The translations under genes were made by a program, and so were the position numbers. A stretch of DNA of 64,000 nucleotides, from positions 124,001 through 188,000 of the forward strand of contig SUVR01000004.1 in the NCBI GenBank assembly GCA_015061915.1. Direction: 5' to 3'. Below, in pieces: positions 1 to 64,000 of the stretch. Numbering within the stretch: position 1 is the first letter of the stretch; the number at the start of each line of letters is the position of its first letter. Origin of the DNA: Lentisphaerota bacterium. Its GTDB lineage: Bacteria > Verrucomicrobiota > Lentisphaeria > Victivallales > UBA1829. The notes beneath the pieces are model-generated. The model saw only the letters and a list, made by a program, of their open reading frames with translations. It was not told where the DNA came from and ran no database searches.

Positions 1-115
1 GAACCGGAGCTTTGCCTTCTTCTTCCGGCTGGAGGGTCACGAAGTCATAGCGGACCATGCCGCCTGCGAAGTGGATCTGACCGATACCATCTGCAAAAAT
101 TTCTTTCTTTTCCAT
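1..115 (-). CDS. Tandem small protein, copy 1 (cut by window edge)
   Basis: The N-terminal 38 codons of a third copy of the small gene that follows at 174-413 and 468-755; the rest lies outside the window. The start ATG at 115 has AAGGAG eight bases upstream, as in the other copies. The visible protein differs from its neighbours only at residue 2 (MEKKEIF instead of MAKKEIF). Function unknown. The array may continue leftwards. It probably belongs to the same transcript as the other copies, since the gap to copy 2 is only 58 bases and holds no terminator. Confidence 0.85.
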   Translation of the reverse strand, partial: MEKKEIFADGIGQIHFAGGMVRYDFVTLQPEEEGKAPV

Positions 116-173
116 TGTAATTTCTCCTTAATGTAAATTGTTGTTTTCTGTTGATTCTGTGTTGGTTGTGCGA

Positions 174-413
174 TTACTTCGCAGCTTCGTTCTTCTGCAG
201 GACGCCAGCTTCCAGAAGCTTGTCGATCAGCTGCTGCATACTGTTGAAGGCGGAGAGGAAGCCCTGCGGGGGCATGATGATGCGGACGTTGGCTTCCGGA
301 ACGGGAGCTTTGCCTTCTTCTTCCGGCTGGAGGGTCACGAAGTCATAGCGGACCATGCCGCCTGCGAAGTGGATCTGACCGATACCGTCTGCAAAAATTT
401 CTTTCTTAGCCAT
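174..413 (-). CDS. Tandem small protein, copy 2 (79 aa), unknown function
   Basis: A soluble-looking 79-residue protein without signal peptide or membrane segment. It has an N-terminal part (FADGIGQIHFAGGMVRYDF), a charged PEEEGKAPVPE stretch, a hydrophobic MPPQGFLSAF segment and an amphipathic C-terminal helix (MQQLIDKLLEAGVL). It is nearly identical to copy 3 over 76 residues and at the DNA level, which points to recent duplication or gene conversion. The start is fixed by AAGGAG eight bases before the ATG. The layout (beta-rich front, then MxPQ and a helix of the type MxxLxxxL) faintly recalls DUF3467 proteins, but this is only a resemblance. Its own strong ribosome binding site suggests abundant synthesis. 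Confidence 0.85.
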   Translation of the reverse strand: MAKKEIFADGIGQIHFAGGMVRYDFVTLQPEEEGKAPVPEANVRIIMPPQGFLSAFNSMQQLIDKLLEAGVLQKNEAAK

Positions 414-467
414 TGTTTTATCTCCTTAATTTTGTGTTTGTTCTGTTAGTTGCTGTTGAGGTTCTGA

Positions 468-755
468 TTACTTCTTGGAGGATTTCTTTGCTGCTTTGGG
501 AGCTTCTTCAGCTGCGGGAGCTGCGGGTTCGTTCTTCTGCAGGACGCCGGCTTCCAGGAGCTTGTCGATCAGCTGCTGCATGCTGTTGAAGGCGGAGAGG
601 AAGCCCTGCGGGGGCATGATGATACGGACATTAGCTTCCGGAACCGGAGCTTTGCCTTCTTCTTCCGGCTGGAGGGTCACGAAGTCATAGCGGACCATGC
701 CGCCTGCGAAGTGGATCTGACCGATACCGTCTGCAAAAATTTCTTTCTTAGCCAT
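468..755 (-). CDS. Tandem small protein, copy 3 (95 aa) with Ala/Lys tail
   Basis: The first and longest copy of the array. Residues 1-76 match copy 2 apart from the last few positions. It then adds a low-complexity tail, PAAPAAEEAPKAAKKSSKK, which is absent from copy 2. The tail resembles histone-like or disordered basic tails and could bind nucleic acid or an acidic partner; this is inference. Start ATG with AAGGAG eight bases upstream. It lies 115 bases after the unknown gene at 871-1242, and a hairpin with a T-run (797-830) sits between them and may attenuate transcription into the array. Confidence 0.87.
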   Translation of the reverse strand: MAKKEIFADGIGQIHFAGGMVRYDFVTLQPEEEGKAPVPEANVRIIMPPQGFLSAFNSMQQLIDKLLEAGVLQKNEPAAPAAEEAPKAAKKSSKK

Positions 756-796
756 TGTAATTTCTCCTTATGATGTATTTTTTTGTTGTTTCGGCT

Positions 797-830
797 GTTG
801 AAAAAGAAAGTGCGCCTGTCTTCAGGGCAC
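797..830 (-). terminator. Hairpin with T-run between unknown gene and array (possible attenuator)
   Basis: On the minus strand GTGCCCTG, loop AAGA, CAGGCGCAC (one bulged C) is followed by TTTCTTTTTC. The stem is imperfect and the T-run interrupted, so partial termination is more likely than a full stop. Confidence 0.4.
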
Positions 831-870
831 GGTGCATCTCAAGAGAGACGCAGATAGGGGACGGAAAGGC

Positions 871-1242
871 TCACAGCGTGAGAGCTGTGCATTTCCGGGT
901 AAGATGTCCGCAGGAAACTCTGCGGAAAGAGGGAGCGGCATGACGGGCAAACCGATCAGACTTGGTGACGGTCTTGCGCGCTGCCGGTGCAAAAGCATTT
1001 ACAGTAATGCAAAGATTTGCGGAGAACGCCGTTTCACGATAGAGATAAGCGGCGATCCCGGCTTTGACTTCAAAGCAAAGCCCGATAGAAAGGACAGAAG
1101 CGGAAACAGAGGGAACTGCCTGATTCCAGTATTCCATTCCGGAGAACTGATTGCGGACAGCAACAACGGCACCTTCCCGCTCTTTCAGCGAGAATGTCTC
1201 AACCGCACTCTGGCGGATGCTGCAGTAGAAATTGTTGTCCAT
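871..1242 (-). CDS. Hypothetical protein (123 aa), first gene after strong promoter
   Basis: An open frame of 123 codons starting at ATG 1242, with GGAAAG nine bases upstream. It lies about 50 bases downstream of the predicted start of transcription of the strong minus-strand promoter at 1297-1324. A GTG at 1275 could extend it by 11 residues but would leave almost no leader. No family was recognised. Residues 1-90 look protein-like, while the C-terminal 35 residues are Arg/His/Ser-rich and could be a poorly constrained tail. Evidence that it is coding rests on promoter, ribosome binding site and position. The opposite strand also has an open frame here (832-1293), which looks like a shadow. 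Confidence 0.45.
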   Translation of the reverse strand: MDNNFYCSIRQSAVETFSLKEREGAVVAVRNQFSGMEYWNQAVPSVSASVLSIGLCFEVKAGIAAYLYRETAFSANLCITVNAFAPAARKTVTKSDRFARHAAPSFRRVSCGHLTRKCTALTL

Positions 1243-1296
1243 GTTGTTCAGCTTTCCTGTTTCGTTTTCCGGCACGATCCTGTGCCTACATAAAAC

Positions 1297-1324
1297 ATTA
1301 TATCCCTTTTTTGCAAAAAGTCAA
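1297..1324 (-). promoter_or_regulatory. Strong sigma-70-type promoter
   Basis: TTGACT (1319-1324), 16-base spacer, TATAAT (1297-1302), reading leftwards into 871-1242 and probably the small-gene array. Phased A-tracts lie directly upstream (1330-1366). Confidence 0.8.
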
Positions 1325-1329
1325 GACCA

Positions 1330-1366
1330 TTTTTTGCATTTTTTTGCATTTTTTTGCATTTTTTTT
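1330..1366. repeat. Phased A-tracts (ATGCAAAAAA repeat, 10-bp period)
   Basis: Runs of T on the plus strand at 1330-1335, 1339-1345, 1349-1355 and 1359-1366 are separated by GCA at exact 10-base steps (1336, 1346, 1356). A-tracts in helical phase bend DNA. Placed just upstream of the -35 box they would act as an UP-element or curved promoter upstream region. Confidence 0.75.
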
Positions 1367-1404
1367 CAAAAACCAGCAGATTTCCCCTCCTTTCGCAACT
1401 CGAA

Positions 1405-2358
1405 TCAATACGGTGAACCTGCGTGAATGAAATCTCCGGCGTTCTTCTTTGTGATGATCTTTGAAGGTATAATTATTTCTTTTTCGGGCGTTTTTCCATT
1501 TTTGAGGAAGTCGAAAGCTGCCCGGATCCCGGCGCAGATCATTTCCGGCGGATAAGTCACTGTCGCCTTGACAACTGCAGGGTTGCCATCTGCAACCATT
1601 TTGACCACGCTCTGGGCTCCGCCGCCACCGACAAAGACTTTCACATCGTTCCGTCCGGATTTCTGAAACGCTTTGATCGCCCCGAGCAGCACATCATCAT
1701 CACCAGCCCAGACGCCATCGATCTGCGGGTGTTTCTGCAGCAGCAGTTCCATCGCCATCATGCCTTTTTCCGTATTCCAATAAGCATCTGCACTTTCCAA
1801 TACGATAACGGCAGGGAATTCCGCTTTGAGCGTATCCAGGAATCCGCCGGCACGGTCATTATCGATCGGACACGGCATACCCCGGAGGAAAACGATCTTT
1901 CCCTGCCCTTTCAATTCATTGCCGAGCGCCCGGGCAGCTTCCACACCGAAAGACCGGTTGTCACCATTTACAAACACATCTTCCACCCGTTCGGAGAGGG
2001 GATTGGACACGATCGCAACAAACTTTCCCTGATCCTTTGCCCGTTTGCAGACATTTGCCAGCGGCACGGGATCCTGCGCCATCACAACAATAGCATCCAC
2101 ATTCTGCATCAGCATATTTTCAATGCCGTTGACCTGGTCCGCCGCATCCTTTGCGGTCACAAGCACGACCTCACAATCCGGATTTTTTTCCTCCAGTTCT
2201 TTTTTCATCTGTTCTGCATTCCAGACCACACCTGCAGCCCAACCGTGAGTTGCAGCAGGAACAGATACACCGATTTTTTTCTTTCCGGCGTCTCCGCATC
2301 CACAAAGTGTAAAGAGTACGGCGGCACAAAGCACCAGCAAGGCAAGGATCTTTTTCAT
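1405..2358 (-). CDS. Periplasmic sugar-binding lipoprotein (RbsB-like)
   Basis: A 317-residue substrate-binding protein of the ribose/galactose-binding (Peripla_BP_4) type. It starts with a lipoprotein signal peptide ending in LCGC, so it should be lipid-anchored. The mature part has the usual two-lobe pattern: IGVSVPAATHGWAAGV at the start, NVDAIVVMAQDP, VAIVSNPL, GKIVFLRG and DGVWAGDDDVLLGAIKAF. No ABC permease or ATPase gene is beside it, so it either serves a transporter encoded elsewhere or acts in sensing. Its start overlaps the stop of the RNase-like gene by ATGA, so the two are translationally coupled. The ligand cannot be told from the sequence. Confidence 0.9.
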   Translation of the reverse strand: MKKILALLVLCAAVLFTLCGCGDAGKKKIGVSVPAATHGWAAGVVWNAEQMKKELEEKNPDCEVVLVTAKDAADQVNGIENMLMQNVDAIVVMAQDPVPLANVCKRAKDQGKFVAIVSNPLSERVEDVFVNGDNRSFGVEAARALGNELKGQGKIVFLRGMPCPIDNDRAGGFLDTLKAEFPAVIVLESADAYWNTEKGMMAMELLLQKHPQIDGVWAGDDDVLLGAIKAFQKSGRNDVKVFVGGGGAQSVVKMVADGNPAVVKATVTYPPEMICAGIRAAFDFLKNGKTPEKEIIIPSKIITKKNAGDFIHAGSPY

Positions 2359-4289
2359 TTTTCTTCTCCTGTGTTTATATTATCATCTTCATTTTTCTGA
2401 TCATCCTTAAGAGACTCTGCCTCTGCAAAGTCATCGGTCCCGATCCGGATCCGCATACGGCTCATCAACATCACTGGATCGGCTTTCTGCAAAAACATCG
2501 TTACCGGCTCACCCATACGGACACGCCCGCCGAACCGGCATTTGTACTCATACGCCAGTTCCGGCAACAGGAAGAACCAGCGGTCATCCGGATGATAAAC
2601 CGGGATCGCTTCCGTATGCCATTCGCCTGATTCCTGCTGCTGGAGAAGCCAGACAAGTGTCCAATATTCATTGCAAAGCCGCTCCACCCGGCGGAGAATA
2701 CCGGACGCCGCCTCACTGACTGCCAGAGCGTCCTCCATCTCTGCGCTGTCCATCAGCTCATCACCCGCAAGGAAACGACGGATCTGCTGGTGCGCCAACA
2801 GGTCGCAGTAACGGCGCAGCGGGCTGGTGACGCGCGTATAGGGATCCAGCCCCAATCCGGCATGACATCCCGGAGAAGTACTGGTGATCCCGGTCTGACA
2901 CGCCTTTCGCATGGCATACATCCGGGGCATGGAATCCAGATCTGCATCCGGAGGCGGCATAAGAGCGGGATCAGGGGGATCCTGAACCACAAAAGGCATA
3001 GGGATATTATTCGCCACAGCCCACTTTGCCACAGCAGATCCGGCGGCAAGCATGGCATTGGCGACCAATTCTCTCTCCGGCGTCAGACCGATCCGGCGGA
3101 TCGAGACAACTCCTGCTTCATCCGTATGAATTTTTACTTCCGGCAGATCAATGAAAAGCGCTCCGTTCTCTGCCCGTTTCCGGCGGAACCGTTCCAGCAG
3201 AGCACGGACTTCATCCAGCGGCAGATTTGCGGCTGTATCATAGGTATGCCGTTCCACCTTCACAGTACTGAGACACACCTGCTCCAGTTCCGCTTCACCG
3301 GTTTCCGGATCGATCCGGATGGCAAAACTGAGGGCGGGACTTGTTTCGTTCAATCCCAGCCCGAACACATCCGTCATCCAAAGCGGCAGCATATGGGTAA
3401 CACCTTCCGGCAGATAGAGATTGGCTCCTCGTCGGCACGCCTCACGGTCGATCGCCGATCCGAATTCAGCAAAGACGGCAGGATCTGCCACATGAACCCA
3501 GAGCAGCCCGGTCTCTGCATCGTAACTGATGGCATCGTCCGGATCATTGGAGCCTTCATCGTCAATGGCATAAGCGGCAAGCTGAGTCAGATCCACCCTG
3601 TTTTCATCGGGCAGCGTGTTCATCTCCGGGATCTCCGGGTTGCTCAACTCCACTCCGAACCGGGCAGGAATGGGATTATCCCGCCACGTCCACACGCCCA
3701 GATCCAACAGCAAACGATGAGCTTTTTCGGGGGTCGCTTCGATTCCGGCATCTTTCATCAACCGGCTGGCAGAATTGATCTTCTTCGCCACCAGACCGAT
3801 CTCGTTCAGGTACGGCAGATCTTCTTCCTGGATCGAACGGGTGCGGATACGTTCCACACGGGCTTCGTATTTTGCTTTCGCCTCCTCCTTTTCCCGGAGT
3901 ACAGCAAGTTTTTTTTCCACTTCTGCCGGATCTTTGAGGGTAACCCCTTCCGCAACAGATCCCTCAAAATAAAGATCCGCAGCAAGGAGCAGATAAGCTG
4001 AATAGGCAGCATCCGGCGTTGTTTTTCCGTACAGAAGATCCATAAAGTCGGTAAAGGAAAGTTTTTCCCCCTCCATCAACGCTGCTACATCTGCCAGATC
4101 CGGATCCGGCAGTTTCTGCGGGGGGAGACTGTTCACAGGACCGGAATGAAGAAAGACCAGATCCTTCTCCCGGACATTTTTCGATCCGCCGCCCTCGATG
4201 GCAATTTCCAACTTGTCCCCATTGATGTTCCGGATGTATGCGGTGCGGCTGTGATAAAGCGCCAGTGTACCGGTGCGATAGATCATCAT
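2355..4289 (-). CDS. RNase II/R-family (RNB domain) exoribonuclease
   Basis: A 644-residue protein with an RNB catalytic domain at about 230-560. The metal-binding aspartate cluster is visible as AYAIDDEGSNDPDDAIS (about 239-255), followed by WVHVADPA, and the RNB end motif TSPLRRYCDLLAHQQI is present. Such enzymes degrade RNA 3' to 5'. The protein is shorter than RNase R (about 800 residues) and I see no clear S1 domain at the end; the first 200 residues do not show a cold-shock domain either. It overlaps the SIS-domain gene upstream and the lipoprotein gene downstream by four bases each, forming a three-gene operon of unrelated functions. Confidence 0.88.
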   Translation of the reverse strand: MMIYRTGTLALYHSRTAYIRNINGDKLEIAIEGGGSKNVREKDLVFLHSGPVNSLPPQKLPDPDLADVAALMEGEKLSFTDFMDLLYGKTTPDAAYSAYLLLAADLYFEGSVAEGVTLKDPAEVEKKLAVLREKEEAKAKYEARVERIRTRSIQEEDLPYLNEIGLVAKKINSASRLMKDAGIEATPEKAHRLLLDLGVWTWRDNPIPARFGVELSNPEIPEMNTLPDENRVDLTQLAAYAIDDEGSNDPDDAISYDAETGLLWVHVADPAVFAEFGSAIDREACRRGANLYLPEGVTHMLPLWMTDVFGLGLNETSPALSFAIRIDPETGEAELEQVCLSTVKVERHTYDTAANLPLDEVRALLERFRRKRAENGALFIDLPEVKIHTDEAGVVSIRRIGLTPERELVANAMLAAGSAVAKWAVANNIPMPFVVQDPPDPALMPPPDADLDSMPRMYAMRKACQTGITSTSPGCHAGLGLDPYTRVTSPLRRYCDLLAHQQIRRFLAGDELMDSAEMEDALAVSEAASGILRRVERLCNEYWTLVWLLQQQESGEWHTEAIPVYHPDDRWFFLLPELAYEYKCRFGGRVRMGEPVTMFLQKADPVMLMSRMRIRIGTDDFAEAESLKDDQKNEDDNINTGEEK

Positions 4290-5977
4290 ATTCTGCCCTG
4301 CTCCGTTTTCAGCTGCGTTAACGCCAGTTGAACGGCACAGATCCGCTCCATACCGGGCTTCTGCATCTTCTCTGCGTCTTCCATCGCCTGAAAGATCCGC
4401 AGTGCGGCATCTTCATACGGGATTGCGCCAAGTTCAGAAAGAAGCCGGATCCCCCGGTCGATCAACTTTTTATTGCTCAATGCAACAAAACTCATCCAGT
4501 TTCCGCTGACACGACCGTATTTCGTCATAACGCCGGTGGAGATGGTGTTCAGAACAAGCTTCAACGCTGTATGATCCATCAGACGCAGGAAGCGCTTATC
4601 CTCTGCAATGGATGGCAAGGAAAAATCGCCTTTTTCAGATGCGATCGCAAGGGTACGGACTATCTTGTACGGACTGCATTGAGCGGCACAGGCAGCGCGG
4701 AACTCCGGATCATCCGCCTCGGAGCCGAACGCCACGACAACGGCGCAATCGACCTCTTTTTCACAGCGTTCCGGTGCGGGATCATTGCCGATCCGGAAAG
4801 CAAGCAGATCTTTTTCAAGAATGGCAGGAACCGTTTTGATCCGGTCGCTCACCCCCATTTCTTCGTAGTCCGGCATCGTCCAGCGGAGACAGCGCAAGGG
4901 ACGCGCCATTGCCTGCCGCCACGCCTGTTCCGTTTCGTAAAAAACATCCTTGACAAACGCCCAGGACTGGGCAGAAACGGTATCCTGTGCAGCACGGAAC
5001 GGCGGCAGCATAAAGGTGGGGGAACGCTCTGTGGTATCGGTAAAGACATCCAGCAGAAAATCGTGGGTAAAATAGGTCACTTTCCCGTGCTGACGGTAGA
5101 TCTCCGTTTCAAAGTCGATATAGTCTGCGATCGCCTTGCGGGTCTCCGGTGCTTCCAATGTATCGAGAAGTTTCTCAAAAGCGGCGGCATAATCAATATT
5201 CACTTTTTCGCCGGAAAGACGGGCAAAAACGGTTTCCAGCGCCCCGCCTGCAATGAGTTGTTCGGAAGTGGTCGCCTGCATCCGGGTGGACCCGGCAAGC
5301 GCCATAGGACCACAGAAAAGATCCAGCACGGTCACGCGGGGATTCCGGATGGCATCCCGGGAGCGTTCCAGCCGTTCTGCGAGCAGCTCGGCAGGGTTGT
5401 TGAAAAGGAGGAAGACTTTTCCGCCCCGTTCCACCATTTCAGCTACTGTTCCAAGCACACTGCTGGTCTCGCCACCTTCCGTAATAGCAACCAGAAGATC
5501 GGCGGCACCCAGATCCAATTCCTTCACCTGTCTTCGCCCGAAAACAGCGTAATCTTCAAAAAATTCCACACTCTTAACCAACGCAAAGTCACCGCCGGTC
5601 ATAATACTGAACACCTGCTTGCCGTAATCTTCCATTCCGACCGTATCCCGGCAGGATGTCCGCCACATACTTTCCAACAGAATTGAGAGGCGTCCCGTAG
5701 CTCCGCAACCGGAAAAAGCGATTCTGCCGCCGGACCGGAGGGTCTGCTCCATAGCGGCAACCAGTCCGCTGTATTCCGCCGACTGAAACACCCGCTTTGC
5801 CATAGCAAGGACTTCCCGGTCCACCCGCTGCAAAGTAGCCACGCCATCAAGAGAGGAACGGAGAAAATCCGCTTCCAGTGTCCGGCTGAGTTCGTTTGAT
5901 TGTTCCGTCGGCAGAAAACCGAGATGGAATGCTGTTTCATTATGAACAAAATGCTGTGCCTGTTCTGCGGCATTCAT
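4286..5977 (-). CDS. SIS-domain sugar-phosphate protein (GCKR/MurQ-like)
   Basis: A 563-residue cytoplasmic protein related to glucokinase regulatory protein and N-acetylmuramic acid 6-phosphate etherase (MurQ). The phosphosugar-binding SIS motif SGCGATGRLSILLE is at about 89-102, followed by AITEGGETSSVLG and AGSTRMQATTSEQL. The length (about 300 for MurQ, about 600 for GCKR) favours the double-SIS, GCKR-like form. It could bind or convert a sugar phosphate such as MurNAc-6-P or fructose-6-P; the reaction is not certain. First gene of the operon with the RNB protein and the lipoprotein, driven by the promoter at 6013-6040. Confidence 0.8.
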   Translation of the reverse strand: MNAAEQAQHFVHNETAFHLGFLPTEQSNELSRTLEADFLRSSLDGVATLQRVDREVLAMAKRVFQSAEYSGLVAAMEQTLRSGGRIAFSGCGATGRLSILLESMWRTSCRDTVGMEDYGKQVFSIMTGGDFALVKSVEFFEDYAVFGRRQVKELDLGAADLLVAITEGGETSSVLGTVAEMVERGGKVFLLFNNPAELLAERLERSRDAIRNPRVTVLDLFCGPMALAGSTRMQATTSEQLIAGGALETVFARLSGEKVNIDYAAAFEKLLDTLEAPETRKAIADYIDFETEIYRQHGKVTYFTHDFLLDVFTDTTERSPTFMLPPFRAAQDTVSAQSWAFVKDVFYETEQAWRQAMARPLRCLRWTMPDYEEMGVSDRIKTVPAILEKDLLAFRIGNDPAPERCEKEVDCAVVVAFGSEADDPEFRAACAAQCSPYKIVRTLAIASEKGDFSLPSIAEDKRFLRLMDHTALKLVLNTISTGVMTKYGRVSGNWMSFVALSNKKLIDRGIRLLSELGAIPYEDAALRIFQAMEDAEKMQKPGMERICAVQLALTQLKTEQGRI

Positions 5978-6012
5978 ACAGTAGATCCTTTCAAAAAAAA
6001 TGTGTTTGAAAC

Positions 6013-6040
6013 ACTATATCACAAACGGGATATTTTTCAA
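6013..6040 (-). promoter_or_regulatory. Promoter of GCKR/MurQ-like operon
   Basis: TTGAAA (6035-6040), 16 bases, TATAGT (6013-6018), reading leftwards. The first part of the spacer, AATATCCCGTTT, resembles the spacer of the HPr promoter at 14060-14088. Confidence 0.7.
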
Positions 6041-6093
6041 ATTGGAACGCAAAAAAACAACGGTAAAATCCTGTTTTTCCAACCGGACTCCGT

Positions 6094-6714
6094 TCACGCC
6101 TGCCGGAATACGATCTGCAGCCATTGACCGGCGCCGCTGAGCATCATTTGAACCGCCATCGCCATAACGATCAAGCCACTGATCCGGATCAATGGTCCGA
6201 TCACGTGGATCCGGTCCAGAAAACTGCCGATATAGCGCGAAAGCAGCATAAAAACAAGATTGATCACCAGCGCACAGGCGATCACGATCACCGTAAAAAA
6301 AGAACCGTTTGTCGCAACAGTTGAGATACTGATCGCAATCGTACCCGGTCCGGCGATCAACGGGGCTGCCAGCGGAACGATCGAGAGATCCGGCACACTT
6401 TCAAATGCCTTTTTTTCATAAAATCTGCCCTCACGCACTGCCTTCAAACCGGTCAGCAGCAACACCAGCCCGCCCGCAATGGAAAGAGAATACAGATCGA
6501 TCCGGAAAAATTTGGTCAAAAGAGCATTCCCCGCCACGCCCAGTGAAATCAGGATCATAAAAGCTGCAAAAGTGGACTTCACGGAAACCGACACCAGTTC
6601 CCGCCGCTCGTACGGAGGGTCCATACTTGCCAGAAGCAGGATCTTGGTCGGCGGGTTGATAATTGCCAGAAAATACACCGTAAATTCCATGATTTTGCCG
6701 AAATCAAAATTCAT
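6094..6714 (-). CDS. MarC-family inner-membrane protein
   Basis: A 206-residue integral membrane protein of the MarC/YhgN family with about six hydrophobic segments. Family hallmarks are the early NPPTKILL segment in the first helix and VPLAAPLIAGPGTI in the middle. The function of the family is unsettled. The start at 6714 is chosen because its ATG overlaps the stop of queH as ATGA; a longer frame up to 6753 would run into queH. A second MarC-like gene lies at 14866-15480. Confidence 0.9.
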   Translation of the reverse strand: MNFDFGKIMEFTVYFLAIINPPTKILLLASMDPPYERRELVSVSVKSTFAAFMILISLGVAGNALLTKFFRIDLYSLSIAGGLVLLLTGLKAVREGRFYEKKAFESVPDLSIVPLAAPLIAGPGTIAISISTVATNGSFFTVIVIACALVINLVFMLLSRYIGSFLDRIHVIGPLIRISGLIVMAMAVQMMLSGAGQWLQIVFRQA

Positions 6715-7259
6715 TTTTTCATCCTTTCCCTTTCCCGCCGGGAAAATTCGCATCCGCAGAAGTCCTGACGGTACAGATTCAGTTTTTTACTGTTTTCGAT
6801 TGATTTCTGAAAGCCGTTCTTTTTCTTGAAGTCCCACGGTTCAAAGAAGTTCCAATCGCTTCCGATCTCAAAGATCAACTTACTGGACTTGTGCGGACTG
6901 ACCGTCAGACTGGTGGCAAAGTGCATTCCACGTTCTTCCGCCAGTTTTGCCGTCCGCCCCAGTGAAAATGCAAAACAGTGACGGCATCGGACACCCCGTT
7001 CGGGTTCATCTTCAAAACCTGCCACTGCCTTCAACCACGCTTCATGATCGTAAGGATCGGCAATCAATTCGACACCAAGATATTCTGCAAGTTGCTGCGC
7101 CGCCGAAAGCCGTTTTTCATATTCCGCTTCATCGCACAGATTGGAATTGGAAAAATACAGCACAAAATCGCGCCCGTTCTCCTGAAGAAGACCAGTACAC
7201 CCGGAGGCACAGGGACCGCAACAGGTATGCAGTAAAAGTTTTTTTTCATCCGTTTCCAT
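6711..7259 (-). CDS. queH: Epoxyqueuosine reductase QueH
   Basis: A 182-residue protein of the QueH (DUF208) family, which reduces epoxyqueuosine to queuosine in tRNA wobble positions. Visible hallmarks are LHTCCGPCASGC at 10-21, YFSNSN, RCRHCFAFSLGRT, SLTVSPHKSS and the terminal FCGCEFS. The paired cysteines are ligands for the iron-sulfur and iron centres in the family. Length is normal. The gene is transcribed from the promoter at 7281-7308 and overlaps the following marC-like gene by four bases. No other queuosine genes are in the window. Confidence 0.93.
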   Translation of the reverse strand: METDEKKLLLHTCCGPCASGCTGLLQENGRDFVLYFSNSNLCDEAEYEKRLSAAQQLAEYLGVELIADPYDHEAWLKAVAGFEDEPERGVRCRHCFAFSLGRTAKLAEERGMHFATSLTVSPHKSSKLIFEIGSDWNFFEPWDFKKKNGFQKSIENSKKLNLYRQDFCGCEFSRRERERMKK

Positions 7260-7280
7260 TCCAAAATCCTTTCCGGAACT

Positions 7281-7308
7281 AATATAAAGCTTGCACTTGA
7301 TTTTTCAA
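7281..7308 (-). promoter_or_regulatory. queH promoter
   Basis: TTGAAA (7303-7308), 16 bases, TATATT (7281-7286), reading leftwards. Its -35 box shares the palindrome CTTGATTTTTCAAG (7296-7309) with the divergent promoter. Confidence 0.65.
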
Positions 7309-7324
7309 GCGCTGAATGTATATT
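7297..7324 (+). promoter_or_regulatory. Promoter of ABM-domain gene
   Basis: TTGATT (7297-7302), 16 bases, TATATT (7319-7324), reading rightwards. The -35 boxes of this promoter and the queH promoter overlap within a perfect inverted repeat, so the two promoters cannot easily be occupied at once. Confidence 0.6.
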
Positions 7325-7365
7325 GTTTGAAGATCACTTTAATTTTTCATCGAAAGGAAAAAATT

Positions 7366-7659
7366 ATGCTTGAAGTCGTCGCTATCCTCACCGTCCGTCC
7401 CGAATGTGTTGCAGAAACAGAAAAACTCCTTTGCCAGCTCATCAATGGCTCCCGTCAGGACAAGGGCAATATCGCTTACAACTGCAATCCGGTGGAAGGA
7501 GCTCCCGGCAAGTACATTTTCCGGGAATGCTGGCAGAATCAGGAACTGCTGGACCTCCATATGCAGCAGAAGCATTTTACCGACTTCGCCGCTGCGGTCG
7601 CTCCGCTCACCGCCACAGATCTTGAAGTATTCGTCCTCGGCAACGCCGTCGCCGGATAA
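7366..7659 (+). CDS. ABM-domain (putative quinol monooxygenase) protein
   Basis: A 97-residue single-domain protein of the antibiotic biosynthesis monooxygenase (ABM/YgiN-like) dimeric alpha-beta barrel family. Typical features are the start LEVVAILTVRPECVAETEKLL, the central HKF-like spacing of YNCNPVEGAPGKYIFRECW, and LDLHMQQKHFTDF, which matches the family pattern LxxHxxxxHF. The start at 7366 has GAAAGGA upstream. Members oxidise quinols or handle reactive aldehydes, but many have no known substrate. Monocistronic. Confidence 0.85.
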   Translation: MLEVVAILTVRPECVAETEKLLCQLINGSRQDKGNIAYNCNPVEGAPGKYIFRECWQNQELLDLHMQQKHFTDFAAAVAPLTATDLEVFVLGNAVAG

Positions 7660-7686
7660 TTTTCCTGTTTTTCACGCTGCTCCCTA

Positions 7687-7714
7687 TTGAAATCCGCCTT
7701 TATGATTGTATATT
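7687..7714 (+). promoter_or_regulatory. Promoter of aminotransferase-oxidoreductase operon
   Basis: TTGAAA (7687-7692), 16 bases, TATATT (7709-7714). Confidence 0.65.
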
Positions 7715-7769
7715 ATAGGGCTGCCGCCGGTGCGGCGTGAAACAGAAATAGACAGGAGCGAAACCTACC

Positions 7770-9041
7770 ATGGACATCACAAAATTTTCCAAAGTGAAAC
7801 TGCTTGCCCTCAAGGAAGATCTGGAAAAGCAGTACGCAGACTTTCAGGCGCAGAACCTGAAACTGGATATGTCCCGTGGCAAACCCGCGGGCACGCAACT
7901 TGACCTGACCAATGGGATCCTCTTCACCCTGACAAAATATATCACTGAAGACGGTGTTGATGCCCGTAACTATGGTGGCCTCGACGGTATCCCGGAAGCA
8001 AAAAAATTGTTCTCCGGTTTGTTGGATATTCCTACAGAGAAGATCATTATCGGTGGCAATTCCAGCCTCAACCTGATGTACGATACCATGGTCCGCTTCA
8101 TGCTCTTCGGTACCGGCGGAAACACTCCCTGGTCCAAGCTGGATAAAGTCAAATTCCTCTGCCCCAGCCCCGGCTATGACCGCCATTTCGGCATCTGTGA
8201 GGATCTGGGCATCGAAATGATCACCATCCCTATGACCGAACACGGTCCCGATATGGATCTGGTGGAAAAACTGGCCGCTGAAGATCCCGCCATCAAGGGC
8301 ATCTGGTGCGTTCCCCTCTACTCCAATCCGCAGGGCATCATTTACAGCGATGAAACCGTGGACCGCCTCGGCTCGATGAAGACTGCTGCTCCCGACTTCC
8401 GTATTATGTGGGACAACGCTTACGGCGTTCATCACATCTACACCGAAAACAAGGTGAAAGACATCTTTACGGTTTGCGAACAGGCGGGCAACCCCAACCG
8501 GGTATTTTACTTCTTCTCCACCTCCAAGATCACTTTCCCCGGCGCAGGCGTGGCTCTTCTTGCCGCCAGCCCGGAAAATATCGTGGAAATCAAGAAGCAT
8601 ATGGGGATGCAGACTATCGGACACGATAAACTCAACCAGCTCCGCACGGTCACTTACCTCAAGAATCCGGAAGGCGTCCGGGATCACATGGAAAAACTGG
8701 CGGCGGAACTGCGTCCCAAGTTCGATGTCGTTCTCGAAACCCTCGATCGGGAACTGGCAGGTACCGGACTGGCAAAATGGACCAAGCCGCAGGGCGGTTA
8801 TTTTGTGGCGATTGACACCCTTCCCGGCTGCGCAAAGGCAACCGTTGCCCTGGCAAAGGCGGCAGGCGTTACAATGACCGGTGCCGGTGCTACTTTCCCG
8901 TACAAAAAAGACCCCAACGATACCAATATCCGGATCGCCCCCACCTATCCGACCTACGATGAACTGAAGATCGCGATCGCCCTCTTCTGCGTCTGTGTCA
9001 AACTGGCAGGCGTAAACAAACTTCTGGAGACGGCTGAATAA
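7770..9041 (+). CDS. PLP-dependent aminotransferase (aspartate aminotransferase, class Ic-like)
   Basis: A 423-residue fold-type I aminotransferase resembling the PF12897 group (alanine-glyoxylate or aspartate aminotransferase type). Seen in order: the N-terminal LDMSRGKPAG, ARNYGGLDGIPEAKKLF, the cofactor-phosphate loop IIGGNSSLNLMYD, PSPGYDRHF, CVPLYSNPQG, IMWDNAYGVHH and the PLP-lysine motif FFSTSKITFPGAG, with NIRIAPTYP near the end holding the substrate-binding Arg. It probably transfers amino groups between aspartate or alanine and 2-oxo acids. An oxidoreductase gene follows after 26 bases and is likely co-transcribed. Confidence 0.88.
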   Translation: MDITKFSKVKLLALKEDLEKQYADFQAQNLKLDMSRGKPAGTQLDLTNGILFTLTKYITEDGVDARNYGGLDGIPEAKKLFSGLLDIPTEKIIIGGNSSLNLMYDTMVRFMLFGTGGNTPWSKLDKVKFLCPSPGYDRHFGICEDLGIEMITIPMTEHGPDMDLVEKLAAEDPAIKGIWCVPLYSNPQGIIYSDETVDRLGSMKTAAPDFRIMWDNAYGVHHIYTENKVKDIFTVCEQAGNPNRVFYFFSTSKITFPGAGVALLAASPENIVEIKKHMGMQTIGHDKLNQLRTVTYLKNPEGVRDHMEKLAAELRPKFDVVLETLDRELAGTGLAKWTKPQGGYFVAIDTLPGCAKATVALAKAAGVTMTGAGATFPYKKDPNDTNIRIAPTYPTYDELKIAIALFCVCVKLAGVNKLLETAE

Positions 9042-9067
9042 TTTTTGATAACAAGGAGATACAAAAG

Positions 9068-10072
9068 ATGAAGAAACTCGCATTTGTCGGTTGCGCACAC
9101 ATCCATGCGCCTGCTTTCACCAACTGGACCAATGAACGCAAGGACTCCGTTGAAGTGGCGGCAGTCTGGGATCCCAACCCGGAACTGGCGGCAAAGTATG
9201 CGGAAAAACTTGGCAGCAAAGCTGTTGCTTCCGCCGATGAGATCTGGAACGATCCCTCCATCGAAGGTGTGGTCATTACTTCCGAAACCAATCTCCACGG
9301 CGAACTGGTTGCCAAAGCCGCCGCCGCCAAGAAACAGATGTTTGTCGAAAAACCCATCGGCTTCAACGCTGCTGAAGCAAAAAAGATGGCAGATGCCGTT
9401 GAACAGGCGGGCGTCATCTTCCAGACCGGTTACTTCATGCGCGGTTTCTCCGCTTTCCAGTTCATCAAGGAACAGGTCGAAGCCGGTAATTTCGGAAAGA
9501 TCACCAGAGTCCGTCACTGCAACTGCCACAGCGGCTCCCTCGGCGGCTGGTTCGATACCGACTACAGATGGATGGCGAATCCCGCCATCGCCGGCTGCGG
9601 TGCTTTCGGCGACTTGGGTACTCACTCCCTCGACATCCTTATGTGGATGTTCGGCAAGCCGCAGAAAGTCACCGGCTCCATCCACGTTCTGACCGAACGT
9701 TACGGCAAGGATTGCGATGAATACGGCGAAGCCTCCATGCTCTACAGCAACGGCATGATCGCCACTATCGCCGCCGGTTGGGTGGATTGCCTGAACCCGG
9801 TCGTGATGGAAGTCTGCGGCACGGAAGGTCATGCAGTCGTTATGTGCGATCAGGTCTACTTCACCAGCCAGAAGGTGGAAGGCTCCGACTTCTCCAAGCC
9901 GGTCGAAAACCTCCCCGCTCCCCTGCCCCACGCATTCAACCTCTTCCTCGATGCCTTCATCGACGGCAAGGATGTCCCGCTGGTCAATGTGCAGGATGCT
10001 GCCGACCGCAACCTGGTTATGGAAGCCATCTACCAGGGTGCAAAGGAAGACCGCTGGGTCACCATCGGCTGA
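9068..10072 (+). CDS. Gfo/Idh/MocA-family NAD(P)-dependent oxidoreductase
   Basis: A 334-residue oxidoreductase with an N-terminal Rossmann segment KKLAFVGCAHIHAPAF. The first loop is GCAHIH rather than the classic GxGxxG. The EKPIGFNAAEAK motif (catalytic-domain Lys in EKP) is at about 97, the C-terminal alpha/beta domain starts with the GKITRVRH strand, and CGAFGDLGTHSLDILMW carries the conserved GxHxxD/W site. Such enzymes oxidise or epimerise sugars and inositols. The strong AAGGAG ribosome binding site lies ten bases before the ATG. A terminator at 10097-10125 ends the operon. Confidence 0.88.
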   Translation: MKKLAFVGCAHIHAPAFTNWTNERKDSVEVAAVWDPNPELAAKYAEKLGSKAVASADEIWNDPSIEGVVITSETNLHGELVAKAAAAKKQMFVEKPIGFNAAEAKKMADAVEQAGVIFQTGYFMRGFSAFQFIKEQVEAGNFGKITRVRHCNCHSGSLGGWFDTDYRWMANPAIAGCGAFGDLGTHSLDILMWMFGKPQKVTGSIHVLTERYGKDCDEYGEASMLYSNGMIATIAAGWVDCLNPVVMEVCGTEGHAVVMCDQVYFTSQKVEGSDFSKPVENLPAPLPHAFNLFLDAFIDGKDVPLVNVQDAADRNLVMEAIYQGAKEDRWVTIG

Positions 10073-10096
10073 TCCCGCTTTCAACGGCACAAAAAG

Positions 10097-10125
10097 AAGC
10101 ACGGTTTTTACGCCGTGCTTTTTTT
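10097..10125 (+). terminator. Intrinsic terminator after oxidoreductase gene
   Basis: AAGCACGG (10097-10104), eight-base loop, CCGTGCTT (10113-10120), then TTTTT. Confidence 0.85.
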
Positions 10126-10168
10126 GTCTCTTTTTCTGTCATCCGGATCGAAGAAATGCGGGGGGACA

Positions 10169-10558
10169 GGGAAGTGCGTTCCCGTCCGAGTTGTCCGAAT
10201 CATACGGCAAATAAATCCCCCTGTGCCGCAATGAAACGAAGTTGAGTTGGGCGGCACAATGAAAACACCCCTTTGAGGTGAAACAAAAAAAAACCGTGCG
10301 GCAAGCGAGCTTGCGAAGCTGCTTGTCCCACCATAGCTTCAGCAACGGCGGAAGCGGCACAATTAAAACACCCCTTTGAGGTGAAACAAAACCCCCTGTG
10401 CCGCAAACAAGCGAAGCGCAGTTGAGCGGCACAATTAAAACACCCCTTTGGGGTGCTCCCCCTTACCCCCATACTGCGATCAGTCGCCCGTCAAAAACAG
10501 ACCCGTCCGGATCACCGGGGAACGTTTCCCCGGCGACATAAAGGAACAGCGCGTCAAA
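10169..10558 (-). repeat. Composite hairpin-array repeat element, copy A
   Basis: A 390-base intergenic element that recurs in opposite orientation at 25481-25995. One end (10488-10558) carries a 60-base block identical to the other copy, including the perfect hairpin CCGGGGAAACGTTCCCCGG. The other end (10169-10200) carries a block beginning GGGAAGTGC and ending TTGTCCGAAT. Between them are two 35-base and one 65-base modules, each bounded by GTGCCGC and GCGGCAC, separated by linkers with CACCCCTTTGAGGTG-type hairpins. Open frames across it have no ribosome binding site and appear on both strands, so I read it as non-coding. It fills most of the gap between 10126 and the next gene. Confidence 0.85.
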
Positions 10559-10584
10559 CAAAAAGAGGAAAAAAAAGGAATAAA

Positions 10585-11367
10585 TCAGTCTTTTTTGCCG
10601 GCAAGGGAATGGATACTGCGGCTGATCATCTCATAGAGTTCGGCCCATTCCGGATGGTCGGCAAGACAACGCTTATGCTCGGTGATGATGTTCTCATCAT
10701 ACCGGATCGCAGGTCCAGTCTGGGCGGCAGCCGGTTCCAAGTCGTGTACCTTACTGGACGTCTCATCGATCAGCGGCAGCAGATCATCGAAATCCAGCCC
10801 CTTCTCCCGGAGGAGTTCGGAGGCAATGGAAAACATATGATTGGAAAAGTTATTGGCAAAGACAGCAGCAATATGAATGGACTTGCGCTGCTCGGATGTC
10901 ACAACACGCACCCGTTTGGAGATGGCAGTTGCCACCCGCTTCAGCTTCTTGAGCGTTCCCGCAGATTCCGCCTCAATAAACAGTGGGATGGAACTGAAAT
11001 CCAGATCCCGCTTCAGGCTCAGGGTCTGCAGGGGATAAAGCACCCCCCGGTGCTGGGCATAAGGTGCCAGAGAATCCAGGGGCATACTTCCAGCCGTATG
11101 GCAGACCGGAGTCGTCCCGAAGTGGATCTGACGCCATACACCTTCCGCCACGGAATCGCGCAGTGCGGAGATGATCAGATCCGCCTGATCCGCCTTGATC
11201 TCGCTGGGATCATCCGTGTAATCGGCGCCCCCGATCCGTTCCGCCAGACGGGCGGCATGGTCCATCTTCCGGCTGTAGATCTGGGTAAATTGAAAACCCG
11301 CCCGGAACAGAGCAGTTCCGAGCTGGGTTGCGGCATTTCCGCTGCCGAGCAGGATCAGTTTCTGCAT
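10585..11367 (-). CDS. Rossmann-fold/DUF2520 protein
   Basis: A 260-residue protein with an N-terminal NADP-type Rossmann motif (LILLGSGNAATQLGTAL) and a C-terminal helical DUF2520 domain containing the family pattern VFANNFSNHMFSIASELL. It resembles F420-dependent oxidoreductase/ketopantoate-reductase-like proteins; the substrate is unknown. The start at 11367 is chosen because the cyclophilin gene ends at 11372, leaving four bases; a longer frame up to 11481 would overlap cyclophilin. Probably co-transcribed with cyclophilin. Confidence 0.85.
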   Translation of the reverse strand: MQKLILLGSGNAATQLGTALFRAGFQFTQIYSRKMDHAARLAERIGGADYTDDPSEIKADQADLIISALRDSVAEGVWRQIHFGTTPVCHTAGSMPLDSLAPYAQHRGVLYPLQTLSLKRDLDFSSIPLFIEAESAGTLKKLKRVATAISKRVRVVTSEQRKSIHIAAVFANNFSNHMFSIASELLREKGLDFDDLLPLIDETSSKVHDLEPAAAQTGPAIRYDENIITEHKRCLADHPEWAELYEMISRSIHSLAGKKD

Positions 11368-11371
11368 AGGG

Positions 11372-11875
11372 TCATGCACGCTTGACACTGATGATACGGA
11401 CTTCGTCCACCGGAACGTCCTGGTGGAAACCGCGACTGGTCGTGCGGACCGCTTCGATCTGTTTGACCACATCCATACCATCTGTCACCTGCCCGAAAAC
11501 GCAGTATCCGAACATGGAGGGAGTGGGAGCGCGGAAGTCGAGGAAATCGTTATCCGCCACATTGATGAAGAACTGGCTGGTCGCACTGTCCACCACATTG
11601 GTCCGTGCCATGGCAATGGTGCCGATCTTATTGGAAAGTTTGTTGCCGGCTTCATTCTTGATGGGAGCATTGGTCTTTTTCTGGCTCATACCGAAATCCA
11701 TACCGCCGCCCTGAATCATAAAACCGGGGATCACGCGGTGAAAGATGGTGCCGTCATAAAACGCCGCATCCACATATTTCAGGAAGTTTTCAACAGTAAT
11801 GGGAGCTTCCTTTTCAAAGAGTTCGATCGTGATCGTACCAAGCGATGTTTCCATTTTGACAACAGGGTTTGCCAT
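11372..11875 (-). CDS. Cyclophilin-type peptidyl-prolyl cis-trans isomerase
   Basis: A 167-residue single-domain cyclophilin without signal peptide, so cytoplasmic. It shows [25 protein letters not shown], the catalytic-arginine motif [31 protein letters not shown] and FGYCVFGQV. It catalyses proline isomerisation in protein folding. It lies 24 bases downstream of ptsI. Confidence 0.93.
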
Positions 11876-11899
11876 GATTTCAATATCCTTCTGTTCGGG

Positions 11900-13735
11900 T
11901 TAAAAACCTTTATTCATTTTTGCGATCGAGGGAGCGATCCGGGCGATCAGTTCCTTGCAGCGGCTTGCCGTGTAGGCAGAGTTTGCTTCTCTGCGGACAT
12001 CCTTCACCAGCGATTCCGCCTCACGCATGGATAGTCTGCGGATGATCCGTCTGACCGGAGGCAGAGCACCGGGACTCATACTCAATTCCTGTACGCCCAA
12101 ACCAACCAGCAGCGGGGTAAACAGGGGATCGCCTGCAAGTTCCCCGCAGCAGCTGATCCAGATCTGATTTTCCCGTGCCGCCCCGGCTGCTGCCGCAATC
12201 AATTCGATCACAGCAGGGTGCATGGGGTTGTAAAGCTTTGCGACCTTTTCATTGCTCCGGTCAACTGCCAGCGTATACTGAACCAGGTCATTACTGCCAA
12301 TGGAGAAGAAGTCCGCTTTCTTTGCCAACTGATCTGCGATCAAAGCGGCGGAGGGGATCTCGATCATGATCCCGATATCCATATCATCATTAAAACTCAG
12401 ATCCCGCTCCCGCAATTCATCCTTCAGCTGTTCCAGCAGGTTCAGCAAGCCGTCCAGTTCTTCAACACTTGACACCATCGGGAACAGGATCTTGATGTCG
12501 CCATAAACACCAGCCCGAAGCAACGCCCGCAACTGATTCTTCAGCAGTTCAGGACGACTGAGACCAAGCCGGATCGCACGCATCCCCAAAAACGGGTTGG
12601 GTTCTTTCGGCAGGGAAATGGCTGCATCGAACTTATCTCCCCCCACATCCAATGTCCGGATGATAATCGGCTGTCCGGGCATACTTTCCGCCAGCGTTTT
12701 ATAGACCTGAAATTGCGTTTCTTCGTCCGGCAGGACCGGTTTGTTCATAAAAAGATATTCTGTCCGGAAAAGCCCGATCCCTTCCGCACAACTTTTGCGG
12801 ATTTCCTCAATTCCATCAATTCCCTCCACATTTGCCATCAACTGGATCACATAACCATCCGTTGTTTCAGCCAACATCCGGTTTTCTTTTTCCAGCTCCG
12901 AGAGCAACCGTTCCTGGCGACAGAGTTTCTCTGTATAAAACTCAATTGTCTCCGGGTTCGGATGAATGATGACCATCCCCAGATAGCCGTCAATGATGAC
13001 CTTATCGCCATCGGTCAACCGTTCAAAGATCCGGCGCATACCGACAACTGCGGGAATTTTCATAGAGCGGGCGAGGATTGCGGTATGGGATGTGGGACTT
13101 CCCGTTTCGATAGCAAATCCGATCACGTGGGAACGATCCAGCGTTGCGGTATCGGAAGGAGTCAAATCCCGTGCGATCACAATTACCGGTTCCGAAAAGG
13201 ATGCGACCTTTTTCTTATCCGCCAGTCCATCCAGATGAGCAAGGATTCTGTTTGCCACATCCTGAATATCTGCCGCCCGCTCCCGGAGATACTGGTCCGG
13301 CATACTGGACATGGCAGAAATATAACGTTCAATCGTCTGCTTGAAAGCGGTTCTTGCGGAAAGCAATTTTTTCTGAATCAGACTGATCACTTCTGTGCTG
13401 AGCATCCGGTCGTCAACGATCAGCAGATGGGCATCAAAGATTGCCGCCTCGCGTTCATCCAGAGAATCACGGAGCGTGGATTGCAAGTCCTTGATCTCGT
13501 TACGGGTCTGCTCCAGAGATTGTCTGAAAAGTTCAATTTCCGTTTCGATATTTTCCGGCAAGATCAAAACAGACTCGTTGGAAACGATATGTTTTTCCTG
13601 AGAACCGGAAAGATAGACCGGCGCAATGGCAATCCCCGGCGATGCCGGAATTCCATGGAAGAGGATTTCTTTTTTTTCGGAGACCATTTGCAATGATCCA
13701 CCGATCACGCTCTGTTCATTCTTCATCGAATCCAC
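11900..13735 (-). CDS. ptsI: PTS enzyme I (phosphoenolpyruvate-protein phosphotransferase)
   Basis: A 611-residue enzyme I, which passes phosphate from PEP to HPr. The N-terminal domain contains the phosphohistidine motif GSPTSHTAILARS. The PEP-binding C-terminal barrel shows LFRTEYLFM, RTLDVGGDK, NPFLGMRAIRL, MIEIPSA, DFFSIGSNDLVQY and ISCCGELAGD with the catalytic Cys. I chose a GTG start at 13735 because GGAGGAG lies ten bases upstream. ATG 13726 or 13687 are alternatives. It overlaps the HPr gene by 20 bases. No enzyme II gene is in the window. Confidence 0.92.
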   Translation of the reverse strand: MDSMKNEQSVIGGSLQMVSEKKEILFHGIPASPGIAIAPVYLSGSQEKHIVSNESVLILPENIETEIELFRQSLEQTRNEIKDLQSTLRDSLDEREAAIFDAHLLIVDDRMLSTEVISLIQKKLLSARTAFKQTIERYISAMSSMPDQYLRERAADIQDVANRILAHLDGLADKKKVASFSEPVIVIARDLTPSDTATLDRSHVIGFAIETGSPTSHTAILARSMKIPAVVGMRRIFERLTDGDKVIIDGYLGMVIIHPNPETIEFYTEKLCRQERLLSELEKENRMLAETTDGYVIQLMANVEGIDGIEEIRKSCAEGIGLFRTEYLFMNKPVLPDEETQFQVYKTLAESMPGQPIIIRTLDVGGDKFDAAISLPKEPNPFLGMRAIRLGLSRPELLKNQLRALLRAGVYGDIKILFPMVSSVEELDGLLNLLEQLKDELRERDLSFNDDMDIGIMIEIPSAALIADQLAKKADFFSIGSNDLVQYTLAVDRSNEKVAKLYNPMHPAVIELIAAAAGAARENQIWISCCGELAGDPLFTPLLVGLGVQELSMSPGALPPVRRIIRRLSMREAESLVKDVRREANSAYTASRCKELIARIAPSIAKMNKGF

Positions 13736-14003
13736 GATTGATCAGCTCCTCCAGCGCAGCCATAGCAGCTTCACAATCTGCGCCACTGATTTCGATTCGC
13801 AAAGTCGTGCCTTTCGGGGCAGCCAGCATCAGCATCCCCATAACGCTTTTGCCATCAGCACACTGGTTGGAAGACATATTCCGGACATTGATGTCTGATT
13901 CAAAGGTGAGCGCCGTTTGCACAAAAATAGAAGCCGGTCTGACATGAAGACCGTTCGTATTTTGTAAAACCAGTTCTTTTTTCAAAGACTTAATGCTGCT
14001 CAT
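13716..14003 (-). CDS. ptsH: Phosphocarrier protein HPr
   Basis: A 95-residue HPr with the active-site histidine in NTNGLHVRPASIFV (about residue 21) and the regulatory serine region GKSVMGMLML, which in many bacteria is phosphorylated by HPr kinase. Length is slightly above the usual 85-90. It is first in an operon with ptsI, read from the promoter at 14060-14088. Without enzyme II genes nearby it may work mainly in regulation (PTS-Ntr-like) or with EIIs elsewhere. Confidence 0.92.
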   Translation of the reverse strand: MSSIKSLKKELVLQNTNGLHVRPASIFVQTALTFESDINVRNMSSNQCADGKSVMGMLMLAAPKGTTLRIEISGADCEAAMAALEELINRGFDEE

Positions 14004-14059
14004 TATCGCCGTTTCCTGTTGTGTATGATGTGCATTACAACTTCCGCTTGCTTTATTAT

Positions 14060-14088
14060 AATATACATCCGGAAACGGGATTTTTCAA
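14060..14088 (-). promoter_or_regulatory. ptsH-ptsI promoter
   Basis: TTGAAA (14083-14088), 17 bases beginning AATCCCGTTT, TATATT (14060-14065), reading leftwards. The rest of the gap to 14297 is AT-rich and shows no further feature I can support. Confidence 0.7.
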
Positions 14089-14297
14089 GGCGGCAAAACG
14101 GTACAATCCGGTAAACGCCCTTTTTATCGTGCGAAAAACCTGCTTGTTTTTCGGGAAAACTTACTTGTTTTCTTTCAAGTTACAAAAAAGCAAAAATTTT
14201 TCTGACTTTTTTGAAAAAAATATTTTACATCCCGGCAAAAAAAGTCATCGAAGCTACACAATAAAATCGCAAAAGAATTTGAAAATTAACCGGTTGT

Positions 14298-14852
14298 TTA
14301 TTGCGTGACTCGCTTGAAACCGCACATTTTCAACAGTGCATCCTGTTCGGGCATAACCTGCATTTCAAAAATTGCGGTATCACCACCATCAACAACCTTT
14401 TCGACAAGGTCTGCATTGATCCTGACCAGCCTTGTTTTTCCGTCATCCGTTGGAAAGATTGTAAAAGAACACGGCAGGATCGCAGAAATACTGCGCCGGC
14501 GCTCCGTATTCAACAGCCGTTTTGCATACTCTTTATGACATAACTTAAACACAGTGATGTTTCCGGGGAGTTGGCAATATTCCCGTGTAACACTCCAGCC
14601 CGGAAGTGCAGCGCCCTGTTTTTCAAAAAGCGCAACCGCTTCCTCATAAGACAATTCAGTTTCATAAGTCAGGAGCAAATTATTCTGCAAATACCGTTCA
14701 CAGGAGCCGGCAATATTGTTCCGGACAAACAAAAAAGCAAAAATGGCAAACAGCGTTCCACCGCACACCATTCCGATCAATAATATACACAGCTCCCGTT
14801 TCCAGGAGATATTTTTTTTATGTTCACTCACCGAATCGGTTTCACGCTCCAT
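14298..14852 (-). CDS. Membrane-anchored DUF302-domain protein
   Basis: A 184-residue protein with one N-terminal membrane helix at about 19-43 (ELCILLIGMVCGGTLFAIFA), followed by a DUF302-like domain. The domain signature is seen in ITVFKLCHKEYAKRLLNTE, ILPCSFTIFPTDDGKTRLVRIN. In the family a Cys and the LPC segment line a putative ligand pocket; the function is unknown. The domain should face the periplasm. It follows the MarC-like gene by 13 bases and is probably co-transcribed with it. Confidence 0.75.
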   Translation of the reverse strand: MERETDSVSEHKKNISWKRELCILLIGMVCGGTLFAIFAFLFVRNNIAGSCERYLQNNLLLTYETELSYEEAVALFEKQGAALPGWSVTREYCQLPGNITVFKLCHKEYAKRLLNTERRRSISAILPCSFTIFPTDDGKTRLVRINADLVEKVVDGGDTAIFEMQVMPEQDALLKMCGFKRVTQ

Positions 14853-14865
14853 TGCATTTACCCTC

Positions 14866-15480
14866 TTACTGTAACCAGAAACCTTTTGCTCCGGTAAAGA
14901 TCATTTCCGCAGCAAGGGCGGATAAAATCAAACCGGTAAGTTTACTCAAAATAACGATCCCCTGATGTTTCAGAATCTTTTGCAGAAAATCCGAACCGCG
15001 CAGAATAAAAAACAGGGCGGTGTGAGCAAGGAGCAGTCCGCCGGTATAGATCAGCAGCGAACAGATCGAATTTGCATCTGCACCGAAAATCATCAAAGCA
15101 CCGGTCGTGGCAGGTCCAACCGTTACCGGGATGGCAAGCGGCACCACTGCAATGTCAGATTCCACTTCCGATGATTTATTTTTGACCTTTTCGGCTGCAC
15201 CGCCGACCAGTTGGATCGCAGACAGGAAAAGAAGCACACCGCCGCCGATCCGGAAGGCGTTCAGGGTAATTCCAAAAACATAGAAGATCCATCTGCCAAA
15301 CAGCAGGATCACCATACAGGCGATCAATGCCGCTGTAACAACCTTCCATGCGAGCAGTCTGCGTTTTTCCGAAGAATAATCCTTCGTGACCGAAAGGAAC
15401 ATAGACAGCACAAAGAACGGTGTCAGCAGAAAAAAGAATTTCAGCGAGACACTGATCAGATCGGACACATAATGCAACAT
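14866..15480 (-). CDS. MarC-family inner-membrane protein (second copy)
   Basis: A 204-residue six-helix membrane protein of the MarC family. It shows FFLLTPFFVLSMFLSVT in the first helix and the family motif DIAVVPLAIPVTVGPATTGALMI in the middle. It is clearly divergent from the MarC-like protein at 6094-6714, so this is not a recent duplication. It lies 31 bases after the TPR-protein gene and 13 before the DUF302 gene. Confidence 0.9.
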   Translation of the reverse strand: MLHYVSDLISVSLKFFFLLTPFFVLSMFLSVTKDYSSEKRRLLAWKVVTAALIACMVILLFGRWIFYVFGITLNAFRIGGGVLLFLSAIQLVGGAAEKVKNKSSEVESDIAVVPLAIPVTVGPATTGALMIFGADANSICSLLIYTGGLLLAHTALFFILRGSDFLQKILKHQGIVILSKLTGLILSALAAEMIFTGAKGFWLQ

Positions 15481-15511
15481 CGTTCCGACTCCGTATCTTA
15501 ATTAAAGCATT

Positions 15512-16897
15512 TTATTTGTTGTAATTTGCAGCCACCCGGTCCTTCACATCCCGGAATGTGATATCAGCAGAGTAGATCTGCTTGAAGCAGGAGAAGGCAT
15601 CTTCTTTCTTACCCATCGCTTCATAGGTCAAGCCGAGGCTGTAAAGAGTTTCCAGCTTCTGTTCATCAGCACCCAGCATATCTTTAAGCGCAGAAAGATA
15701 CTGCTCAACAGCCATATCATACTGACCCTTCGCCTGGAAACAGCGTCCCATATAAACAATAGCAGTAACGCGTTTCTGGGGGTGTCTCTGCGCCAGCTGG
15801 AACTGTTCCAGCGCATCATCAACACGAGTTCCCTGCCAGTAAAGTTCAGCAAGCTCGAAGCGGAGCTGGAGGTCGTTGGGATACTGCCGGACACGGTCTT
15901 CGCAGCGACCGAGCCGGTAGTTGTAAATTTCTTCTTCCTGTTCCTTGATATCTTCTTCTGTGCAGCCGGAGGCATGCATCGCTTCGAGGTTCTTCGTTGC
16001 GATACCCACATTGGCTTTTTCGATTGCTTTATCGATAGAGGGGTCAAGGGTCCCCATCTTTTCAACGATCCAGTTATAATGCTCCAATGCTTTCTCGAAC
16101 TGCTCCAAACGCATATAGTATTCAGTGAGTTTTCTGCGGTAGTCAATGGAGTCCGCTTCAGGTGCGCCGGAAGCGATCTTTTCTTCTGCGGCTGCGATTT
16201 CCGCCTGGATATCTTCCTCAAGCCGGATGATCTTGTCACCGGCAGATTTCGGATCGGCATTTTCGCGTTTCTGAATGGTGCTGCCCTGACCTTCGTCTTT
16301 GCTCCAGGTACTCGTCATCGTTGCCAGAGCTGCTGCCTCGCGGACCTTTGCCTGCAGTTCAAGGCTGTCCGGATGAAGGTCTGCAAGTTTCTGACGGATT
16401 TTCAGGACATTGTTGCCGTCTTTGACTTTTTCATAAAGTTCGCAAAGTTTGTTCAGATTCTGTTCATTCGCCGGTTCTGTTTCACGGATGATTTCCAATG
16501 CTTCGATTGCAATAAAGTGTGCTTCGGCAACTTTTGCTGCATCTGCCAATGTGTTCAGAGCTGCAGAGGAGTAGAGATAAATGGCAAGTGCTTCTTCAAT
16601 ATCGCTCATCGCTGCTTTCGGATTTTTAGACATAGTGCCTTTGGCCCGAACCAAAAACTTACCGGCCTTGAGCTGTCCCAGGAACTTCTTGAAACCACCC
16701 ATAGCATCGCTGTAGTTACGTTCAGCAGTACGGAGAGCTTCCCGTGCCTCCATAAAACCGGGTTCACGCTGAACAACAAACTTCAAAAGCTCGATAGCAT
16801 ATTTGACATTGTTTTTATTGAGCTCATTCTGCCCCTTCTGAAACTGAGTGCGCAGATTCGTGGATACATCTTTTAAACTTTTCTTTTCGATTGCCAT
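15512..16897 (-). CDS. Cytoplasmic tetratricopeptide-repeat protein
   Basis: A 461-residue, highly charged helical protein with TPR-like repeats through its length (for example EQFEKALEHYNWI, DDALEQFQLAQRHP, GQYDMAVEQYLSAL, GKKEDAFSCFKQI). It has no signal peptide. Residues 1-40 are amphipathic and rich in Lys/Gln. It should act as a protein-interaction scaffold; the partner is unknown. The start at 16897 (MAIEKK) is chosen over an upstream ATG at 16927 because the extra ten residues are not typical of a protein start. Similar proteins are frequent in the PVC superphylum. Confidence 0.85.
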   Translation of the reverse strand: MAIEKKSLKDVSTNLRTQFQKGQNELNKNNVKYAIELLKFVVQREPGFMEAREALRTAERNYSDAMGGFKKFLGQLKAGKFLVRAKGTMSKNPKAAMSDIEEALAIYLYSSAALNTLADAAKVAEAHFIAIEALEIIRETEPANEQNLNKLCELYEKVKDGNNVLKIRQKLADLHPDSLELQAKVREAAALATMTSTWSKDEGQGSTIQKRENADPKSAGDKIIRLEEDIQAEIAAAEEKIASGAPEADSIDYRRKLTEYYMRLEQFEKALEHYNWIVEKMGTLDPSIDKAIEKANVGIATKNLEAMHASGCTEEDIKEQEEEIYNYRLGRCEDRVRQYPNDLQLRFELAELYWQGTRVDDALEQFQLAQRHPQKRVTAIVYMGRCFQAKGQYDMAVEQYLSALKDMLGADEQKLETLYSLGLTYEAMGKKEDAFSCFKQIYSADITFRDVKDRVAANYNK

Positions 16898-17033
16898 GTT
16901 CGGACTCCAACAGTTGTATTTTTGCAAAAATGCAGTATATTATTTGATGCGGATATATTAACAGCACTTTCGCCTTATTGCAAGCGTTGTTTTATATTTT
17001 TTTGAAAAAATTTCAAGCTTTCAGGTGGTTTTA

Positions 17034-18386
17034 ATGCAAAAAATAATGACAGATGATACAATTTGTGCTATATCGACTGCTCCCGGCGGTGCATTAGCCA
17101 TTTTACGGCTTTCCGGTCCGGCATCCGCTGAAATCGCGGAAAAAGTATGGTTCTCGAAAGGCGTTCCGCTGCATGAGACAAAGCGGGTTATGCGGCTCGG
17201 ACATACTCTATCCGCAGATGGCGAAACTTGCCTTGCCGTCTTTATGCCGGGACCTCACAGCTATACCGGAGAAGACGTTGTCGAATTACAATGTCATGGC
17301 GGAGATTTCGCACCGGATCGATTGTTGAAAGCATTACTGGCAAATGGTGCCCGGCTGGCAGATCCCGGTGAGTTTACACGGCGGGCATTCCTTAATGGAA
17401 AAATGGACCTGACGCAGGCCGAAGCGGTCCTGGATCTGATCCAGGCCCGTACTGCCGATGCAGCAAGTCTGGCAGAACGGCAGCTTTCCGGTGTCCTGGG
17501 AAAAAAGATCAGTGAAACAGCAAAGGATCTTCCCGGAGTGCTTGCAGAAATCGAATCCCGTCTTGATTTTCCTGAGGAAGATTTGGATTGGCGTTCACCG
17601 GAAGAATTGATCGCCGTCATTGCACCGGTTTTGGATAAGATCCGTGCGCTTTTAGCCGGCAGCAGAGCCGGCTCTATAATCCGGAACGGAGTCAGACTTG
17701 TAATCGCAGGTGCCCCGAATGTGGGAAAGTCCAGTTTGTTGAACCGGATTCTCGGCTACGACCGTGCGATCGTAACGGAAATCCCGGGGACGACACGCGA
17801 TACTGTAGAGGAAAATGCTGTGATTCGCGGAATTCACTTCCGCCTGACCGATACCGCCGGCGTTCGTGAAGATGCCGCAGACAAAGTCGAGGAATTCGGC
17901 ATTAAACGTTCCAAAGAATCCCTGAAGTCGGCAGAAGTCGTGATCTGGCTTTTGGATTTAACACAAGAACATGAACCACAGCTCCGTGAAATGGAAAAAC
18001 GGGTTGCGGATGCAGAATGTCATGCAAAAGTAATACACTGCTGGAACAAGAAAGATATTGCATTACAAACTGGCAAATTCCCGTGCGAAGTTTCTGTGGA
18101 AAACGGCGATGGTATTGAGATGCTGTACGATGAACTGGCAAAAGCCGTTTTTACAGAACCGGGAGAGCGGGAATCGGAAAGTGCCATTGCTCAGCGACAC
18201 GAAAAACTGTTGAACGAAGCATTGACCCGGTTGGAATCTGCGATTCCGGAACTGTGCGCAGAGGCATGGGAGTTGGCTGCAGTCCATATCCGGGAAGCAA
18301 TTTATGATCTGGGAACGATTACCGGTGAAAACGTTTCACCCGATGTTCTGGATGAAATTTTTTCCAGGTTCTGCATCGGCAAATAA
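17034..18386 (+). CDS. mnmE: tRNA uridine-5-carboxymethylaminomethyl modification GTPase MnmE
   Basis: A 450-residue MnmE/TrmE, which with MnmG makes the cmnm5 modification on U34 of tRNAs. The N-terminal formyl-THF-binding domain has DTICAISTAPGGALAILRLSGP. The central G domain has GAPNVGKSS (about 226-234), GTTRDT and DTAG. The C-terminal helical domain ends with the invariant FCIGK, whose Cys is needed for activity. ATG 17034 is preferred because AGGTGG lies just upstream; GTG 17025 is the longer option. Transcribed alone, divergent from the TPR gene. Confidence 0.96.
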   Translation: MQKIMTDDTICAISTAPGGALAILRLSGPASAEIAEKVWFSKGVPLHETKRVMRLGHTLSADGETCLAVFMPGPHSYTGEDVVELQCHGGDFAPDRLLKALLANGARLADPGEFTRRAFLNGKMDLTQAEAVLDLIQARTADAASLAERQLSGVLGKKISETAKDLPGVLAEIESRLDFPEEDLDWRSPEELIAVIAPVLDKIRALLAGSRAGSIIRNGVRLVIAGAPNVGKSSLLNRILGYDRAIVTEIPGTTRDTVEENAVIRGIHFRLTDTAGVREDAADKVEEFGIKRSKESLKSAEVVIWLLDLTQEHEPQLREMEKRVADAECHAKVIHCWNKKDIALQTGKFPCEVSVENGDGIEMLYDELAKAVFTEPGERESESAIAQRHEKLLNEALTRLESAIPELCAEAWELAAVHIREAIYDLGTITGENVSPDVLDEIFSRFCIGK

Positions 18387-18472
18387 CAAGCCAAATAACA
18401 GTTTTTCACTCTATTTGTAAAAATCTTACACCATTTTCGTGGTTTTTTTTAACTTTTTTCTGCATTGAGGAC

Positions 18473-18501
18473 TTGACTTTCTCCTTTTTTCATTCTATCT
18501 T
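18473..18501 (+). promoter_or_regulatory. Promoter of LamG/glycosidase-like operon
   Basis: TTGACT (18473-18478), 17 bases, TATCTT (18496-18501), about 60 bases before the start codon. Confidence 0.7.
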
Positions 18502-18564
18502 ACCCTGATATTATTTATTAAAATTGATCAAGAACATCTGAAATTTTCAGGAAAGGTTTTCAGA

Positions 18565-21231
18565 ATGAAAAAACATTTGCTCTCTGCTCTGCTTTTGTGT
18601 TTTTCTGTTGCATTAACTGCCGCACCGCAGTTGCCAAAACAGGATCCGCTGGTCGACTTTACCGAAATCAAGACTGACAATGGAAAATGGATCGATAAAA
18701 CCGGTAATGCTGTAATCACACCGGGAAAAACGGCAAAGGAAGGCGTAGGACCATTCGGTAAAAAAGCCTTCTGTTTTGATGGAACGAGAAGTTCCGTTTC
18801 CTCATTGGACCTGAGCAAGATTTTTGCAAAACTGGATGGATTCGACTATTCTCTTTCTTTCTGGTTCAAATGCGATAATTTTCTGAACACGAAAGAAAAT
18901 AATCAGGCAGCCGGAAATTATATCGGGATCGGCATGAAAATGAATTCTCTGGAACACGCCACATTCAGCATCGGCGGTATCGGTCGTGGCGGCATCGGGT
19001 CCGGCTGGTTCCAGATCAATCCGAAACGTTGGAATCATTTAGCGGTTGTATACTCTCAGGAAAAGCGTATGGCACGCCTTTACATCAACGGCTTGGCGAT
19101 CGTCGACAGCAATGGCGGAAAATTCTGGCCGCTGGATCAGGCAGGATACAAAGTCCTGAATATCGGCGGTTTCAAAGGAACTCTTGCTGATGTCCAAATC
19201 TGGGATAAGCCGATCCCGCCGGAACAGGTCCTCAACATGACGCTCACGCCCGAATATGTGAAGTCTCTTCATGCGGATATTGATGACATCACCGCAAAAT
19301 GCGATAATGCCCCCGGCGCTGTGCTGATGACCGGCATCCTGCATGATGAACTGGATAAACTTGCCGCCATGAAGCCCGTCCCCATGCTGGCTTATGACAA
19401 ACTGCTCAAACGCCTTGCTGCCACGGAAAAAATGATCCCGGCAGTCAAAGCTCTCCGCAAAACAAAACTGGTGAATGCACCTTTTGCCTATATGCAGGTC
19501 CGGGCGATCAGTCCTGAAATCCGGATCCCCACCAAATATCCCTCCGACCCCGTTTATTCCGATGAACTGAAGGGAACTGCGGCAAAAGGTGAATATGCCT
19601 CCCTCTCTTTCATTATGTATCCATATATGGATATGAAGAAGATCGAGTTTGAGCTGAACGATCTGAAGGACAGCAAGGGCAATGTGATCGGCAAGGACGA
19701 ACTGGAACTCAAGTTTGTCCAGTGCTGGTATCAGCCCGGCTGGAATACCTACTTCAACGGGTCCGGCAACTACGTGCCCAGCCTTCTGCTGAACGACCCG
19801 GAACTGCTCCGGATCGATGAACGGACAAAGACCAACTATGTCCGCTTCTTCTATCCAGACGGCGTGCAGTACCACAACGTGTGTATCCCCGGCAGTACGG
19901 TGACCCACCCCGAATTCAACTGGGCTTTTGAACCGGTTTGGGATGCGGATACACTCCAGCCGATCCCCTGTGATTTCGGACGGAATCGTCAGTTCTGGCT
20001 GGTTGCTCACGCCCCGGAAAATGCCAAAGCCGGCATCTATCGCGGACCGATCAAGATCAAGACCGAAGGCAAAGTCACCGGCGAGATCACTCTTGAGCTG
20101 AAGGTCCTGCCTTTTTCTCTTCCCATGCCAATGACGCAGTTCGATCACAGCCTGCCTTTCGATCCATCTCTCGCAAGCAGCATCAATGTGGACTCCATGA
20201 CCGCAACACTGAAAGACCCCAAGCGTGCGGAAGAAATGACGATCGCTCACATGATGAACCAGCGCAAGCACAGCATCCTTTCCCAGCCCCTCGGCATTTC
20301 TGTTGCCAGACCGGAAAGTCTGAAAAAGATGATCGAACTTCACAAGCAAATGGGACTCCGCATTACCAATATGTATGGCGGTGCAGCTCATACAAAATTC
20401 CGTGAATTCGGCGATACCAGACCGTATTGGACGACAATGGAAAAGCACATGGTGGAAGCGGAGCTGGCAAAACACAAAGCCCATGTCGATCAGGTCGCCG
20501 CTCTGGCTGACCGTTTCGGACTTGACCGGAAATATATCTTCTTCTATGGAAAAGACGAATGTCAGGGCGCAAACGGTCTCCGGGAAGAATTCCCGTTCCG
20601 TGACTACATTTTCCGCAACGGTATGAGAACCAGAACCACCGGTTGGGAAGACAACTACCGAAACTCTCCCTCCCACGAAACCTATCATACCACTGCAGCC
20701 TATGTCTCTTACAGAAATGCAGACCGCTGGCATGCCATGCGTGCCCAGATCACCGCGTACTGCGCCCCCTTCATGGGACCGGACAACCCGCACCTGATGC
20801 GCTACACTCACGGGCTCGTCCCCTTCCGTCATAACTATGATGGTTGGTGGGAACTGGCGTATGCCGGAAGCGCTCACGAATGGAACAACCGCTTTGGCTG
20901 GGATACCACCTACCGCCCGTTCCGAGTGGCGGTCCTGACGCAAAAAGGTCCCATCATCAACACCATCGCCTTCAGCGGTGTCCGTGCCGGACAGGACGAC
21001 GTCCGTTACGCAACGCTTATGTATCAGTTGGCGGATGAATGTTTCAAAACCGGCAAGCCTGAATGTATTATCGCTGCCAGAAAGGCAATCGCCTGGTTCA
21101 GAGGACAGCCCATGCCTACCGGTACGCCGGGGATCAGTATGTCTATGGATATTGACCTGTATGACTACCGTGAAAAAGTAACATATCACATCATTTCCCT
21201 GATGAAAGTCCTCGGAAAAACCATTGAATAA
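18565..21231 (+). CDS. Secreted LamG-domain plus DUF4091-like glycosidase-type protein
   Basis: An 888-residue exported protein. Residues 1-20 form a signal peptide ending ALTAA. Residues 30-230 look like a concanavalin/LamG-type lectin domain (FCFDGTRSSV, YSLSFWFKCDN, WNHLAVVYSQEKRMARLYINGLAI, VQIWDKPIP). After a helical linker, residues 320-880 resemble DUF4091/glycosyl-hydrolase-like domains (AGIYRGPIKIKTEG, LKVLPFSLPMP, YIFFYGKDEC, then a Trp- and Tyr-rich barrel-like part). It probably binds and trims a polysaccharide outside the cytoplasm; the specificity is unknown. First of a likely operon with a secreted TPR protein and cysK. Confidence 0.75.
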   Translation: MKKHLLSALLLCFSVALTAAPQLPKQDPLVDFTEIKTDNGKWIDKTGNAVITPGKTAKEGVGPFGKKAFCFDGTRSSVSSLDLSKIFAKLDGFDYSLSFWFKCDNFLNTKENNQAAGNYIGIGMKMNSLEHATFSIGGIGRGGIGSGWFQINPKRWNHLAVVYSQEKRMARLYINGLAIVDSNGGKFWPLDQAGYKVLNIGGFKGTLADVQIWDKPIPPEQVLNMTLTPEYVKSLHADIDDITAKCDNAPGAVLMTGILHDELDKLAAMKPVPMLAYDKLLKRLAATEKMIPAVKALRKTKLVNAPFAYMQVRAISPEIRIPTKYPSDPVYSDELKGTAAKGEYASLSFIMYPYMDMKKIEFELNDLKDSKGNVIGKDELELKFVQCWYQPGWNTYFNGSGNYVPSLLLNDPELLRIDERTKTNYVRFFYPDGVQYHNVCIPGSTVTHPEFNWAFEPVWDADTLQPIPCDFGRNRQFWLVAHAPENAKAGIYRGPIKIKTEGKVTGEITLELKVLPFSLPMPMTQFDHSLPFDPSLASSINVDSMTATLKDPKRAEEMTIAHMMNQRKHSILSQPLGISVARPESLKKMIELHKQMGLRITNMYGGAAHTKFREFGDTRPYWTTMEKHMVEAELAKHKAHVDQVAALADRFGLDRKYIFFYGKDECQGANGLREEFPFRDYIFRNGMRTRTTGWEDNYRNSPSHETYHTTAAYVSYRNADRWHAMRAQITAYCAPFMGPDNPHLMRYTHGLVPFRHNYDGWWELAYAGSAHEWNNRFGWDTTYRPFRVAVLTQKGPIINTIAFSGVRAGQDDVRYATLMYQLADECFKTGKPECIIAARKAIAWFRGQPMPTGTPGISMSMDIDLYDYREKVTYHIISLMKVLGKTIE

Positions 21232-21255
21232 CGGAAAGAGAAAGGATATACGATC

Positions 21256-22680
21256 ATGAAACATAAATTTCTTCTGACAATGACTCTCCTTTCCGCCCTC
21301 AGCATCTCTGCTGTTGCCGGGGAATATGAAAACTACATCAAAGAAGCGGAAGGTGCATCTCTGGAAAAACGCATTGAACTCTGGCTGAAAGCTGCCGATT
21401 CCACTGCGGACAACACAAAGAAATTGACCATGTACCGTCAGGCGTATGAACTGGCGAAACGGATCAATGACGAAAAAAGCATCCTTTATCTGGCGGATAC
21501 GATCTATAAATTCCCCGGAGTGCCCGAAGCAGAAAAACAGGAAGCACGCTACCAGTTTCTGGTTGTCGCCCGCAACAGCGCCCGCAGGACGCTGAACTAC
21601 GAAGGGCGTTTCTCAAGATTACGGATCGTTATGGATGGCGTTACCCCGCAGGATTATAAAGATTTTCTGAAGACCCCCGGCATTACGCCGGAACGGGAAA
21701 AGAAAATCTCACTCATGCTGGCATCCATTCTTCATGATTACAATCTCTGGTATCAGGAAATCGAATTGCGCAAGAAATTGCTGGAACGGACGGACCTGAC
21801 TTCCACGGAACGGCAGGACCAGTATCTGATCCTTTCCAGTGTTTATCTTTCTATGAACAACATGGCGGATTCTGTGAAAAGTCTCCGGTCGCTGCTGGCA
21901 ATCAAGTCCCTGACGCCGGATCGCCGGATCCGCACACTGATCATTCTCGGCGATACCTTCCGCAAGGGGTATGGCTGGTATTACTATCCCAACGCAGAGC
22001 AGTACAAGGAAATGTCAGACAGCTACAAAGCTGCCATGGATCTTTCCGCCAAGCGCCGCAGAGGGGGGTATTATAATCAGGCATTGCTCAAGATGATCGA
22101 AGGTGCCCACTTTCTGGAAAAATCCGCAGATGTCGTGAAACTGTGCAACCGCTATATCAACAATAACAAACTGGTTGACGGCAGCACCTGGAAAAAAGCG
22201 AAAACGCTGGAGGGGACCCATCTGCTCAAGTTGAACCGTTATCCCGAAGCGATTGCCATCTTTGAAGACCTTTACAAGTATAAACACGACCTGGCGAACA
22301 CCTGTATGTCCCTCGGTCAGAGCTATTATCTCAACGATGACTTTTCCATGGCACTCGGTATGTATGATGAAGCGATCGTAGAGCTGGGTATGGACGATAG
22401 CGCCCGGCCGAGACAGTGCAAAAACTGGTGCAACACGCTGCGCGGTCTGCTGGGCAAGAAAGCCCGGCTGGATGCGGCTTATGTTGCCCGTGCCAAGCGT
22501 TTGAATGCAGAAGCCAAGGCCGCCGGAAAAGCTCCGGTTGTAAAAGTCAACACCCCGGACTCCCTGAATCCGTTTGCCAATCAGAAAGTCCCGAAAAAGA
22601 AACCCAAAACGATGGAAGATCTGATGAAGTCTTCTGATGACGGTCCGGACCTGCTTGGCGGCGGCTTGAATCTGGATTAA
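21256..22680 (+). CDS. Exported TPR-like protein
   Basis: A 474-residue protein with a signal peptide (residues 1-21, ending AVAGE) and helical TPR-like repeats (EKRIELWLKAADS, TKKLTMYRQAYELAKRI, YPEAIAIFEDLYKYK, DFSMALGMYDEAIVEL). The C-terminal 60 residues are Lys/Pro-rich and end in DDGPDLLGGGLNLD. Function unknown; by position it may form a complex with the LamG protein, whose gene ends 24 bases upstream. AAAGGA precedes the start. Confidence 0.75.
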   Translation: MKHKFLLTMTLLSALSISAVAGEYENYIKEAEGASLEKRIELWLKAADSTADNTKKLTMYRQAYELAKRINDEKSILYLADTIYKFPGVPEAEKQEARYQFLVVARNSARRTLNYEGRFSRLRIVMDGVTPQDYKDFLKTPGITPEREKKISLMLASILHDYNLWYQEIELRKKLLERTDLTSTERQDQYLILSSVYLSMNNMADSVKSLRSLLAIKSLTPDRRIRTLIILGDTFRKGYGWYYYPNAEQYKEMSDSYKAAMDLSAKRRRGGYYNQALLKMIEGAHFLEKSADVVKLCNRYINNNKLVDGSTWKKAKTLEGTHLLKLNRYPEAIAIFEDLYKYKHDLANTCMSLGQSYYLNDDFSMALGMYDEAIVELGMDDSARPRQCKNWCNTLRGLLGKKARLDAAYVARAKRLNAEAKAAGKAPVVKVNTPDSLNPFANQKVPKKKPKTMEDLMKSSDDGPDLLGGGLNLD

Positions 22681-22689
22681 AAGGTTACT

Positions 22690-23613
22690 ATGGAAAAGAT
22701 CAAAAATTCCATTCTGGAGACGGTTGGCTCAACGCCGTTGGTCCGGATCAATCAGCTCAATACCGGGAAAGCAGAAATTCTGGTCAAAGTAGAATCCCGC
22801 AACCCCGGCGGAAGTGTGAAAGACCGTGTTGGTATCGCCATGGTGGAGGATGCGGAAAAGCGCGGCTTGATCAAGCCCGGTGCCTGCATTGTGGAGCCGA
22901 CCAGCGGCAATACAGGAATCGGTCTGGCGGTCGCTGCTGCAGTAAAAGGCTATAAGTTGATTCTGACCATGCCGGATACCATGAGTATTGAACGGCGCAA
23001 ACTTCTGGCTGCTTTCGGCGCAAAGATCGAATTGACTCCCGGTGCGGAAGGAATGAGCGGCGCCATTGCCAGAGCAAAAGAGATCCTGGCGGAAAATCCC
23101 GGTTCGTGGATGCCCCAGCAGTTTGAAAATCCGGCAAATCCAGCCGCCCATTACGCTGCTACCGGTCCGGAGATCTGGGACGATTGCGGCGGCAGGATCG
23201 ACCTCTTTGTAGCCGGTGTCGGAACTGGTGGAACGCTCTCCGGCGTGGCAAAATATCTGAAAGAAAAAGATCCGGCGGTGCAGGTCGTTGCGGTGGAGCC
23301 GGCGGATTCCCCGCTTCTTTCCGGAGGTACTGCCGGTCCGCATAAATTGCAGGGGATCGGGGCGAATTTTATTCCTGCCACTCTGGATCGTTCCTGCGTG
23401 GACCGGGTCATCCCTGTGACGGATCAGGATGCGGGGGAAACCGCCCGTGCCTGTGCTGCCCGGGAAGGGATTTTGATCGGGATCTCCGGCGGAGCTGCGC
23501 TCTATGCTGCACTGACCCTTTCCGCAGAGCCGGAAAATACCGGAAAGCGGATCGTTGTGTTGCTGCCGGACAGCGGTGAGCGCTATCTCTCCAGTTGGCT
23601 TTTTGCCGAGTGA
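22690..23613 (+). CDS. cysK: Cysteine synthase A (O-acetylserine sulfhydrylase)
   Basis: A 307-residue PLP enzyme that makes cysteine from O-acetylserine and sulfide. The lysine motif NPGGSVKDR is at 38-46, with the substrate loop PTSGNTGIG, the phosphate loop GVGTGGTLSG, KLQGIGANFIP and the C-terminal LPDSGERYLS. Length and motifs are those of CysK. It starts nine bases after the TPR gene and converges on zwf with only three bases between the stops, so no separate terminator fits there. Confidence 0.94.
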   Translation: MEKIKNSILETVGSTPLVRINQLNTGKAEILVKVESRNPGGSVKDRVGIAMVEDAEKRGLIKPGACIVEPTSGNTGIGLAVAAAVKGYKLILTMPDTMSIERRKLLAAFGAKIELTPGAEGMSGAIARAKEILAENPGSWMPQQFENPANPAAHYAATGPEIWDDCGGRIDLFVAGVGTGGTLSGVAKYLKEKDPAVQVVAVEPADSPLLSGGTAGPHKLQGIGANFIPATLDRSCVDRVIPVTDQDAGETARACAAREGILIGISGGAALYAALTLSAEPENTGKRIVVLLPDSGERYLSSWLFAE

Positions 23614-23616
23614 ATC

Positions 23617-24993
23617 TCAACGGAAAAACGGTACTGCCGGACCGGTTGAACCAGCCTCATAAATGACCGGATCGCCCTTCATATTCTGCACCGGATCCAG
23701 CAGTTGCCACGCTGCCCGGATGGAATCGGAGCGGATAAACAGCATCCGGTCATCCAGCATGGTATCCAAGAGCAGCCGTTCGTAGGCATCCGGCATATTT
23801 TCACCGGAAAGGCTGGCATAGTTAAAATTCATATCCAAAGCACCCATACAGAGTTTGGGGCCGGGGTGTTTCGCCTGAATCGTCAAGCTCAAACCTTCCT
23901 GCGGCTGAATGGAAAATACCAAACGGTTTTGAACCAGCGCCTCTGCCGGAATTCCGGGAAAGATGGAGTCATCCTGACGGCGGAAACGGACTTCGATTTC
24001 TGTTCGTTTTTCAGCGAGTTTCTTACCGCAGGAAAGGTAAAACGGCACCCCGCGCCACCGCTCGTTATCAACAGCAAGGCGGGCAGCAAAATAAGTTTCC
24101 GTCTTTGATTCCGGATCCACTCCGGGTTCTTCCCGGTAACCGGCGTATTGTCCGAAAATGACATCTTCCTTTTTCAGGGGAAGAATCGCCCGGATGAGCT
24201 TTGTTTTTTCGTCATGGAGGGCATCAGCAGTAAATGCTCCGGGCTTTTCCATCGCCACGAGTGACATCAGTTCCAACATATGATTCTGAAACATATCCCG
24301 CACGATTCCGGTCCGGTCAAAATATTTTGCCCGGTTTTCCACGCCCAGCGTTTCGCTGACGGAGATACGGACCGACTCAATATTTTCCCGATTCCAGAGC
24401 GGCTCAAAGATCCGGTTGGCAAAACGGAAGAAAAAGAGGTTCTGGACCGTTTCCTTACCCAGATAGTGATCGATCCGGAAGATCTGTTCCTCCCGCAGGA
24501 TCCGGTGCAGACGGTTGTCAAAAGCGGTGGCACTGGCAAGGTCACTGCCGAAGGGCTTTTCCAATACGACCCGGGTATGTTCTGTGATGATACCATCACT
24601 GCTTAAAACATCCAGCAAGTCCATATAAATATCCGATGGCAAAGAAAGGTAAAAGACATTTTCCGATGGCAAAGGACAGGCTTCTTTCAGCGACTCAAGA
24701 TGACCTCGCAAGGCAGTGCGGACGGCAGGTTCAAAGCTGTCGCCGCAGATGGTATCGATCCGGGCCAGAAAATCCGATGGATAAAGACCGGAGAGATCTT
24801 TGGCAGTCCGGGCGCAGGCAATGATCCGCGAACGTTCATGCAGGAGTCCGCTCCTGTGAAGCTGATACAGCGCAGGAAAGAGTTTCCGCTGCGCCAGATC
24901 CCCGTTCGCCCCGAATACGACCAGCCGGACCGGCAACGGCATAACTTCCATACAAAAACCGCCACGCCAGCGGAATGTTTCCTGTCCCTCCAT
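23617..24993 (-). CDS. zwf: Glucose-6-phosphate 1-dehydrogenase
   Basis: A 458-residue enzyme for the first step of the oxidative pentose phosphate pathway. It has the coenzyme motif VVFGANGDLAQRKLFPALYQL, then EKPFGSDLASA, the substrate-binding signature RIDHYLGKETVQN (His/Lys catalytic region) and a RDMFQNHMLELM motif. The start at 24993 overlaps the stop of the zinc-ribbon gene as TGATG, so the two are coupled. The expected partners (6-phosphogluconolactonase, Gnd) are not in the window. Confidence 0.95.
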   Translation of the reverse strand: MEGQETFRWRGGFCMEVMPLPVRLVVFGANGDLAQRKLFPALYQLHRSGLLHERSRIIACARTAKDLSGLYPSDFLARIDTICGDSFEPAVRTALRGHLESLKEACPLPSENVFYLSLPSDIYMDLLDVLSSDGIITEHTRVVLEKPFGSDLASATAFDNRLHRILREEQIFRIDHYLGKETVQNLFFFRFANRIFEPLWNRENIESVRISVSETLGVENRAKYFDRTGIVRDMFQNHMLELMSLVAMEKPGAFTADALHDEKTKLIRAILPLKKEDVIFGQYAGYREEPGVDPESKTETYFAARLAVDNERWRGVPFYLSCGKKLAEKRTEIEVRFRRQDDSIFPGIPAEALVQNRLVFSIQPQEGLSLTIQAKHPGPKLCMGALDMNFNYASLSGENMPDAYERLLLDTMLDDRMLFIRSDSIRAAWQLLDPVQNMKGDPVIYEAGSTGPAVPFFR

Positions 24994-25370
24994 CAAAGCA
25001 GTTCCCGCTTTTCGTATTGAGGGCAGTCATCCATGGGACCGACATCCCTGTCGTGCAGGGAGCAATAGATCCGAAAGGCATTCATGACCCGGTGCTTACA
25101 GTCACGGCAGAAACGGCGTTCCGTTTGTTCAAAGGGGTTGGCGATTTTTTCGGTGTCGTCGCCGCCAAGCAATGCTGCCAGAGCATTGGTCTTCGGTGCA
25201 GCAGGCTCTGCGGTTGCGGCTGATACTTCTTTGATCTCTTCCACCAGCACACCGCAGGATGCACACTTGAGGACCTCACCGACTTTGGTCCAGCCATCCA
25301 TTACCGATTCTTTCTTCAAAAAGGAACTGTTCCCGCAGTGGGGACAATCCCAGGAATCACCGACTTTCAT
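24993..25370 (-). CDS. Double zinc-ribbon protein, unknown function
   Basis: A 125-residue protein with two metal-binding parts. The N-terminal ribbon is CPHC (residues 9-12) paired with CASC (about 36-39). The C-terminal cluster is FCRDCKHRV...IYCSLHDRDVGPMDDCPQYEKRE. The middle (45-80) is Ala/Pro-rich and likely flexible. It may bind nucleic acid or act as a metal- or redox-dependent regulator; I do not recognise a family. It is translationally coupled to zwf and read from the promoter at 25414-25441. Confidence 0.75.
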   Translation of the reverse strand: MKVGDSWDCPHCGNSSFLKKESVMDGWTKVGEVLKCASCGVLVEEIKEVSAATAEPAAPKTNALAALLGGDDTEKIANPFEQTERRFCRDCKHRVMNAFRIYCSLHDRDVGPMDDCPQYEKRELL

Positions 25371-25413
25371 TGCTGATCTACTCCTTCATCGAGACTTGTT
25401 TCTTGCTCCTTAC

Positions 25414-25441
25414 AAGGTAGCACAGACCGCTGAAAAATCAA
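25414..25441 (-). promoter_or_regulatory. Promoter of zinc-ribbon-zwf operon
   Basis: TTGATT (25436-25441), 16 bases, TACCTT (25414-25419), reading leftwards. Confidence 0.5.
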
Positions 25442-25480
25442 GAGGGATCTTTGTTTCAGACCTGTTTTTTAAGGCTTTTG

Positions 25481-25995
25481 TTTGACGCCCGGTTCCTTTA
25501 TGTCGCCGGGGAAACGTTCCCCGGTGATCCGGACGGGTCTGTTTTTGACGGGCGACCAATCGCATGATGGGGGTAAGGGGGAGCCGTCAAAAACAGCACC
25601 CCAAAGGGGTGTTTTAATTGTGCCGCTCAACTGTGCTTCGCTTGTTTGCGGCACGGGGGTTTTGTTTCACCCCAGAGGGGTGTTTATTGTGCTGCTTCCG
25701 CCGTCGCTGAAGCTATGGCGGGACAAGCAGCTTCGCAAGCTCGTTTGCGGCACGGGGGTTTTTGTTTCACCCCAGAGGGGTGTTTATTGTGCCGCTTCCG
25801 CCGTCGCTGAAGCTATGGCGGGACAAGCAGCTTCGCAAGCTCGTTTGCGGCACGGGTTTTTTGTTTCACCCCAGAGGGGTGTTTTAATTGTGCTGCTTCC
25901 GCCGTCGCTGAAGCTATGGCGGGACAAGCAGCTTCGCAAGCTCGTTTGCGGCACGGGGGGATTTATTCGGACAATCCGGACGGAAAGCACTTCCC
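25481..25995 (+). repeat. Composite hairpin-array repeat element, copy B
   Basis: A 515-base intergenic element, the inverted partner of 10169-10558. From left to right: an end block with TTTGACGC, the hairpin CCGGGGAAACGTTCCCCGG and GACGGG repeats (25481-25552); one 35-base module (25620-25654); three 65-base modules (25689-25753, 25789-25853, 25890-25954) at a period of about 100 bases; and the other end block (to 25995). Each module is bounded by GTGCYGC and GCGGCAC. Linkers carry CACCCCAGAGGGGTG followed by T-rich sequence. A plus-strand open frame (25482-26051) runs through it but has no ribosome binding site and simply translates the repeat. Confidence 0.87.
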
Positions 25996-26085
25996 GGTAT
26001 CCCCGGTATCCCCATAATAAATCAGCACTCCGGGCAGGTCCGCCATCGTGAAAAATTATTTTTTCGCAAACAGAGGATTGCGGAC

Positions 26086-26113
26086 TTGATTTTTTGGAAT
26101 GAGAGCGTATTTT
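26086..26113 (+). promoter_or_regulatory. Promoter of DUF2062 gene
   Basis: TTGATT (26086-26091), 16 bases, TATTTT (26108-26113), about 35 bases before the start codon. Confidence 0.55.
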
Positions 26114-26146
26114 ACCAGAAAAAACAGTAATAGAGAAAGAGATCGT

Positions 26147-26683
26147 ATGAAAAAATTTTCATTACGCCGCTTATATTTCAAGGTAATGCAGCAGGAGGGA
26201 ACGCCGGAAAGCGTTGGCAGAGGCATTGCCATCGGGCTTTTTATCGGCTTTATTCTGCCGATCGGAACACAGACATTCCCAGCCCTGTTTCTTGCTTTTC
26301 TTTTCAAGGCAAACAAAGCGCTGACCTGGCTGTTCACCTGCGTTTCCAATCCGGCATCGATCTTTATTCTGTATCCGATCCAATGTTATACGGGCAGTCT
26401 GCTGATTTTGCGCCCGATGAGTTTTGCCGATCTGAACGATAAATTCGGTGCGATCGTGCAGGCAGAAGGCATAAAGGAAGTGGCACTTGCATTCTGGAAT
26501 CTGGGCAGTGAGATCATGATCACCTTTTTTGTCGGCGGTCTGTTCTACGGCACGATCCTTGCCATTTCCGGCTACTGGCTCGGCTCCCGTCTGGTACGCC
26601 TTTACCGGGCACGGAAAGAAAAGAAACGCCAGGAACGGCGTCTCAACGCATCCGGGCGACAGGGAGCTGGACCTTCAATCTGA
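26147..26683 (+). CDS. DUF2062-domain membrane protein
   Basis: A 178-residue protein with the DUF2062 signature early on (QEGTPESVGRGIAIGLFIGF, PIGTQTFPALFLAFLF, NKALTWLFTCVSNP) and two to three hydrophobic hairpins, then a basic C-terminal tail (RARKEKKRQERRL). Members are often found beside envelope or glycosyltransferase genes; the function is unknown. The start 26147 has GAGAAAGAG upstream. Its end overlaps the end of the convergent TRIC-like gene by 41 bases. Confidence 0.85.
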   Translation: MKKFSLRRLYFKVMQQEGTPESVGRGIAIGLFIGFILPIGTQTFPALFLAFLFKANKALTWLFTCVSNPASIFILYPIQCYTGSLLILRPMSFADLNDKFGAIVQAEGIKEVALAFWNLGSEIMITFFVGGLFYGTILAISGYWLGSRLVRLYRARKEKKRQERRLNASGRQGAGPSI

Positions 26684-27260
26684 TAGCAGCGATGCGTATT
26701 CCGGAGACAAAGATCATCACGGGAATGAACCGGAAAAACAGGGGAAACGCAGTCCATTTTGTCAGGATATAAAACAGGATCCCGCCCAACAGAGATGCCG
26801 TTGCATAAAAATCACTGGTCAGGATCACGGGAATCTTTCTTGCCATAATATCCCGGATCACGCCCCCGCCGACGGCAGTAAAGACCCCGGTCAGGATGAT
26901 CCCGATAAATTCCAGCCCGAACTCCGCACCTTTTGCGGCACCCAGCGCCGTAAAAACGCCCAAACCGACCGCATCCAGCAGCATAATGAGGCGTCGTTCC
27001 GCCTGAAAAAATCTTGCATAAAAGAAAACGATCAGCCCCACAATAATACAGGAAATGAGGTAGGTTTCATCCTGGAGCGCAGCAACCGGCTGGGCTCCGA
27101 TAATGGTATCCCGCATCATACCGCCCCCGACGCCCACGGTACAGGCGAACACGACCACCCCCAGCAGATCCAATTTCAACCGGACCCCACGGACTGCTCC
27201 GGTAATGGCAAAAATCACCGTTCCGAGCAAGTCAAAAAGGTACATGATCTGCTGTTCCAC
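26643..27260 (-). CDS. TRIC-like cation channel family protein (UPF0126/YicG)
   Basis: A 205-residue membrane protein made of two homologous three-helix halves, as in bacterial TRIC channels. Each half carries the glycine-rich GGG motif and a following RD (GVGGGMMRDTIIG at about 45-57 and AVGGGVIRDIMARK at about 128-141). It may pass K+ or other small cations. It is the last gene of the nrdR-led operon. Confidence 0.9.
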   Translation of the reverse strand: MEQQIMYLFDLLGTVIFAITGAVRGVRLKLDLLGVVVFACTVGVGGGMMRDTIIGAQPVAALQDETYLISCIIVGLIVFFYARFFQAERRLIMLLDAVGLGVFTALGAAKGAEFGLEFIGIILTGVFTAVGGGVIRDIMARKIPVILTSDFYATASLLGGILFYILTKWTAFPLFFRFIPVMIFVSGIRIAAIRLKVQLPVARMR

Positions 27261-27278
27261 AATGTTTCCTTTCGTTTT

Positions 27279-28280
27279 TTATTGTGCAGTCTCATAAAGA
27301 GAGCGCCAGTTTTTCACGCGAAGCAGCACATTATTTACCAGGGACTCATAGAAAAAATAAAGGTCGTTCATATGATAAACGCCTTTTCCCAAAGCGGTTT
27401 CCTTCGTCCATTTTGATTCGGGCAGATCCACGATCAGTGCACCTTTTTCCGGATCGATCACAGCACCGCAGTAATTCGGAAAACGTTCCAGCTTTCCGGT
27501 CTTATAGTCATAGAACACAGCACCGGGGTTCTCGCCGGCAGAGGCAGGAGTGGCATCCGTTTTCCAGTTCAGGGGATTGATGCAATAGGTTCCCTTCCCC
27601 GTAAAAACAGAATTTTTGCAGTCTTTGCTCTGGGTATTCCATGAGATCACAACGCCGACATCGCCAGCCTCTTTTGCGAAAGGCAGTTTTGCACCGGCGG
27701 CATTTTTTTTGAACGGCATACCGATCAGATATGCGGCAACGAAACCGTGATCCGGCATAATGTTTCCATTCATCAGCAGGACCATTGCCAGATCCATAGC
27801 CCCCTGACTGTGTCCGAGGAGGATGTAAGGACGGCCGTGGTTCAAGTGGGTCAGATAATAATGGAAAGCCTCAATGGCATCCGCCACACCGGTAGCGCTG
27901 GAATCTGCCATTGCAGGTGGGGTTTTGATCTCATCTTCTGACGTCAGAGGTCCCTGCAACTCCTTCATACAGCGGTAAAATTCAAGCTGACGGACATAGG
28001 GACAGTAGAGGTTCGCCACATTTTTGAAACCGGAAAGCTGTGCCTGAACAAAGGGAATGACTTTTGCTTTGGTCTTTTCATCCCATTGCATCAGCGGGGT
28101 GTTTTTATCCGCCACCAGAGTCGGATAAATGTAAAAAACATCGAATCCTTTGTCCGCTTTTGCTGCAGGAGTGTAAATTGCCCAGTTTGCCGGATTGGTA
28201 TAATCAATGGGCGGCAGAGGTGCGGCGGCGTTCAGGAGAAACGCACCGATCAGTAAAACGGAACACAGGATTTTTTTCAT
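27279..28280 (-). CDS. Exported DUF3089 alpha/beta-hydrolase
   Basis: A 333-residue protein with a signal peptide (MKKILCSVLLIGAFLLNAAA) and the DUF3089 pattern: DVFYIYPTL at the start, the nucleophile elbow LLGHSQGAMDLAMVL, AAYLIGMPF and a late YCINPLNWKTD. The Ser in GHSQG is the likely nucleophile; the late conserved His region is VYHMNDLYFF. It probably hydrolyses an ester, but the substrate is unknown. It lies six bases after hpt. Confidence 0.85.
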   Translation of the reverse strand: MKKILCSVLLIGAFLLNAAAPLPPIDYTNPANWAIYTPAAKADKGFDVFYIYPTLVADKNTPLMQWDEKTKAKVIPFVQAQLSGFKNVANLYCPYVRQLEFYRCMKELQGPLTSEDEIKTPPAMADSSATGVADAIEAFHYYLTHLNHGRPYILLGHSQGAMDLAMVLLMNGNIMPDHGFVAAYLIGMPFKKNAAGAKLPFAKEAGDVGVVISWNTQSKDCKNSVFTGKGTYCINPLNWKTDATPASAGENPGAVFYDYKTGKLERFPNYCGAVIDPEKGALIVDLPESKWTKETALGKGVYHMNDLYFFYESLVNNVLLRVKNWRSLYETAQ

Positions 28281-28285
28281 AGCTT

Positions 28286-28813
28286 TTATTCTTCCTCCAC
28301 GACCCGGATATCCGGGAGATTGCGGTATTTTTCATAGGAATCAAGACCATAGCCGATCACATAAAGATCGGGGACCGTGAAGCCGGACCAGTCTGCCTCC
28401 AGTTTCCGTGCGGGTTTGGAGGGATCCAGTTCCTTGGTCAGCAGCACACAGGTCCGGACGGAAAGGGCGCCTTTGGTGTAGAAATATTCGGTCATTTCCT
28501 TCAGTGTCCTGCCGGTATCCAGGATGTCATCGACCAGCAGCAGATGTCTTCCTTCGACCGGCAGTTTGAGGGAACTGCGCTGTGTCAGTTTTCCGCTGGA
28601 AGCATCGTTTTCATAGGAAGCCGCTGCAAGGGAATCGATGAAAAGGTCATCTTTTTCGATTGCTCTTGCGAGGTCTGCGGCAAAGATCATCGCTCCATTC
28701 ATCATTGGGATCACAGTCAACGGTTGATCTTTGTAAAATTCCGTCAGGCTGAAACCGAGTTGATCCACCCGTTCTGCGATTTGTTTTCGCGTAAAAAGGA
28801 TGCGCTGTTTCAT
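28286..28813 (-). CDS. hpt: Hypoxanthine phosphoribosyltransferase
   Basis: A 175-residue type I phosphoribosyltransferase for purine salvage, joining hypoxanthine or guanine to PRPP. The PRPP-binding motif LLLVDDILDTGRTLKEM is at about 94-110 with the two acidic residues. Upstream are IPMMNGAMIFAADL and the flexible-loop region (YENDASSGKL). The base-binding end shows DLYVIGYGLD. Length is normal. It follows the ATP-cone gene by nine bases. Confidence 0.93.
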   Translation of the reverse strand: MKQRILFTRKQIAERVDQLGFSLTEFYKDQPLTVIPMMNGAMIFAADLARAIEKDDLFIDSLAAASYENDASSGKLTQRSSLKLPVEGRHLLLVDDILDTGRTLKEMTEYFYTKGALSVRTCVLLTKELDPSKPARKLEADWSGFTVPDLYVIGYGLDSYEKYRNLPDIRVVEEE

Positions 28814-28822
28814 TATATTTCC

Positions 28823-29809
28823 TTAAGTACAAGTAAGTTTAAATGGAAAACGAGTCAATTCTGCTGCGAACGTTTTACAGAGCTGAACGGCACACCGTTC
28901 CTGTGCTTCCGTAGAGTTGCACCCCATCCAATCTCTGGTGAACACACTGGCATCCATCAGGTTGAGCAGGATTTTCACGGGGATATCGGCTTCATTTCCG
29001 CGTTGGTGAAAGATCTCATCCGTGATCAGGCAAAGTTCATCCGCCGCCTTTGCGATCTGAACAAAGGCAGGTGCTAAAGCCAACTCGGTCAGGGGAGCGA
29101 TCAAATTGTAATGAGTTGCGATCCCGGTCAACCGGAGCTCCAGCCTCAAAGCGGGAAAGATCCGGAGATTGATTTTGCTGATCATAAGGATGCGCTGGTC
29201 AAAACAGAACCGGTTTTCGGGAGAAACTCTTGCGATGAGCTGCTCCGGTGCAATAGTGCAATCTTTGTCCGGATCGAAATCCGGCTGCATGATGTTAAAG
29301 GCAACCTTTCCGGCAGCGACCGCCTGAAAATGGCGTGCAAGTTCCAATGCGAGCTGGGGGCTGGAATCGTCAGCCCCGATGGACTTCATCGTATGATAAA
29401 CTTTTTCTGCAATCCGGTCCAGATTATCGCCGTAGACTTCCAGGTTTTCCTCCAGAAAGCAACGGATCCGATCCAGCGGGATACGCACAAGTCCGCCATT
29501 TACAACAACTTCCCGCCGATACTCCTCTGCTGCTTTCCGAAAACCTGCCCCGGTCAGGATCCGACAGATCAGGTCATCCAGCACTTCGCTCTTGATACAG
29601 GGGGGATGTTCCCGGTCTTCGCTGCGGAACTTGTTGAGCAGGATCATTTCCGTGGCGCCGGCAATATCTCTGGCGATGGAAAGTTCTTTGGTGTCCAGGT
29701 GTGCAGCAAGCAATTTTTCCAGACGCCGCTGCAGTTCCATCTGATCGAACGGCACAGCGCGCCCGTCCGGAGAGAGAATCAAAATGGAATGTTCACCGAT
29801 GCGGATCAT
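28823..29809 (-). CDS. ATP-cone domain protein with unknown C-terminal domain
   Basis: A 328-residue protein. Residues 10-100 match an ATP-cone: ILSPDGRAVPFDQMELQRRL at the start, a middle helix, then IKSEVLDDLICRILTGAGF and AAEEYRRE. ATP-cones sense ATP/dATP in ribonucleotide reductases and NrdR. The remaining 230 residues do not look like a reductase (no active-site Cys pattern or glycyl-radical motif) and I recognise no family. The C-terminal part is predicted mixed alpha/beta. It shares an operon with nrdR and hpt, which supports a nucleotide-sensing role; this is inference. Confidence 0.75.
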   Translation of the reverse strand: MIRIGEHSILILSPDGRAVPFDQMELQRRLEKLLAAHLDTKELSIARDIAGATEMILLNKFRSEDREHPPCIKSEVLDDLICRILTGAGFRKAAEEYRREVVVNGGLVRIPLDRIRCFLEENLEVYGDNLDRIAEKVYHTMKSIGADDSSPQLALELARHFQAVAAGKVAFNIMQPDFDPDKDCTIAPEQLIARVSPENRFCFDQRILMISKINLRIFPALRLELRLTGIATHYNLIAPLTELALAPAFVQIAKAADELCLITDEIFHQRGNEADIPVKILLNLMDASVFTRDWMGCNSTEAQERCAVQLCKTFAAELTRFPFKLTCT

Positions 29810-29828
29810 ATTTTTTATATCTCCCCTG

Positions 29829-31640
29829 TCAGAAAAGATCCGGTTTATTTTTCAGCAGATCCCGGTAACGGTCAAAGACCCCGGACTTACTGACAAAGCC
29901 ATAGTACATCCCGTTCCGCACGACCGGCAGATTCCAAAGGCGGCAGGATTCAAAAAGTTTTGTGGCATCTCCCAGGGAATCGGAATATTCCAGTACCGGT
30001 CCGGTGGGTGACATAATGTCGTAGGCGAGCGCCACATCATACAGCTGATCATCCAGCAGGAAGGGGCGGATATTATCCAGAGTGACCAGCCCGACAAGTT
30101 TGTTATCCGTATCCACCACCGGGAAAATATTACGTGTGCTGTGCATGAATGCAGCCAGAAGCGAACGCAATGTATCATCCTGACGAACGACGGTAAAGTT
30201 CTTTTCCGCCAGCTCCCCGACAGTCAGATATTCCATTGCGGCAACATCTTTGTTCTGCTCCGGAGTACCGCCGCGCATGGCGATCATACTTTTGTAAACA
30301 TTGTAGCGGGAAAGTTTCCGGCAGATGAAACAGGAAAGGCTTGCCACGATCATCAGGGGTACAAAAAGTTTATAACCGCCGGTGATCTCCGCAATCAGGA
30401 AGATCCCGGTCATCGGAGCGTGCATCACACCGGCAAGGACCCCACCCATACCGACAGCAATAAAGTTCTTTTCGCTGATTCCTTCCCATCCGGGCAGAGA
30501 AGCCATACGGATCAACCGGGCAGAGAAAAAGCCGAGAAACGCCCCCATAAACATAGATGGTGCAAAAATACCGCCGTCACCGCCGCTTTCCACGCCGACC
30601 GGTGAGATCGCAGCCTTCAACAAGACCAGGAACCCGATCAACGCAAGGAAAACCCATTTGTATTCAAAGAGAAAGGCAGCAGGACTTCCGGTGAGGATCC
30701 GGGTCTCATTGCCGTTCAACAGATCATTCACAAAACCATACCCTTCCCCGCGAAGCATCGGGAAGATCAGGAAGATAATGTAGAGGATCAAGGCGCCGAT
30801 CACACCTTTGACCCACACATTTTTCAGTGGCTCAAATCGCTTTGCAATGCCGCAGGAAGTCTTGATCACAAACGCAGAAACAACACCGGCAAGGATGCCA
30901 AGCATAATGTAATACGGCAAATTCTGCATACTCCAGCCCGTGACCTGGATCATAAAGGTGTGGCTGGGATAGATCAGTTCCGCAACAACCGCAGCAATGG
31001 CAGAGGAGATCAGCATCGGTACCAGCGCCGGGATCGAAAATTCCGGCAACAGGATCTCACAGGCAAACAGTGCGCCGGCAACCGGGCTGTTGAACACAGC
31101 AGAAATCCCTGCACCACCACCGCAGGCAAGCAGAAGCGTACGGCTTTCTCTCCCGAGATGAAACAGTTTTGCGAAGTTGGAACCGATAGCGGAACCGGTC
31201 AGAGCAATGGGCGCTTCCAAACCGGCAGAAACACCGCATCCGACCGAAATCCCGCTGGTGATAATGTGGGAATAAGTCTTCTCCACCGGGATCTCACTGG
31301 TGCCGTTGGAGGCAGATGTAATCACGCCGGCAAGACTCTTTTCGTAAGGTTTCCGGATCCAGAAGCGGACAAAAAGGATACAGAGAAAAATCCCCAACGC
31401 CGGCAATGCAGGGAGCAGATAAGTAGTCCACATTCCACCCGGCAGCATCCCGGTGGAGGTGTGATGGACCAGTTCACAGAAGTAACGGAGCAGAACAGCA
31501 GCCAGCCCGGACATCACCCCAACCACACAGCAGAGCAGGAGGATGTAGTTTTTTTCTCCCAGGGCACCGCGCAACACAACGGAGCCAGTCCGCATGGACG
31601 TAAAAGAACTGAAAATATGCTGAATCTTCTGCCGGATCAT
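29829..31640 (-). CDS. ClC-type chloride channel/antiporter with two CBS domains
   Basis: A 603-residue protein with about ten membrane helices (30-455) of the ClC family, followed by two CBS domains (about 475-600; FPVVDTDNKLVGLVTLDNIRPF, LPVVRNGMYYGFVSKSGVF). The selectivity segment reads CGVSAGLEAPIALTG at about 135-149, keeping the gating Glu but as GLEAP instead of the usual GREGP. GGDGGIFAPSMF matches the GxFxP motif. It probably exchanges Cl- for H+ or conducts an anion. It overlaps nrdR by four bases. Confidence 0.9.
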   Translation of the reverse strand: MIRQKIQHIFSSFTSMRTGSVVLRGALGEKNYILLLCCVVGVMSGLAAVLLRYFCELVHHTSTGMLPGGMWTTYLLPALPALGIFLCILFVRFWIRKPYEKSLAGVITSASNGTSEIPVEKTYSHIITSGISVGCGVSAGLEAPIALTGSAIGSNFAKLFHLGRESRTLLLACGGGAGISAVFNSPVAGALFACEILLPEFSIPALVPMLISSAIAAVVAELIYPSHTFMIQVTGWSMQNLPYYIMLGILAGVVSAFVIKTSCGIAKRFEPLKNVWVKGVIGALILYIIFLIFPMLRGEGYGFVNDLLNGNETRILTGSPAAFLFEYKWVFLALIGFLVLLKAAISPVGVESGGDGGIFAPSMFMGAFLGFFSARLIRMASLPGWEGISEKNFIAVGMGGVLAGVMHAPMTGIFLIAEITGGYKLFVPLMIVASLSCFICRKLSRYNVYKSMIAMRGGTPEQNKDVAAMEYLTVGELAEKNFTVVRQDDTLRSLLAAFMHSTRNIFPVVDTDNKLVGLVTLDNIRPFLLDDQLYDVALAYDIMSPTGPVLEYSDSLGDATKLFESCRLWNLPVVRNGMYYGFVSKSGVFDRYRDLLKNKPDLF

Positions 31641-32104
31641 TTTTTACCGTTTTTCCCGGACCCGAATGTACGGATCTCGTTGATAAATTCATCCACATCC
31701 TGAAAGTCCCGGTAAACGGAGGCAAAACGCACATACGCCACCTTATCCAGCTCCCGCAGATGCCGCATAATAAAATTCCCGATATCGGCAGCAGGAACTT
31801 CCCGGTCATAAGAGGCTTCAATGTCCGACACGACCTTGCGGACGAGCGAATCGATCTCCTCCTGACTGATATTCCGTTTCCAGCAGGCTTTTTCCACCCC
31901 CCGCCGGATCTTTTCAGAGTCCAGATCCTGCCGGGTCTGATCACGCTTGACCACTTTCAACTCCACTTGAATGATCTCCTCGTGGGTCGTAAAACGATGA
32001 CCGCAGGAAAGACATTCCCGGCGGCGCCGGATCCCGGCACCATCACGAATGGATCTGGAGTCAACAACTTTGTCATCCGGAAAACTGCATCTTGGACAAC
32101 GCAT
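31637..32104 (-). CDS. nrdR: Ribonucleotide reductase regulator NrdR
   Basis: A 155-residue repressor that senses dATP/ATP and binds NrdR boxes before reductase genes. The zinc finger is CPRC (3-6) with CLSC (31-34), inside VVDSRSIRDGAGIRRRRECL. The ATP-cone follows (VKRDQTRQDLDSEKIRRGV to VAYVRFASVYRDF). Length and motifs are typical. It is first in an operon with a ClC channel, an ATP-cone protein, hpt and two others; no reductase gene is nearby. I did not find a clear NrdR-box pair upstream. Confidence 0.95.
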   Translation of the reverse strand: MRCPRCSFPDDKVVDSRSIRDGAGIRRRRECLSCGHRFTTHEEIIQVELKVVKRDQTRQDLDSEKIRRGVEKACWKRNISQEEIDSLVRKVVSDIEASYDREVPAADIGNFIMRHLRELDKVAYVRFASVYRDFQDVDEFINEIRTFGSGKNGKK

Positions 32105-32157
32105 AGTATCAAAAACCCTTCTGTCTGGTAGTATTCATATAAAATCTCGTAAAACAT

Positions 32158-32186
32158 AATATAATACTAAAAGTCCTTTTTTTCAA
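32158..32186 (-). promoter_or_regulatory. nrdR operon promoter
   Basis: TTGAAA (32181-32186), 17 bases, TATATT (32158-32163), reading leftwards about 55 bases before nrdR. Confidence 0.7.
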
Positions 32187-32197
32187 GGAAACACACC

Positions 32198-32225
32198 TTG
32201 AAACGGCAGAAAAATATGCTAAATT
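32198..32225 (+). promoter_or_regulatory. Promoter of GH20-like gene
   Basis: TTGAAA (32198-32203), 16 bases, TAAATT (32220-32225), back to back with the nrdR promoter. Confidence 0.55.
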
Positions 32226-32279
32226 GAATGATTGAGATTTTTACGGCAGAAGATCAACCATCGAAAGGCACTACGCATT

Positions 32280-34184
32280 ATGGCAGAAAAGAAAAAAGTC
32301 TCTCCGGCATCAACTTTCAGCTGGTGCGCCAAAACAACTCCGAAAGAACTGACATCCCCCCTGAAGGTCCTCTCCGGCAGATACCCGGCACTGACCGATA
32401 AAAAAGGCGGACTCAAGCTGGGATTCAAGAAAGGCGGCAAAGCCTCGGAATGCAGCGCAAAACAAACCGGAGACACGATTACGATCACCTATAACAAGCC
32501 CAATATGGCACTCCGTATGGTGGGGGCTGTTCTTTCCGGGTCCATTCCCGAAAAAGCGGATTACTGCCCCTTTGAAATGTTCGGGGTCATGATCGACTGC
32601 TCCCGTGACGCCGTGATGACCGTTGATTATATGAAGACGTATCTGGACCGTCTTGCAATCCTCGGCTACAACATGGTAATGCTTTATACGGAAGAGACTT
32701 ACAAAATTGAAGGCGAACCGTTCTTCGGTGCTATGCGCGGGGCTTACACGCCGGAAGAGATCAAGGAGATCGATAAATATGCCGCCAGTCTCGGCATTGA
32801 AATGATCCCCTGCATCCAGACGCTGGGACACCTGGATCAGATGTTCCGCTGGGCGCATTATGACAGCGTGCGGGACATCCACGGAATCCTGCTGGTGGAT
32901 GAACCGAAGACCTATGAACTCATCGAAAAAATGCTCGTCACCTGGAAGAAGACTGTCCGCAGCCGCCGGATCCACCTGGGTATGGATGAAGCCCACGGCG
33001 TCGGCACCGGAAAATTCAAAGATCTGCACGGCAAGGAATCCCCGTTCAACATCATCAACCGTCACCTGAAAAAAGTGGTGGAACTGTGCAAGAAACACGG
33101 GTTCGAGCCGATGATGTGGTCCGATATGTATTTCCGCTGCGGCAGCAAAACGAATGACTACTACGACAGGGAATGTGTCATTCCGGAAGAAGTCATCAAA
33201 GATATTCCCAAAGAAGTGGAACTGGTCTATTGGGATTATTATCACGAAGATAAAGAATTTTACGCCGACTGGATCGCACGCCATCGTGCCATGAAAAAAG
33301 AACCCATTATGGCAAGCGGCGTCTGGACCTGGAGCAAGTTCTGGTACGAACACTACTACACCCGTATGACCGTCCCCCCGTGCATCGAAGCGTGCCGGGA
33401 AGCCAAGCTCAAAGACGTTGTCTTCACCATGTGGGGCGATGGCGGCGGATACTGCGATTATGACAGTGCTTTCGCCGGTCTGGCGTTTGCTGCCGAGTAC
33501 GCTTTCACCGGAAAAGCCGATGAGTCCGTGCTGGAAGAACGCATGAGCGCTCTCTTCAACGGGTCCAGTTACAGCGATATTCTTCTGCTTGCCAACTGCT
33601 GCTATGCCAATTTCCCGCCTATGCTGTGGGATGACCCCCTGATGCTGATCTATATCGGCGGATTCATTGCCGAAAAGGAAAATGCCCGTACCTACGAGCT
33701 GCAGTACAACTACAAAACCGTGGTTGCTGAACTGCAGGCGGCGGCGAAAAAACTGGCAAAGGCGAAGAAAGTCGGCGATGCCGGCAGTATTCCTTACGCC
33801 AGGGCGTTTACCGATATGATGCTCGCCAAACTGGAATATGCCGGTGCTGTGATCGACGCCTATCAGAAAAAGAACAACAGGAAGGCTGTCAAGGCAGTGA
33901 TCCCCATGCTGGAAACTTATCGCAAACACCTCAAAAAGTTCATTGCGGAGTTCCGTGCAATGTGGTTCCGCCACAACAAGCCCTGCGGTCTGGAATCGAT
34001 CCAGATCCGTCTTGCCGGACAGCTCGCACGGACGGAAGAAGCCCTCATCCGCCTCAACGAGTTTGCTGCAGGAAAAGCAGAGAGCATCCCGGAACTGGAT
34101 GACCTGCTCCAGATCCGGAACGATCTGCATATGCGCTGGGCGTCCTGGCATCAGACCGCTCTCGGAACCACGATTTTTAACTGA
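32280..34184 (+). CDS. GH20-like beta-N-acetylhexosaminidase
   Basis: A 634-residue protein without a signal peptide, so probably cytoplasmic. The barrel begins with FEMFGVMIDCSRDAVMTVDY, and the catalytic Asp-Glu pair is in RIHLGMDEAHGVGTG (D236, E237), very like the GcnA branch of GH20. The later barrel part has MMWSDMYFRC, ELVYWDYYH, ASGVWTWSKFW and VVFTMWGDGGGY. GH20 enzymes remove terminal GlcNAc/GalNAc with help from the substrate acetamido group. The C-terminal 180 residues are helical. The start at 32280 (MAEKKK) is chosen because GAAAGG lies 11 bases before it. A bidirectional terminator follows. Confidence 0.82.
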   Translation: MAEKKKVSPASTFSWCAKTTPKELTSPLKVLSGRYPALTDKKGGLKLGFKKGGKASECSAKQTGDTITITYNKPNMALRMVGAVLSGSIPEKADYCPFEMFGVMIDCSRDAVMTVDYMKTYLDRLAILGYNMVMLYTEETYKIEGEPFFGAMRGAYTPEEIKEIDKYAASLGIEMIPCIQTLGHLDQMFRWAHYDSVRDIHGILLVDEPKTYELIEKMLVTWKKTVRSRRIHLGMDEAHGVGTGKFKDLHGKESPFNIINRHLKKVVELCKKHGFEPMMWSDMYFRCGSKTNDYYDRECVIPEEVIKDIPKEVELVYWDYYHEDKEFYADWIARHRAMKKEPIMASGVWTWSKFWYEHYYTRMTVPPCIEACREAKLKDVVFTMWGDGGGYCDYDSAFAGLAFAAEYAFTGKADESVLEERMSALFNGSSYSDILLLANCCYANFPPMLWDDPLMLIYIGGFIAEKENARTYELQYNYKTVVAELQAAAKKLAKAKKVGDAGSIPYARAFTDMMLAKLEYAGAVIDAYQKKNNRKAVKAVIPMLETYRKHLKKFIAEFRAMWFRHNKPCGLESIQIRLAGQLARTEEALIRLNEFAAGKAESIPELDDLLQIRNDLHMRWASWHQTALGTTIFN

Positions 34185-34257
34185 TCGTTTCCAGAGGTGG
34201 TGCGAAAAAAATTCCCCGTACCACATTTTATAATCAATTATCGCTATAAGCGGATAA

Positions 34258-34291
34258 AAAAATCCCGGTCCGGTAACGGATCGGGATTTTT
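34258..34291. terminator. Bidirectional terminator
   Basis: AAAAATCCCG (34258-34267) pairs with CGGGATTTTT (34282-34291), with an inner TCCG-GTAA-CGGA stem. The A-run and T-run serve the convergent GH20-like and FAD-oxidoreductase genes. Confidence 0.88.
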
Positions 34292-34315
34292 ACGCATTGA
34301 CAAGGATAGATCAGA

Positions 34316-35659
34316 TCAGAGGAAGGCGCCCAGTTCTTTCAGAGCGGCACGGACTTCTTTTCCATCCAGTTCATCGCAGGGGATGCCGGTTTTGGCACTC
34401 ATAGCAGCGGCAACACCGGCAGCCTGTCCGAGGGAACAGGCGGGCGGGATCACCCGCAAGGAGGCGTGCATGGCGTGGTCTGCGGAGATGGGTCTGCCGC
34501 CCACAGTCAGGTTTTTCAGTCCGGCGGGAACAATACAGCCGTAGGGAACTTCATAATATTCCATATTGCTCATGTAGCAATGGCTGGTGCCGGAACCATC
34601 GGGAGAATGGATGTCCAGATCGTAGTTGCAGCGGCAGATGGCATCCTCAAATTTTTCCCGTTTGTGGAAGGATTCGCTGGTGATTTGCCGGATCCCCACA
34701 ATACGGCGGCTTTCCCGGATCCCGATATGTCCGGCAATGGAGCGGACCTGACATTCCTCAAAGCCGGGAACATCCTCTCGCAGCCAGTTGAGAATTTCCC
34801 GGAACTGACGGTGCCCTTCCAGCTCCGCCTCGGAAAGTTCCATGCCGTTGACGCCGGATTTATGGATGATCCGGGTGGTATTGAAATGCACCACCGTGGG
34901 ATCGTAATGATTGAAGATCAGCACGTCTTCCCGGGGACAGTTCACTTTGCCGCTTGCCTTCGCCGCTTCGTAAAGAACAGCCCATTCCTGCCCCTTCGGC
35001 ATTCGGCTCTTATCCACATGATCCAGCTTGAAGCACAATGTCATAGGCTGGCAATGACCGGAAGGACCGCCGATCTCGATTTTTCCGCCCGCAAGGACAG
35101 TCAGGTCAGCATCGCCGGTGGTATCGACAAAGTTCTTTGCCTTGATCGCCACGAAACCGGACTTGGAAGTAAAGACGGCAGCCTTGATCACGCCATTTTC
35201 CACGATCGCCCGGACAAGGTTATGGTGATAGAGGATCCGGACGCCAGCAGCCAGACACATTTCCTCTGCCGCCATAGGGGCAATATCTTTGCTGATGATG
35301 TGAGTGAAAGGAGCATCCACGCCCTCTCTTGCATACTCATCCGCGTGTTCGTTCCGGAGGGACGGGGGGAGATATTCACTCATCTTGCGGATCCATTCGG
35401 GATAAACGGGGCGGTCCATCGCTTCGGGGAACTGCTGATCTTCCTTTTCCTTAAAGTGATTCCACATAAAAGGAGTAATCTCGCCGTAAGTTGCCATACC
35501 GCCGAGCATACCATACCGTTCCACCAGGATCACATCGGCGCCGTATCTTGCCGCCATAATGGCAGCACCCAGACCGCCGGGACCACCGCCGATGACAACG
35601 ACATCCGCCTCTGCGATTACCGGGATCTCCTCTTCCACTTTGAATTTGATCGAATCCAT
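34316..35659 (-). CDS. FAD-dependent oxidoreductase (PF12831 type)
   Basis: A 447-residue flavoprotein with the dinucleotide fold VVVIGGGPGGLGAAIMAARYG followed by VILVERYGMLGGMATYG, typical of the FAD_oxidored family. It also has NFVDTTGDADLTVLAGG and a C-terminal LTVGGRPISADHAMHASLRV with AAGVAAAMSA. The substrate is unknown. No signal peptide is seen. Two ATGs overlap at the start; 35659 is four bases after GAGGTGG and fits better than 35662. It follows the HlyD-like gene by nine bases, so an oxidation step linked to the exported product is possible but not shown. Confidence 0.85.
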   Translation of the reverse strand: MDSIKFKVEEEIPVIAEADVVVIGGGPGGLGAAIMAARYGADVILVERYGMLGGMATYGEITPFMWNHFKEKEDQQFPEAMDRPVYPEWIRKMSEYLPPSLRNEHADEYAREGVDAPFTHIISKDIAPMAAEEMCLAAGVRILYHHNLVRAIVENGVIKAAVFTSKSGFVAIKAKNFVDTTGDADLTVLAGGKIEIGGPSGHCQPMTLCFKLDHVDKSRMPKGQEWAVLYEAAKASGKVNCPREDVLIFNHYDPTVVHFNTTRIIHKSGVNGMELSEAELEGHRQFREILNWLREDVPGFEECQVRSIAGHIGIRESRRIVGIRQITSESFHKREKFEDAICRCNYDLDIHSPDGSGTSHCYMSNMEYYEVPYGCIVPAGLKNLTVGGRPISADHAMHASLRVIPPACSLGQAAGVAAAMSAKTGIPCDELDGKEVRAALKELGAFL

Positions 35660-35668
35660 CATGCCACC

Positions 35669-37039
35669 TCAGTTTCCGCGACGGCGACGCTCCCGCAGGC
35701 GCAGGGCATCTTCATCATCTTTTGTTATATTCATAAAAGCATAAATCGCCGGTTGGGTGCCGGTAATAATACTGACCTCCGCCTTACTTCCGACCTTGAT
35801 GTCACATTCTTCCGTATTCAATGCCAGATAGACCGGATAAAGAGTGGTACCTTCCAGCGGAACAGTGCCGATCTTGACCACGGATGCCGAGAAGTCACCG
35901 TACTGCAGTCGGCTGAAGACATCGCTGCTGATCTCCGCTTTCTGATCGAAGCGGACTTTCCGGATGAAACGGGCATCCACATCCGCACGCACACTCAATT
36001 CCATACTGCCCATGATCACGGCAGGTTTGCCCAGATCCACATAGCGTGAATCTTTGCACGGAAGGGAAAGGATAATGCCATCTTCCACCGCCCGGATCTT
36101 GCAGTCTTCGATTTTCTTGTTCAACACACCGAGTTCCACTTCTTTTTCTGCGATCTGGTGCCGGATCACACTGATCTCGCTGCGGGCTTTTTCAGCGATT
36201 TTGAAGCTGAGGGATTCCGGTTTTGCCTTACCGGCATCGCTGCGATCGGCAATGCGCTGTTTCAGGATGTTCAGCTCGACCTTCTTTTCTGCGATCTGAC
36301 TTTCAATGACTTTCAGTTCATTTTCTGCCTTTTTGATCACACTTTCCGCATAGCCGGAAGTAACGACCCGGTTGTTTTCCCGCCGGATCTCCAGTTCCAG
36401 TTTGGCATCCCGTTCGCTCCGTTCATACGATTCGATTTCGCGGGGCGTCATGACTTTTTTGAAGTTTTCCAAACTTGTCTTTGCCGCCTGATATGCCTTT
36501 TCCGCAGCTTCGAGGCGGGCACCGGCGTGACGGTAGGTTTCCGGAAGTGGTTCCAGTTTCAAAACTTCCAGCTCATTTTTCTTGACCTGACAAGATTTTT
36601 CCAGACTCTTGATGGCAGCTTCCACTTTGCTGGCACTCAGAATGTACTCCGTGGCATCCAGCTGCAGTTTCAGATCGTGTTCCTTGACCTGCAGTTCGGA
36701 CTTGAGGATCCGGATGGCAGCTTCGATCCGCATTTTTTCGTTCTGATAATCGGTGTCATCCAGCTGCACCAGCAAATCGCCTTTCCTGACCTGATTGCCG
36801 GTCTTGCAGAAAAGTTCCCGTACGGCACCGCCGGTGGGAGCTACCAATTCGTACGTATCTTTCGGGATCACGATCCCTTCACAGATGATCGTATCGTCCA
36901 CATCGATCAGGAACATCAGGAGGACTGCGGTTGGCAGCATCAGCAATGCACCGATGATCAGCCAGGAAAAGAGACGGACTTTTCCGCGGAGACTGCTCTG
37001 AAATGTGGCAGATTGAGGTATTGTCATGTGTTTACTCAT
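35669..37039 (-). CDS. HlyD-like membrane fusion (periplasmic adaptor) protein
   Basis: A 456-residue adaptor with one N-terminal membrane helix at about 24-46 (LFSWLIIGALLMLPTAVLLM) and a lipoyl/biotinyl half-motif (ELVAPTGGAVRELFCKTGNQV). A long coiled-coil hairpin at about 90-320 is rich in Glu/Lys, and the second lipoyl half and beta-barrel (CKIRAVEDGIILSLP, AVIMGSMELSVRADV) lie near the end. It bridges an inner-membrane exporter to an outer-membrane channel; no TolC-like gene is in the window. The start 37039 is chosen because of GAAGGGAG upstream; a longer frame to 37195 would overlap the ABC gene. Confidence 0.88.
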   Translation of the reverse strand: MSKHMTIPQSATFQSSLRGKVRLFSWLIIGALLMLPTAVLLMFLIDVDDTIICEGIVIPKDTYELVAPTGGAVRELFCKTGNQVRKGDLLVQLDDTDYQNEKMRIEAAIRILKSELQVKEHDLKLQLDATEYILSASKVEAAIKSLEKSCQVKKNELEVLKLEPLPETYRHAGARLEAAEKAYQAAKTSLENFKKVMTPREIESYERSERDAKLELEIRRENNRVVTSGYAESVIKKAENELKVIESQIAEKKVELNILKQRIADRSDAGKAKPESLSFKIAEKARSEISVIRHQIAEKEVELGVLNKKIEDCKIRAVEDGIILSLPCKDSRYVDLGKPAVIMGSMELSVRADVDARFIRKVRFDQKAEISSDVFSRLQYGDFSASVVKIGTVPLEGTTLYPVYLALNTEECDIKVGSKAEVSIITGTQPAIYAFMNITKDDEDALRLRERRRRGN

Positions 37040-37055
37040 AATCGTTTCTCCCTTC

Positions 37056-38816
37056 TCAATGTTCCGGTTCACCCATAGCAAAGAGGTCGCTGCGTGCGCC
37101 CTTTGCATCCCGGAGCTGAAGTGTATAGAGATCACGGTAGATCCCGCCCTGCTGGAGGAGCTGGGAATGGGATCCCTGCTGGGCGATCTTGCCATCTTTC
37201 AGCACCACGATCAAGTCTGCATTACGCACAGTGGAAAGACGGTGTGCAATGATCACCGTGGTACGGTTCTGCATAAGCGTATCCAGCGCCTCCTGCACGG
37301 CGGCTTCCGCCACGGTATCCAGCGCACTGGTAGCTTCGTCCAGGATCAGGACGGCAGGGTTTTTCAGGATGGCACGGGCAATGGCGATACGCTGTTTCTG
37401 TCCGCCGGAAAGCATGGCACCGTTTTCTCCGACGATTGCCTGATAGCCGCCGGTCTGCTCCATAATGAAGTCGTGAGCGTTCGCCATTTTTGCGGCTTCC
37501 ACGACCTGTTCGTGAGTGGCTTCCGCACAACTGTAACGGATGTTGTCTTCAATCGTTCCGCTGAAAAGGAAGGATTCCTGCAGCACGATCCCCACGGTGT
37601 TACGGAGGGATTCCGTACTCAGATCCCGGATGTCGATCCCATCGATCCGGATCGCTCCGGCACTCACATCAAAGAAACGCATCAGCAGAGAAGCGATGGT
37701 GGATTTTCCGCTGCCGGAGGGACCGACAAGTGCAACTTTCTTTCCGGATTCCACATCCAGCGTGAACTTGCGCAGAACCCGTTTTGTGGATTCATACCCG
37801 AACTCCACTTCATCAAATTCCAATCTGCCGCTGGGATTTTCCAGCGTCCGGGGATTCTTCGCCTGCTTGATCTCGGGAACCGCATCCAGCAATTTCCCGA
37901 TCCGCTCCACAGAAACCATCCCGGCACTGATCACGTTTGCCATACTGCTCAATGAACTGACCGGTCCGGTGAGCATGGTAAAATAGGTATAATAGGCAAC
38001 CAGCTGCCCGATGGTCATCTCGCCGGAAGTGACGTCCAGCGATCCGAACCAGAGCAGCAGTACGATCCCGGAAATATTGATCACTTCCGAACAGATCCAC
38101 GACTTTGCACTCAACATATTCAAGTTCATAGACTTATCAAAAGTCGGGCGCAACCGGTGTGCAAAACCGAGGCTTTCATAATGTTCTTTTCCGAAGGACT
38201 TGACCACTTTGATCCCGTTGATCGTCTCCGCCAGGTTGGCAGAAACTTCCGACATCATTTCGCGCAATTCCTTTTCTTCCGCCCGCATCCGGACCCGGAA
38301 GTAGGTGAAGTTCAACGCCTGCAGGATGATAACGATCAATGGCAGGACAAAGAAGTTCGGGTTCATGATGAAGAGTGCGATCACGATACAAATGATCGTA
38401 AAGAGGTGGATCACCACATTGGAAAGGACGGCGGAGATCATCCCGTTCAGACTTGCCACGTCTGTCAGAATGTTGGAGATCAGTTTCCCCGTGCGGTATT
38501 CCTGATAGAAACGGAGGGAAAGGTTCTGCAAGTGCTTGAAGAGCTTGATCCGCACCCCGAAAAGTGTGCGGTTCCCCGTGTAATAGAAGAGGAAATGGCT
38601 CACATAGAAGAAGATCTCCCGGAGACAGTATGTCATAATGATCCCCAGGAGCAGAAGGATCATCAGACCGCGATTGTCAAGTCCGCGGTCGATAATGATC
38701 TGCAAGAACCAGGGGAGCGGGATACCGAGTGCGGCAAAAATCAGCAGAGCGATCCCGGACAGCATACAGAGCCCGATGTAAGGTCTGATGAATTCAAAAA
38801 AGCGGCGTAAACCCAT
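37056..38816 (-). CDS. ABC exporter, fused membrane and ATPase domains
   Basis: A 586-residue MsbA/type-1-secretion-like half transporter. Six membrane helices lie at about 15-300. The ATPase domain shows Walker A GPSGSGKST, a Q-loop in VLQESFLFSG, the signature LSGGQKQRIAIARAI and Walker B LILDEATSALD, with the switch His in IIAHRLSTV. There is no N-terminal C39 peptidase domain, so any peptide substrate would not be cleaved by this protein. With the HlyD-like adaptor downstream it forms an envelope-spanning exporter; the cargo is unknown. GAGGAG lies nine bases upstream, inside the preceding 23-codon ORF. Confidence 0.92.
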   Translation of the reverse strand: MGLRRFFEFIRPYIGLCMLSGIALLIFAALGIPLPWFLQIIIDRGLDNRGLMILLLLGIIMTYCLREIFFYVSHFLFYYTGNRTLFGVRIKLFKHLQNLSLRFYQEYRTGKLISNILTDVASLNGMISAVLSNVVIHLFTIICIVIALFIMNPNFFVLPLIVIILQALNFTYFRVRMRAEEKELREMMSEVSANLAETINGIKVVKSFGKEHYESLGFAHRLRPTFDKSMNLNMLSAKSWICSEVINISGIVLLLWFGSLDVTSGEMTIGQLVAYYTYFTMLTGPVSSLSSMANVISAGMVSVERIGKLLDAVPEIKQAKNPRTLENPSGRLEFDEVEFGYESTKRVLRKFTLDVESGKKVALVGPSGSGKSTIASLLMRFFDVSAGAIRIDGIDIRDLSTESLRNTVGIVLQESFLFSGTIEDNIRYSCAEATHEQVVEAAKMANAHDFIMEQTGGYQAIVGENGAMLSGGQKQRIAIARAILKNPAVLILDEATSALDTVAEAAVQEALDTLMQNRTTVIIAHRLSTVRNADLIVVLKDGKIAQQGSHSQLLQQGGIYRDLYTLQLRDAKGARSDLFAMGEPEH

Positions 38817-38817
38817 A

Positions 38818-38889
38818 TCAGTTCACTCCTCTTTTATATTTCTGGTTACGGACGGACAAGGCAACGGCGAAAAGATTCTCGTTTGGCAT
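38818..38889 (-). CDS. 23-residue small ORF in exporter leader
   Basis: A 23-codon frame beginning MPNENLFAVALSVRN and ending KYKRGVN. GGAGG is seven bases before its ATG, one of the best ribosome binding sites in the window. Its stop lies one base before the ATG of the ABC exporter, and the exporter's own ribosome binding site is inside it. It could be a leader peptide that couples translation, or a tiny exported peptide; a basic C-terminus and central hydrophobic stretch are visible. Too short for family recognition. Confidence 0.55.
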   Translation of the reverse strand: MPNENLFAVALSVRNQKYKRGVN

Positions 38890-39172
38890 AATTACACCTC
38901 CACAAAACAACTGTGGCGTTTCAAAGGTTGAGCCTGCGGAAAATTGATTCTTTCGTTTGTTTCAAAATTCAGTTACAACCGGGCATCCCGGTTCCGACTT
39001 CGTTCCGATCATCTCATATGATCTGTTCCTTACCGGCGAGTTCATCGCCACACACCGGTGTCCAAAAATTGCCAGTTCCTCCTGATGTCCGTTTTCCATG
39101 TTTCCCGACAGATTTTCCATTCACCTGCCGGACACATTCATTCATCATTTTTCAAGTACAGTTTTCTGACTT
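38890..39172 (-). promoter_or_regulatory. Long hairpin-rich leader upstream of ABC exporter
   Basis: Transcription from the promoter at 39179-39206 would give about 280 bases before the 23-codon ORF. On the minus strand four hairpins are seen in order: GGCGA-TGAAC-TCGCC, ATCAT-ATGAG-ATGAT, AACCGGG-ATG-CCCGGTT (38977-38993), and CCACA-GTTGTTT-TGTGG next to the ribosome binding site. Two further small frames lie here (44 codons at 39014-39148 and 16 codons at 38962-39012), but neither has a good ribosome binding site. This may be a cis-regulatory RNA; its class is not recognised. A plus-strand frame over 38913-39239 looks like a shadow. Confidence 0.5.
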
Positions 39173-39178
39173 CCGGTT

Positions 39179-39206
39179 AATTTACAAGACTGTTTTCAAA
39201 ATGCAA
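39179..39206 (-). promoter_or_regulatory. Promoter of exporter operon leader
   Basis: TTGCAT (39201-39206), 16 bases, TAAATT (39179-39184), reading leftwards. Confidence 0.5.
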
Positions 39207-39256
39207 ACAGAAAATCAGAAAAACAGCGTTTTTTCTTGATTTTCGGTTCACGGCTG

Positions 39257-39284
39257 TTGAAAAACGGCGTTCGCGGTGTATAGT
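39257..39284 (+). promoter_or_regulatory. Promoter of Hyf/Ehr-like operon
   Basis: TTGAAA (39257-39262), 16 bases, TATAGT (39279-39284), about 50 bases before the TTG start of the first subunit gene. Confidence 0.7.
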
Positions 39285-39333
39285 AAATGTCTTATTTTTT
39301 CAGAAACAAACAACTGTAACAGGAGAAACAGAA

Positions 39334-41274
39334 TTGAACTTGATATTGATCACATCCGCGCTTCTTCTGCTGGGCGGGCTGGCAGCGCCGCTTTGCAGAA
39401 AACGGGATTCCCTCGCAGCTGCGGTCGGAATGACCGCCGGATTGCTCGCCTGTGTGACCGGACTTGCCGGTGCATTGGCGCTGCTTTGCGGTATTCTTCC
39501 GGCAGCAACCGTTAAAGCAGGCGCCCTGAGCCTCTCTGCCGATGCGCTCTCCGCCCTGTTCCTGCTGCCGATCTTCCTTGCTGGGATCCCGGCGATCCTC
39601 CATGCGAAAGGCTATCTTGCCGGACACGCCGGAGGCAGGACCGGCTGGTTCTGGCTGTTTTTCCTCTGGACTCTGGGCGCAATGGTCTGGGTGACACTTG
39701 CCCGTACGCCGGTGGAATTTCTGGTGGCGTGGGAAATGATGGGGATGATGAGTTTTGCACTTGTCGCCTTTGAATATCACGAAAAATCCACCCTGCGTGC
39801 CGCCTGGATCTACCTGCTGGCGTGCCATGCGGGGGCGGCATTTCTGATCCCTGCCTTCATTTTCGGCGGATGCGGAATCTGGGCGATGGGTGCCGTGATT
39901 GCCGGTCTGATCGGCTTCGGGCTGAAGATCGGTTTTCCCCTGCTCCATGTATGGCTGCCGGAAGCACACCCGGCAGCACCCGCTCCGGTCTCTGCGGTGA
40001 TGTCCGGAGCCATGATCAACCTTGGTTTTTACGGGATCCTGCGGATGCCTTACGCACTGGATCAGGCGACCCTTCAGACACTGGGCTGGATCCTGCTGGT
40101 ACTGGGTCTGACCGGTGCGTCCGGCGGAATTCTTTTTGCCGTGGCACAGCGGAATCTGAAACGGCTTCTTGCTTATTCCAGTATCGAAAATATGGGGATC
40201 CTCGGAATCGGGTTCGGACTCGGTTTTCTGGGGGCGGCGTACGGTTCTCCGGTGATTGCCGTTACGGCTTTCTCCGGGGCATTTCTGCATATGCTCAACC
40301 ATGCGGCATTGAAAAGTTCCCTGTTCCTCGGTGCAGGCTCCATCCTCCGCAGCACCGGTACGCTCAATATGGACCGGATGGGCGGGCTGGCAAAACGGAT
40401 GCCGAAAACATTTCTTTCTTTCCTCTTTTCTGCGATTTCGCTCTCCGGTCTTCCGCCGTTCAACGGGTTCCTCGGTGAACTGCTGATCTATATTGCCGCA
40501 TTCCTTGCCCTGAATGCCGGGATCACCGCCCTGACCGGTGCAGGTCTGCCGGTTCTGCTGATCCTTGCCATGGTGGGCGGACTGGCGGCTGTGGCGTATG
40601 TAAAGGCGCTTGGTGCCGCATTTCTCGGTGAACCCCGGACACAGGCGGCAGCAGAGGCAACCGAACGCCCGTTCAGTATGCTGCTCCCGCTGCTGATCGG
40701 GGCTGTTTTCTCCTTTGTTCTGCTCTTTTCCGCACCGGTTCTGATTCCCTTCTTTGCGGATCTGGCAACAAGTCTGACCGGACAGGCTGTCAATCTTTCC
40801 GACAGCACGATTCCCACGCTTTCTTCCATTCTGGCAAAAGTGGCTCTTTTCTCCCTCTTTTTCTTTGCAACAGCCGGTTTTCTGTTGCGTTTGAGACAGC
40901 GGGATCTGGCGAAAAAACCGGAAAAGCTCAAGCCCACCTGGGATTGCGGCTATGCGGAACCGACAGCCCGGATGGAATACACCGGGACGGCGTTTGTTCA
41001 GCCGGTAGTGGATTTCTTCGCCAGCCTGCTGCATTCGGTGAAAAAAGTCCGGATGGACCAGAAACTTTTTCCGGAACGGGCAGAAATCACAGTGGAAACA
41101 GAAGATGCCGCAGACCGGACCGTCTGGAAACCTCTTTTCCACTTTTTCGGAAAAGCAGCCGACCGGATCCACCGTCTGCAGTCCGGTTATCTGCATCTCT
41201 ATGTACTGATCATGGTACTTGCGCTGCTCGCTATGCTGATCTGGGGCTTCTACTTTGAAGGAGGTGCGAAATGA
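39334..41274 (+). CDS. Ehr/Hyf-like complex subunit B (NuoL/MrpA-type antiporter-like)
   Basis: A 646-residue membrane protein with about 14-16 helices, homologous to HyfB/HycC and NuoL. Proton-path residues are visible: the TM5 Glu in FLVAWEMMGMMSFALVAFEY and the Lys before LLHVWLPEAHPAAPAPVSAVMSG, the classic antiporter-like signature. NLKRLLAYSSIENMGILGIG is also present. The C-terminal part, TWDCGYAEPTARMEYTGTAF, is typical of HyfB rather than NuoL. The start is TTG at 39334 with AGGAG eight bases upstream. It overlaps the next gene by four bases. It should pump ions as part of the complex. Confidence 0.9.
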   Translation: MNLILITSALLLLGGLAAPLCRKRDSLAAAVGMTAGLLACVTGLAGALALLCGILPAATVKAGALSLSADALSALFLLPIFLAGIPAILHAKGYLAGHAGGRTGWFWLFFLWTLGAMVWVTLARTPVEFLVAWEMMGMMSFALVAFEYHEKSTLRAAWIYLLACHAGAAFLIPAFIFGGCGIWAMGAVIAGLIGFGLKIGFPLLHVWLPEAHPAAPAPVSAVMSGAMINLGFYGILRMPYALDQATLQTLGWILLVLGLTGASGGILFAVAQRNLKRLLAYSSIENMGILGIGFGLGFLGAAYGSPVIAVTAFSGAFLHMLNHAALKSSLFLGAGSILRSTGTLNMDRMGGLAKRMPKTFLSFLFSAISLSGLPPFNGFLGELLIYIAAFLALNAGITALTGAGLPVLLILAMVGGLAAVAYVKALGAAFLGEPRTQAAAEATERPFSMLLPLLIGAVFSFVLLFSAPVLIPFFADLATSLTGQAVNLSDSTIPTLSSILAKVALFSLFFFATAGFLLRLRQRDLAKKPEKLKPTWDCGYAEPTARMEYTGTAFVQPVVDFFASLLHSVKKVRMDQKLFPERAEITVETEDAADRTVWKPLFHFFGKAADRIHRLQSGYLHLYVLIMVLALLAMLIWGFYFEGGAK

Positions 41275-42215
41275 TGGAATCGTTCGATCTGTTCGGGGTT
41301 CTCCTCTGGTTCACCGGATTTGCAGCAGCACTGCTGCTCTCTCCGCTGCTGGGGGGGATCATCAACAAAGTCAAGGCGTTTTTCGCCGGCAGAAAAGGTC
41401 CCCGTATCCTTCAACTTTATTACGATATAGCAAAACTGCTGAAAAAGGGCAGCATCCGCAGCACCACATCCGGCGGGTTGGTGAGCGTGTTCCCCCTGCT
41501 GAATGTAACGGCACTGCTGACCGCATCATTGCTGCTGCCGTTCTCCTTTGCTGTATCGCCCTTCTCTTTTGAAGGTGACCTGCTGCTGTTTCTTTATCTT
41601 CTCGGCTTCGGACGGGTGATCACCACGCTGGGTGCGCTTGATACCGGCTCCAGCTTTGAAGGGATGGGCGCAAGCCGGGAATTGCAGTTCTCCGTGCTGG
41701 CAGAACTGGCATTTCTCGGAATCGCCGCCTTCCTCGTGATCGAAACGAAGACCTACACCTTGAGTGCCATGCTGACAGGGTCTCACGCAGGGCTGCATAT
41801 TCTTGCAGAGCTTTGTGCGGCATTTGCGCTGTTTATCGTACTGCTGGTGGAAAGTTGCCGGGTTCCGTTCGATGACCCGGAAACCCACTTGGAACTGACG
41901 ATGATCCATGAAGCAATGGTGCTGGATAACGGCGGACCCGGACTTGCCTTCATCCATTACGGAGCCGGACTGAAGCTGTGGATGCTTTCCACATTCCTTG
42001 TTTCCATGGTGCTGCCGGGCTGTTCGTTCTACGCTTCCCCGTGGATCGGGTTGATCCTGCAGATCGGTTCGATCTTCTGTGTGGCAGTGTTGATCGGTAT
42101 TCTGGAATCCACCACTGCACGCTATCGTTTTCTCAAAGTTCCGCAGATGCTGCTGGCGGCATTCGCCTTTTCCGCAGTGGCGCTTCTGCTGCTCATTTTT
42201 CAGGGGGTGAAGTAA
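41271..42215 (+). CDS. Ehr/Hyf-like complex subunit C (NuoH-like)
   Basis: A 314-residue membrane protein with eight helices, related to HyfC/HycD and NuoH, which couples the hydrophilic arm to ion transport. Signature stretches are GRKGPRILQLYYDIAKLLKKG near residue 40 and ESCRVPFDDPETHLELTMIH at about 185, carrying the conserved acidic residues of the E-channel, followed by EAMVLDNGGPGLAF. The start overlaps the stop of the first gene as ATGA. AGGAGG lies upstream in the previous frame. Confidence 0.92.
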   Translation: MMESFDLFGVLLWFTGFAAALLLSPLLGGIINKVKAFFAGRKGPRILQLYYDIAKLLKKGSIRSTTSGGLVSVFPLLNVTALLTASLLLPFSFAVSPFSFEGDLLLFLYLLGFGRVITTLGALDTGSSFEGMGASRELQFSVLAELAFLGIAAFLVIETKTYTLSAMLTGSHAGLHILAELCAAFALFIVLLVESCRVPFDDPETHLELTMIHEAMVLDNGGPGLAFIHYGAGLKLWMLSTFLVSMVLPGCSFYASPWIGLILQIGSIFCVAVLIGILESTTARYRFLKVPQMLLAAFAFSAVALLLLIFQGVK

Positions 42216-42216
42216 G

Positions 42217-42930
42217 ATGAATACGGCATCATTTTTTGAAAATTTCCTGCCCGCGCTGTTTGCACTGCTGCTGGCAATGGACCTTCTTCTGGCAGTATCC
42301 AGCCGTCTGCTCCATTGTATCCGGCTGGTGGCATTTCAAGGACTGATCATCGGTCTGATCCCGCTCGCCATGTGGCAGTGGACCACACCGCCTCACACGG
42401 AACTGATCGTGATCGCCGGATTGAATATTGCATTGAAATGTGCCTTGATCCCTTACCTGCTGGCACGGACCATGCGCTCGGCGCACGTCTGCCGGGAACT
42501 GGAACCGCTGGTTGGTTACGGCACTTCATTGCTGATCGTCCTGGCGGCTGCAGCATTCTCCTTCTTTTTCTGCCGGGAACTGCCCCTGCCCGGTGAAAAT
42601 GTTTCGTTTCTGGCGGCACCGGTGGCATTCACCACGATCCTGACCGGTCTCTTTCTGATCGTCTCCAGAAAAAAAGCGATCACGCAGGCGATCGGGTTTC
42701 TGACCTTTGAAAACGGGATCACCGCTTTCGGCGCCGGAATGGCTCTGGAATACGGTCTGGTGGTGGAACTGGGGATCCTGCTGGACGTATTTGTGCTGGT
42801 CTTCGTGATGGGGATCGCCGTTTTCCGGATCAGCCGGGAATTCCAGCATATCGATTCCGACCGTCTCAACACGCTTGGAGACTGGTCCGGGGATGATGAA
42901 AATGAAGCAGAAATGAAAGGAGAAAACTGA
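42217..42930 (+). CDS. Ehr/Hyf-like complex subunit E (NuoK-like)
   Basis: A 237-residue membrane protein with six to seven helices, matching HyfE (hydrogenase-4 component E), whose C-terminal half resembles NuoK. Seen are a central EPLVGYGTSLLIVLAAAAFS and the NuoK-like QAIGFLTFENGITAFGAG with a membrane Glu, then GILLDVFVLVFVMGIAVFRI. It starts one base after the previous stop, with a good upstream ribosome binding site (GGGGGTG). The C-terminal 25 residues are acidic and cytoplasmic. Confidence 0.9.
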   Translation: MNTASFFENFLPALFALLLAMDLLLAVSSRLLHCIRLVAFQGLIIGLIPLAMWQWTTPPHTELIVIAGLNIALKCALIPYLLARTMRSAHVCRELEPLVGYGTSLLIVLAAAAFSFFFCRELPLPGENVSFLAAPVAFTTILTGLFLIVSRKKAITQAIGFLTFENGITAFGAGMALEYGLVVELGILLDVFVLVFVMGIAVFRISREFQHIDSDRLNTLGDWSGDDENEAEMKGEN

Positions 42931-42931
42931 T

Positions 42932-44398
42932 ATGACCGGCGCACTCTTTCTGATTCTGGTCCCGCTGACCGCCGCGGTGCTGACTTATTTCATCGACGGC
43001 AGAACCAAGACCGCCCGGATCATTCTGATTCTGACGGCAGTCTTCCACGCCATTATGACAGCCGGTGTGATTTTCCTGCCCGCACTCCGGTCTGATGACA
43101 GCCGCTGGCTGGGTTTCGATGATCTGGGTATGACCGTTCTTGCGATCACGTCCCTGCTCTTTCTGGCAGTATCCATTCACACAGCATTCTGGATTCCGGC
43201 AGACCGGCACTATGCCCACAGTCACAGCCATATTCTGCTGTTCGGCAAGCCCGTGTTTCTGCCTGCTATGATGGCGTTTCTGGCAACAATGAGTATGGTG
43301 ATCGCAGCAAAGAATTTCGGGCTGCTCTGGGTCGCCGTGGAAGCGACAACTCTGGTCAGCGCACCGCTGATCTGTTATCATCTTTCCCCCGGCTCTCTGG
43401 AAGCTATGTGGAAATATCTGCTGATCTGTTCCGTGGGGATCGCACTTGCCCTCTTCGGCACCATCACAATGACCGTTGCGGCGGCGTCTGCAGATGTTCA
43501 CGGACTGAATATGGATGCGATCAAAACCGCTTCGGAAAATCTGAATCCCGCCTGGTTCAAAGCGGCATTCATCTTTATGCTTGCAGGCTACGGCACAAAA
43601 ATGGGTCTTGCCCCGTTCCATACCTGGCTGCCGGACGCCCACAGTGAAGCACCCGGTTCCATCTCGGCACTACTCTCCGGCGCGCTGCTGAACTGCTCCT
43701 TCCTCGGAATCATCCGTGTGCTGGATGTGACCCCCGCCGATCTGCAGGATTTTGCACACGATCTGCTGATCACCCTCGGAATGATCTCCCTGATCGTTGC
43801 CGCATTCTTCATCATCCGTCAGAGCGACTTCAAACGTATGCTTGCTTATTCCAGCGTGGAACATATGGGGCTGGCTGCGATCCTCTGGGGTTTGGGTGCA
43901 GAAACGTATGCACTGATCCATATGTGCGGACACAGCATCATCAAGATGTCCCTGTTCCTTCTGGCGGGCAATATTCTCCTTGCCTACGGGACCCGCACCG
44001 TTTCGGAAGTGGGCGGGATCTTCGGGAAGCTCCCCCGCAACGCCGTGTTGTGGCTGACAGGGATCCTTCTGATCTGCGGCACGCCGCCCTCCCCGCTTTT
44101 TGTCACTGAATTTCTGCTGGTGAAATCTGCCGGACCGGTTCTCGGATCCGTGGTTCTGCTGCTGCTCTTTGCGGTCTTTGCCGGTATGAGTATGGTCTGC
44201 CTGAATATGTGTATGGGAACCCACGGACACGGACACCACCATCATCATCACGGTCATGCCCTGCCGCTGCCGCCGGAACCGGATACTCTGCGGCTGAAAA
44301 CAACGGAAAAACTGGCGCTGGTCCCCACGTTCACGATCCTGCTTGCTCTGCTCGGCGGAATCGTGCTGACCATCCAGCTGGTTCGCTATGGAGGTTGA
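42932..44398 (+). CDS. Ehr/Hyf-like complex subunit F (NuoN/L-like) with His-rich loop
   Basis: A 488-residue antiporter-like subunit of the HyfF/NuoN type with about 13 helices. It shows WVAVEATTLVSAPLIC (TM5 Glu), GTKMGLAPFHTWLPDAHSEA and FKRMLAYSSVEHMGLAAI. An unusual histidine-rich stretch, GTHGHGHHHHHHGHALP, lies in the loop before the last helix at about 430-446; it could bind Zn2+ or Ni2+, or simply be low-complexity. The start is one base after the previous stop. It should form a second ion channel of the complex. Confidence 0.9.
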   Translation: MTGALFLILVPLTAAVLTYFIDGRTKTARIILILTAVFHAIMTAGVIFLPALRSDDSRWLGFDDLGMTVLAITSLLFLAVSIHTAFWIPADRHYAHSHSHILLFGKPVFLPAMMAFLATMSMVIAAKNFGLLWVAVEATTLVSAPLICYHLSPGSLEAMWKYLLICSVGIALALFGTITMTVAAASADVHGLNMDAIKTASENLNPAWFKAAFIFMLAGYGTKMGLAPFHTWLPDAHSEAPGSISALLSGALLNCSFLGIIRVLDVTPADLQDFAHDLLITLGMISLIVAAFFIIRQSDFKRMLAYSSVEHMGLAAILWGLGAETYALIHMCGHSIIKMSLFLLAGNILLAYGTRTVSEVGGIFGKLPRNAVLWLTGILLICGTPPSPLFVTEFLLVKSAGPVLGSVVLLLLFAVFAGMSMVCLNMCMGTHGHGHHHHHHGHALPLPPEPDTLRLKTTEKLALVPTFTILLALLGGIVLTIQLVRYGG

Positions 44399-44402
44399 TG
44401 TT

Positions 44403-45869
44403 ATGAACGCTGAAAAATTCCTGATCCTTAAAAATCCCGCTGCAGCTCCTTTTGCTGCGGTGCCCTGTCTTTCCATGGATGATTTCCGGGCGGAACTGAT
44501 CGCCTGCAACGGGACAGCCGCCGCCTTTTTTGAACACGCCGGGAAACTGGTCGCCATTCTGAACAGCAATACGGACGACAAGATCTTTGTCACTTCCACT
44601 GCAGTTCCGGAAAGCCGTCGCTATCCGGCGCTGACACCGGACCGCCCCATGTTCCACTGGTTTGAACGGGAACTGCACGAACAGACCGGGATCGTTCCGG
44701 AAGGACACCCCTGGCTGAAACCGATCCGCTTCACGGCGGAAGAAGCAAAACCGGGCGTGACAGATTACTTTACGATGCAGGGCTGTGCCGCACACGAAGT
44801 GGCAGTGGGTCCCGTCCATGCGGGCGTGATCGAACCGGGTCACTTCCGGTTCCAGTGCATGGGGGAAGATGTCTATTCGCTGGAAATCTCTCTGGGCTAT
44901 CAGCACCGGGGGATCGAAAAGATGCTGACCGGCGGACCGGACAACCGGACCCTGCCCGTGGTGGAAGCCATCGCCGGCGACAGCAGTACAGCTTATGCCG
45001 GGACATACTGCCGTCTTCTGGAAGCATTGGACGGCGACTGCCGTATCTCCGACCGTTCCGAAGCGATCCGCGCGATCGCATGGGAACTGGAACGGATCGC
45101 CAACCATATCGGCGACCTGGGCGCGCTGGCGGGCGATGTGGCATACCTGCCCACTGCCTCCTACTGCGGGCGGATTCGCGGCGATGTACTGAACACCACT
45201 GCGATGATCTGCGGCAACCGTTTCGGCAGGGGTCTCATCACGCCGGAAGGCGTGGGCTATGCACTGGATGATGTCCGGGCGGCAGAAATGCTCAAAAAAT
45301 TGAAACAGACCGAAAAAGATCTGAACAACGCACTGGATCTGCTCTTCGATTCGCCCTCCGTGCTGGACCGTTTTGAAAATACCGGTACCGTCTCCCGGAA
45401 AACCGCAGCGGATCTGGGGCTTGTCGGTATGGCGGCGCGTGCCTGCGGGATCTCCTGCGATACCCGCAGCACCCACCCCTACGGCTGGTATAAAAAGTCC
45501 GCACCTGCCATTGTCACTTTCCCGGATGGAGATGTGGCAGCCCGTGCGGCGGTCCGTCGCGGCGAACTGGCGGAAAGTTATCAGTTCATCTACCATCTGC
45601 TGGAAAATCTGCCGCCGGAAAGCGCTTCGGTCGCTCCGCAGAAACGGATGGCAGACGCTATTGCCGTCTCGCTGGGCGAAGGCTGGCGCGGGATGATCTG
45701 CATGGCGGCAGTCACGGACAACGCCGGAAATTTTGCCCGTTTCAAGTCTGTGGATCCCTCCTTCCATAACTGGCAGGGGCTGGCAATGGCACTGCGCGGG
45801 GAACAGATCTCCAACTTCCCCATCTGCAACAAAAGTTTCAATCTGTCCTACTGCGGACACGACCTGTAA
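44403..45869 (+). CDS. Ehr-type large subunit (NuoCD/HyfG-like) lacking Ni ligands
   Basis: A 488-residue fusion of a NuoC-like N-terminal domain (1-115) and a NuoD/hydrogenase large-subunit-like domain. LEISLGYQHRGIEKML is the usual start of the latter. Where hydrogenases have ERICGxC, this protein has EAIAGDSSTAYAG (188-200), so both N-terminal Ni-binding cysteines are absent. At the C-terminus it reads FPICNKSFNLSYCGHDL instead of DPCxxC. The sequence therefore predicts no [NiFe] centre. GGAGG lies eight bases before ATG 44403. It is the key evidence for an energy-converting hydrogenase-related complex. Confidence 0.87.
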   Translation: MNAEKFLILKNPAAAPFAAVPCLSMDDFRAELIACNGTAAAFFEHAGKLVAILNSNTDDKIFVTSTAVPESRRYPALTPDRPMFHWFERELHEQTGIVPEGHPWLKPIRFTAEEAKPGVTDYFTMQGCAAHEVAVGPVHAGVIEPGHFRFQCMGEDVYSLEISLGYQHRGIEKMLTGGPDNRTLPVVEAIAGDSSTAYAGTYCRLLEALDGDCRISDRSEAIRAIAWELERIANHIGDLGALAGDVAYLPTASYCGRIRGDVLNTTAMICGNRFGRGLITPEGVGYALDDVRAAEMLKKLKQTEKDLNNALDLLFDSPSVLDRFENTGTVSRKTAADLGLVGMAARACGISCDTRSTHPYGWYKKSAPAIVTFPDGDVAARAAVRRGELAESYQFIYHLLENLPPESASVAPQKRMADAIAVSLGEGWRGMICMAAVTDNAGNFARFKSVDPSFHNWQGLAMALRGEQISNFPICNKSFNLSYCGHDL

Positions 45870-45883
45870 GAAAGGATGCACCA

Positions 45884-46672
45884 ATGTTGAAAATATTGAA
45901 AGCCAGATTGTTACAAGGTCACCGGACCGGCTCTTTCCCCGATACCGCTCCCACGCTGCCGGATCGTTTTGCCGGTTTGCCGGAAGTGCAGAGCTGTACG
46001 GAAAAAGATTGCGCCGCCTGCGCAGAGATCTGCCCCACCGGAGCGATCCTCAAAGGCGAAAGCGGCGTGGTGCTGGATATGGGAAAATGTATCTTCTGCC
46101 GGAAGTGCGAAAACGCCTGCTCCGCCGGAAAGATCAAGCTGACGGGCAACCATGACACGGCATCGTTCACCCGTGAAGGACTTGTGCGTGCAGCGTCCAG
46201 CCCGGCGTATGAATACGAACTCCAGCCAAATGAGGTGATCAAGTCTCTGTGCGGGAAGTCCCTGAAGATCCGTCAGATCTCCGCCGGCGGCTGCGCTGCC
46301 TGCGAACTGGACTTCAACGTGCTGAACACGCTGGCGTGGGATATGGGCAGATTCGGGATCCAGGTGGTGGCGTCGCCCCGTCATGCCGACTGCGTTCTCA
46401 TCACCGGACCGGTCAGCAAAAATATGCTCCTCGCCCTGAAAAAGACCTTCGATGCCGTGCCGGATCCGGCATTCGTGATCGCTTGCGGCAGTTGCGCCAT
46501 CTCCGGCGGACTTTTCCGCGGCAACGATGAAGTCTGCAACGGCGTGGAGGACATCCTGAAAGTGGATCTTTATGTACCGGGCTGTCCGCCGCATCCTGCA
46601 ACGCTTCTGGAAGCTCTGCTGCGCTTTATCGGCAGAAATCCGGGAAAACTGCGGAATCTGAGTGTGAAGTAA
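45884..46672 (+). CDS. Fused ferredoxin-small subunit (HyfH-HyfI / NuoI-NuoB-like)
   Basis: A 262-residue fusion. Residues 30-90 hold two [4Fe-4S] binding sites: C38, C43, C46, C50P and C69, C72, C75, C79 (CTEKDCAACAEICP, CIFCRKCENAC). Residues 125-255 are a NuoB/hydrogenase small-subunit-like domain with GGCAACELDFN (C137, C140), IACGSCAISGG (C201, C204) and VPGCPPHP (C234), the ligands of cluster N2 or its equivalent. In E. coli these are two proteins (HyfH and HyfI). It is the last gene of the operon; a terminator follows. Confidence 0.9.
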   Translation: MLKILKARLLQGHRTGSFPDTAPTLPDRFAGLPEVQSCTEKDCAACAEICPTGAILKGESGVVLDMGKCIFCRKCENACSAGKIKLTGNHDTASFTREGLVRAASSPAYEYELQPNEVIKSLCGKSLKIRQISAGGCAACELDFNVLNTLAWDMGRFGIQVVASPRHADCVLITGPVSKNMLLALKKTFDAVPDPAFVIACGSCAISGGLFRGNDEVCNGVEDILKVDLYVPGCPPHPATLLEALLRFIGRNPGKLRNLSVK

Positions 46673-46693
46673 GTCAGGTCAGAAAATTATGCC

Positions 46694-46733
46694 GGGATTG
46701 CGCCGCTGTTACAGCGTTTGCAATCCCGTTTTT
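46694..46733. terminator. Intrinsic terminator after complex operon
   Basis: GGGATTGC (46694-46701) pairs with GCAATCCC (46720-46727) with an inner CGCTG-TTA-CAGCG stem, followed by GTTTTTT. The stop of the convergent ceramidase-like gene follows almost directly. Confidence 0.85.
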
Positions 46734-46737
46734 TGTG

Positions 46738-48054
46738 TCATCGTTCGTTGGCGATGAGTTCCATGGGGTTGCAGTCGGGATAAAGTTCGCCCGCCTCCGG
46801 ATCGGTGGGATAAAGTTCCTCCCGCAGATCGAACATAGCATCGACCGCCGTCTGAACGAGGGCGAGTCCGCCCCGTGCGGAGAAACGCTGGCTCAAGCCT
46901 TCGTATCCGCCGGAAACGAGGAAGTTTGCGGGCCCCATATAGGAAAAATATGCCGTGGAATTGTATGCGATCATGGCTTTCTTGAAAGGCGTGTGCCACT
47001 TGATCTCCTGTCCCAGTTCCGCACAAAGTTCGCCGGGGACCCCGACAATACAGAAATCGCCGATGCTGACACACTGAATATCAAGCGTCACCGTATCTTT
47101 GCCCAGATAGGGAGCCGGTAACTTTTTCGGGTTATTCCGGTACGCAAGCCGGAGGGGCTGTTCAAAAGAACGGATCATACCGCCAACTTTCGGATCATTG
47201 AACACAAAACGCTTGGTGTTCCGTCCGGCACCGATCATACCGAAAATGGCAGCTCTGCCCAGATTCAAGCCCATTTCACGGACCGCTTCCCTGCCCTGTT
47301 CGTCGTTCTTCGGAACCATGTCTCCGGCTGCGCCGGTAATGAACATACAACCCGCACCCGTCTCGGATGTCACATAGTCCCGGAAAACACCGGGGAAGTC
47401 GGCAGAGATCCGGAACGCGCCCTCGCCGGGGGTCCTGCCCGCCAGCGGATGAGCGGCAAAGTTGCCGATCACATAAGCAGGAACCGTGGTATTGCGTTCG
47501 TTCTTCTTCCAGAAAAAGAGCAGGCTCAGTTCATCATCCCGGAACTGGGTGCAGAGGGGGACCATGGCTTTCCAATGAGGCATGAAGGACGCCCGGTTAT
47601 CCACCGTCACATAGCGCCGGTTCAGATTTTCATTGCACTGCATGGAGTAGAAGGAAACGGAACATTCGATCCACTCCTTCGCCAGCAAGTTCTTTGTTTC
47701 CTGAAGGATCTGCTCTTTAAGGTTCTCCAGATAAGCCACATTCAACTGCTCCGGAATACACGCCATGGTACGGCTTTCCGGTCCGGAGTGGGTATGGGTA
47801 CAGGAAAAAAGTACATTGGCTTCGTCCGTTCCAAGAATATCGGCACATTTTTTGCGGACCTCTTTGATATACCACTCATCCAGACCGAGCAGGTCGAAAC
47901 TGATGATCAGAACTTTCCGTTCACCATCATCAACACACAACCCGTCCATAAAAAGGTCATCGGCAATACTGTTGGATTTGTCATCAAAGCAGTAACCGGC
48001 AAGGAACGCCCCGATTTCCGGGGTGATCTTACTTTTGAAGAAGGCAATTTTCAT
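46738..48054 (-). CDS. Neutral ceramidase-like (alkaline non-lysosomal) hydrolase
   Basis: A 438-residue protein of the neutral/alkaline ceramidase family. The family start is KITPEIGAFLAGY, the zinc-site motif CTHTHSGPES is at about 85-94, and the later GNFAAHPLAG, TGAAGDMVP and VGVPGELCAELGQEI are the usual family blocks. No signal peptide is seen. Without the C-terminal immunoglobulin-like domain of full-length ceramidases it is likely a minimal form that hydrolyses an amide or other bond in an unknown substrate. The start 48054 has AAAGGA upstream; a frame to 48120 would add residues without support. Confidence 0.82.
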   Translation of the reverse strand: MKIAFFKSKITPEIGAFLAGYCFDDKSNSIADDLFMDGLCVDDGERKVLIISFDLLGLDEWYIKEVRKKCADILGTDEANVLFSCTHTHSGPESRTMACIPEQLNVAYLENLKEQILQETKNLLAKEWIECSVSFYSMQCNENLNRRYVTVDNRASFMPHWKAMVPLCTQFRDDELSLLFFWKKNERNTTVPAYVIGNFAAHPLAGRTPGEGAFRISADFPGVFRDYVTSETGAGCMFITGAAGDMVPKNDEQGREAVREMGLNLGRAAIFGMIGAGRNTKRFVFNDPKVGGMIRSFEQPLRLAYRNNPKKLPAPYLGKDTVTLDIQCVSIGDFCIVGVPGELCAELGQEIKWHTPFKKAMIAYNSTAYFSYMGPANFLVSGGYEGLSQRFSARGGLALVQTAVDAMFDLREELYPTDPEAGELYPDCNPMELIANER

Positions 48055-48092
48055 AAGGCAAATTCCTTTCAAAAATTTGGAGTTTTCACAAT

Positions 48093-48120
48093 ACTCTATC
48101 ACGCAAAAAAAGTATTGCAA
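48093..48120 (-). promoter_or_regulatory. Promoter of ceramidase-like gene
   Basis: TTGCAA (48115-48120), 16 bases, TAGAGT (48093-48098), reading leftwards. Confidence 0.5.
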
Positions 48121-48140
48121 GAGAGAAAAAAAGAAAAGAA

Positions 48141-48178
48141 TTGAAAATTTTGGCAGACTTTTGATATTGTTTGGCAGA
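48141..48178 (+). promoter_or_regulatory. Promoter with two direct repeats before GH39-like gene
   Basis: TTGAAA (48141-48146), 18 bases, TATTGT (48165-48170). Two copies of TTTGGCAGA (48149-48157 and 48170-48178) lie 21 bases apart, two helical turns, overlapping the promoter, as expected for an operator bound by a dimeric regulator. Confidence 0.5.
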
Positions 48179-48251
48179 TTTTTTACTTGCTTTTTATCGG
48201 GGTGGATTTATCTTAAAGGAGTGAACCTGAACCATAAGGAGAAGTTTGAAG

Positions 48252-49583
48252 ATGAAAACGATCAAAGCGAAAGTGGATTTTTCCAAAGAAAATGGGAAGA
48301 TCCGGCGTTTGAACGGCGGGAATCTCGGTCCGGCGCTCATCCATGGCAACTTTAACAACGATAAACTGGTGGATGAATTCCGCACACTGGAAGTGCCGAT
48401 CACCCGTATGCACGACTGCCCATTGAGCAATCCGGGGATGCGTCTGGTTGACATCCAGCACATTTTCGGGAACTGGAAAGCGGATGCCCAGAACCCGGAT
48501 AACTACTACTTCCGTCAGACGGATGATTACCTGCGTGCTACCCGCTCTACCGGGAGCGATATTTTCTTCCGTCTGGGGATCAGTATTGAACACACCCTGA
48601 ACAACTATTACGCCTACCCGCCGGAAGATTATGACAAATGGGCGGATATCTGCATCAATATCATCCGTCACTACAACGAGGGCTGGGCGGATGGTCACAA
48701 CTGGAACATCAAATACTGGGAGATCTGGAACGAGCCGGATATCACCAAACAGATGTGGAACGCCAGTATGCAGGAATACTGCAAAATGTATGAAGTCGCT
48801 GCCAAAAAGATCAAAGCCCGTTTCCCGAATGTGAAAGTGGGCGGTCCTGTGCTGGCATGGTGCGATCCGGGCGGAAGCAACTCCGCAGGTTACGCCAAGA
48901 GTCATGAATTTCTCGCCTATTGCCGGGATCACAACGTGCCGCTGGATTTCTTCTCCTGGCACAAGTACGGTCAGACCCTGGATATTCATGTAAAGAATCC
49001 CAACGAAGTGCGCGCCATGGTGGATCAGTTCGGCTACAAAGATGCGGAACTGCACCTGAACGAATGGCACTACTGGTTCGGCTTCGGCGGCAAAAGCGAT
49101 ACCGATATGATCGATGGTCTCGGCGGGATCAACAGTGCCGCGTACGCCACCGCCACCCTGACCATCTGGCAGGATACCGCTCTGACTATGGGCTATTTCT
49201 ACACGATCGGCAATCTGGGCAACGCCTGGGGCGCCTGGGGTCTGAGAGGAAGAAATAAAAACTATTACGCCCTCAAAGCATTTGCGGAAGTCGCCCACTA
49301 CGAAAACCGGGTCAAGAGCAGTACCGAAGATCTGAACCTGCAGGTCCTCGCCGGCAAGAACGCAGACGGCAAACGGGCGCTTCTCGTTTCCAGCTTCAAA
49401 AACGGCGCAGATAAACTGGAGTTGAGCATGAAAGATGCCAAAGGCGTTACCTTCAAAGTCCAGAAGACCGACCTGGACAACAATGCACTGGAAAGCACGG
49501 TGAAGGTCGGCGCCAACGGCAAGATCGTGCTGGATGGCGCACCGGAAGGTCAGTCCGTGCTGTATCTGCTCACGGAAGAATGA
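48252..49583 (+). CDS. GH39-like glycoside hydrolase
   Basis: A 443-residue cytoplasmic-looking glycosidase of clan A, closest to GH39 (beta-xylosidase/iduronidase-like). The acid/base Glu is in YWEIWNEPDITKQMW (E161) and the likely nucleophile in LHLNEWHYWFGFG (E271). The barrel lies in residues 10-350 and a small beta domain (about 360-443) ends the protein, as usual in GH39. The start ATG 48252 has AAGGAG ten bases upstream. The gene stands alone between the direct-repeat promoter and a terminator at 49647. Confidence 0.85.
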   Translation: MKTIKAKVDFSKENGKIRRLNGGNLGPALIHGNFNNDKLVDEFRTLEVPITRMHDCPLSNPGMRLVDIQHIFGNWKADAQNPDNYYFRQTDDYLRATRSTGSDIFFRLGISIEHTLNNYYAYPPEDYDKWADICINIIRHYNEGWADGHNWNIKYWEIWNEPDITKQMWNASMQEYCKMYEVAAKKIKARFPNVKVGGPVLAWCDPGGSNSAGYAKSHEFLAYCRDHNVPLDFFSWHKYGQTLDIHVKNPNEVRAMVDQFGYKDAELHLNEWHYWFGFGGKSDTDMIDGLGGINSAAYATATLTIWQDTALTMGYFYTIGNLGNAWGAWGLRGRNKNYYALKAFAEVAHYENRVKSSTEDLNLQVLAGKNADGKRALLVSSFKNGADKLELSMKDAKGVTFKVQKTDLDNNALESTVKVGANGKIVLDGAPEGQSVLYLLTEE

Positions 49584-49646
49584 GGAAATAAGAGATAGAG
49601 GTCCGGCGAAAAAGCTGTTTTTCCCGACCTCTTCCCCAAAGTTTTT

Positions 49647-49687
49647 ACAGGGATTGCTGCGCAAAACGTAAGTGATCCCTGTTTTTT
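49647..49687 (+). terminator. Intrinsic terminator after GH39-like gene
   Basis: ACAGGGAT (49647-49654) pairs with ATCCCTGT (49675-49682), followed by TTTTT. The left part TTTACAGGGATTGC recurs in the terminator at 56544-56588. Confidence 0.85.
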
Positions 49688-49779
49688 ATCCGGAACCGGC
49701 AGAATATTGGAAGTTTATAAAAAAGTTCTTCTGTTCAGCACACCGCTTTACATTTTCTGCAGATTTTTTTGTATAACGC

Positions 49780-49808
49780 TTGACAAATTAGAATTTATAA
49801 GTTATATT
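49780..49808 (+). promoter_or_regulatory. Promoter of toxin-antitoxin operon
   Basis: Consensus TTGACA (49780-49785), 17 bases, TATATT (49803-49808), about 17 bases before the toxin start. Confidence 0.8.
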
Positions 49809-49824
49809 TAGAACAAGGTGACCA

Positions 49825-50163
49825 ATGAAGAAGAAAAAACATTTTTATATGATGCAAGCGGTCAAAGACTTTATGCGCGAGCAAAGCGGTGACATCAAAC
49901 AGGAGTTGAATGGTATCATCTGGCGACTGGAAATGAATGGAACCCTGGAAATGCCGTACGGGGAAAAGATCTCCGGCGAAAATCTTTTTGCGATCCGGGT
50001 GATCCAGACAGGAAATATCCGCGTTTTCTATGTCTATGGGGTTGCAGATTATGTTTTCGGCATACACGCATATACAAAGAAAACGCAAGCAATACCGGAA
50101 AAAGAATTAAATTATGCCCGTAAAGTTGTACGGGATCTGCAACAAAAAGGAGTCATAAAATGA
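49825..50163 (+). CDS. Type II toxin, RelE/HigB (Gp49-like)
   Basis: A 112-residue RelE-superfamily protein resembling HigB/Gp49 toxins, which act as mRNA interferases on the ribosome. Typical features are VKDFMREQSGDIKQELNGII in the helical start, MPYGEKISGENLFAIRVIQ with the catalytic-site Arg, NIRVFYVYG and a basic helix with KKTQAIPEKELNYARKVV. Basic overall. AAGGTGA precedes the ATG. Its stop overlaps the antitoxin start by ATGA. Toxin before antitoxin is the HigBA order. Confidence 0.88.
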   Translation: MKKKKHFYMMQAVKDFMREQSGDIKQELNGIIWRLEMNGTLEMPYGEKISGENLFAIRVIQTGNIRVFYVYGVADYVFGIHAYTKKTQAIPEKELNYARKVVRDLQQKGVIK

Positions 50164-50516
50164 AAGATCACGCAAGACACCTTACCGATGCTGAACTGAC
50201 TGCCGAAATTGAGCAAATCAAAAATCACATTGAAAGCGGCAGCATCAGTGATGAAGAAAAGGAACGCAACGCCTATTTCAACGATCCAGCAAATGCGGAG
50301 GCGATCAAAGCGCAGCAGACCCGTATGGATCTGGTCATCGCGCTGCACAAAGCCCGGAAGGCAGCCGGACTCACCCAAAAGGAACTGGCAGAAAAGATCG
50401 GCACAAAGCAGACCTATATTGCCCAGTTGGAACGCGGACGCAGAAATGTCACGCTGGCAACCATCGAAAAATATGCGCGTGCCTGCGGGAAACAGATTGC
50501 AATCACTCTGATCTGA
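50160..50516 (+). CDS. Antitoxin with XRE-type HTH (HigA-like)
   Basis: A 118-residue antitoxin. Residues 1-55 are acidic and helical and probably bind the toxin. Residues 60-115 form a Cro/C1-type helix-turn-helix (LHKARKAAGLTQKELAEKIG, QTYIAQLERGRRNVTLATIEKYARA). It should neutralise the toxin and repress the operon from the promoter at 49780-49808. It overlaps the toxin gene by four bases. Confidence 0.9.
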   Translation: MKDHARHLTDAELTAEIEQIKNHIESGSISDEEKERNAYFNDPANAEAIKAQQTRMDLVIALHKARKAAGLTQKELAEKIGTKQTYIAQLERGRRNVTLATIEKYARACGKQIAITLI

Positions 50517-50550
50517 ATATCTACAAAGAAGAAAATTGCAGGAGAACGTT

Positions 50551-51651
50551 ATGCAGGAAATCCGTTTTGCGTTGGTCGGTGCGGGACACCGTGGACGCTA
50601 TATGTTTGAGGCTGGCTGCAAGGCAGCAGAAAAGATCATTCCCGTTGCTGCGTGCGACATCAATCCTGATCTCTGGTATAAGTCCCAGCGCGGTCAGAAA
50701 CCGATGTCCGAAACCTTCGCCGACACCCGTTTTTATGAAGATTTTGATACGATGCTGCGCCAGGAAAAGATTGATGTTCTTCTGGTGGAAACGCCGGCAC
50801 ACATTCACACAAAATTCTGTGCGACGGGTCTGGAACATAATATCAATGTTCTCTCGGATATCCCGCTGGTCCGCAGTTACGAAGAGGCGGAAATGCTTTG
50901 GGAGGTGGGCAAACGCAGTAAAGCGACCCTCATGACCGGTGCCAATCCCAACGAATGGGGTTTTATTGAAGCGGCATATGATCTTTACAAACAGGGATTT
51001 CTGGGCAAACCGTTTTATCTGGAAGCGGAATATATCCATGATGTCCGCTACCTGTGGGAGGAAACACCCTGGCGCCGGAAAGGGATGCCCATCCGGTACT
51101 GCACGCACTCCCTCGGTCCGCTGCTGCGTCTGCTGCCGGACGATGAACTGCGGAAAGTTTCCTGCGTAACCACCGGTCCGCAAATTGTCGGAGAAGAAGG
51201 TCAGAACGACCTGATGACAGCCCATTTCACCACGCCGGAGAATGTGGTAGTCCGTTTCACTGCCAGTTTCATCAATGAGGCAAAGTGCGGCCATCATTCC
51301 TACCGGGTCTTCGGTACGGAAGGCTATTTTGAACATCTTTCCGAACGGGGACATTATCCCGCCCGCACGATGTTCAACAGCAAAAAACTTTACGGAGCGA
51401 CCAACCTGACCGAGCTGCCGATCGGCATGACCCGTCCGGACTTTGCCGCTGCGTCCAACGGTGCCGGTCACGGCGGAGCCGACTTTATGCTTTACCACGA
51501 TTTCTTTGAAGCATTGCGTACCGGCAATATGGAAAAAGTCATTACGATGCGCGATGGGATCCGGATGTCACTTCCGGGTCTTTTTGCTGCGGAATCCGCC
51601 GAAAAGGGCGGAGAAATCGTCCAAATCCGGTATCCGTGGGATAAGGAATAA
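50551..51651 (+). CDS. Gfo/Idh/MocA-family oxidoreductase
   Basis: A 366-residue NAD(P)-dependent oxidoreductase. The Rossmann start is RFALVGAGHRGRYMFEAG (GxGxxG), with VLLVETPAHIH and a DIPLVRSYEEAEMLW segment where many members have EKP, so the usual catalytic Lys is replaced. The C-terminal domain carries the PIRYCTHSLGPLLRLL strand-helix with the conserved His. The sugar or inositol substrate is unknown. ATG 50551 is chosen because GCAGGAG lies eight bases upstream. A terminator follows at 51677. Confidence 0.87.
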   Translation: MQEIRFALVGAGHRGRYMFEAGCKAAEKIIPVAACDINPDLWYKSQRGQKPMSETFADTRFYEDFDTMLRQEKIDVLLVETPAHIHTKFCATGLEHNINVLSDIPLVRSYEEAEMLWEVGKRSKATLMTGANPNEWGFIEAAYDLYKQGFLGKPFYLEAEYIHDVRYLWEETPWRRKGMPIRYCTHSLGPLLRLLPDDELRKVSCVTTGPQIVGEEGQNDLMTAHFTTPENVVVRFTASFINEAKCGHHSYRVFGTEGYFEHLSERGHYPARTMFNSKKLYGATNLTELPIGMTRPDFAAASNGAGHGGADFMLYHDFFEALRTGNMEKVITMRDGIRMSLPGLFAAESAEKGGEIVQIRYPWDKE

Positions 51652-51676
51652 GTTTTTTCCGTTTTCAACGATTCTC

Positions 51677-51714
51677 AAGCGAAGCACAGTGCAAGTACCG
51701 TGCTTCGCTTTTTT
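51677..51714 (+). terminator. Intrinsic terminator after oxidoreductase gene
   Basis: AAGCGAAGCAC (51677-51687) pairs with GTGCTTCGCTT (51700-51710), followed by TTTT. On the minus strand the same stem can serve the convergent SGNH gene. Confidence 0.85.
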
Positions 51715-51723
51715 ATGGGGCTG

Positions 51724-53595
51724 TTATTCTCCGAGGAGTTTTTCCAGTGTGGGCAGGATCGCCGTCATCCAGGCGACATTACCGGCGGATCCGGGATGAA
51801 GGCTGTCCGGGAGCAGATCTTTACGGACTTTGCGGTCCTTGTCAATAAAGACATGAGAGAGGTCCATGTAAAAGACTTTTTCGTTGTCGGCATAGGTTTT
51901 AAGGATGTCATTGATCTTGTCCAGGCGGCACCCGGCGGGGAATGAGGAACCTCTGGGGAAGATGCCGAGGAGCAGGATTTTTGTATCCGGCGAGAGTTCA
52001 TGGATCCGGTCAATGATCATTTTGTTTCCCTTTGCCACTTCTTCAATGGAGTATCTGCCGTTATTTGTACCGATCATCAGGACAACAAGTTCGGGCTTAC
52101 ATTCATCGAAGATGCCCTGATCAAGACGCCAACGCACGTTCTGGGTCCAGTCTCCGCTGATTCCCAAATTGACAGGGTTCAGGTGTTCGATCATTTTCCA
52201 TCCTCTTCCGTGCAACCCGTCGGTAATGGAGTCGCCGAGGAAAAAGATCCGCGGGGGAGTTCCCTTTTTGCACATTTTCCGGATCGTATTCAAATGTCCC
52301 ACGATCCGGAATTCATATCCGGTTTCCGTGGTGCCGTCCGGATTTCGTTTCGGGGCGGGTTCATAAGCGCCGGGACGATCGGTGCAAACAGCAGGACCCG
52401 GAATCATACCATGCTTGAGATCTTCCACAGCGAACCTGGGTTCCGGCTTGTATGAAGTTCCGTTCGGTTCATAAATGATTTGGAAGGAATCACCTTTTTT
52501 CATTGTGCCGATTTTGACATTGAGCGGCTGCATGGAGCTGTTTCCGGCAAGGAGTGTTTTGCCGTTCCGTTCCACGCGCCACTTGACTTTATCGTTTTTC
52601 GTGTAATCCACAAAGTTTGTGATCCAGATTTCGCCTTCGGAATCAGCGGGAGCGGTATAACAGACGGAACGGGTCACATTTTCCTTTGCGTTGAATTGGA
52701 AGGGACCGCGCCAGTCGATCTTCTTCTGTATTTCGTTGCCCTTGTAGAAAGTCCATGCGGGCTTTTTCGGATCATTGGTGTACGGGGGATTATCTATAAA
52801 CCGGCGTATTTCCATCAGATCCAGTGCCACATTCAGCTTTTGACTCCAGGTCATTTTATCATTTTTGAGCATAACGGTGAGTTGTTTTTTTGCGGAGTTG
52901 CGCCAATCGGCAAAGGTCTTGTTATTGTAGCGTGCGGGATCGAATTTGAAGTAATTTTCATCCATTGCGAAGTCTGTCACGATCTGTTTTGCGATCGCCT
53001 CTCTCTGATCCGGAGCAAATTCCGGGAATACGACCGTTCCCCAGGTAGAGGGTTCATGCAGTTTTCCCTGCCAGAGCTGACTCTGATAATTCCGGCTGCG
53101 GAAAATGCCGAATTTCCAGTTTTTGACATCTATAAAACGGGCAAAATCTTTCCAGTCCACGAGAACGCGCAGGGTCATTCCGGCAGGGGTCATCTGATAG
53201 GAGATCTGCCAGTTTTTACGCTGCAGACGGGGATGCAGACGGCTGTATGTACCATAGGGATAATATCCCATACTTTTTTCAAACGGGAAACCGTAAAACT
53301 GGTAATAGGAAGTACAACCTTCAGGCGCGAAAAAGATTTCCACTTCGTTCCGGGCCTTGGCATCATTTTCATCCAGCAGCACGGTAAACATGATCCCGTA
53401 TTCATTGCAGTCCACATAAAATGCGGTACGGCGCAGCTTTTTTGCATCAGCATTGGCATCTGCAGGAACAAGCTCCTGCAGACCGGATTTCCGGACAGCA
53501 AGCGGTTCAAGCCATTCTGCCTGATATTTACATTCATCCACGGCGACAGCAAAGGCAGCAACCGACATCATCAACAAAAACAAAATTTTTTTCAT
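51724..53595 (-). CDS. Exported SGNH/GDSL hydrolase with N-terminal carbohydrate-binding-like domain
   Basis: A 623-residue exported protein. Residues 1-19 are a signal peptide. Residues 20-195 resemble a CBM9-like/sugar-binding beta-sandwich (FYVDCNEYGIMFTVLLDEND, WQISYQMTPAGMTLRV, KFGIFRSRNY). After a helical spacer and a beta-rich part, residues 445-620 form an SGNH hydrolase with the nucleophile in FFLGDSITDG (S456), the block III Asn in IGTNNGRY and the Asp/His pair in DSLHPGSAG. It likely removes acetyl or other ester groups from a polysaccharide. The start 53595 has AGGAG and AGGTG upstream. Long, multidomain form. Confidence 0.83.
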   Translation of the reverse strand: MKKILFLLMMSVAAFAVAVDECKYQAEWLEPLAVRKSGLQELVPADANADAKKLRRTAFYVDCNEYGIMFTVLLDENDAKARNEVEIFFAPEGCTSYYQFYGFPFEKSMGYYPYGTYSRLHPRLQRKNWQISYQMTPAGMTLRVLVDWKDFARFIDVKNWKFGIFRSRNYQSQLWQGKLHEPSTWGTVVFPEFAPDQREAIAKQIVTDFAMDENYFKFDPARYNNKTFADWRNSAKKQLTVMLKNDKMTWSQKLNVALDLMEIRRFIDNPPYTNDPKKPAWTFYKGNEIQKKIDWRGPFQFNAKENVTRSVCYTAPADSEGEIWITNFVDYTKNDKVKWRVERNGKTLLAGNSSMQPLNVKIGTMKKGDSFQIIYEPNGTSYKPEPRFAVEDLKHGMIPGPAVCTDRPGAYEPAPKRNPDGTTETGYEFRIVGHLNTIRKMCKKGTPPRIFFLGDSITDGLHGRGWKMIEHLNPVNLGISGDWTQNVRWRLDQGIFDECKPELVVLMIGTNNGRYSIEEVAKGNKMIIDRIHELSPDTKILLLGIFPRGSSFPAGCRLDKINDILKTYADNEKVFYMDLSHVFIDKDRKVRKDLLPDSLHPGSAGNVAWMTAILPTLEKLLGE

Positions 53596-53727
53596 AAACA
53601 CCTGTTCTCCTGAATTCATTTCTTTCTTTGTGTACAGTAAGATACACCAAAAAAACGCTTTGATCTTACAAAAGACCGCATTTTTGCAACAATATAATAC
53701 AAAAAATAAAAAAATACAACTGAATTT

Positions 53728-53756
53728 TTGGAAAAATGTTTTTCCTGTGCTATATT
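53728..53756 (+). promoter_or_regulatory. lol-like operon promoter
   Basis: TTGGAA (53728-53733), 17 bases, TATATT (53751-53756), about 35 bases before the start codon. Confidence 0.6.
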
Positions 53757-53790
53757 AGTTCTGACGAAAGAAAAATGAGATCGGAGTTTT

Positions 53791-55224
53791 ATGCAATTTT
53801 TAACGGAACTATTTTTAGCGTGGCGTTACTTCAAGCCCAAACGCAGCGCAGTAAGCGTGATCACATTGATCAGCGTGATCGGGGTTGCCCTCGGTGTAAG
53901 CGTACTGATCGTGGTGATCGCCGTGATGACTGGATTTACCGATCATCTGAAGTCGAAACTGCTGGAAACCGGTGCGCATGGTCAGATCCAGAAGGGACTG
54001 GCGAAGTCCGAACAGCATCCCGATGGCGTCACACCGTATTTTATCCAATCAGAAGCCGGCGAACTGATTGCCTCCCTGAAAGCCAAAGGGGCAAAAAACG
54101 CGGCGGCAGTTCTGAAGTCGCCGGTACTGCTTCAGGTGGGACAGAGCTGCGAACCGAAGATCCTGCTTGCATTTGACCCGCCGGAAGAAGGGAAAACAGA
54201 TTTTCCGCTGGGCGATGCCACAAAATCATTTCCGCTTCCGGAAGCTGCGGTGAAAGCTCAGCAGGAAACGGCAAAAAACGCCGTTTTTCCCCGTGATCCC
54301 GGTAAATTTTCTCTGAAAAAGAACGAAGTTATGATCAGCACCGCCATGGCGGATGAGTTTAATCTTCAGGCGGGCGACAAGATCGTGCTGCACAGTCAGA
54401 ACCGGTTGATGGGGCTGGTCAAGCGTGATAAAAATGGAAGATTTGTCCAGAATGAAGATGCGGAAATGTATATGCCCTCCGAGTACCGGATCAGCGGTCT
54501 CTATACCTTTGAAAAGTACGACTTTGACCGGAATGTGATCTTTATGAATCTGGAAGATGCCTGCGAACTCTTTGCGCTGGGTGACTACGCCGGGATCATG
54601 GAGGGACCGGAAACCGGCTTGTGCGCAACTCATATTTTTCTTTGGGTGGACGATCCGTTCCACATGAAGCCGTTTAATGAAGCGGTCCGGCAGGATCTGA
54701 ACCACCGGATCAGCCGTCACCGCCTGCTTTACTTCAGCTGGGAAGATATGAACAGACAGATCCTCGGTGTACTTGCCGTTGAAAAAAACATGATGTTCTT
54801 CCTGTTGATTTTCATTGTGCTTGTGGCAGCCTTCAGCATCACCAACACCCTGATCACTACCGTGGTCCAGAAGACCCGTGAGATCGGGCTGCTGAAGTCC
54901 ATGGGAATCTCCTCCGGCTCCGTTATGCGGATCTTTGTGCTGCAGGGCGCCTTTGTCGGGGTTCTGGGATCTGCCTTCGGCGTGCTGCTGGGATGGCTTG
55001 TGATCGTCTACCGTATGAACATTCTGGAAGTACTGCGCCACATTACCGGTATGGAGATCTTCCCGAAACAGCTCTATCTTTTCAATGAACTGCCGGCTCA
55101 CATTGTGTGGAGCGATGTTGCCTTGATCGTCGTGATCAGCATTGTTCTGTGTACCTGCGGCGCCCTGATCCCTGCGTTCCGGGCGGCAAAACTTGATCCT
55201 GCGAGGGCATTACGTTATGAATAA
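53791..55224 (+). CDS. LolC/LolE-family lipoprotein-releasing permease
   Basis: A 477-residue membrane subunit with four helices (about 25-47, and three near 335-455) and a large periplasmic domain between, the LolC/E and MacB-like layout. The start shows LFLAWRYFKPKRSAVSVITLIS and VIAVMTGFTDHLKSKLLETG, typical of LolC/E. FSITNTLITTVVQKTREIGLLKSMG is the coupling-helix region. It moves lipoproteins out of the inner membrane toward LolA. It overlaps the ATPase gene by eight bases. The periplasmic part has an extra stretch relative to E. coli LolC (about 400). Confidence 0.88.
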   Translation: MQFLTELFLAWRYFKPKRSAVSVITLISVIGVALGVSVLIVVIAVMTGFTDHLKSKLLETGAHGQIQKGLAKSEQHPDGVTPYFIQSEAGELIASLKAKGAKNAAAVLKSPVLLQVGQSCEPKILLAFDPPEEGKTDFPLGDATKSFPLPEAAVKAQQETAKNAVFPRDPGKFSLKKNEVMISTAMADEFNLQAGDKIVLHSQNRLMGLVKRDKNGRFVQNEDAEMYMPSEYRISGLYTFEKYDFDRNVIFMNLEDACELFALGDYAGIMEGPETGLCATHIFLWVDDPFHMKPFNEAVRQDLNHRISRHRLLYFSWEDMNRQILGVLAVEKNMMFFLLIFIVLVAAFSITNTLITTVVQKTREIGLLKSMGISSGSVMRIFVLQGAFVGVLGSAFGVLLGWLVIVYRMNILEVLRHITGMEIFPKQLYLFNELPAHIVWSDVALIVVISIVLCTCGALIPAFRAAKLDPARALRYE

Positions 55225-55891
55225 GTTTCTTGTGGCAGAAAATATCTGCAAAAAATTCAAGATCGGCAAGTGCGAAGTCGAGGTGCTGAAAGGGGCATCC
55301 TTTTCCATATCCGAAGGAGAATGGGTCACCCTGCTGGGGGCTTCCGGCAGCGGAAAAACCACACTGCTGGACATCGTGGGAACCATCTCCACGCCGGACT
55401 CCGGCTCGATCCGGATCAATGGCACCGATCCGGCAGAACTGAGTAAAAATCAGCTGGTCAAATTCCGGAGGGAGCATATCGGTTTTGTCTTTCAGGCATA
55501 TCACATCCTGCCGGAACTGAATATTCTGGAAAATGTGATGCTCCCCCTGCTTTTCACCGGAAAAATCTCCCGGACTGAATGTCGAAAGCGGGCAGAGGAA
55601 CTGCTCGTTATGACCGGACTCGAAAACCGGATGAAACACCGTTCCAACGAACTTTCCGGCGGCGAACAGCAGCGTGCAGCCATTGCCCGCGCCCTGATCA
55701 ATGATCCACCTCTGCTTCTCGCTGACGAACCGACCGGAAATCTGGATGCCAAAACGGGATCGGGAATTCTCGATATTTTTGAAGCGATCCGCCGGAAAAA
55801 CCGTACAACGATCCTGATGGTAACGCATGATCAGAATGTGGCATCGCTCTCTGACCGCACGATCCGGATGCAAGGAGGAAAGACAATATAA
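55217..55891 (+). CDS. lolD: LolD-family ABC transporter ATPase
   Basis: A 224-residue ATPase. Walker A is [12 protein letters not shown], the Q-loop is [13 protein letters not shown], the signature is [18 protein letters not shown], Walker B is [12 protein letters not shown], and the switch His is in [10 protein letters not shown]. The LolD/MacB type is supported by the neighbouring LolC/E-like gene. ATG 55217 overlaps the permease stop by eight bases and is preferred over 55193. Confidence 0.9.
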
Positions 55892-55948
55892 CGAATTGCC
55901 GAATTATTTTTTATTGATTTTTTTTGGTTTTCAAACAATATTTTTCAT

Positions 55949-55976
55949 TTGACAATCGTTAAACAAGGTGTAAAGT
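55949..55976 (+). promoter_or_regulatory. Promoter of Pro/Ala/Val-repeat protein gene
   Basis: TTGACA (55949-55954), 16 bases, TAAAGT (55971-55976). Confidence 0.65.
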
Positions 55977-56024
55977 AAGAAGAAGTATCAGAAAAAAAAC
56001 AATCAACAAAGAAAGGATGTGATC

Positions 56025-56519
56025 ATGAAAACAAAAACAGCAAAGCTTGTATGCACTCTGGCAGTGTGTGTTCTCGTGGCAGGAACCGTAAGTGCCCGTC
56101 CTCATCATCACCATCGCGGCGGAGGAAGCAAGGATCTTTACCGCGCGGCGGCGATCGTTGACATTGTGGCAAACTCCCTTGTGGGTCTTTCCGTTCTTGC
56201 CGGCAAACCGGTAGTTGCGACACCGGCAGTGGCAGCACCGGCACCGGTAGTCGTTGCGCCGCAACCGGTTGTGGCACCTGCACCCGCTCCGGTCGTTGTG
56301 GCACCTGCACCCGCTCCGGTCGTTGTGACACCTGCACCTGCACCCGCTCCGGTCGTTGTGACACCTGCACCCGCTCCGGTGGTATATGTAACACCGCCCC
56401 CGCCGCCGAGACCGGTCTATGTGACGCCTCCGCGCCGTTACTACAGACCCGCCCCGCCTCCGCCGCCGCGCCATGCGCCCCGTCATCACGGTGGAGGTCA
56501 CAGAGGCGGTCGCCGCTGA
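56025..56519 (+). CDS. Exported Pro/Ala/Val-repeat protein with His-rich ends
   Basis: A 164-residue exported protein. Residues 1-24 form a signal peptide, followed by a His-rich RPHHHHRGGG. A short helical part (about 35-60) precedes a low-complexity region made of PAPVVVAPAPAP-type repeats (about 65-115), then PPPPPRPVYVTPPRRYYRPAPPPP, and a C-terminal HHGGGHRGGRR. DNA repeats of 24-27 bases encode the middle, so length variation is likely. It may be an envelope spacer or a metal-binding surface protein; the function is unknown. ATG 56025 has AGGA seven bases upstream. Confidence 0.82.
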   Translation: MKTKTAKLVCTLAVCVLVAGTVSARPHHHHRGGGSKDLYRAAAIVDIVANSLVGLSVLAGKPVVATPAVAAPAPVVVAPQPVVAPAPAPVVVAPAPAPVVVTPAPAPAPVVVTPAPAPVVYVTPPPPPRPVYVTPPRRYYRPAPPPPPRHAPRHHGGGHRGGRR

Positions 56520-56543
56520 TCTGAAAAAAAGATAAGAAATTTT

Positions 56544-56588
56544 ACAGGGATTGCACCGTATTCAGCGTTGGCGATCCCTGTTTTTTTA
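56544..56588 (+). terminator. Intrinsic terminator after Pro/Ala/Val-repeat gene
   Basis: ACAGGGAT (56544-56551) pairs with ATCCCTGT (56574-56581), extended by GC pairs, followed by a run of T. It shares the block TTTACAGGGATTGC with the terminator at 49647. Confidence 0.85.
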
Positions 56589-56604
56589 TGGGGTAAAATG
56601 GGGA

Positions 56605-58962
56605 TCAATATGCGGCGTTGTATGCCTGACCGACACAGATTCCGGAACCGTCCATCGGAACTTCCCGGTGGATAAAGACATTGTACTTTTCGGTGCGGAG
56701 TTTTCCGAGGACCAGCTCCAGCAGGATGCCATTCATAAAAATGGATCCGGAAAGGAGGATATTGCGATTTCCGGTCCGGGATGCACCATAATGAGCGAGA
56801 CACGCCACGGAATCAGCGATTTTAGCGTGGAACGCGAGCGCCAGACGGGGAATATCCTCCGTTTTGATCCAGGAAAGATCGGCAAAGTTGCGGAAAAGCG
56901 GGGACCAGTCAACGATCAGTTTCGGGGTATCATCCTCATATACATTGAAAGAGAATTTGTCATACATCCAACCGGGGATGGAACTCAAACCGCCGACGGC
57001 ACGCATGGCAGCATATTCCAGCCGGGCGGCACTCTGCCCGCGGTAGCCGATAAAATCGGCAGCGATCCCCAGACCGGCAGAAACAGAATCGAACAGTCTT
57101 GCGGCGGCGTGCGTCATAAGATAACGCCCCTGTCCGGCACAGTTTTTCTGCCAGATGGCGATTTCTTCCTCACTGACGTGGAAATGATCCCGCACCTCCG
57201 GCGTGATCTCCACGCCCGCCTGGATCAGACGCCCGATAAATTGGCGGATCGGTCTGTTCAGAGCATTTTCTCTTCCGGGCAGCCCGACCGCCTGGAAAGT
57301 ACCGAGTCTGCGATAGGATCGGACATCCACATCCAGCAGTTCTGCGCCCCAGTTGACGCCATCGGGACCGGGTTCGCCGTTATCGAAGACAAAGGCCAGC
57401 GCACGTTCCAAACCGTTTTCAGCCATACCGGCGAGCGCTTTTGCGTGATGAGTCTGCACCGTAACGATAGGCAGATTGTATTGATTTGCAAAGGATAATG
57501 CTTCTTCCGCCGAAAGAAGTCGCGGGTTCATATCACACGCCACCACATCCGGCACGCAGTCAAACACCTTCATAAAGTGACGCAATGCCTCTGTGAGTCT
57601 GGCAGCGGAATCCATATTGAGGATATCGCCCATAAACTGGGAGGGAATGATCCGGTCTTCCGCAGCAATCGCCACCGCACCATTGATGTCGGTACCGAAT
57701 GCGATCACATTGCGCCGGAGCCGTTTGGAAAGTTTGATGGGGGTGGGGACATACCCGCGGGAACGCCGCCAGATTTGAGGAGCGCCATCCCGGATCACTG
57801 CAACGGATGAGGGGCTGTATGTTCCGGTACGCAGGTCGTGGCACAGAAAGACATCCGCCACTCCGCGAAACGCGTGGATCTGTTCATCAATATCGGATGC
57901 CGACAACTTATCCGTCCAGTTGCTTGCGCTGGTGGCAAGGTAATCAAAGGGTGGGATCGTATCATCCGGCGAAATGTGTGACATCAGTAGGTGCAGAATG
58001 GAGGAACAGGGCAATGCGATCCCGATACGGGGTCCATCCTGATTCAGCAGTTCCAGCGGCAAAATCTCCTCTGCGCCGGGCTTGACATCCAAAACCACAA
58101 TGGGGGCGGCATCCGAAGTCAGGAGAGCTTCCTCCTGCGGGGAACAATGGCAGATCTTCCGGACCGCTTCTATGTTCCGTGCAACAACGGAAATGGGGCG
58201 GGAAGTAAGCTTTTTCCGTTTCCTCAACTTTGTGATGGCAATGGGATTTTTCGCATCCACAAAGAGCTGAAACCCGCCGAAGAGAGACTGCATCGCCAGC
58301 AGTCTCCCCATATTCAGGTCAGCCCGCGCGTAACAGATACAATGTTCGTCATCCGCCTGTTCTCCTTCATCGTCCAGCAGGAACAGATGGGGACCGCAGT
58401 CAGGACAGGCGAGCATTTCTGAATTGAAGTGGTGTTTATCCTTCTTATCATCTTTCTGGTCCTTGCAGTCACGACAGGCGGGGAATGCGGCGTATGTAGT
58501 ATTTTTCCGCACACCGGGCGCCCGCATAAGCATGGAGTATTGAGGACCGCATTTGGCACAGAAGGAAAAAGGATAAGCATACCGGGGCGAAGCCGGGTCC
58601 ATGATCTCTGCCAGGCAATCGGGACAGAAGGTTCTATCCGGTACAAGTTCCGGAAGAAGATAATCACCGGACTGGAATACTTTAAAATCCCGTGTCAGAG
58701 CCGTATCTTCAAAACTGGACTGATCGGAAACACAGATATTTTTCAGCGGATACGCCGGCAGCAGCTTGCCGGGGATCGGGCGGATAAATTTGCGAATGGC
58801 ATCTTCATCGCCATCCAGACGGAGCAGGATGTACGTGCCATCCTGAGATTCTGTCACCCAGCCGCCGAGACCTGCATTCACCGCCAGTTCCCAGATCAGC
58901 GTCTTGAAACCGGGCTTCATAAGGTCGCCCCGCAGCTCAAAAGTGACAGAAGTATTACTCAT
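56605..58962 (-). CDS. HypF-like protein with substituted active-site motifs
   Basis: A 785-residue protein with the HypF domain order: acylphosphatase-like (1-75), two Zn-ribbon pairs (C113/C116 with C135/C138, C163/C166 with C186/C189), YrdC-like (210-400) and Kae1-like (415-780). HypF hallmarks such as IWRRSRGYVPTPI confirm homology. Yet VQGVGFRP is replaced by LMKPGFKT (catalytic Arg lost), KGxGGFHL by LFGGFQL, SQHIGD by SQFMGD, and the metal-binding HHHAH by THHAK (about 504-508). This suggests a changed or lost carbamoyltransferase function. It overlaps hydF by four bases. True HypF or HypE genes are not in the window. Confidence 0.85.
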   Translation of the reverse strand: MSNTSVTFELRGDLMKPGFKTLIWELAVNAGLGGWVTESQDGTYILLRLDGDEDAIRKFIRPIPGKLLPAYPLKNICVSDQSSFEDTALTRDFKVFQSGDYLLPELVPDRTFCPDCLAEIMDPASPRYAYPFSFCAKCGPQYSMLMRAPGVRKNTTYAAFPACRDCKDQKDDKKDKHHFNSEMLACPDCGPHLFLLDDEGEQADDEHCICYARADLNMGRLLAMQSLFGGFQLFVDAKNPIAITKLRKRKKLTSRPISVVARNIEAVRKICHCSPQEEALLTSDAAPIVVLDVKPGAEEILPLELLNQDGPRIGIALPCSSILHLLMSHISPDDTIPPFDYLATSASNWTDKLSASDIDEQIHAFRGVADVFLCHDLRTGTYSPSSVAVIRDGAPQIWRRSRGYVPTPIKLSKRLRRNVIAFGTDINGAVAIAAEDRIIPSQFMGDILNMDSAARLTEALRHFMKVFDCVPDVVACDMNPRLLSAEEALSFANQYNLPIVTVQTHHAKALAGMAENGLERALAFVFDNGEPGPDGVNWGAELLDVDVRSYRRLGTFQAVGLPGRENALNRPIRQFIGRLIQAGVEITPEVRDHFHVSEEEIAIWQKNCAGQGRYLMTHAAARLFDSVSAGLGIAADFIGYRGQSAARLEYAAMRAVGGLSSIPGWMYDKFSFNVYEDDTPKLIVDWSPLFRNFADLSWIKTEDIPRLALAFHAKIADSVACLAHYGASRTGNRNILLSGSIFMNGILLELVLGKLRTEKYNVFIHREVPMDGSGICVGQAYNAAY

Positions 58963-60200
58963 TTTTCCGTTTCCTTCTGCAGAAAAAGCTCCTGCACTTC
59001 CGGGAACGGAGAAAGAGTCCGTTTCAGAATACCTTTGACAAAGGCGATCACAACACCGTAGTTGGTAAACGCCACGCCCTGCTCCTGACAGCGCAGGATC
59101 CGGGAAAGGACCGCTTTCCGGTTGAAGGTACAGGCGCCGCAGTGGATCACCAGATCAAAGTTTTTGAGATCAGCGGGGAATTCCGGTCCGGACTGGTGTA
59201 CAAACTCAATATTTTTACAGCCGGTATATTCTCTGATCCAGTTGGGGATCTTCACCCGCCCGATGTCATCTGCAATGGCATGATGGGTACACGCCTCTGC
59301 GATCAGAACTCTGGAACTGTCTTTCAGATCTGCGATCTTTCCCGCACCGGCGGCACAGGTGGCAAGATCTCCCTTCATCCGGGCAAGAAGAATAGAGAAC
59401 GAAGTCAACGGGATGGATTCCGGAACCATTTTTGAAACGGAGCCGAACACCTGGCTGTCCGTCACAGCAAGCACAGGCGGTTCTTTCATATTTTCAAGGG
59501 CGGCAGGCAATGTTTCAGGCGTAGTCACTACGCAGTACGCCAGATTATCCAGTGCATCCCGGATCGCCTGCACCTGCGGCATGATAAGCCGTCCTTTGGG
59601 TGCTTCTTTGTCAATGGGGGCGATCAGCAGCACCGGTTTTCCGGGCTGACTCAAACCACCGAGGAATTGTGCGGAAGAAAGGAAATCTTCCGGAGCGATG
59701 CGAATGATCGCTTCCTGCAGGGCAGTCCGGTTCCATCCGGTTCCGGCAGAAACGGCAACAAAGGGAACATCCCCGAAACTTTCCTGAAAGCCCGGTTCCG
59801 GCGGGTAAAGATCCGCTTTTGCAGAAACGACAATATAGGGAATTTTCCGGTCGTTCAGGGTATTGATCAGTTCATCTTCGGTCTGATCTCTGGTAACGGG
59901 ATTGGTCACAACGAGGGCGAGATCACAGCGATCCAGCACGGCAAGGGAACGGGCGACCCGCTGTTCGCCGAGACCGGGCTGGTCATCATCCAGACCTGCC
60001 GTATCAATAAGGAGGACCGGACCGAGCGGTGGCAGTTCCATTGCTTTATCTACGGGATCGGTAGTTGTACCGGGGACATTGGAAACGATGACGGTATTCT
60101 GTCCTGCGAGAAAATTCAGGAGGGAGGATTTTCCGGCATTGCGTTTACCGAAGATCCCGATCTGTAATCTCATTCCCCTGGGGGAAGCCTGCATATTCAT
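58959..60200 (-). CDS. hydF: [FeFe]-hydrogenase maturation GTPase HydF
   Basis: A 413-residue HydF, the scaffold on which the 2Fe subcluster of [FeFe]-hydrogenases is built. The G domain has GIFGKRNAGKSSLLN (14-28), GTTTDP and DTAGLDD. The C-terminal iron-sulfur site fits CxH-x46-HCxxC exactly: C304, H306, H353, C354, C357 (EACTHH, IHCGAC). HydE, HydG and the hydrogenase itself are not in the window. It overlaps the HypF-like gene, so both are made from one transcript read from 60251-60280. Confidence 0.95.
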   Translation of the reverse strand: MNMQASPRGMRLQIGIFGKRNAGKSSLLNFLAGQNTVIVSNVPGTTTDPVDKAMELPPLGPVLLIDTAGLDDDQPGLGEQRVARSLAVLDRCDLALVVTNPVTRDQTEDELINTLNDRKIPYIVVSAKADLYPPEPGFQESFGDVPFVAVSAGTGWNRTALQEAIIRIAPEDFLSSAQFLGGLSQPGKPVLLIAPIDKEAPKGRLIMPQVQAIRDALDNLAYCVVTTPETLPAALENMKEPPVLAVTDSQVFGSVSKMVPESIPLTSFSILLARMKGDLATCAAGAGKIADLKDSSRVLIAEACTHHAIADDIGRVKIPNWIREYTGCKNIEFVHQSGPEFPADLKNFDLVIHCGACTFNRKAVLSRILRCQEQGVAFTNYGVVIAFVKGILKRTLSPFPEVQELFLQKETEK

Positions 60201-60250
60201 CTTACTGCTTCAGTTTTACAAAAAATTTTACTTTTTCACGACCGGTTTAC

Positions 60251-60280
60251 ATTATACAGTGTCTTTTCAGAAAAGTCCAA
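60251..60280 (-). promoter_or_regulatory. hydF operon promoter
   Basis: TTGGAC (60275-60280), 18 bases, TATAAT (60251-60256), reading leftwards, about 50 bases before the start codon. Confidence 0.65.
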
Positions 60281-60410
60281 CCGTTTTTGTAAAAAAAGCA
60301 GTAAAAATGTGAAAAAAATTTGTATTTCTGCGGAACGGGTGTATGTTTTGAGAGTGTTTACCGTAAAAAACAAATTCAAAAAACAACTCAAGGTAAAGGA
60401 TTTCAAAAAA

Positions 60411-61691
60411 ATGTCGAATCCAGTTTCCCTCATTATCATCGGTGCCGGCGGACGCGGTACCGGTTATGCGAATCTGATCAAGGCTCTCGGCGACAGAGCC
60501 ACGGTGACAGCGGTTGCGGAACCCCGCGATTTCCAGCGGAACCGGATCGGTGATATGTTCAACATTCCGGAAGAACGCCGTTTCCGCTGCTGGAGCGAAG
60601 TGGCAAAGCTGCCGAAATTTGCGGATGCTGTCTGTATCTGCACGCAGGATGCCATGCACGAAGAACCGGCAATCGCTTTTGCGAAACTGGGCTACCATAT
60701 GCTGCTCGAAAAGCCGATGGCTCCGACTGCCGATGCCTGCCGCCGGATCGTGGCTGCAGTCAAGGAAGCGGGCGTGATCTTTGCGGTCTGCCACGTGCTG
60801 CGTTACACCACTTACACCCGTGCGCTGAAGAAAGTGCTGGATTCCGGCACCATCGGCAAAGTCGTTTCCATGCAGCATCTGGAAAGCGTGGCACACTGGC
60901 ACCAGGCACACTCCTTCGTCCGCGGCAACTGGAGAAATGAAAAAGAATCCAGCTTCATGCTGCTGGCAAAATGCTGCCACGACGTTGACTGGATCCGTTA
61001 CATGATGGACCGCCCCTGCGATGAAGTCCAGTCCTTCGGTTCTCTGGAACATTTCCGTGCGGAAAATCAGCCGGAAGGCGCCGGCGACCGCTGTACGGAA
61101 TGTCCGGCTGGCATCGAATGTACCTGCCCCTACTCCGCCATGAAGATCTACCTGCGCGACCGCCTGTTCAAAGGTCTGAAAGGCTGGCCCACAGATGTGA
61201 TCACGGACGATCTGACCACGGAAGGCGTGCTGAAGGCCCTGAAGGAAGGTCCGTACGGACGCTGCGTGTACAAATGCGATAACGACGTGGTGGACCACCA
61301 GGTCGTCAATATGAAGTTCAACGACGGCTGCACTGCCCAGATGGAAATGACGGCGTTCAGCGATATCGGGCGCTTCACCCGCTTCTTCGGCACAAAGGGT
61401 ACCGTCACCGGCGATGGTCAGCTCATCACGATCCATCGCTATGTGAACTCCGATCCCAACGATGTGACGATCAATCAGGAAGTGATCGATACCAATGTTG
61501 CCAACGATGGCGGCATTCTTTCCGGTCACGGCGGCGGCGACGGCGGGATCATTGATTCCTTTGTCTACGCACTGGAAACCGGCGACCGTTCCGCGATCCT
61601 TTCCGGCACGGATGAAACGCTGGAAAGCCATCTGATGACCTTCGCGGCAGAAGATTCCCGCCGCAAGGGTCAGGTCCAGAAGGTCCAGTAA
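60411..61691 (+). CDS. Gfo/Idh/MocA-family oxidoreductase with Cys-rich motif
   Basis: A 426-residue NAD(P)-dependent oxidoreductase. The Rossmann motif is SLIIIGAGGRGTGYANLI, then MLLEKPMAPTADACRRIV with the catalytic Lys in EKP, and SSFMLLAKCCHDVDWIRYMM with the conserved His/Asp. A cysteine-rich segment, CTECPAGIECTCPYSAMK (about 228-245), is typical of one MocA subgroup and could bind metal. The start 60411 has AAAGGA ten bases upstream; the longer frame from 60309 lacks one. The substrate is unknown. Confidence 0.88.
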   Translation: MSNPVSLIIIGAGGRGTGYANLIKALGDRATVTAVAEPRDFQRNRIGDMFNIPEERRFRCWSEVAKLPKFADAVCICTQDAMHEEPAIAFAKLGYHMLLEKPMAPTADACRRIVAAVKEAGVIFAVCHVLRYTTYTRALKKVLDSGTIGKVVSMQHLESVAHWHQAHSFVRGNWRNEKESSFMLLAKCCHDVDWIRYMMDRPCDEVQSFGSLEHFRAENQPEGAGDRCTECPAGIECTCPYSAMKIYLRDRLFKGLKGWPTDVITDDLTTEGVLKALKEGPYGRCVYKCDNDVVDHQVVNMKFNDGCTAQMEMTAFSDIGRFTRFFGTKGTVTGDGQLITIHRYVNSDPNDVTINQEVIDTNVANDGGILSGHGGGDGGIIDSFVYALETGDRSAILSGTDETLESHLMTFAAEDSRRKGQVQKVQ

Positions 61692-61703
61692 TCCGGTGTG
61701 TGC

Positions 61704-63437
61704 ATGAAGAAGCTGCAAACGATCCTTGAATGGGCATTGCTGCTCTTCACGGCACTGCTGGGATTGAAATTCACCAACGCTGCGGGGACCCCTGAGATCC
61801 CCGCTTTTTACGGGAGCGACGCCGCTTCGATTTTTTACGGGACGGCGCCCTCTTTTCTTTTTGTCTTTCTCTCTGCCCTGCTGCTGTTGTTCAGTCTGGT
61901 TCTGAACCGGAAGCTGAACACCCCTTCCCTGCTCTGGCTTGCCGCCGTTCTCTGTTCTCTGCCGGGGATCGTAAACGCCTCCACGCCGGAAATGGTGCGG
62001 CAAACCCTGACATATCTGGCAGGCTTGGGCTGTTTTGCGGCGGCGGTCAATCTGCAGTTGGAAAAAAATCCGGCTCTGGGCAAAAAACTGATCATTGCCC
62101 TGCTGACCGGAGGTGCGCTCGTTCTGCTCCACGGATGGCATCAGATGATCTCCGGTATGAACGAACTGGAAAAATTCGTGGCGGAACAGGGCTTGGCACA
62201 ACAGATGGATGAAACGATGCTCCGGCAGATCGCTTCCGACCGGCTGTACGGACCGTTCCAACTGTGCAATACGTTCGGCGGGTATCTGGCGGCACTGCTT
62301 CCACTGGCACTGACGGTTGCGATTCTGTGGGCAAAAAAGAAGGTCAAACCGCCGCGCCCGGCAATGTTCATTCTCGGCGGCGTGGTACTGCTTCTTTTTG
62401 CCGTTCCTCTCTGGCGGACCGGCAGTCGGGGTGCAGTGTTGACGCTGCTTGCGGGGATCTTTGCGGTACTGTTTGTTCTGTTCCACACAAGAAAAGCACG
62501 TCTTATTCTGGCGGGATGCGGCGTGATCGCAGCGGCGGCAGGGATCTGTATGGTGATCTTTGTACGCGGAGCGGAATCTATGATCTTCCGTTTCGATTAC
62601 GCCCTCGCCGCCTGCAAAATGATGTTTGTTCATCCGTTTGCAGGTACCGGTTGGGGCGATTTCTTCACAGATTATCCCGCGCTGAAACTTCTTTCCAACG
62701 ATGAAACGCCTCATTCACCTCACAATCTGGTGCTGTTTTTCGGGGCGCAAAGCGGGCTTGCGGGATGTCTTGCGGCGCTGACGCTGCTGGCGGTTCCGCT
62801 GTTCGCCGGATTCCGGAAAGTTCTCCGTATGCGGAAAGATACCGGTCTGACCGATGAGACTTTTCTGGCGGCGGGTCTGCTCGGTTCACTGACAGTGATC
62901 AGCCTCAATTCCCTGATCGAAGTCGGAATCGAAGTCCCTGCGTATGCGGCGCTGCTCATCCTTCTTTCCGCTCTGCTTTGCAGCAAAAACGGACAGGCAG
63001 CGACACCCCCGAAACAACAGTTTCTTACCGCCCTGCCCGTTGGTATGTTCGCCCTGCTGACCCTTTTCTGCTCATTGCGCGAGATGAAACGGGAGGCGGC
63101 TTTTGCCGATCTCTATATCAAGTCCTCACCGGTCTATACCAGAAATCTGAATGCGGGTACGATCCGGAAAGCGTATCTTGCCGCCCCGCAGGATTCGCCG
63201 TACGTTCACCGGACAATGGCAAATTATCTGGCGGGGATCGGACAGCTGGAGGCGGCGAAAGTATGTCTGGATAAAGCATTGGAGCTGTCGCCGGAGCAAA
63301 TCGGGCTGCGTCGTTTCCGGGTACAGTTATGTGTGGCACTCGGTCTGGATACGGGCGCAGATACGGCATACATTCTCCGGCACGATCCGGGAAATCCGGA
63401 AAACCGGAAACTGCCGGGTTGCAGCACAGAAAAATAA
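61704..63437 (+). CDS. O-antigen ligase/polymerase-like membrane protein with TPR-like tail
   Basis: A 577-residue membrane protein with about ten to twelve helices, resembling the WaaL/Wzy (O-antigen ligase) family: LYGPFQLCNTFGGYLAALLP, VPLWRTGSRGAVLTLLAG and the family motif VHPFAGTGWGDFFTDYPALK followed by HSPHNLVLFFGAQSGLAG. The C-terminal 130 residues show a TPR-like part (RTMANYLAGIGQLEAAKVCLDKALELSP). It would join or extend surface polysaccharide or modify glycans. It starts shortly after the oxidoreductase gene (12 bases), so they may be co-transcribed; GTG 61698 is an alternative start. Confidence 0.82.
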   Translation: MKKLQTILEWALLLFTALLGLKFTNAAGTPEIPAFYGSDAASIFYGTAPSFLFVFLSALLLLFSLVLNRKLNTPSLLWLAAVLCSLPGIVNASTPEMVRQTLTYLAGLGCFAAAVNLQLEKNPALGKKLIIALLTGGALVLLHGWHQMISGMNELEKFVAEQGLAQQMDETMLRQIASDRLYGPFQLCNTFGGYLAALLPLALTVAILWAKKKVKPPRPAMFILGGVVLLLFAVPLWRTGSRGAVLTLLAGIFAVLFVLFHTRKARLILAGCGVIAAAAGICMVIFVRGAESMIFRFDYALAACKMMFVHPFAGTGWGDFFTDYPALKLLSNDETPHSPHNLVLFFGAQSGLAGCLAALTLLAVPLFAGFRKVLRMRKDTGLTDETFLAAGLLGSLTVISLNSLIEVGIEVPAYAALLILLSALLCSKNGQAATPPKQQFLTALPVGMFALLTLFCSLREMKREAAFADLYIKSSPVYTRNLNAGTIRKAYLAAPQDSPYVHRTMANYLAGIGQLEAAKVCLDKALELSPEQIGLRRFRVQLCVALGLDTGADTAYILRHDPGNPENRKLPGCSTEK

Positions 63438-63451
63438 AAAACGGATATTAC

Positions 63452-63479
63452 TTGCAATTTTGCCGTTTTATACTATTGT
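63452..63479 (+). promoter_or_regulatory. Promoter before formate/nitrite transporter-like gene
   Basis: TTGCAA (63452-63457), 16 bases, TATTGT (63474-63479). The stem AAAACGG/CCGTTTT (about 63438-63469) overlaps it and may terminate the preceding transcript. Confidence 0.4.
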
Positions 63480-63518
63480 ATATAAGTTAAAACATTTATC
63501 AAATCAAGGATCAAAAAA

Positions 63519-64000
63519 ATGACATTATCTCAATGCGGTAAAACATTTCTCAATGCGCTTCTTTCGGGGCTGTCGATCGGGATCGCCGGCACGGTCTATC
63601 TGGCAGTTCCCAATGCAAATCTGGGGTCATTCCTCTTCGCCTTTGCACTGATGACCATTCTGTGTTACGGGTTCAAACTTTACACCGGCGCCATTGGTTA
63701 TCTGGTCACGCAGAAGTGGAAAGATGTTCCGGCATACCTGCTGACGCTGTTTCTGATCTGGACAGGGAACCTGATCGGCTGTTATGCAGTCGGCTTTCTG
63801 ATCCGGAACAGCCGGACAAACAAAAAACTCTGCGAACGGGCGGCATCTGTCTGCGCAGAAAAACTTGCCGATACGCCGTGCAGTCTGTTGATTCTGTCCT
63901 TCTTCTGCGGGATCCTGATGTACCTTGCGGTGGAATCGTTCCGGCGCAAGGAGCTGGGCGACATTTTCCGTTTTGCCGCCGTTTTTCTGTGCGTGGCGAT
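63519..64000 (+). CDS. Formate/nitrite transporter family protein (3' end outside window)
   Basis: The first 160 codons of a membrane protein of the FNT (FocA/NirC) family. LLSGLSIGIAGTVYLAVPN (about 13-31) and ILCYGFKLYTGAIGYLVT (about 46-63) match the family's first two helices, and TLFLIWTGNLIGCYAVGFLI matches the third. FNT proteins carry formate, nitrite or hydrosulfide. The start has AAGGA eight bases upstream. The frame is open to the window edge. A formate transporter fits a fermentative anaerobe. Confidence 0.85.
   Translation, partial: MTLSQCGKTFLNALLSGLSIGIAGTVYLAVPNANLGSFLFAFALMTILCYGFKLYTGAIGYLVTQKWKDVPAYLLTLFLIWTGNLIGCYAVGFLIRNSRTNKKLCERAASVCAEKLADTPCSLLILSFFCGILMYLAVESFRRKELGDIFRFAAVFLCVA

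Follow-up and report, generated by a model that had tools for sequence, protein, structure and literature searches.

BOX elements of Streptococcus pneumoniae have the layout boxA-(boxB)n-boxC, with predicted stem-loops and a number of middle units that varies between strains, and a connection with the ends of ISSpn2 has been suggested for them (PMC3049150). The pneumococcal SPRITE repeats are terminator-like and are enriched near gene 3' ends (PMC3049150). REPs are palindromic, intergenic repeats of 20-40 bp that lie near gene 3' ends, some of them tagged with CGTC (PMC3733652). The BoxC/PIT intrastrand-triplex motifs of E. coli are dispersed and intergenic, occupy loci that are more variable than controls, and follow the consensus CCCTCNCCC N3-6 GGGNGAGGG N3 GGGNGAGGG (PMC4666352). 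The descriptions given here, and the comparisons drawn from them, follow excerpts of the three papers. Here we report a family of small composite repeats in a Lentisphaerota genome, two copies of which, A and B, lie in the window, that is, the whole stretch of 64,000 nucleotides that was analysed. The family is of a known general kind and is new to the literature matches listed, among which (mostly titles and abstract openings) there was no paper on Lentisphaerae or Victivallales repeats or on this repeat family.

The likeness of the family to BOX, SPRITE, REP and BoxC/PIT is one of layout and placement as described in these sources, and sequence relation forms no part of it. As in BOX, a fixed head is followed by a variable number of tandem middle modules, and the TCGGAC tail that is recognisable by eye in several copies may answer to the end module, the two families being compared by description only. 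Unlike BOX, the present family has mixed unit types, heads that stand mostly behind gene 3' ends, 14 copies, and head-only copies, of which three were seen (L013, L016 and, in the sister species, L065); a partner of the ISSpn2 type, proposed for BOX in the excerpted source, was not found for it. A SPRITE, as described, is itself the terminator-like hairpin, whereas the head of the present family usually follows a separate one. The REP likeness consists of CGTC/GACG beside hairpins (a tag likeness judged by eye), and the differences from REPs as described are a head of about 116 nt with two helices and arrays that are direct repeats of larger units. Membership of the REP/RAYT group, understood as a 20-40 nt palindrome tagged GTAG together with a Y1 transposase, was rejected, the unit size being different and the Y1 match truncated. 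Membership of BoxC/PIT was rejected as well: the head has GGGGG-TAA/TAG-GGGGG but, by eye, without the order CCCTCNCCC, GGGNGAGGG, GGGNGAGGG.

The explanation that we consider probable is that these are genus-restricted, mobile composite repeats that recombine with one another, the A and B inversion included. Each element has a fixed, base-paired head of about 116 nt followed by hairpin units in variable number, and several copies end in a short tail. Such elements would spread as non-autonomous units, occupied and unoccupied states being seen at two sites, and would settle with the head just behind a gene 3' end, usually after a terminator. Inverted copies, being long and similar enough to recombine, would then rearrange the chromosome, and one exchange between A and B would have inverted a segment of about 15 kb in one of the two lineages. 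A poorly studied gut lineage would in this way gain a defined small-repeat family, one by which the chromosome appears to have been rearranged between close relatives.

Two genomes were central to the comparison. The own genome (G000) is 2.49 Mb in 31 contigs, with the window on contig C10. The sister genome (G001), Lentisphaeria bacterium RGIG8655, is a water deer cecum MAG of the same genus, 72% complete, and was the sole same-genus genome compared. Both assemblies are draft, and caution is advised, as draft assemblies in this group break at the elements. The parts of A and B, their neighbouring genes and the segment between them are listed below in window coordinates.

10169..10558, minus strand: copy A, whole element; the head is the right end and the reading direction is leftward
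10455..10558, minus strand: head of copy A, from the BLAST match at G000:C10:134455-134558 and the alignment; its large hairpin has no right arm (13 nt)
10214..10454, minus strand: array of copy A, with hairpin units short, long, short
10169..10213, minus strand: tail of copy A (TTTGCCGTATGATTCGGACAACTCGGACGGG), holding the 10 bases that a preliminary description had read as an insertion
10483..10547, minus strand: 65-nt block identical to the reverse complement of 25492-25556 in copy B (B coordinates from the arm register)
25481..25998, plus strand: copy B, whole element
25481..25596, plus strand: head of copy B, with large hairpin arms at 25539-25551 and 25584-25596
25597..25959, plus strand: array of copy B, one short hairpin unit followed by three long ones with a period of about 100 nt
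25960..25998, plus strand: tail of copy B (TTCGGACAATCCGGACGG...), without the TTGCCGTATG stretch
9068..10072, plus strand: GFO/IDH/MocA oxidoreductase gene (Pfam), outer, tail-side neighbour of A
10585..11481, minus strand: DUF2520 gene (Pfam), inner, head-side neighbour of A
24993..25370, minus strand: gene for a 125-aa cysteine-motif protein (Pfam Lar match under the cut-off), inner neighbour of B, 5' end toward the head
26099..26683, plus strand: DUF2062 gene (Pfam), outer, tail-side neighbour of B
10559..25480, no strand: segment between the heads, with cyclophilin, ptsI, ptsH, mnmE, a PLP enzyme read as cysK, zwf and others; apparently inverted relative to the sister species

Copies A and B are non-coding and form inverted composite repeats, with about 14.9 kb between the heads, which point inward at each other, and with the tails outermost. 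That they face each other, as the preliminary description had it, is borne out by inverted arms at 10455-10587 and 25452-25584 (133 nt, 88% complementary, with more arms continuing through the arrays) and by a BLAST alignment of element A with element B at 88% over 321 columns (E 7e-117). The same description had given about 60 identical bases including a perfect 19-base hairpin; the longest exact match is 65 nt (10483-10547 in A) and contains CCGGGGAACGTTTCCCCGG, a 19-nt hairpin with a stem of 8 bp and a loop of 3 nt. It had also correctly counted two short units and one long in A, where we read the order short-long-short; the order in B is short-long-long-long. A regular expression for the units gave stems of 35, 65, 65 and 65 nt in B, and missed the long unit of A and the units of L006 and L045; its final match in L010 falls outside the element, and it was used for unit length and tails only.

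The head of A is without 13 nt, namely the right arm (CCGTCAAAAACAG) of the large hairpin, which is present in all 13 other own-genome heads, the first C being replaced by T in L013 and L016. The tail of A holds CATACGGCAA (10201-10210), the reverse complement of TTGCCGTATG. Previously described as a short insertion, this stretch has counterparts in L009 of the own genome (TTGCCGCATG) and in L038, the G001 element beside A's outer flank (TTGCCGCGTG), so that a loss in B is more likely than an insertion in A; judged from these tails, the 10-base difference is probably a loss in copy B.

The own genome contains 14 heads, the weakest match standing at 2.4e-20 and the next at 0.25, and a covariance model recovers the identical 14. 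Copies A and B, earlier treated as a pair, are two of these 14 copies of one family. In full copies the structured head is followed by an array of hairpin units that varies from copy to copy and, in several cases, by a TCGGAC tail, which was recognised by eye, unaligned, in A, B, L004, L007, L009, L010 and L011 and is absent from some copies. Most counted units are a 35-nt stem-loop, the 65-nt form being counted in B. The earlier view that units are gained or lost independently of the ends agrees with the family at large, in which heads are conserved and arrays differ among copies.

The head measures 115-119 nt in 13 own-genome copies (about 116 nt) and is shorter in copy A; it starts with TTTGACG and ends with CGTCAAA. 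The head alignment (A1) combines a single G001 head with 13 from the own genome; the other G001 heads were left out, and copy A was omitted because it is without one hairpin arm. Two helices, of 12 and 13 pairs, are paired in 350 of 350 cells of these 14 sequences, with G-U allowed. Three double changes in helix 1, which all fall in a single sequence (L016), leave its pairing intact, and helix 2, the large hairpin, which is a 13-bp perfect inverted repeat, has one variable pair. Covariation support for the head structure is modest because the large hairpin hardly varies. By eye, L065 of G001 carries the same changes as L016, and a small extra hairpin within the second helix seems conserved.

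The head of B is nearest to that of L005, and the head of A to those of L006, L007 and L041; as A and B are not nearest to each other, there is no sign of a recent head exchange between them. Six G001 heads have a positional counterpart in the own genome. Three are nearest to it (L036 to L006, L058 to L009 and L065 to L016), and those at B, L004 and L005 are nearer to other copies, a mixed pattern such as would be expected if heads were being exchanged.

G001 gave 10 head matches with the covariance model, two of them cut by contig ends. Of the 36 family genomes searched, the remaining 34 yielded no head at E 0.001, 103 candidates of the first look being scored in every genome, and the head family appears, on these searches, to be restricted to the genus. 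Array-unit stretches of 34-38 nt were matched in G007, G008 and G017, three of the 19 other relatives examined; these three genomes, which belong to other genera or families, have a hairpin of the CCGCCATAGCT type, similar to the long unit, without a head (L030, L031, L032, L034 and L035). Hairpin units of the family also form a headless array in the own genome, a short way past the end of a gene (L017 and L019, G000:C1:46298-46472). Two additional CTGTTTTTGACG matches, on C21 and C25, were inspected and are not heads. In a scan of public contigs, RGIG8655 accounted for 10 of 32 matching stretches and other organisms for 22, and no exact match to an 18-base head pattern was found in IMG/VR.

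Two sites bear on mobility. At L041 and L047 the element is present in G001 only, and the homologues of the flanking genes stand in order, headless, on one G000 contig. The intergenic sequence at these sites differs too, so a target duplication is unreadable and there is no clean empty site. The counterpart of the L041 site (L123, around 115 kb on G000:C21) holds a different G+C-rich insert. As to MITE features, the TTTGACG/CGTCAAA head ends are observed, and neither a clean empty site nor, among the matches to the head pattern, an autonomous partner element was found. A RAYT/IS200 mover found no support, as there was no intact Y1 transposase, the single transposase family tested: the sole genome match to Y1_Tnp is a truncated IS200-like fragment on the headless contig C1 (L127, G000:C1:73958-74134), with a 78-aa ORF and a 94-aa open frame.

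The orientation of the gene on the head side was taken from a codon-usage score, chosen over ORF orientation because long antisense ORFs confound the latter; 13 of the 14 own-genome copies could be scored, L008 being unscorable. In 12 of these 13 copies the head-side gene has its 3' end toward the head, 26-115 nt away. The sole exception is copy B, where the 5' end of the 125-aa gene is toward the head. All four copies whose flanking genes run in the same direction (L003, L009, L010 and L013, a small number) have the head on the 3' side. Ten of the 14 own-genome copies, and five of the seven G001 rows tested, have a terminator-like hairpin with a T run ahead of the head. Polarity agrees in 5 of 6 G001 rows scored, and disagrees in L038, the bearer of copy B's flank; because some G001 rows correspond in position to own-genome copies, the two placement sets are not independent of each other. 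The placement of heads behind gene 3' ends is a striking pattern, testable in further genomes, and may reflect targeting or selection. A bolder proposal, which we think has little chance of being right, is that a mobilisation system puts the structured head, in one polarity, right behind terminators, and that the dispersed arrays are preferred inversion sites in the genus.

The same placement, together with the paired head, would also be expected of an element that is primarily a functional RNA or a terminator at gene 3' ends and that rearranges the chromosome only as a side effect. Terminator-like sites do exceed shuffled sequence in two 800-base regions (5 against a shuffle mean of 1.4, and 10 against a mean of 1.4), of which two and one, respectively, lie outside the elements. 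However, a terminator-like hairpin is already present ahead of the head at the 10 of 14 copies mentioned, at each of the two mobility sites just one of the species carries the element, and Rfam gave no match above the gathering score in window 9900-26200. We regard such a primary function as possible but unlikely, and return to the mobile repeats and their recombination.

The order of genes around A and B differs in the sister species. G001 contig C123 (8.3 kb, L038) carries window 8751-10127, an element, and then window 25659-23952 reversed, giving the gene order queH, aminotransferase, GFO/IDH, element, 125-aa gene, zwf, cysK. In the window, the oxidoreductase lies outside A, and the 125-aa gene and zwf lie inside B, 15 kb off and in opposite orientation. 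B's outer flank, from DUF2062 onward, is on G001 contig C201 (L045), adjoining a head inside which the contig ends. The arrangement on C123 and C201 is the prediction of an exchange between A and B, visible at one junction of two; for the inner flank of copy A, window 10.58-18.1 kb is unmatched in the 72%-complete G001 except for one 92-nt piece. The preliminary description had held that the repeats can recombine and flip the 10.6-25.4 kb segment, and had suggested a comparison of gene order with close relatives. That comparison, made with the closest relative, shows an inverted join at the element of C123, which upholds the flip as a difference between species, with the predicted order at one junction.

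There is good evidence that A and B bound an inversion between the sister species; an exchange between them would have inverted the segment of about 15 kb in the own or the sister lineage, with one junction seen directly and homologous recombination as the presumed means. Twelve regions around the 125-aa gene, from 12 other family genomes, show no conserved neighbours, only weak matches (25-32% identity) to three other window proteins, and so favour neither direction of the inversion.

A draft genome mis-joined at a dispersed repeat could give a difference in order of the same kind. The repeats do break assembly: the G001 contigs of L037, L045, L048 and L058 end inside elements, and at the L004 site the contigs of L037 and L048 both end in heads, which differ from each other. 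Against such an artefact, the exact matches of the L038 element extend to at most 63 nt with L045, which makes a simple mis-join of those two unlikely, and never exceed 96 nt with the nine other G001 loci examined (its internal repeat is 61 nt), and A and B share only 65 nt. In addition, a second inversion has its two junctions on a single contig. We therefore consider an assembly artefact improbable as the source of the difference, and recombination between elements the better account.

This second inversion concerns about 10 kb of G000 contig C9 (about 154.55-164.4 kb), with both junctions on G001 contig C83. L005 of G000 and L043 of G001 have the head side in common and the tail sides swapped, with an element copy at one breakpoint. 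An IS-like repeat with CTGTTGCAAAACTG ends is also present and may instead have mediated this inversion, and the other G000 breakpoint is without a head.

The remaining element sites gave a varied picture. The flanks of L012 and of L013 fall on separate G001 contigs, where they are element-free and have different neighbours, a synteny difference that could also come from genes gained or lost. The head side of L016 may differ in G001 (L074 compared with the 15 bases ahead of the L065 head). Order is conserved at L006 and its counterpart L036, so that elements do not always mark breaks. One or both flanks of L003, L007, L008, L009, L010 and L011 are unmatched in G001 (40 of 71 first-look candidates scored). 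As a control, G001 contigs C293, C16, C279, C44 and C184 (about 29 kb) were compared with element-free parts of the window and are collinear with them nearly end to end, apart from a stretch of about 0.9 kb, at C279, that is present in the own genome only. This control covers a single region, in which unmatched gaps separate the contigs, and matches of at most 435 nt elsewhere were treated as paralogues and excluded.

Some of these sites would also suit passive elements, that is, inversions made by IS elements or replication-associated events, with the repeats surviving or inserting at the breakpoints. The IS-like repeat at the L005/L043 breakpoint, the headless second breakpoint in G000 and the L012 and L013 flanks, element-free and with other neighbours in G001, point that way. 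Against it, elements stand in G001 beside B's outer flank (L045) as well as at the visible A/B junction (L038), and A and B of G000 are mutually inverted, which homologous exchange requires; we hold a purely passive role to be quite improbable. A dedicated site-specific recombinase switching the 15-kb segment through the head (phase variation) is scarcely credible, for although the head is conserved and holds a 13-bp perfect inverted repeat, no recombinase was found among ten neighbouring or inner genes scanned with Pfam, the segment carries housekeeping genes, and copy A is without one arm of the repeat.

Several other repeats were noted. The second dispersed repeat, CTGTTGCAAAACTG...CAGTTTTGCAACAG, is nested in the array of L005 (G000:C9) and occurs also on G001:C83 (L068), C52 (L074) and C111 (L069); it adjoins rearranged or contig-end flanks and is IS-like or MITE-like. 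In the window, long direct repeats of 147-248 nt, spaced 298-342 nt and 88-95% alike, occupy positions 1-787. A 10-nt perfect tandem repeat, TTTTTTGCAT, is present in 3.6 copies at 1330-1365. A tandem array of 27/33 nt (GCACCTGCACCCGCTCCGGTCGTTGTG) at 56268-56380 perhaps codes for a Pro/Ala-rich repeat.

Follow-up and report, generated by a model that had tools for sequence, protein, structure and literature searches.

Organization of the hairpin-array element

The window analysed here is a 64,000-nucleotide stretch (G000:C10:124001-188000) of the 2.49-Mb genome of a gut bacterium of the Lentisphaeria (G000). It carries two copies of a structured element, copies A and B, which lie in opposite orientation and 15 kb apart. 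The left end of copy B (25465-25488, plus strand) consists of a T-tract (25465-25470) and the sequence TTTTGTTTGACGC (25476-25488), a motif that it has in common with phage-derived genes. The conserved head of 116 nt (25481-25596, plus strand; covariance model, alignments A1 and A3) contains the 12-bp hairpin 1 (25502-25528) and stem 2 (25539-25596), in which a nearly invariant inverted repeat, CTGTTTTTGACGG (25539-25551) and CCGTCAAAAACAG (25584-25596), encloses a G-rich loop. Behind the head, and on the same strand, come a first terminator-like linker hairpin (25597-25611), a 35-nt hairpin unit (25620-25654) and three 65-nt units (25689-25753, 25789-25853 and 25890-25954), the first of which is predicted to form a three-way junction, with further linker hairpins at 25668-25682, 25768-25782 and 25867-25881. 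A 3' block, TTCGGACAATCCGGACGG (25966-25983, read by eye), recurs at the ends of other copies.

An earlier note, made from the letters of the window, had described three 65-nt units at a 100-base period plus one 35-nt unit, and this arrangement was confirmed, with spacings of 100 and 101. The pair GTGCYGC/GCGGCAC indeed closes every unit of the copy B array, and the linkers are CACCCCA(A/G)AGGGGTG followed by T-rich sequence. The left boundary had to be moved: the left end is conserved as a fixed block, but it starts about 16 nt before 25481 and includes a second T-tract.

Copy A occupies about 10223-10563 of the minus strand. Its left end and truncated head (10443-10563) carry TTTTGTTTGACGC at 10551-10563 and lack the 3' arm of stem 2. 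The array (10223-10432) has three units in the order short (10398-10432), long (10296-10360) and short (10223-10257), so the number of units differs between the copies, as the earlier note had stated. A 189-aa open reading frame at 25482-26051 was judged accidental. The head itself was also considered as a coding sequence: a short frame starts from a conserved ATG/GTG, but it has no ribosome site, the frame and its stops vary between copies, and the changes between copies alter residues. Rfam 15 gave no match at the gathering score in the window, and at E<=1 the region had chance-level matches only.

Copies and distribution of the element family

With a covariance model of the head, 14 head copies were detected in G000 and 10 in a sister genome, G001 (RGIG8655, a Lentisphaeria MAG from water-deer cecum). 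Confinement of the repeat to its two places in the window, which the earlier note had named as speaking against its reading, was thus not borne out. The same model gave no convincing head copies in 197 further relatives, and no relatives of the head were found in phage, plasmid and viral-contig collections. Two pattern matches outside the genus (L104 and L106) lack a left end with TTTGACGC and seem to be due to chance. Among the genomes and collections searched, the family is restricted to one genus.

The family consists of dispersed, non-coding, structured elements. From left to right they comprise a T-tract, TTTTnTTTGACGC, hairpin 1, the inverted repeat with its G-rich loop, terminator-like linkers alternating with GTGCCGC...GCGGCAC units, and then a block such as TTCGGACAATTCGGAC. 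Each copy has the conserved head of about 116 nt, and in 12 of the 14 copies it is followed by 1-9 hairpin units; the range runs from none in the head-only copies L021 and L022 to about nine in L020. Since a TTCGGAC block also recurs at the 3' end of copies, the description as an expandable structured repeat with fixed end blocks holds for the whole family. One locus (L023) has three units without a head, and a few single units occur at other places in the genome. The copies are intergenic, often directly after host terminators. Most lie 3' of a same-strand gene, usually beyond that gene's own terminator, while copy B lies upstream of a gene reading away from it.

Some arrays are accompanied by other sequences. 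Another repeat, CACGCTGAAGGCGTGC ... GCCTATGGGCTTGCCCATAGG(TC), is found 3' of the arrays in L012, L013 and L102 and also in L110. A further module near AATCGTGCGCCAAACAAAC...GTTGAGGCGCACAAATAAATCAGCC stands behind some arrays, in their 3' part (L014, L016, L095, L098 and L100).

Predicted structure and covariation

The predicted fold of 25481-25956 has an energy of -226 kcal/mol (z = -6.1). For each of the two 65-nt units tested, the three-way junction that had been proposed for the long units came out as the fold of lowest energy, but the centroid fold of the unit in the window copy (L009) differs from it. Head hairpin 1 was paired in 100% of cells across 20 copies and has three pairs with changes on both sides; these possibly represent one event, since all are carried by the orthologous pair L022/L086. 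In the unit-closing stem 96% of cells were paired and two pairs had changed on both sides, the variants being GTGCCGC/GCGGCAC, GTGCGGC/GCCGCAC, GTACGGC/GCCGTAC and GTGCTGC/GCAGCAC. The linker hairpin was 97% paired, with changes on both sides in five of its six pairs (CACCCC-AAA-GGGGTG, GGGCGC-AAA-GCGCCC and GGGTGC-AAA-GCACCC). Its covariation score was 0.86 versus 0.32 in shuffles, and 20 of its cells had changed on both sides versus 7.6, these shuffles ignoring relatedness. The earlier note had considered that covariation might fail to support the pairing; the predicted head hairpin, unit-closing stem and linker hairpins are all supported by it. An extra outer head stem (columns 11-15 with 51-55) was rejected, with only 79% paired cells.

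Ten terminator-like sites were predicted in 25300-26150, compared with 1.4 +/- 1.1 in shuffles. Nine of them, nearly all, are on the plus strand, along which the left-end motif points. The linker hairpins look like intrinsic terminators on one strand. Together with the location of most copies behind a same-strand gene, this would agree with an array that consists of intrinsic terminators or stabilises mRNA 3' ends and that passively insulates transcription 3' of host genes in a BIME-like manner. That function is improbable, as it leaves the conserved head, the left-end motif and the head-only copies unexplained; moreover, copies usually stand beyond the host gene's own terminator, and copy B precedes a gene that reads away from it.

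Stem 2 is without covariation because its sequence hardly changes, and this near-invariance hints at sequence-specific recognition. Each head contains the heptamer TTTGACG three times, twice directly and once inverted as CGTCAAA. With three such sites in each of 14 copies, the element could be a DNA decoy that titrates a regulator of the phage-derived genes, the array being incidental, and the retention of the stem 2 sequence beyond what pairing needs would fit such a role. However, the inner sites end in G and not in C, and hairpin 1 and the units show the covariation of paired structures, something that a decoy in duplex form would have no need of. We consider a decoy very unlikely.

The left-end motif and phage-derived genes

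Wherever the left end of a copy is visible (21 copies), TTTGACGC is present, mostly as TTTTnTTTGACGC, and in the element heads it has T-tracts at -5 to -2 and -16 to -11 beside it. Exact matches to TTTTnTTTGACGC occur 15 times in G000, nine in elements and six upstream of same-strand genes, namely those for a Mu-like portal, a large terminase, a 388-aa protein, dnaA, a small membrane-protein-like gene and a 163-aa protein. One-mismatch matches lie in front of the small terminase gene and of a 125-aa gene as well. At dnaA, TTTTGTTTGACGC lies about 100 nt upstream (L156 / L184; G000:C25:45676, minus strand). The 163-aa protein (L168:4215-4890, G000:C11) has paired Cys residues, weak helix-turn-helix matches and two TTTGACGC copies upstream, and is a candidate regulator; it had no solved-structure match.

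No sigma-70 promoter was found in the element region. The motif stands 35-60 nt before most start codons, which is too close for a standard -35 box, and it may represent the core of an unusual promoter, or else an activator site. A site acting at the RNA level is less likely, because a T-rich stretch lies upstream of the motif.

The Mu-like portal gene is followed in one operon by genes for a protease, the major head protein and gp36. This operon and the genes of both terminase subunits are located on three contigs, among other genes. The Mu-like head and terminase loci with TTTGACGC upstream are L164:1122-4637 (G000:C9), L165:4374-5729 (G000:C20) and L166:7215, minus strand (G000:C27). Close relatives of the large terminase (50-73% identity) were found in 15 genomes beyond the genus and close relatives of the portal (39-54% identity) in 13; the closest viral contigs contained no relative of the terminase.

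Having been derived from G000, the motif was tested in other genera; with that of G000 itself, seven genera of two families were covered. In 23 of 31 terminase and portal loci (G000 and relatives), TTTGACGC occurred no more than 150 nt upstream of the predicted start; the remaining sequence of these loci, 243 kb of strand, had 9 matches. The corresponding binomial value of 2e-45 should not be read literally, since it counts related genomes as independent. When the gene sites were aligned on the motif, the logo was TTTTnTTTGACGC-T-C/T, the same as at the element left ends. A second T-tract, 10-11 bp further upstream, is found at element ends only and often coincides with the T-run of a host terminator. 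Outside the genus the large terminase gene stands among different neighbours; the motif therefore travels with the gene.

Gene transfer agents and other domesticated phages are exemplified by RcGTA and VSH-1. As in these, phage head and packaging genes are kept here among host genes, at separate places and apparently with one common cis motif, and have relatives in the family. The dispersed Mu-like head genes and terminases are thus candidates for a gene-transfer-agent-like system, and the comparison concerns the neighbouring regulon and not the element. We know of no multi-copy hairpin-array element in a regulon of this type.

Evolution and mobility of the element

For at least six head positions, a head with a common flank exists in the sister species (L009/L097, L012/L096, L013/L099, L014/L095, L017/L103 and L022/L086). 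Several of these pairs share one flank only, because contigs of G001 break inside the copies. Units have been swapped inside unchanged flanks, for instance GTGCGGC...GCCGCAC in L014 versus GTGCTGC...GCAGCAC in L095. With divergent copies excluded, head similarity is 0.955 within G001, 0.936 within G000 and 0.927 between the genomes. That heads are closer to their own genome than to the other is a hint of gene conversion; three orthologous head pairs remain best matches to each other. Arrays would change by recombination between copies and by exchange at hairpins. In G001, the left flank of one window copy adjoins the right flank of its counterpart, the arrangement that an inversion between the two copies would produce, and the 15 kb between them (window 10223-26000) appear to be inverted relative to the sister genome (L097, L100).

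We infer that the element has been mobile, and the positions common to two species make its movement old or rare. The main rival to the explanation given below is a selfish, non-autonomous DNA element, MITE- or REPIN-like, in which the head and hairpins would be recognition sites for a trans-acting enzyme, the array would have no host function, and the left end would be captured from, or merely resemble, the phage-gene motif. The dispersed intergenic copies, often directly after host terminators, agree with it, as does the inverted recurrence of TTTGACG across the head. Moreover, the sole Y1 match in G000, a half-domain in a 94-aa IS200-like TnpA fragment (L118:1501-1677; G000:C1:73958-74134, minus strand), shows that such enzymes were once present. 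However, searches of this 97%-complete genome for two families, Pfam Y1_Tnp and RVT_1 (controls positive), yielded neither a RAYT or complete Y1 transposase nor a reverse transcriptase. Target-site duplications were not seen at the copies, and in an empty-site test on the joined flanks of nine loci one locus was contiguous, with a TTTTGTTTGACGCTCCGG remnant, and no clean empty site was obtained. The sharing of at least six positions between two species also argues against it, and chance is hard to accept for a 13-nt match to a motif kept before phage genes in other genera. A selfish origin is accordingly rather unlikely. The non-autonomous mobile element of the earlier note thus fits the dispersal of the copies but finds no support in the enzymes or duplications looked for.

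In G001, the counterpart of the head-less array L023 (L107, about 1880-2040; G001:C238) reads TTTTGTTTGACGCTCCGG ... CCGGAGAATTCGGACAG; here both end blocks apparently flank a short hairpin without a head.

Comparison with known repeats

Among known kinds, REP/BIME/REPIN repeats and MITEs come closest. REP, BIME and REPIN sequences are dispersed intergenic palindromic repeats associated with RAYT transposases (PMC3116915, PMC2817692, PMC3733652). The element resembles them in its dispersed intergenic palindromes, hairpins, tandem clusters and one sequence family per lineage. In contrast to REPs and REPINs, no RAYT or complete Y1 transposase was found for it in G000, whose 97% completeness leaves a little room for one, and its conserved head has no GTAG tag by a 20-40 bp palindrome (alignments A1 and A3, by reading). 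It is also far larger (a head of about 116 nt plus 35- and 65-nt units) and carries the motif common to phage-derived genes.

CGTC-tagged REPs are single palindromes of 20-40 bp with an unpaired CGTC at one end, a CCA-like tail and no dedicated transposase (PMC3733652). The element is likewise palindromic, without a dedicated transposase, and has CGTC in its head (as CGTCAAA and its complement), but this CGTC is paired inside stem 2, where a 13-bp inverted repeat forms part of a large composite element. Like MITEs and IS200-IS605-derived palindromic elements, the family is non-coding, multi-copy, structured and intergenic; no target-site duplication or parent element was found for it, and its positions are largely stable between two species. 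Nor did G000 give any match to RVT_1, the reverse transcriptase expected for reverse-transcribed elements such as retrons and group II introns.

A putative structured RNA of the phage-derived regulon

The explanation that we favour, tentatively and at a little short of an even chance, is that the element is non-coding and yields a structured RNA, and that its promoter-like site belongs to a domesticated, gene-transfer-agent-like phage regulon. The 5' cis motif of the regulon is present on the elements. This motif, a T-rich stretch plus TTTTnTTTGACGC, would be a promoter or activator site of the regulon; transcription of each element would start at its left end while the regulon is on and give a stable structured RNA, and the terminator-like linkers would end transcription in or after the array. 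We infer co-transcription with the phage genes because the motif has the same orientation at the element and is followed there by a structured region and terminator-like hairpins; this is the weak step of the explanation. The array of small RNAs suggested by the earlier note is a possible reading, made more plausible by the promoter-like motif at the 5' end.

The simplest idea for the role of such an RNA is feedback on the same regulon, as the head has two more TTTGACG sites, in the form of a nearly invariant inverted repeat, that could bind the regulator. The CGUCAAA arm of the head could also pair with UUUGACG in the leaders of phage genes, if that stretch is transcribed. A more specific proposal, which we consider doubtful, is that the elements encode multi-copy structured hairpin-array RNAs of a domesticated, gene-transfer-agent-like phage regulon in Lentisphaeria, with the kind of promoter used by the terminase and capsid genes, and that these RNAs regulate or join particle production. 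Against the favoured explanation, the motif also precedes genes not known as phage-derived (dnaA and others), and the terminator-like hairpins right behind the head could merely insulate host genes. The element is restricted to one genus whereas the phage-gene motif occurs in seven, and the phage genes therefore do not need the element.

The family is an apparently undescribed intergenic repeat tied to a conserved motif before captured phage genes. The purpose of hairpin-array repeats becomes a directly testable question here, namely whether they are switched on with the phage genes, and if the link to the regulon is proved, the element would be a new kind. A gene-transfer-agent-like system that appears not to have been described, together with a candidate control site for it, is also indicated in the Lentisphaeria; full-text literature searches for such a system and control site in this group found no paper.

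Apart from the element, the start of the window (1-787) has direct repeats 147 and 248 nt long, with spacings of 298 and 342. It also contains 3.6 repeats of TTTTTTGCAT (1330-1365) and, within overlapping open frames, 27/33-nt tandem repeats (56247-56410).
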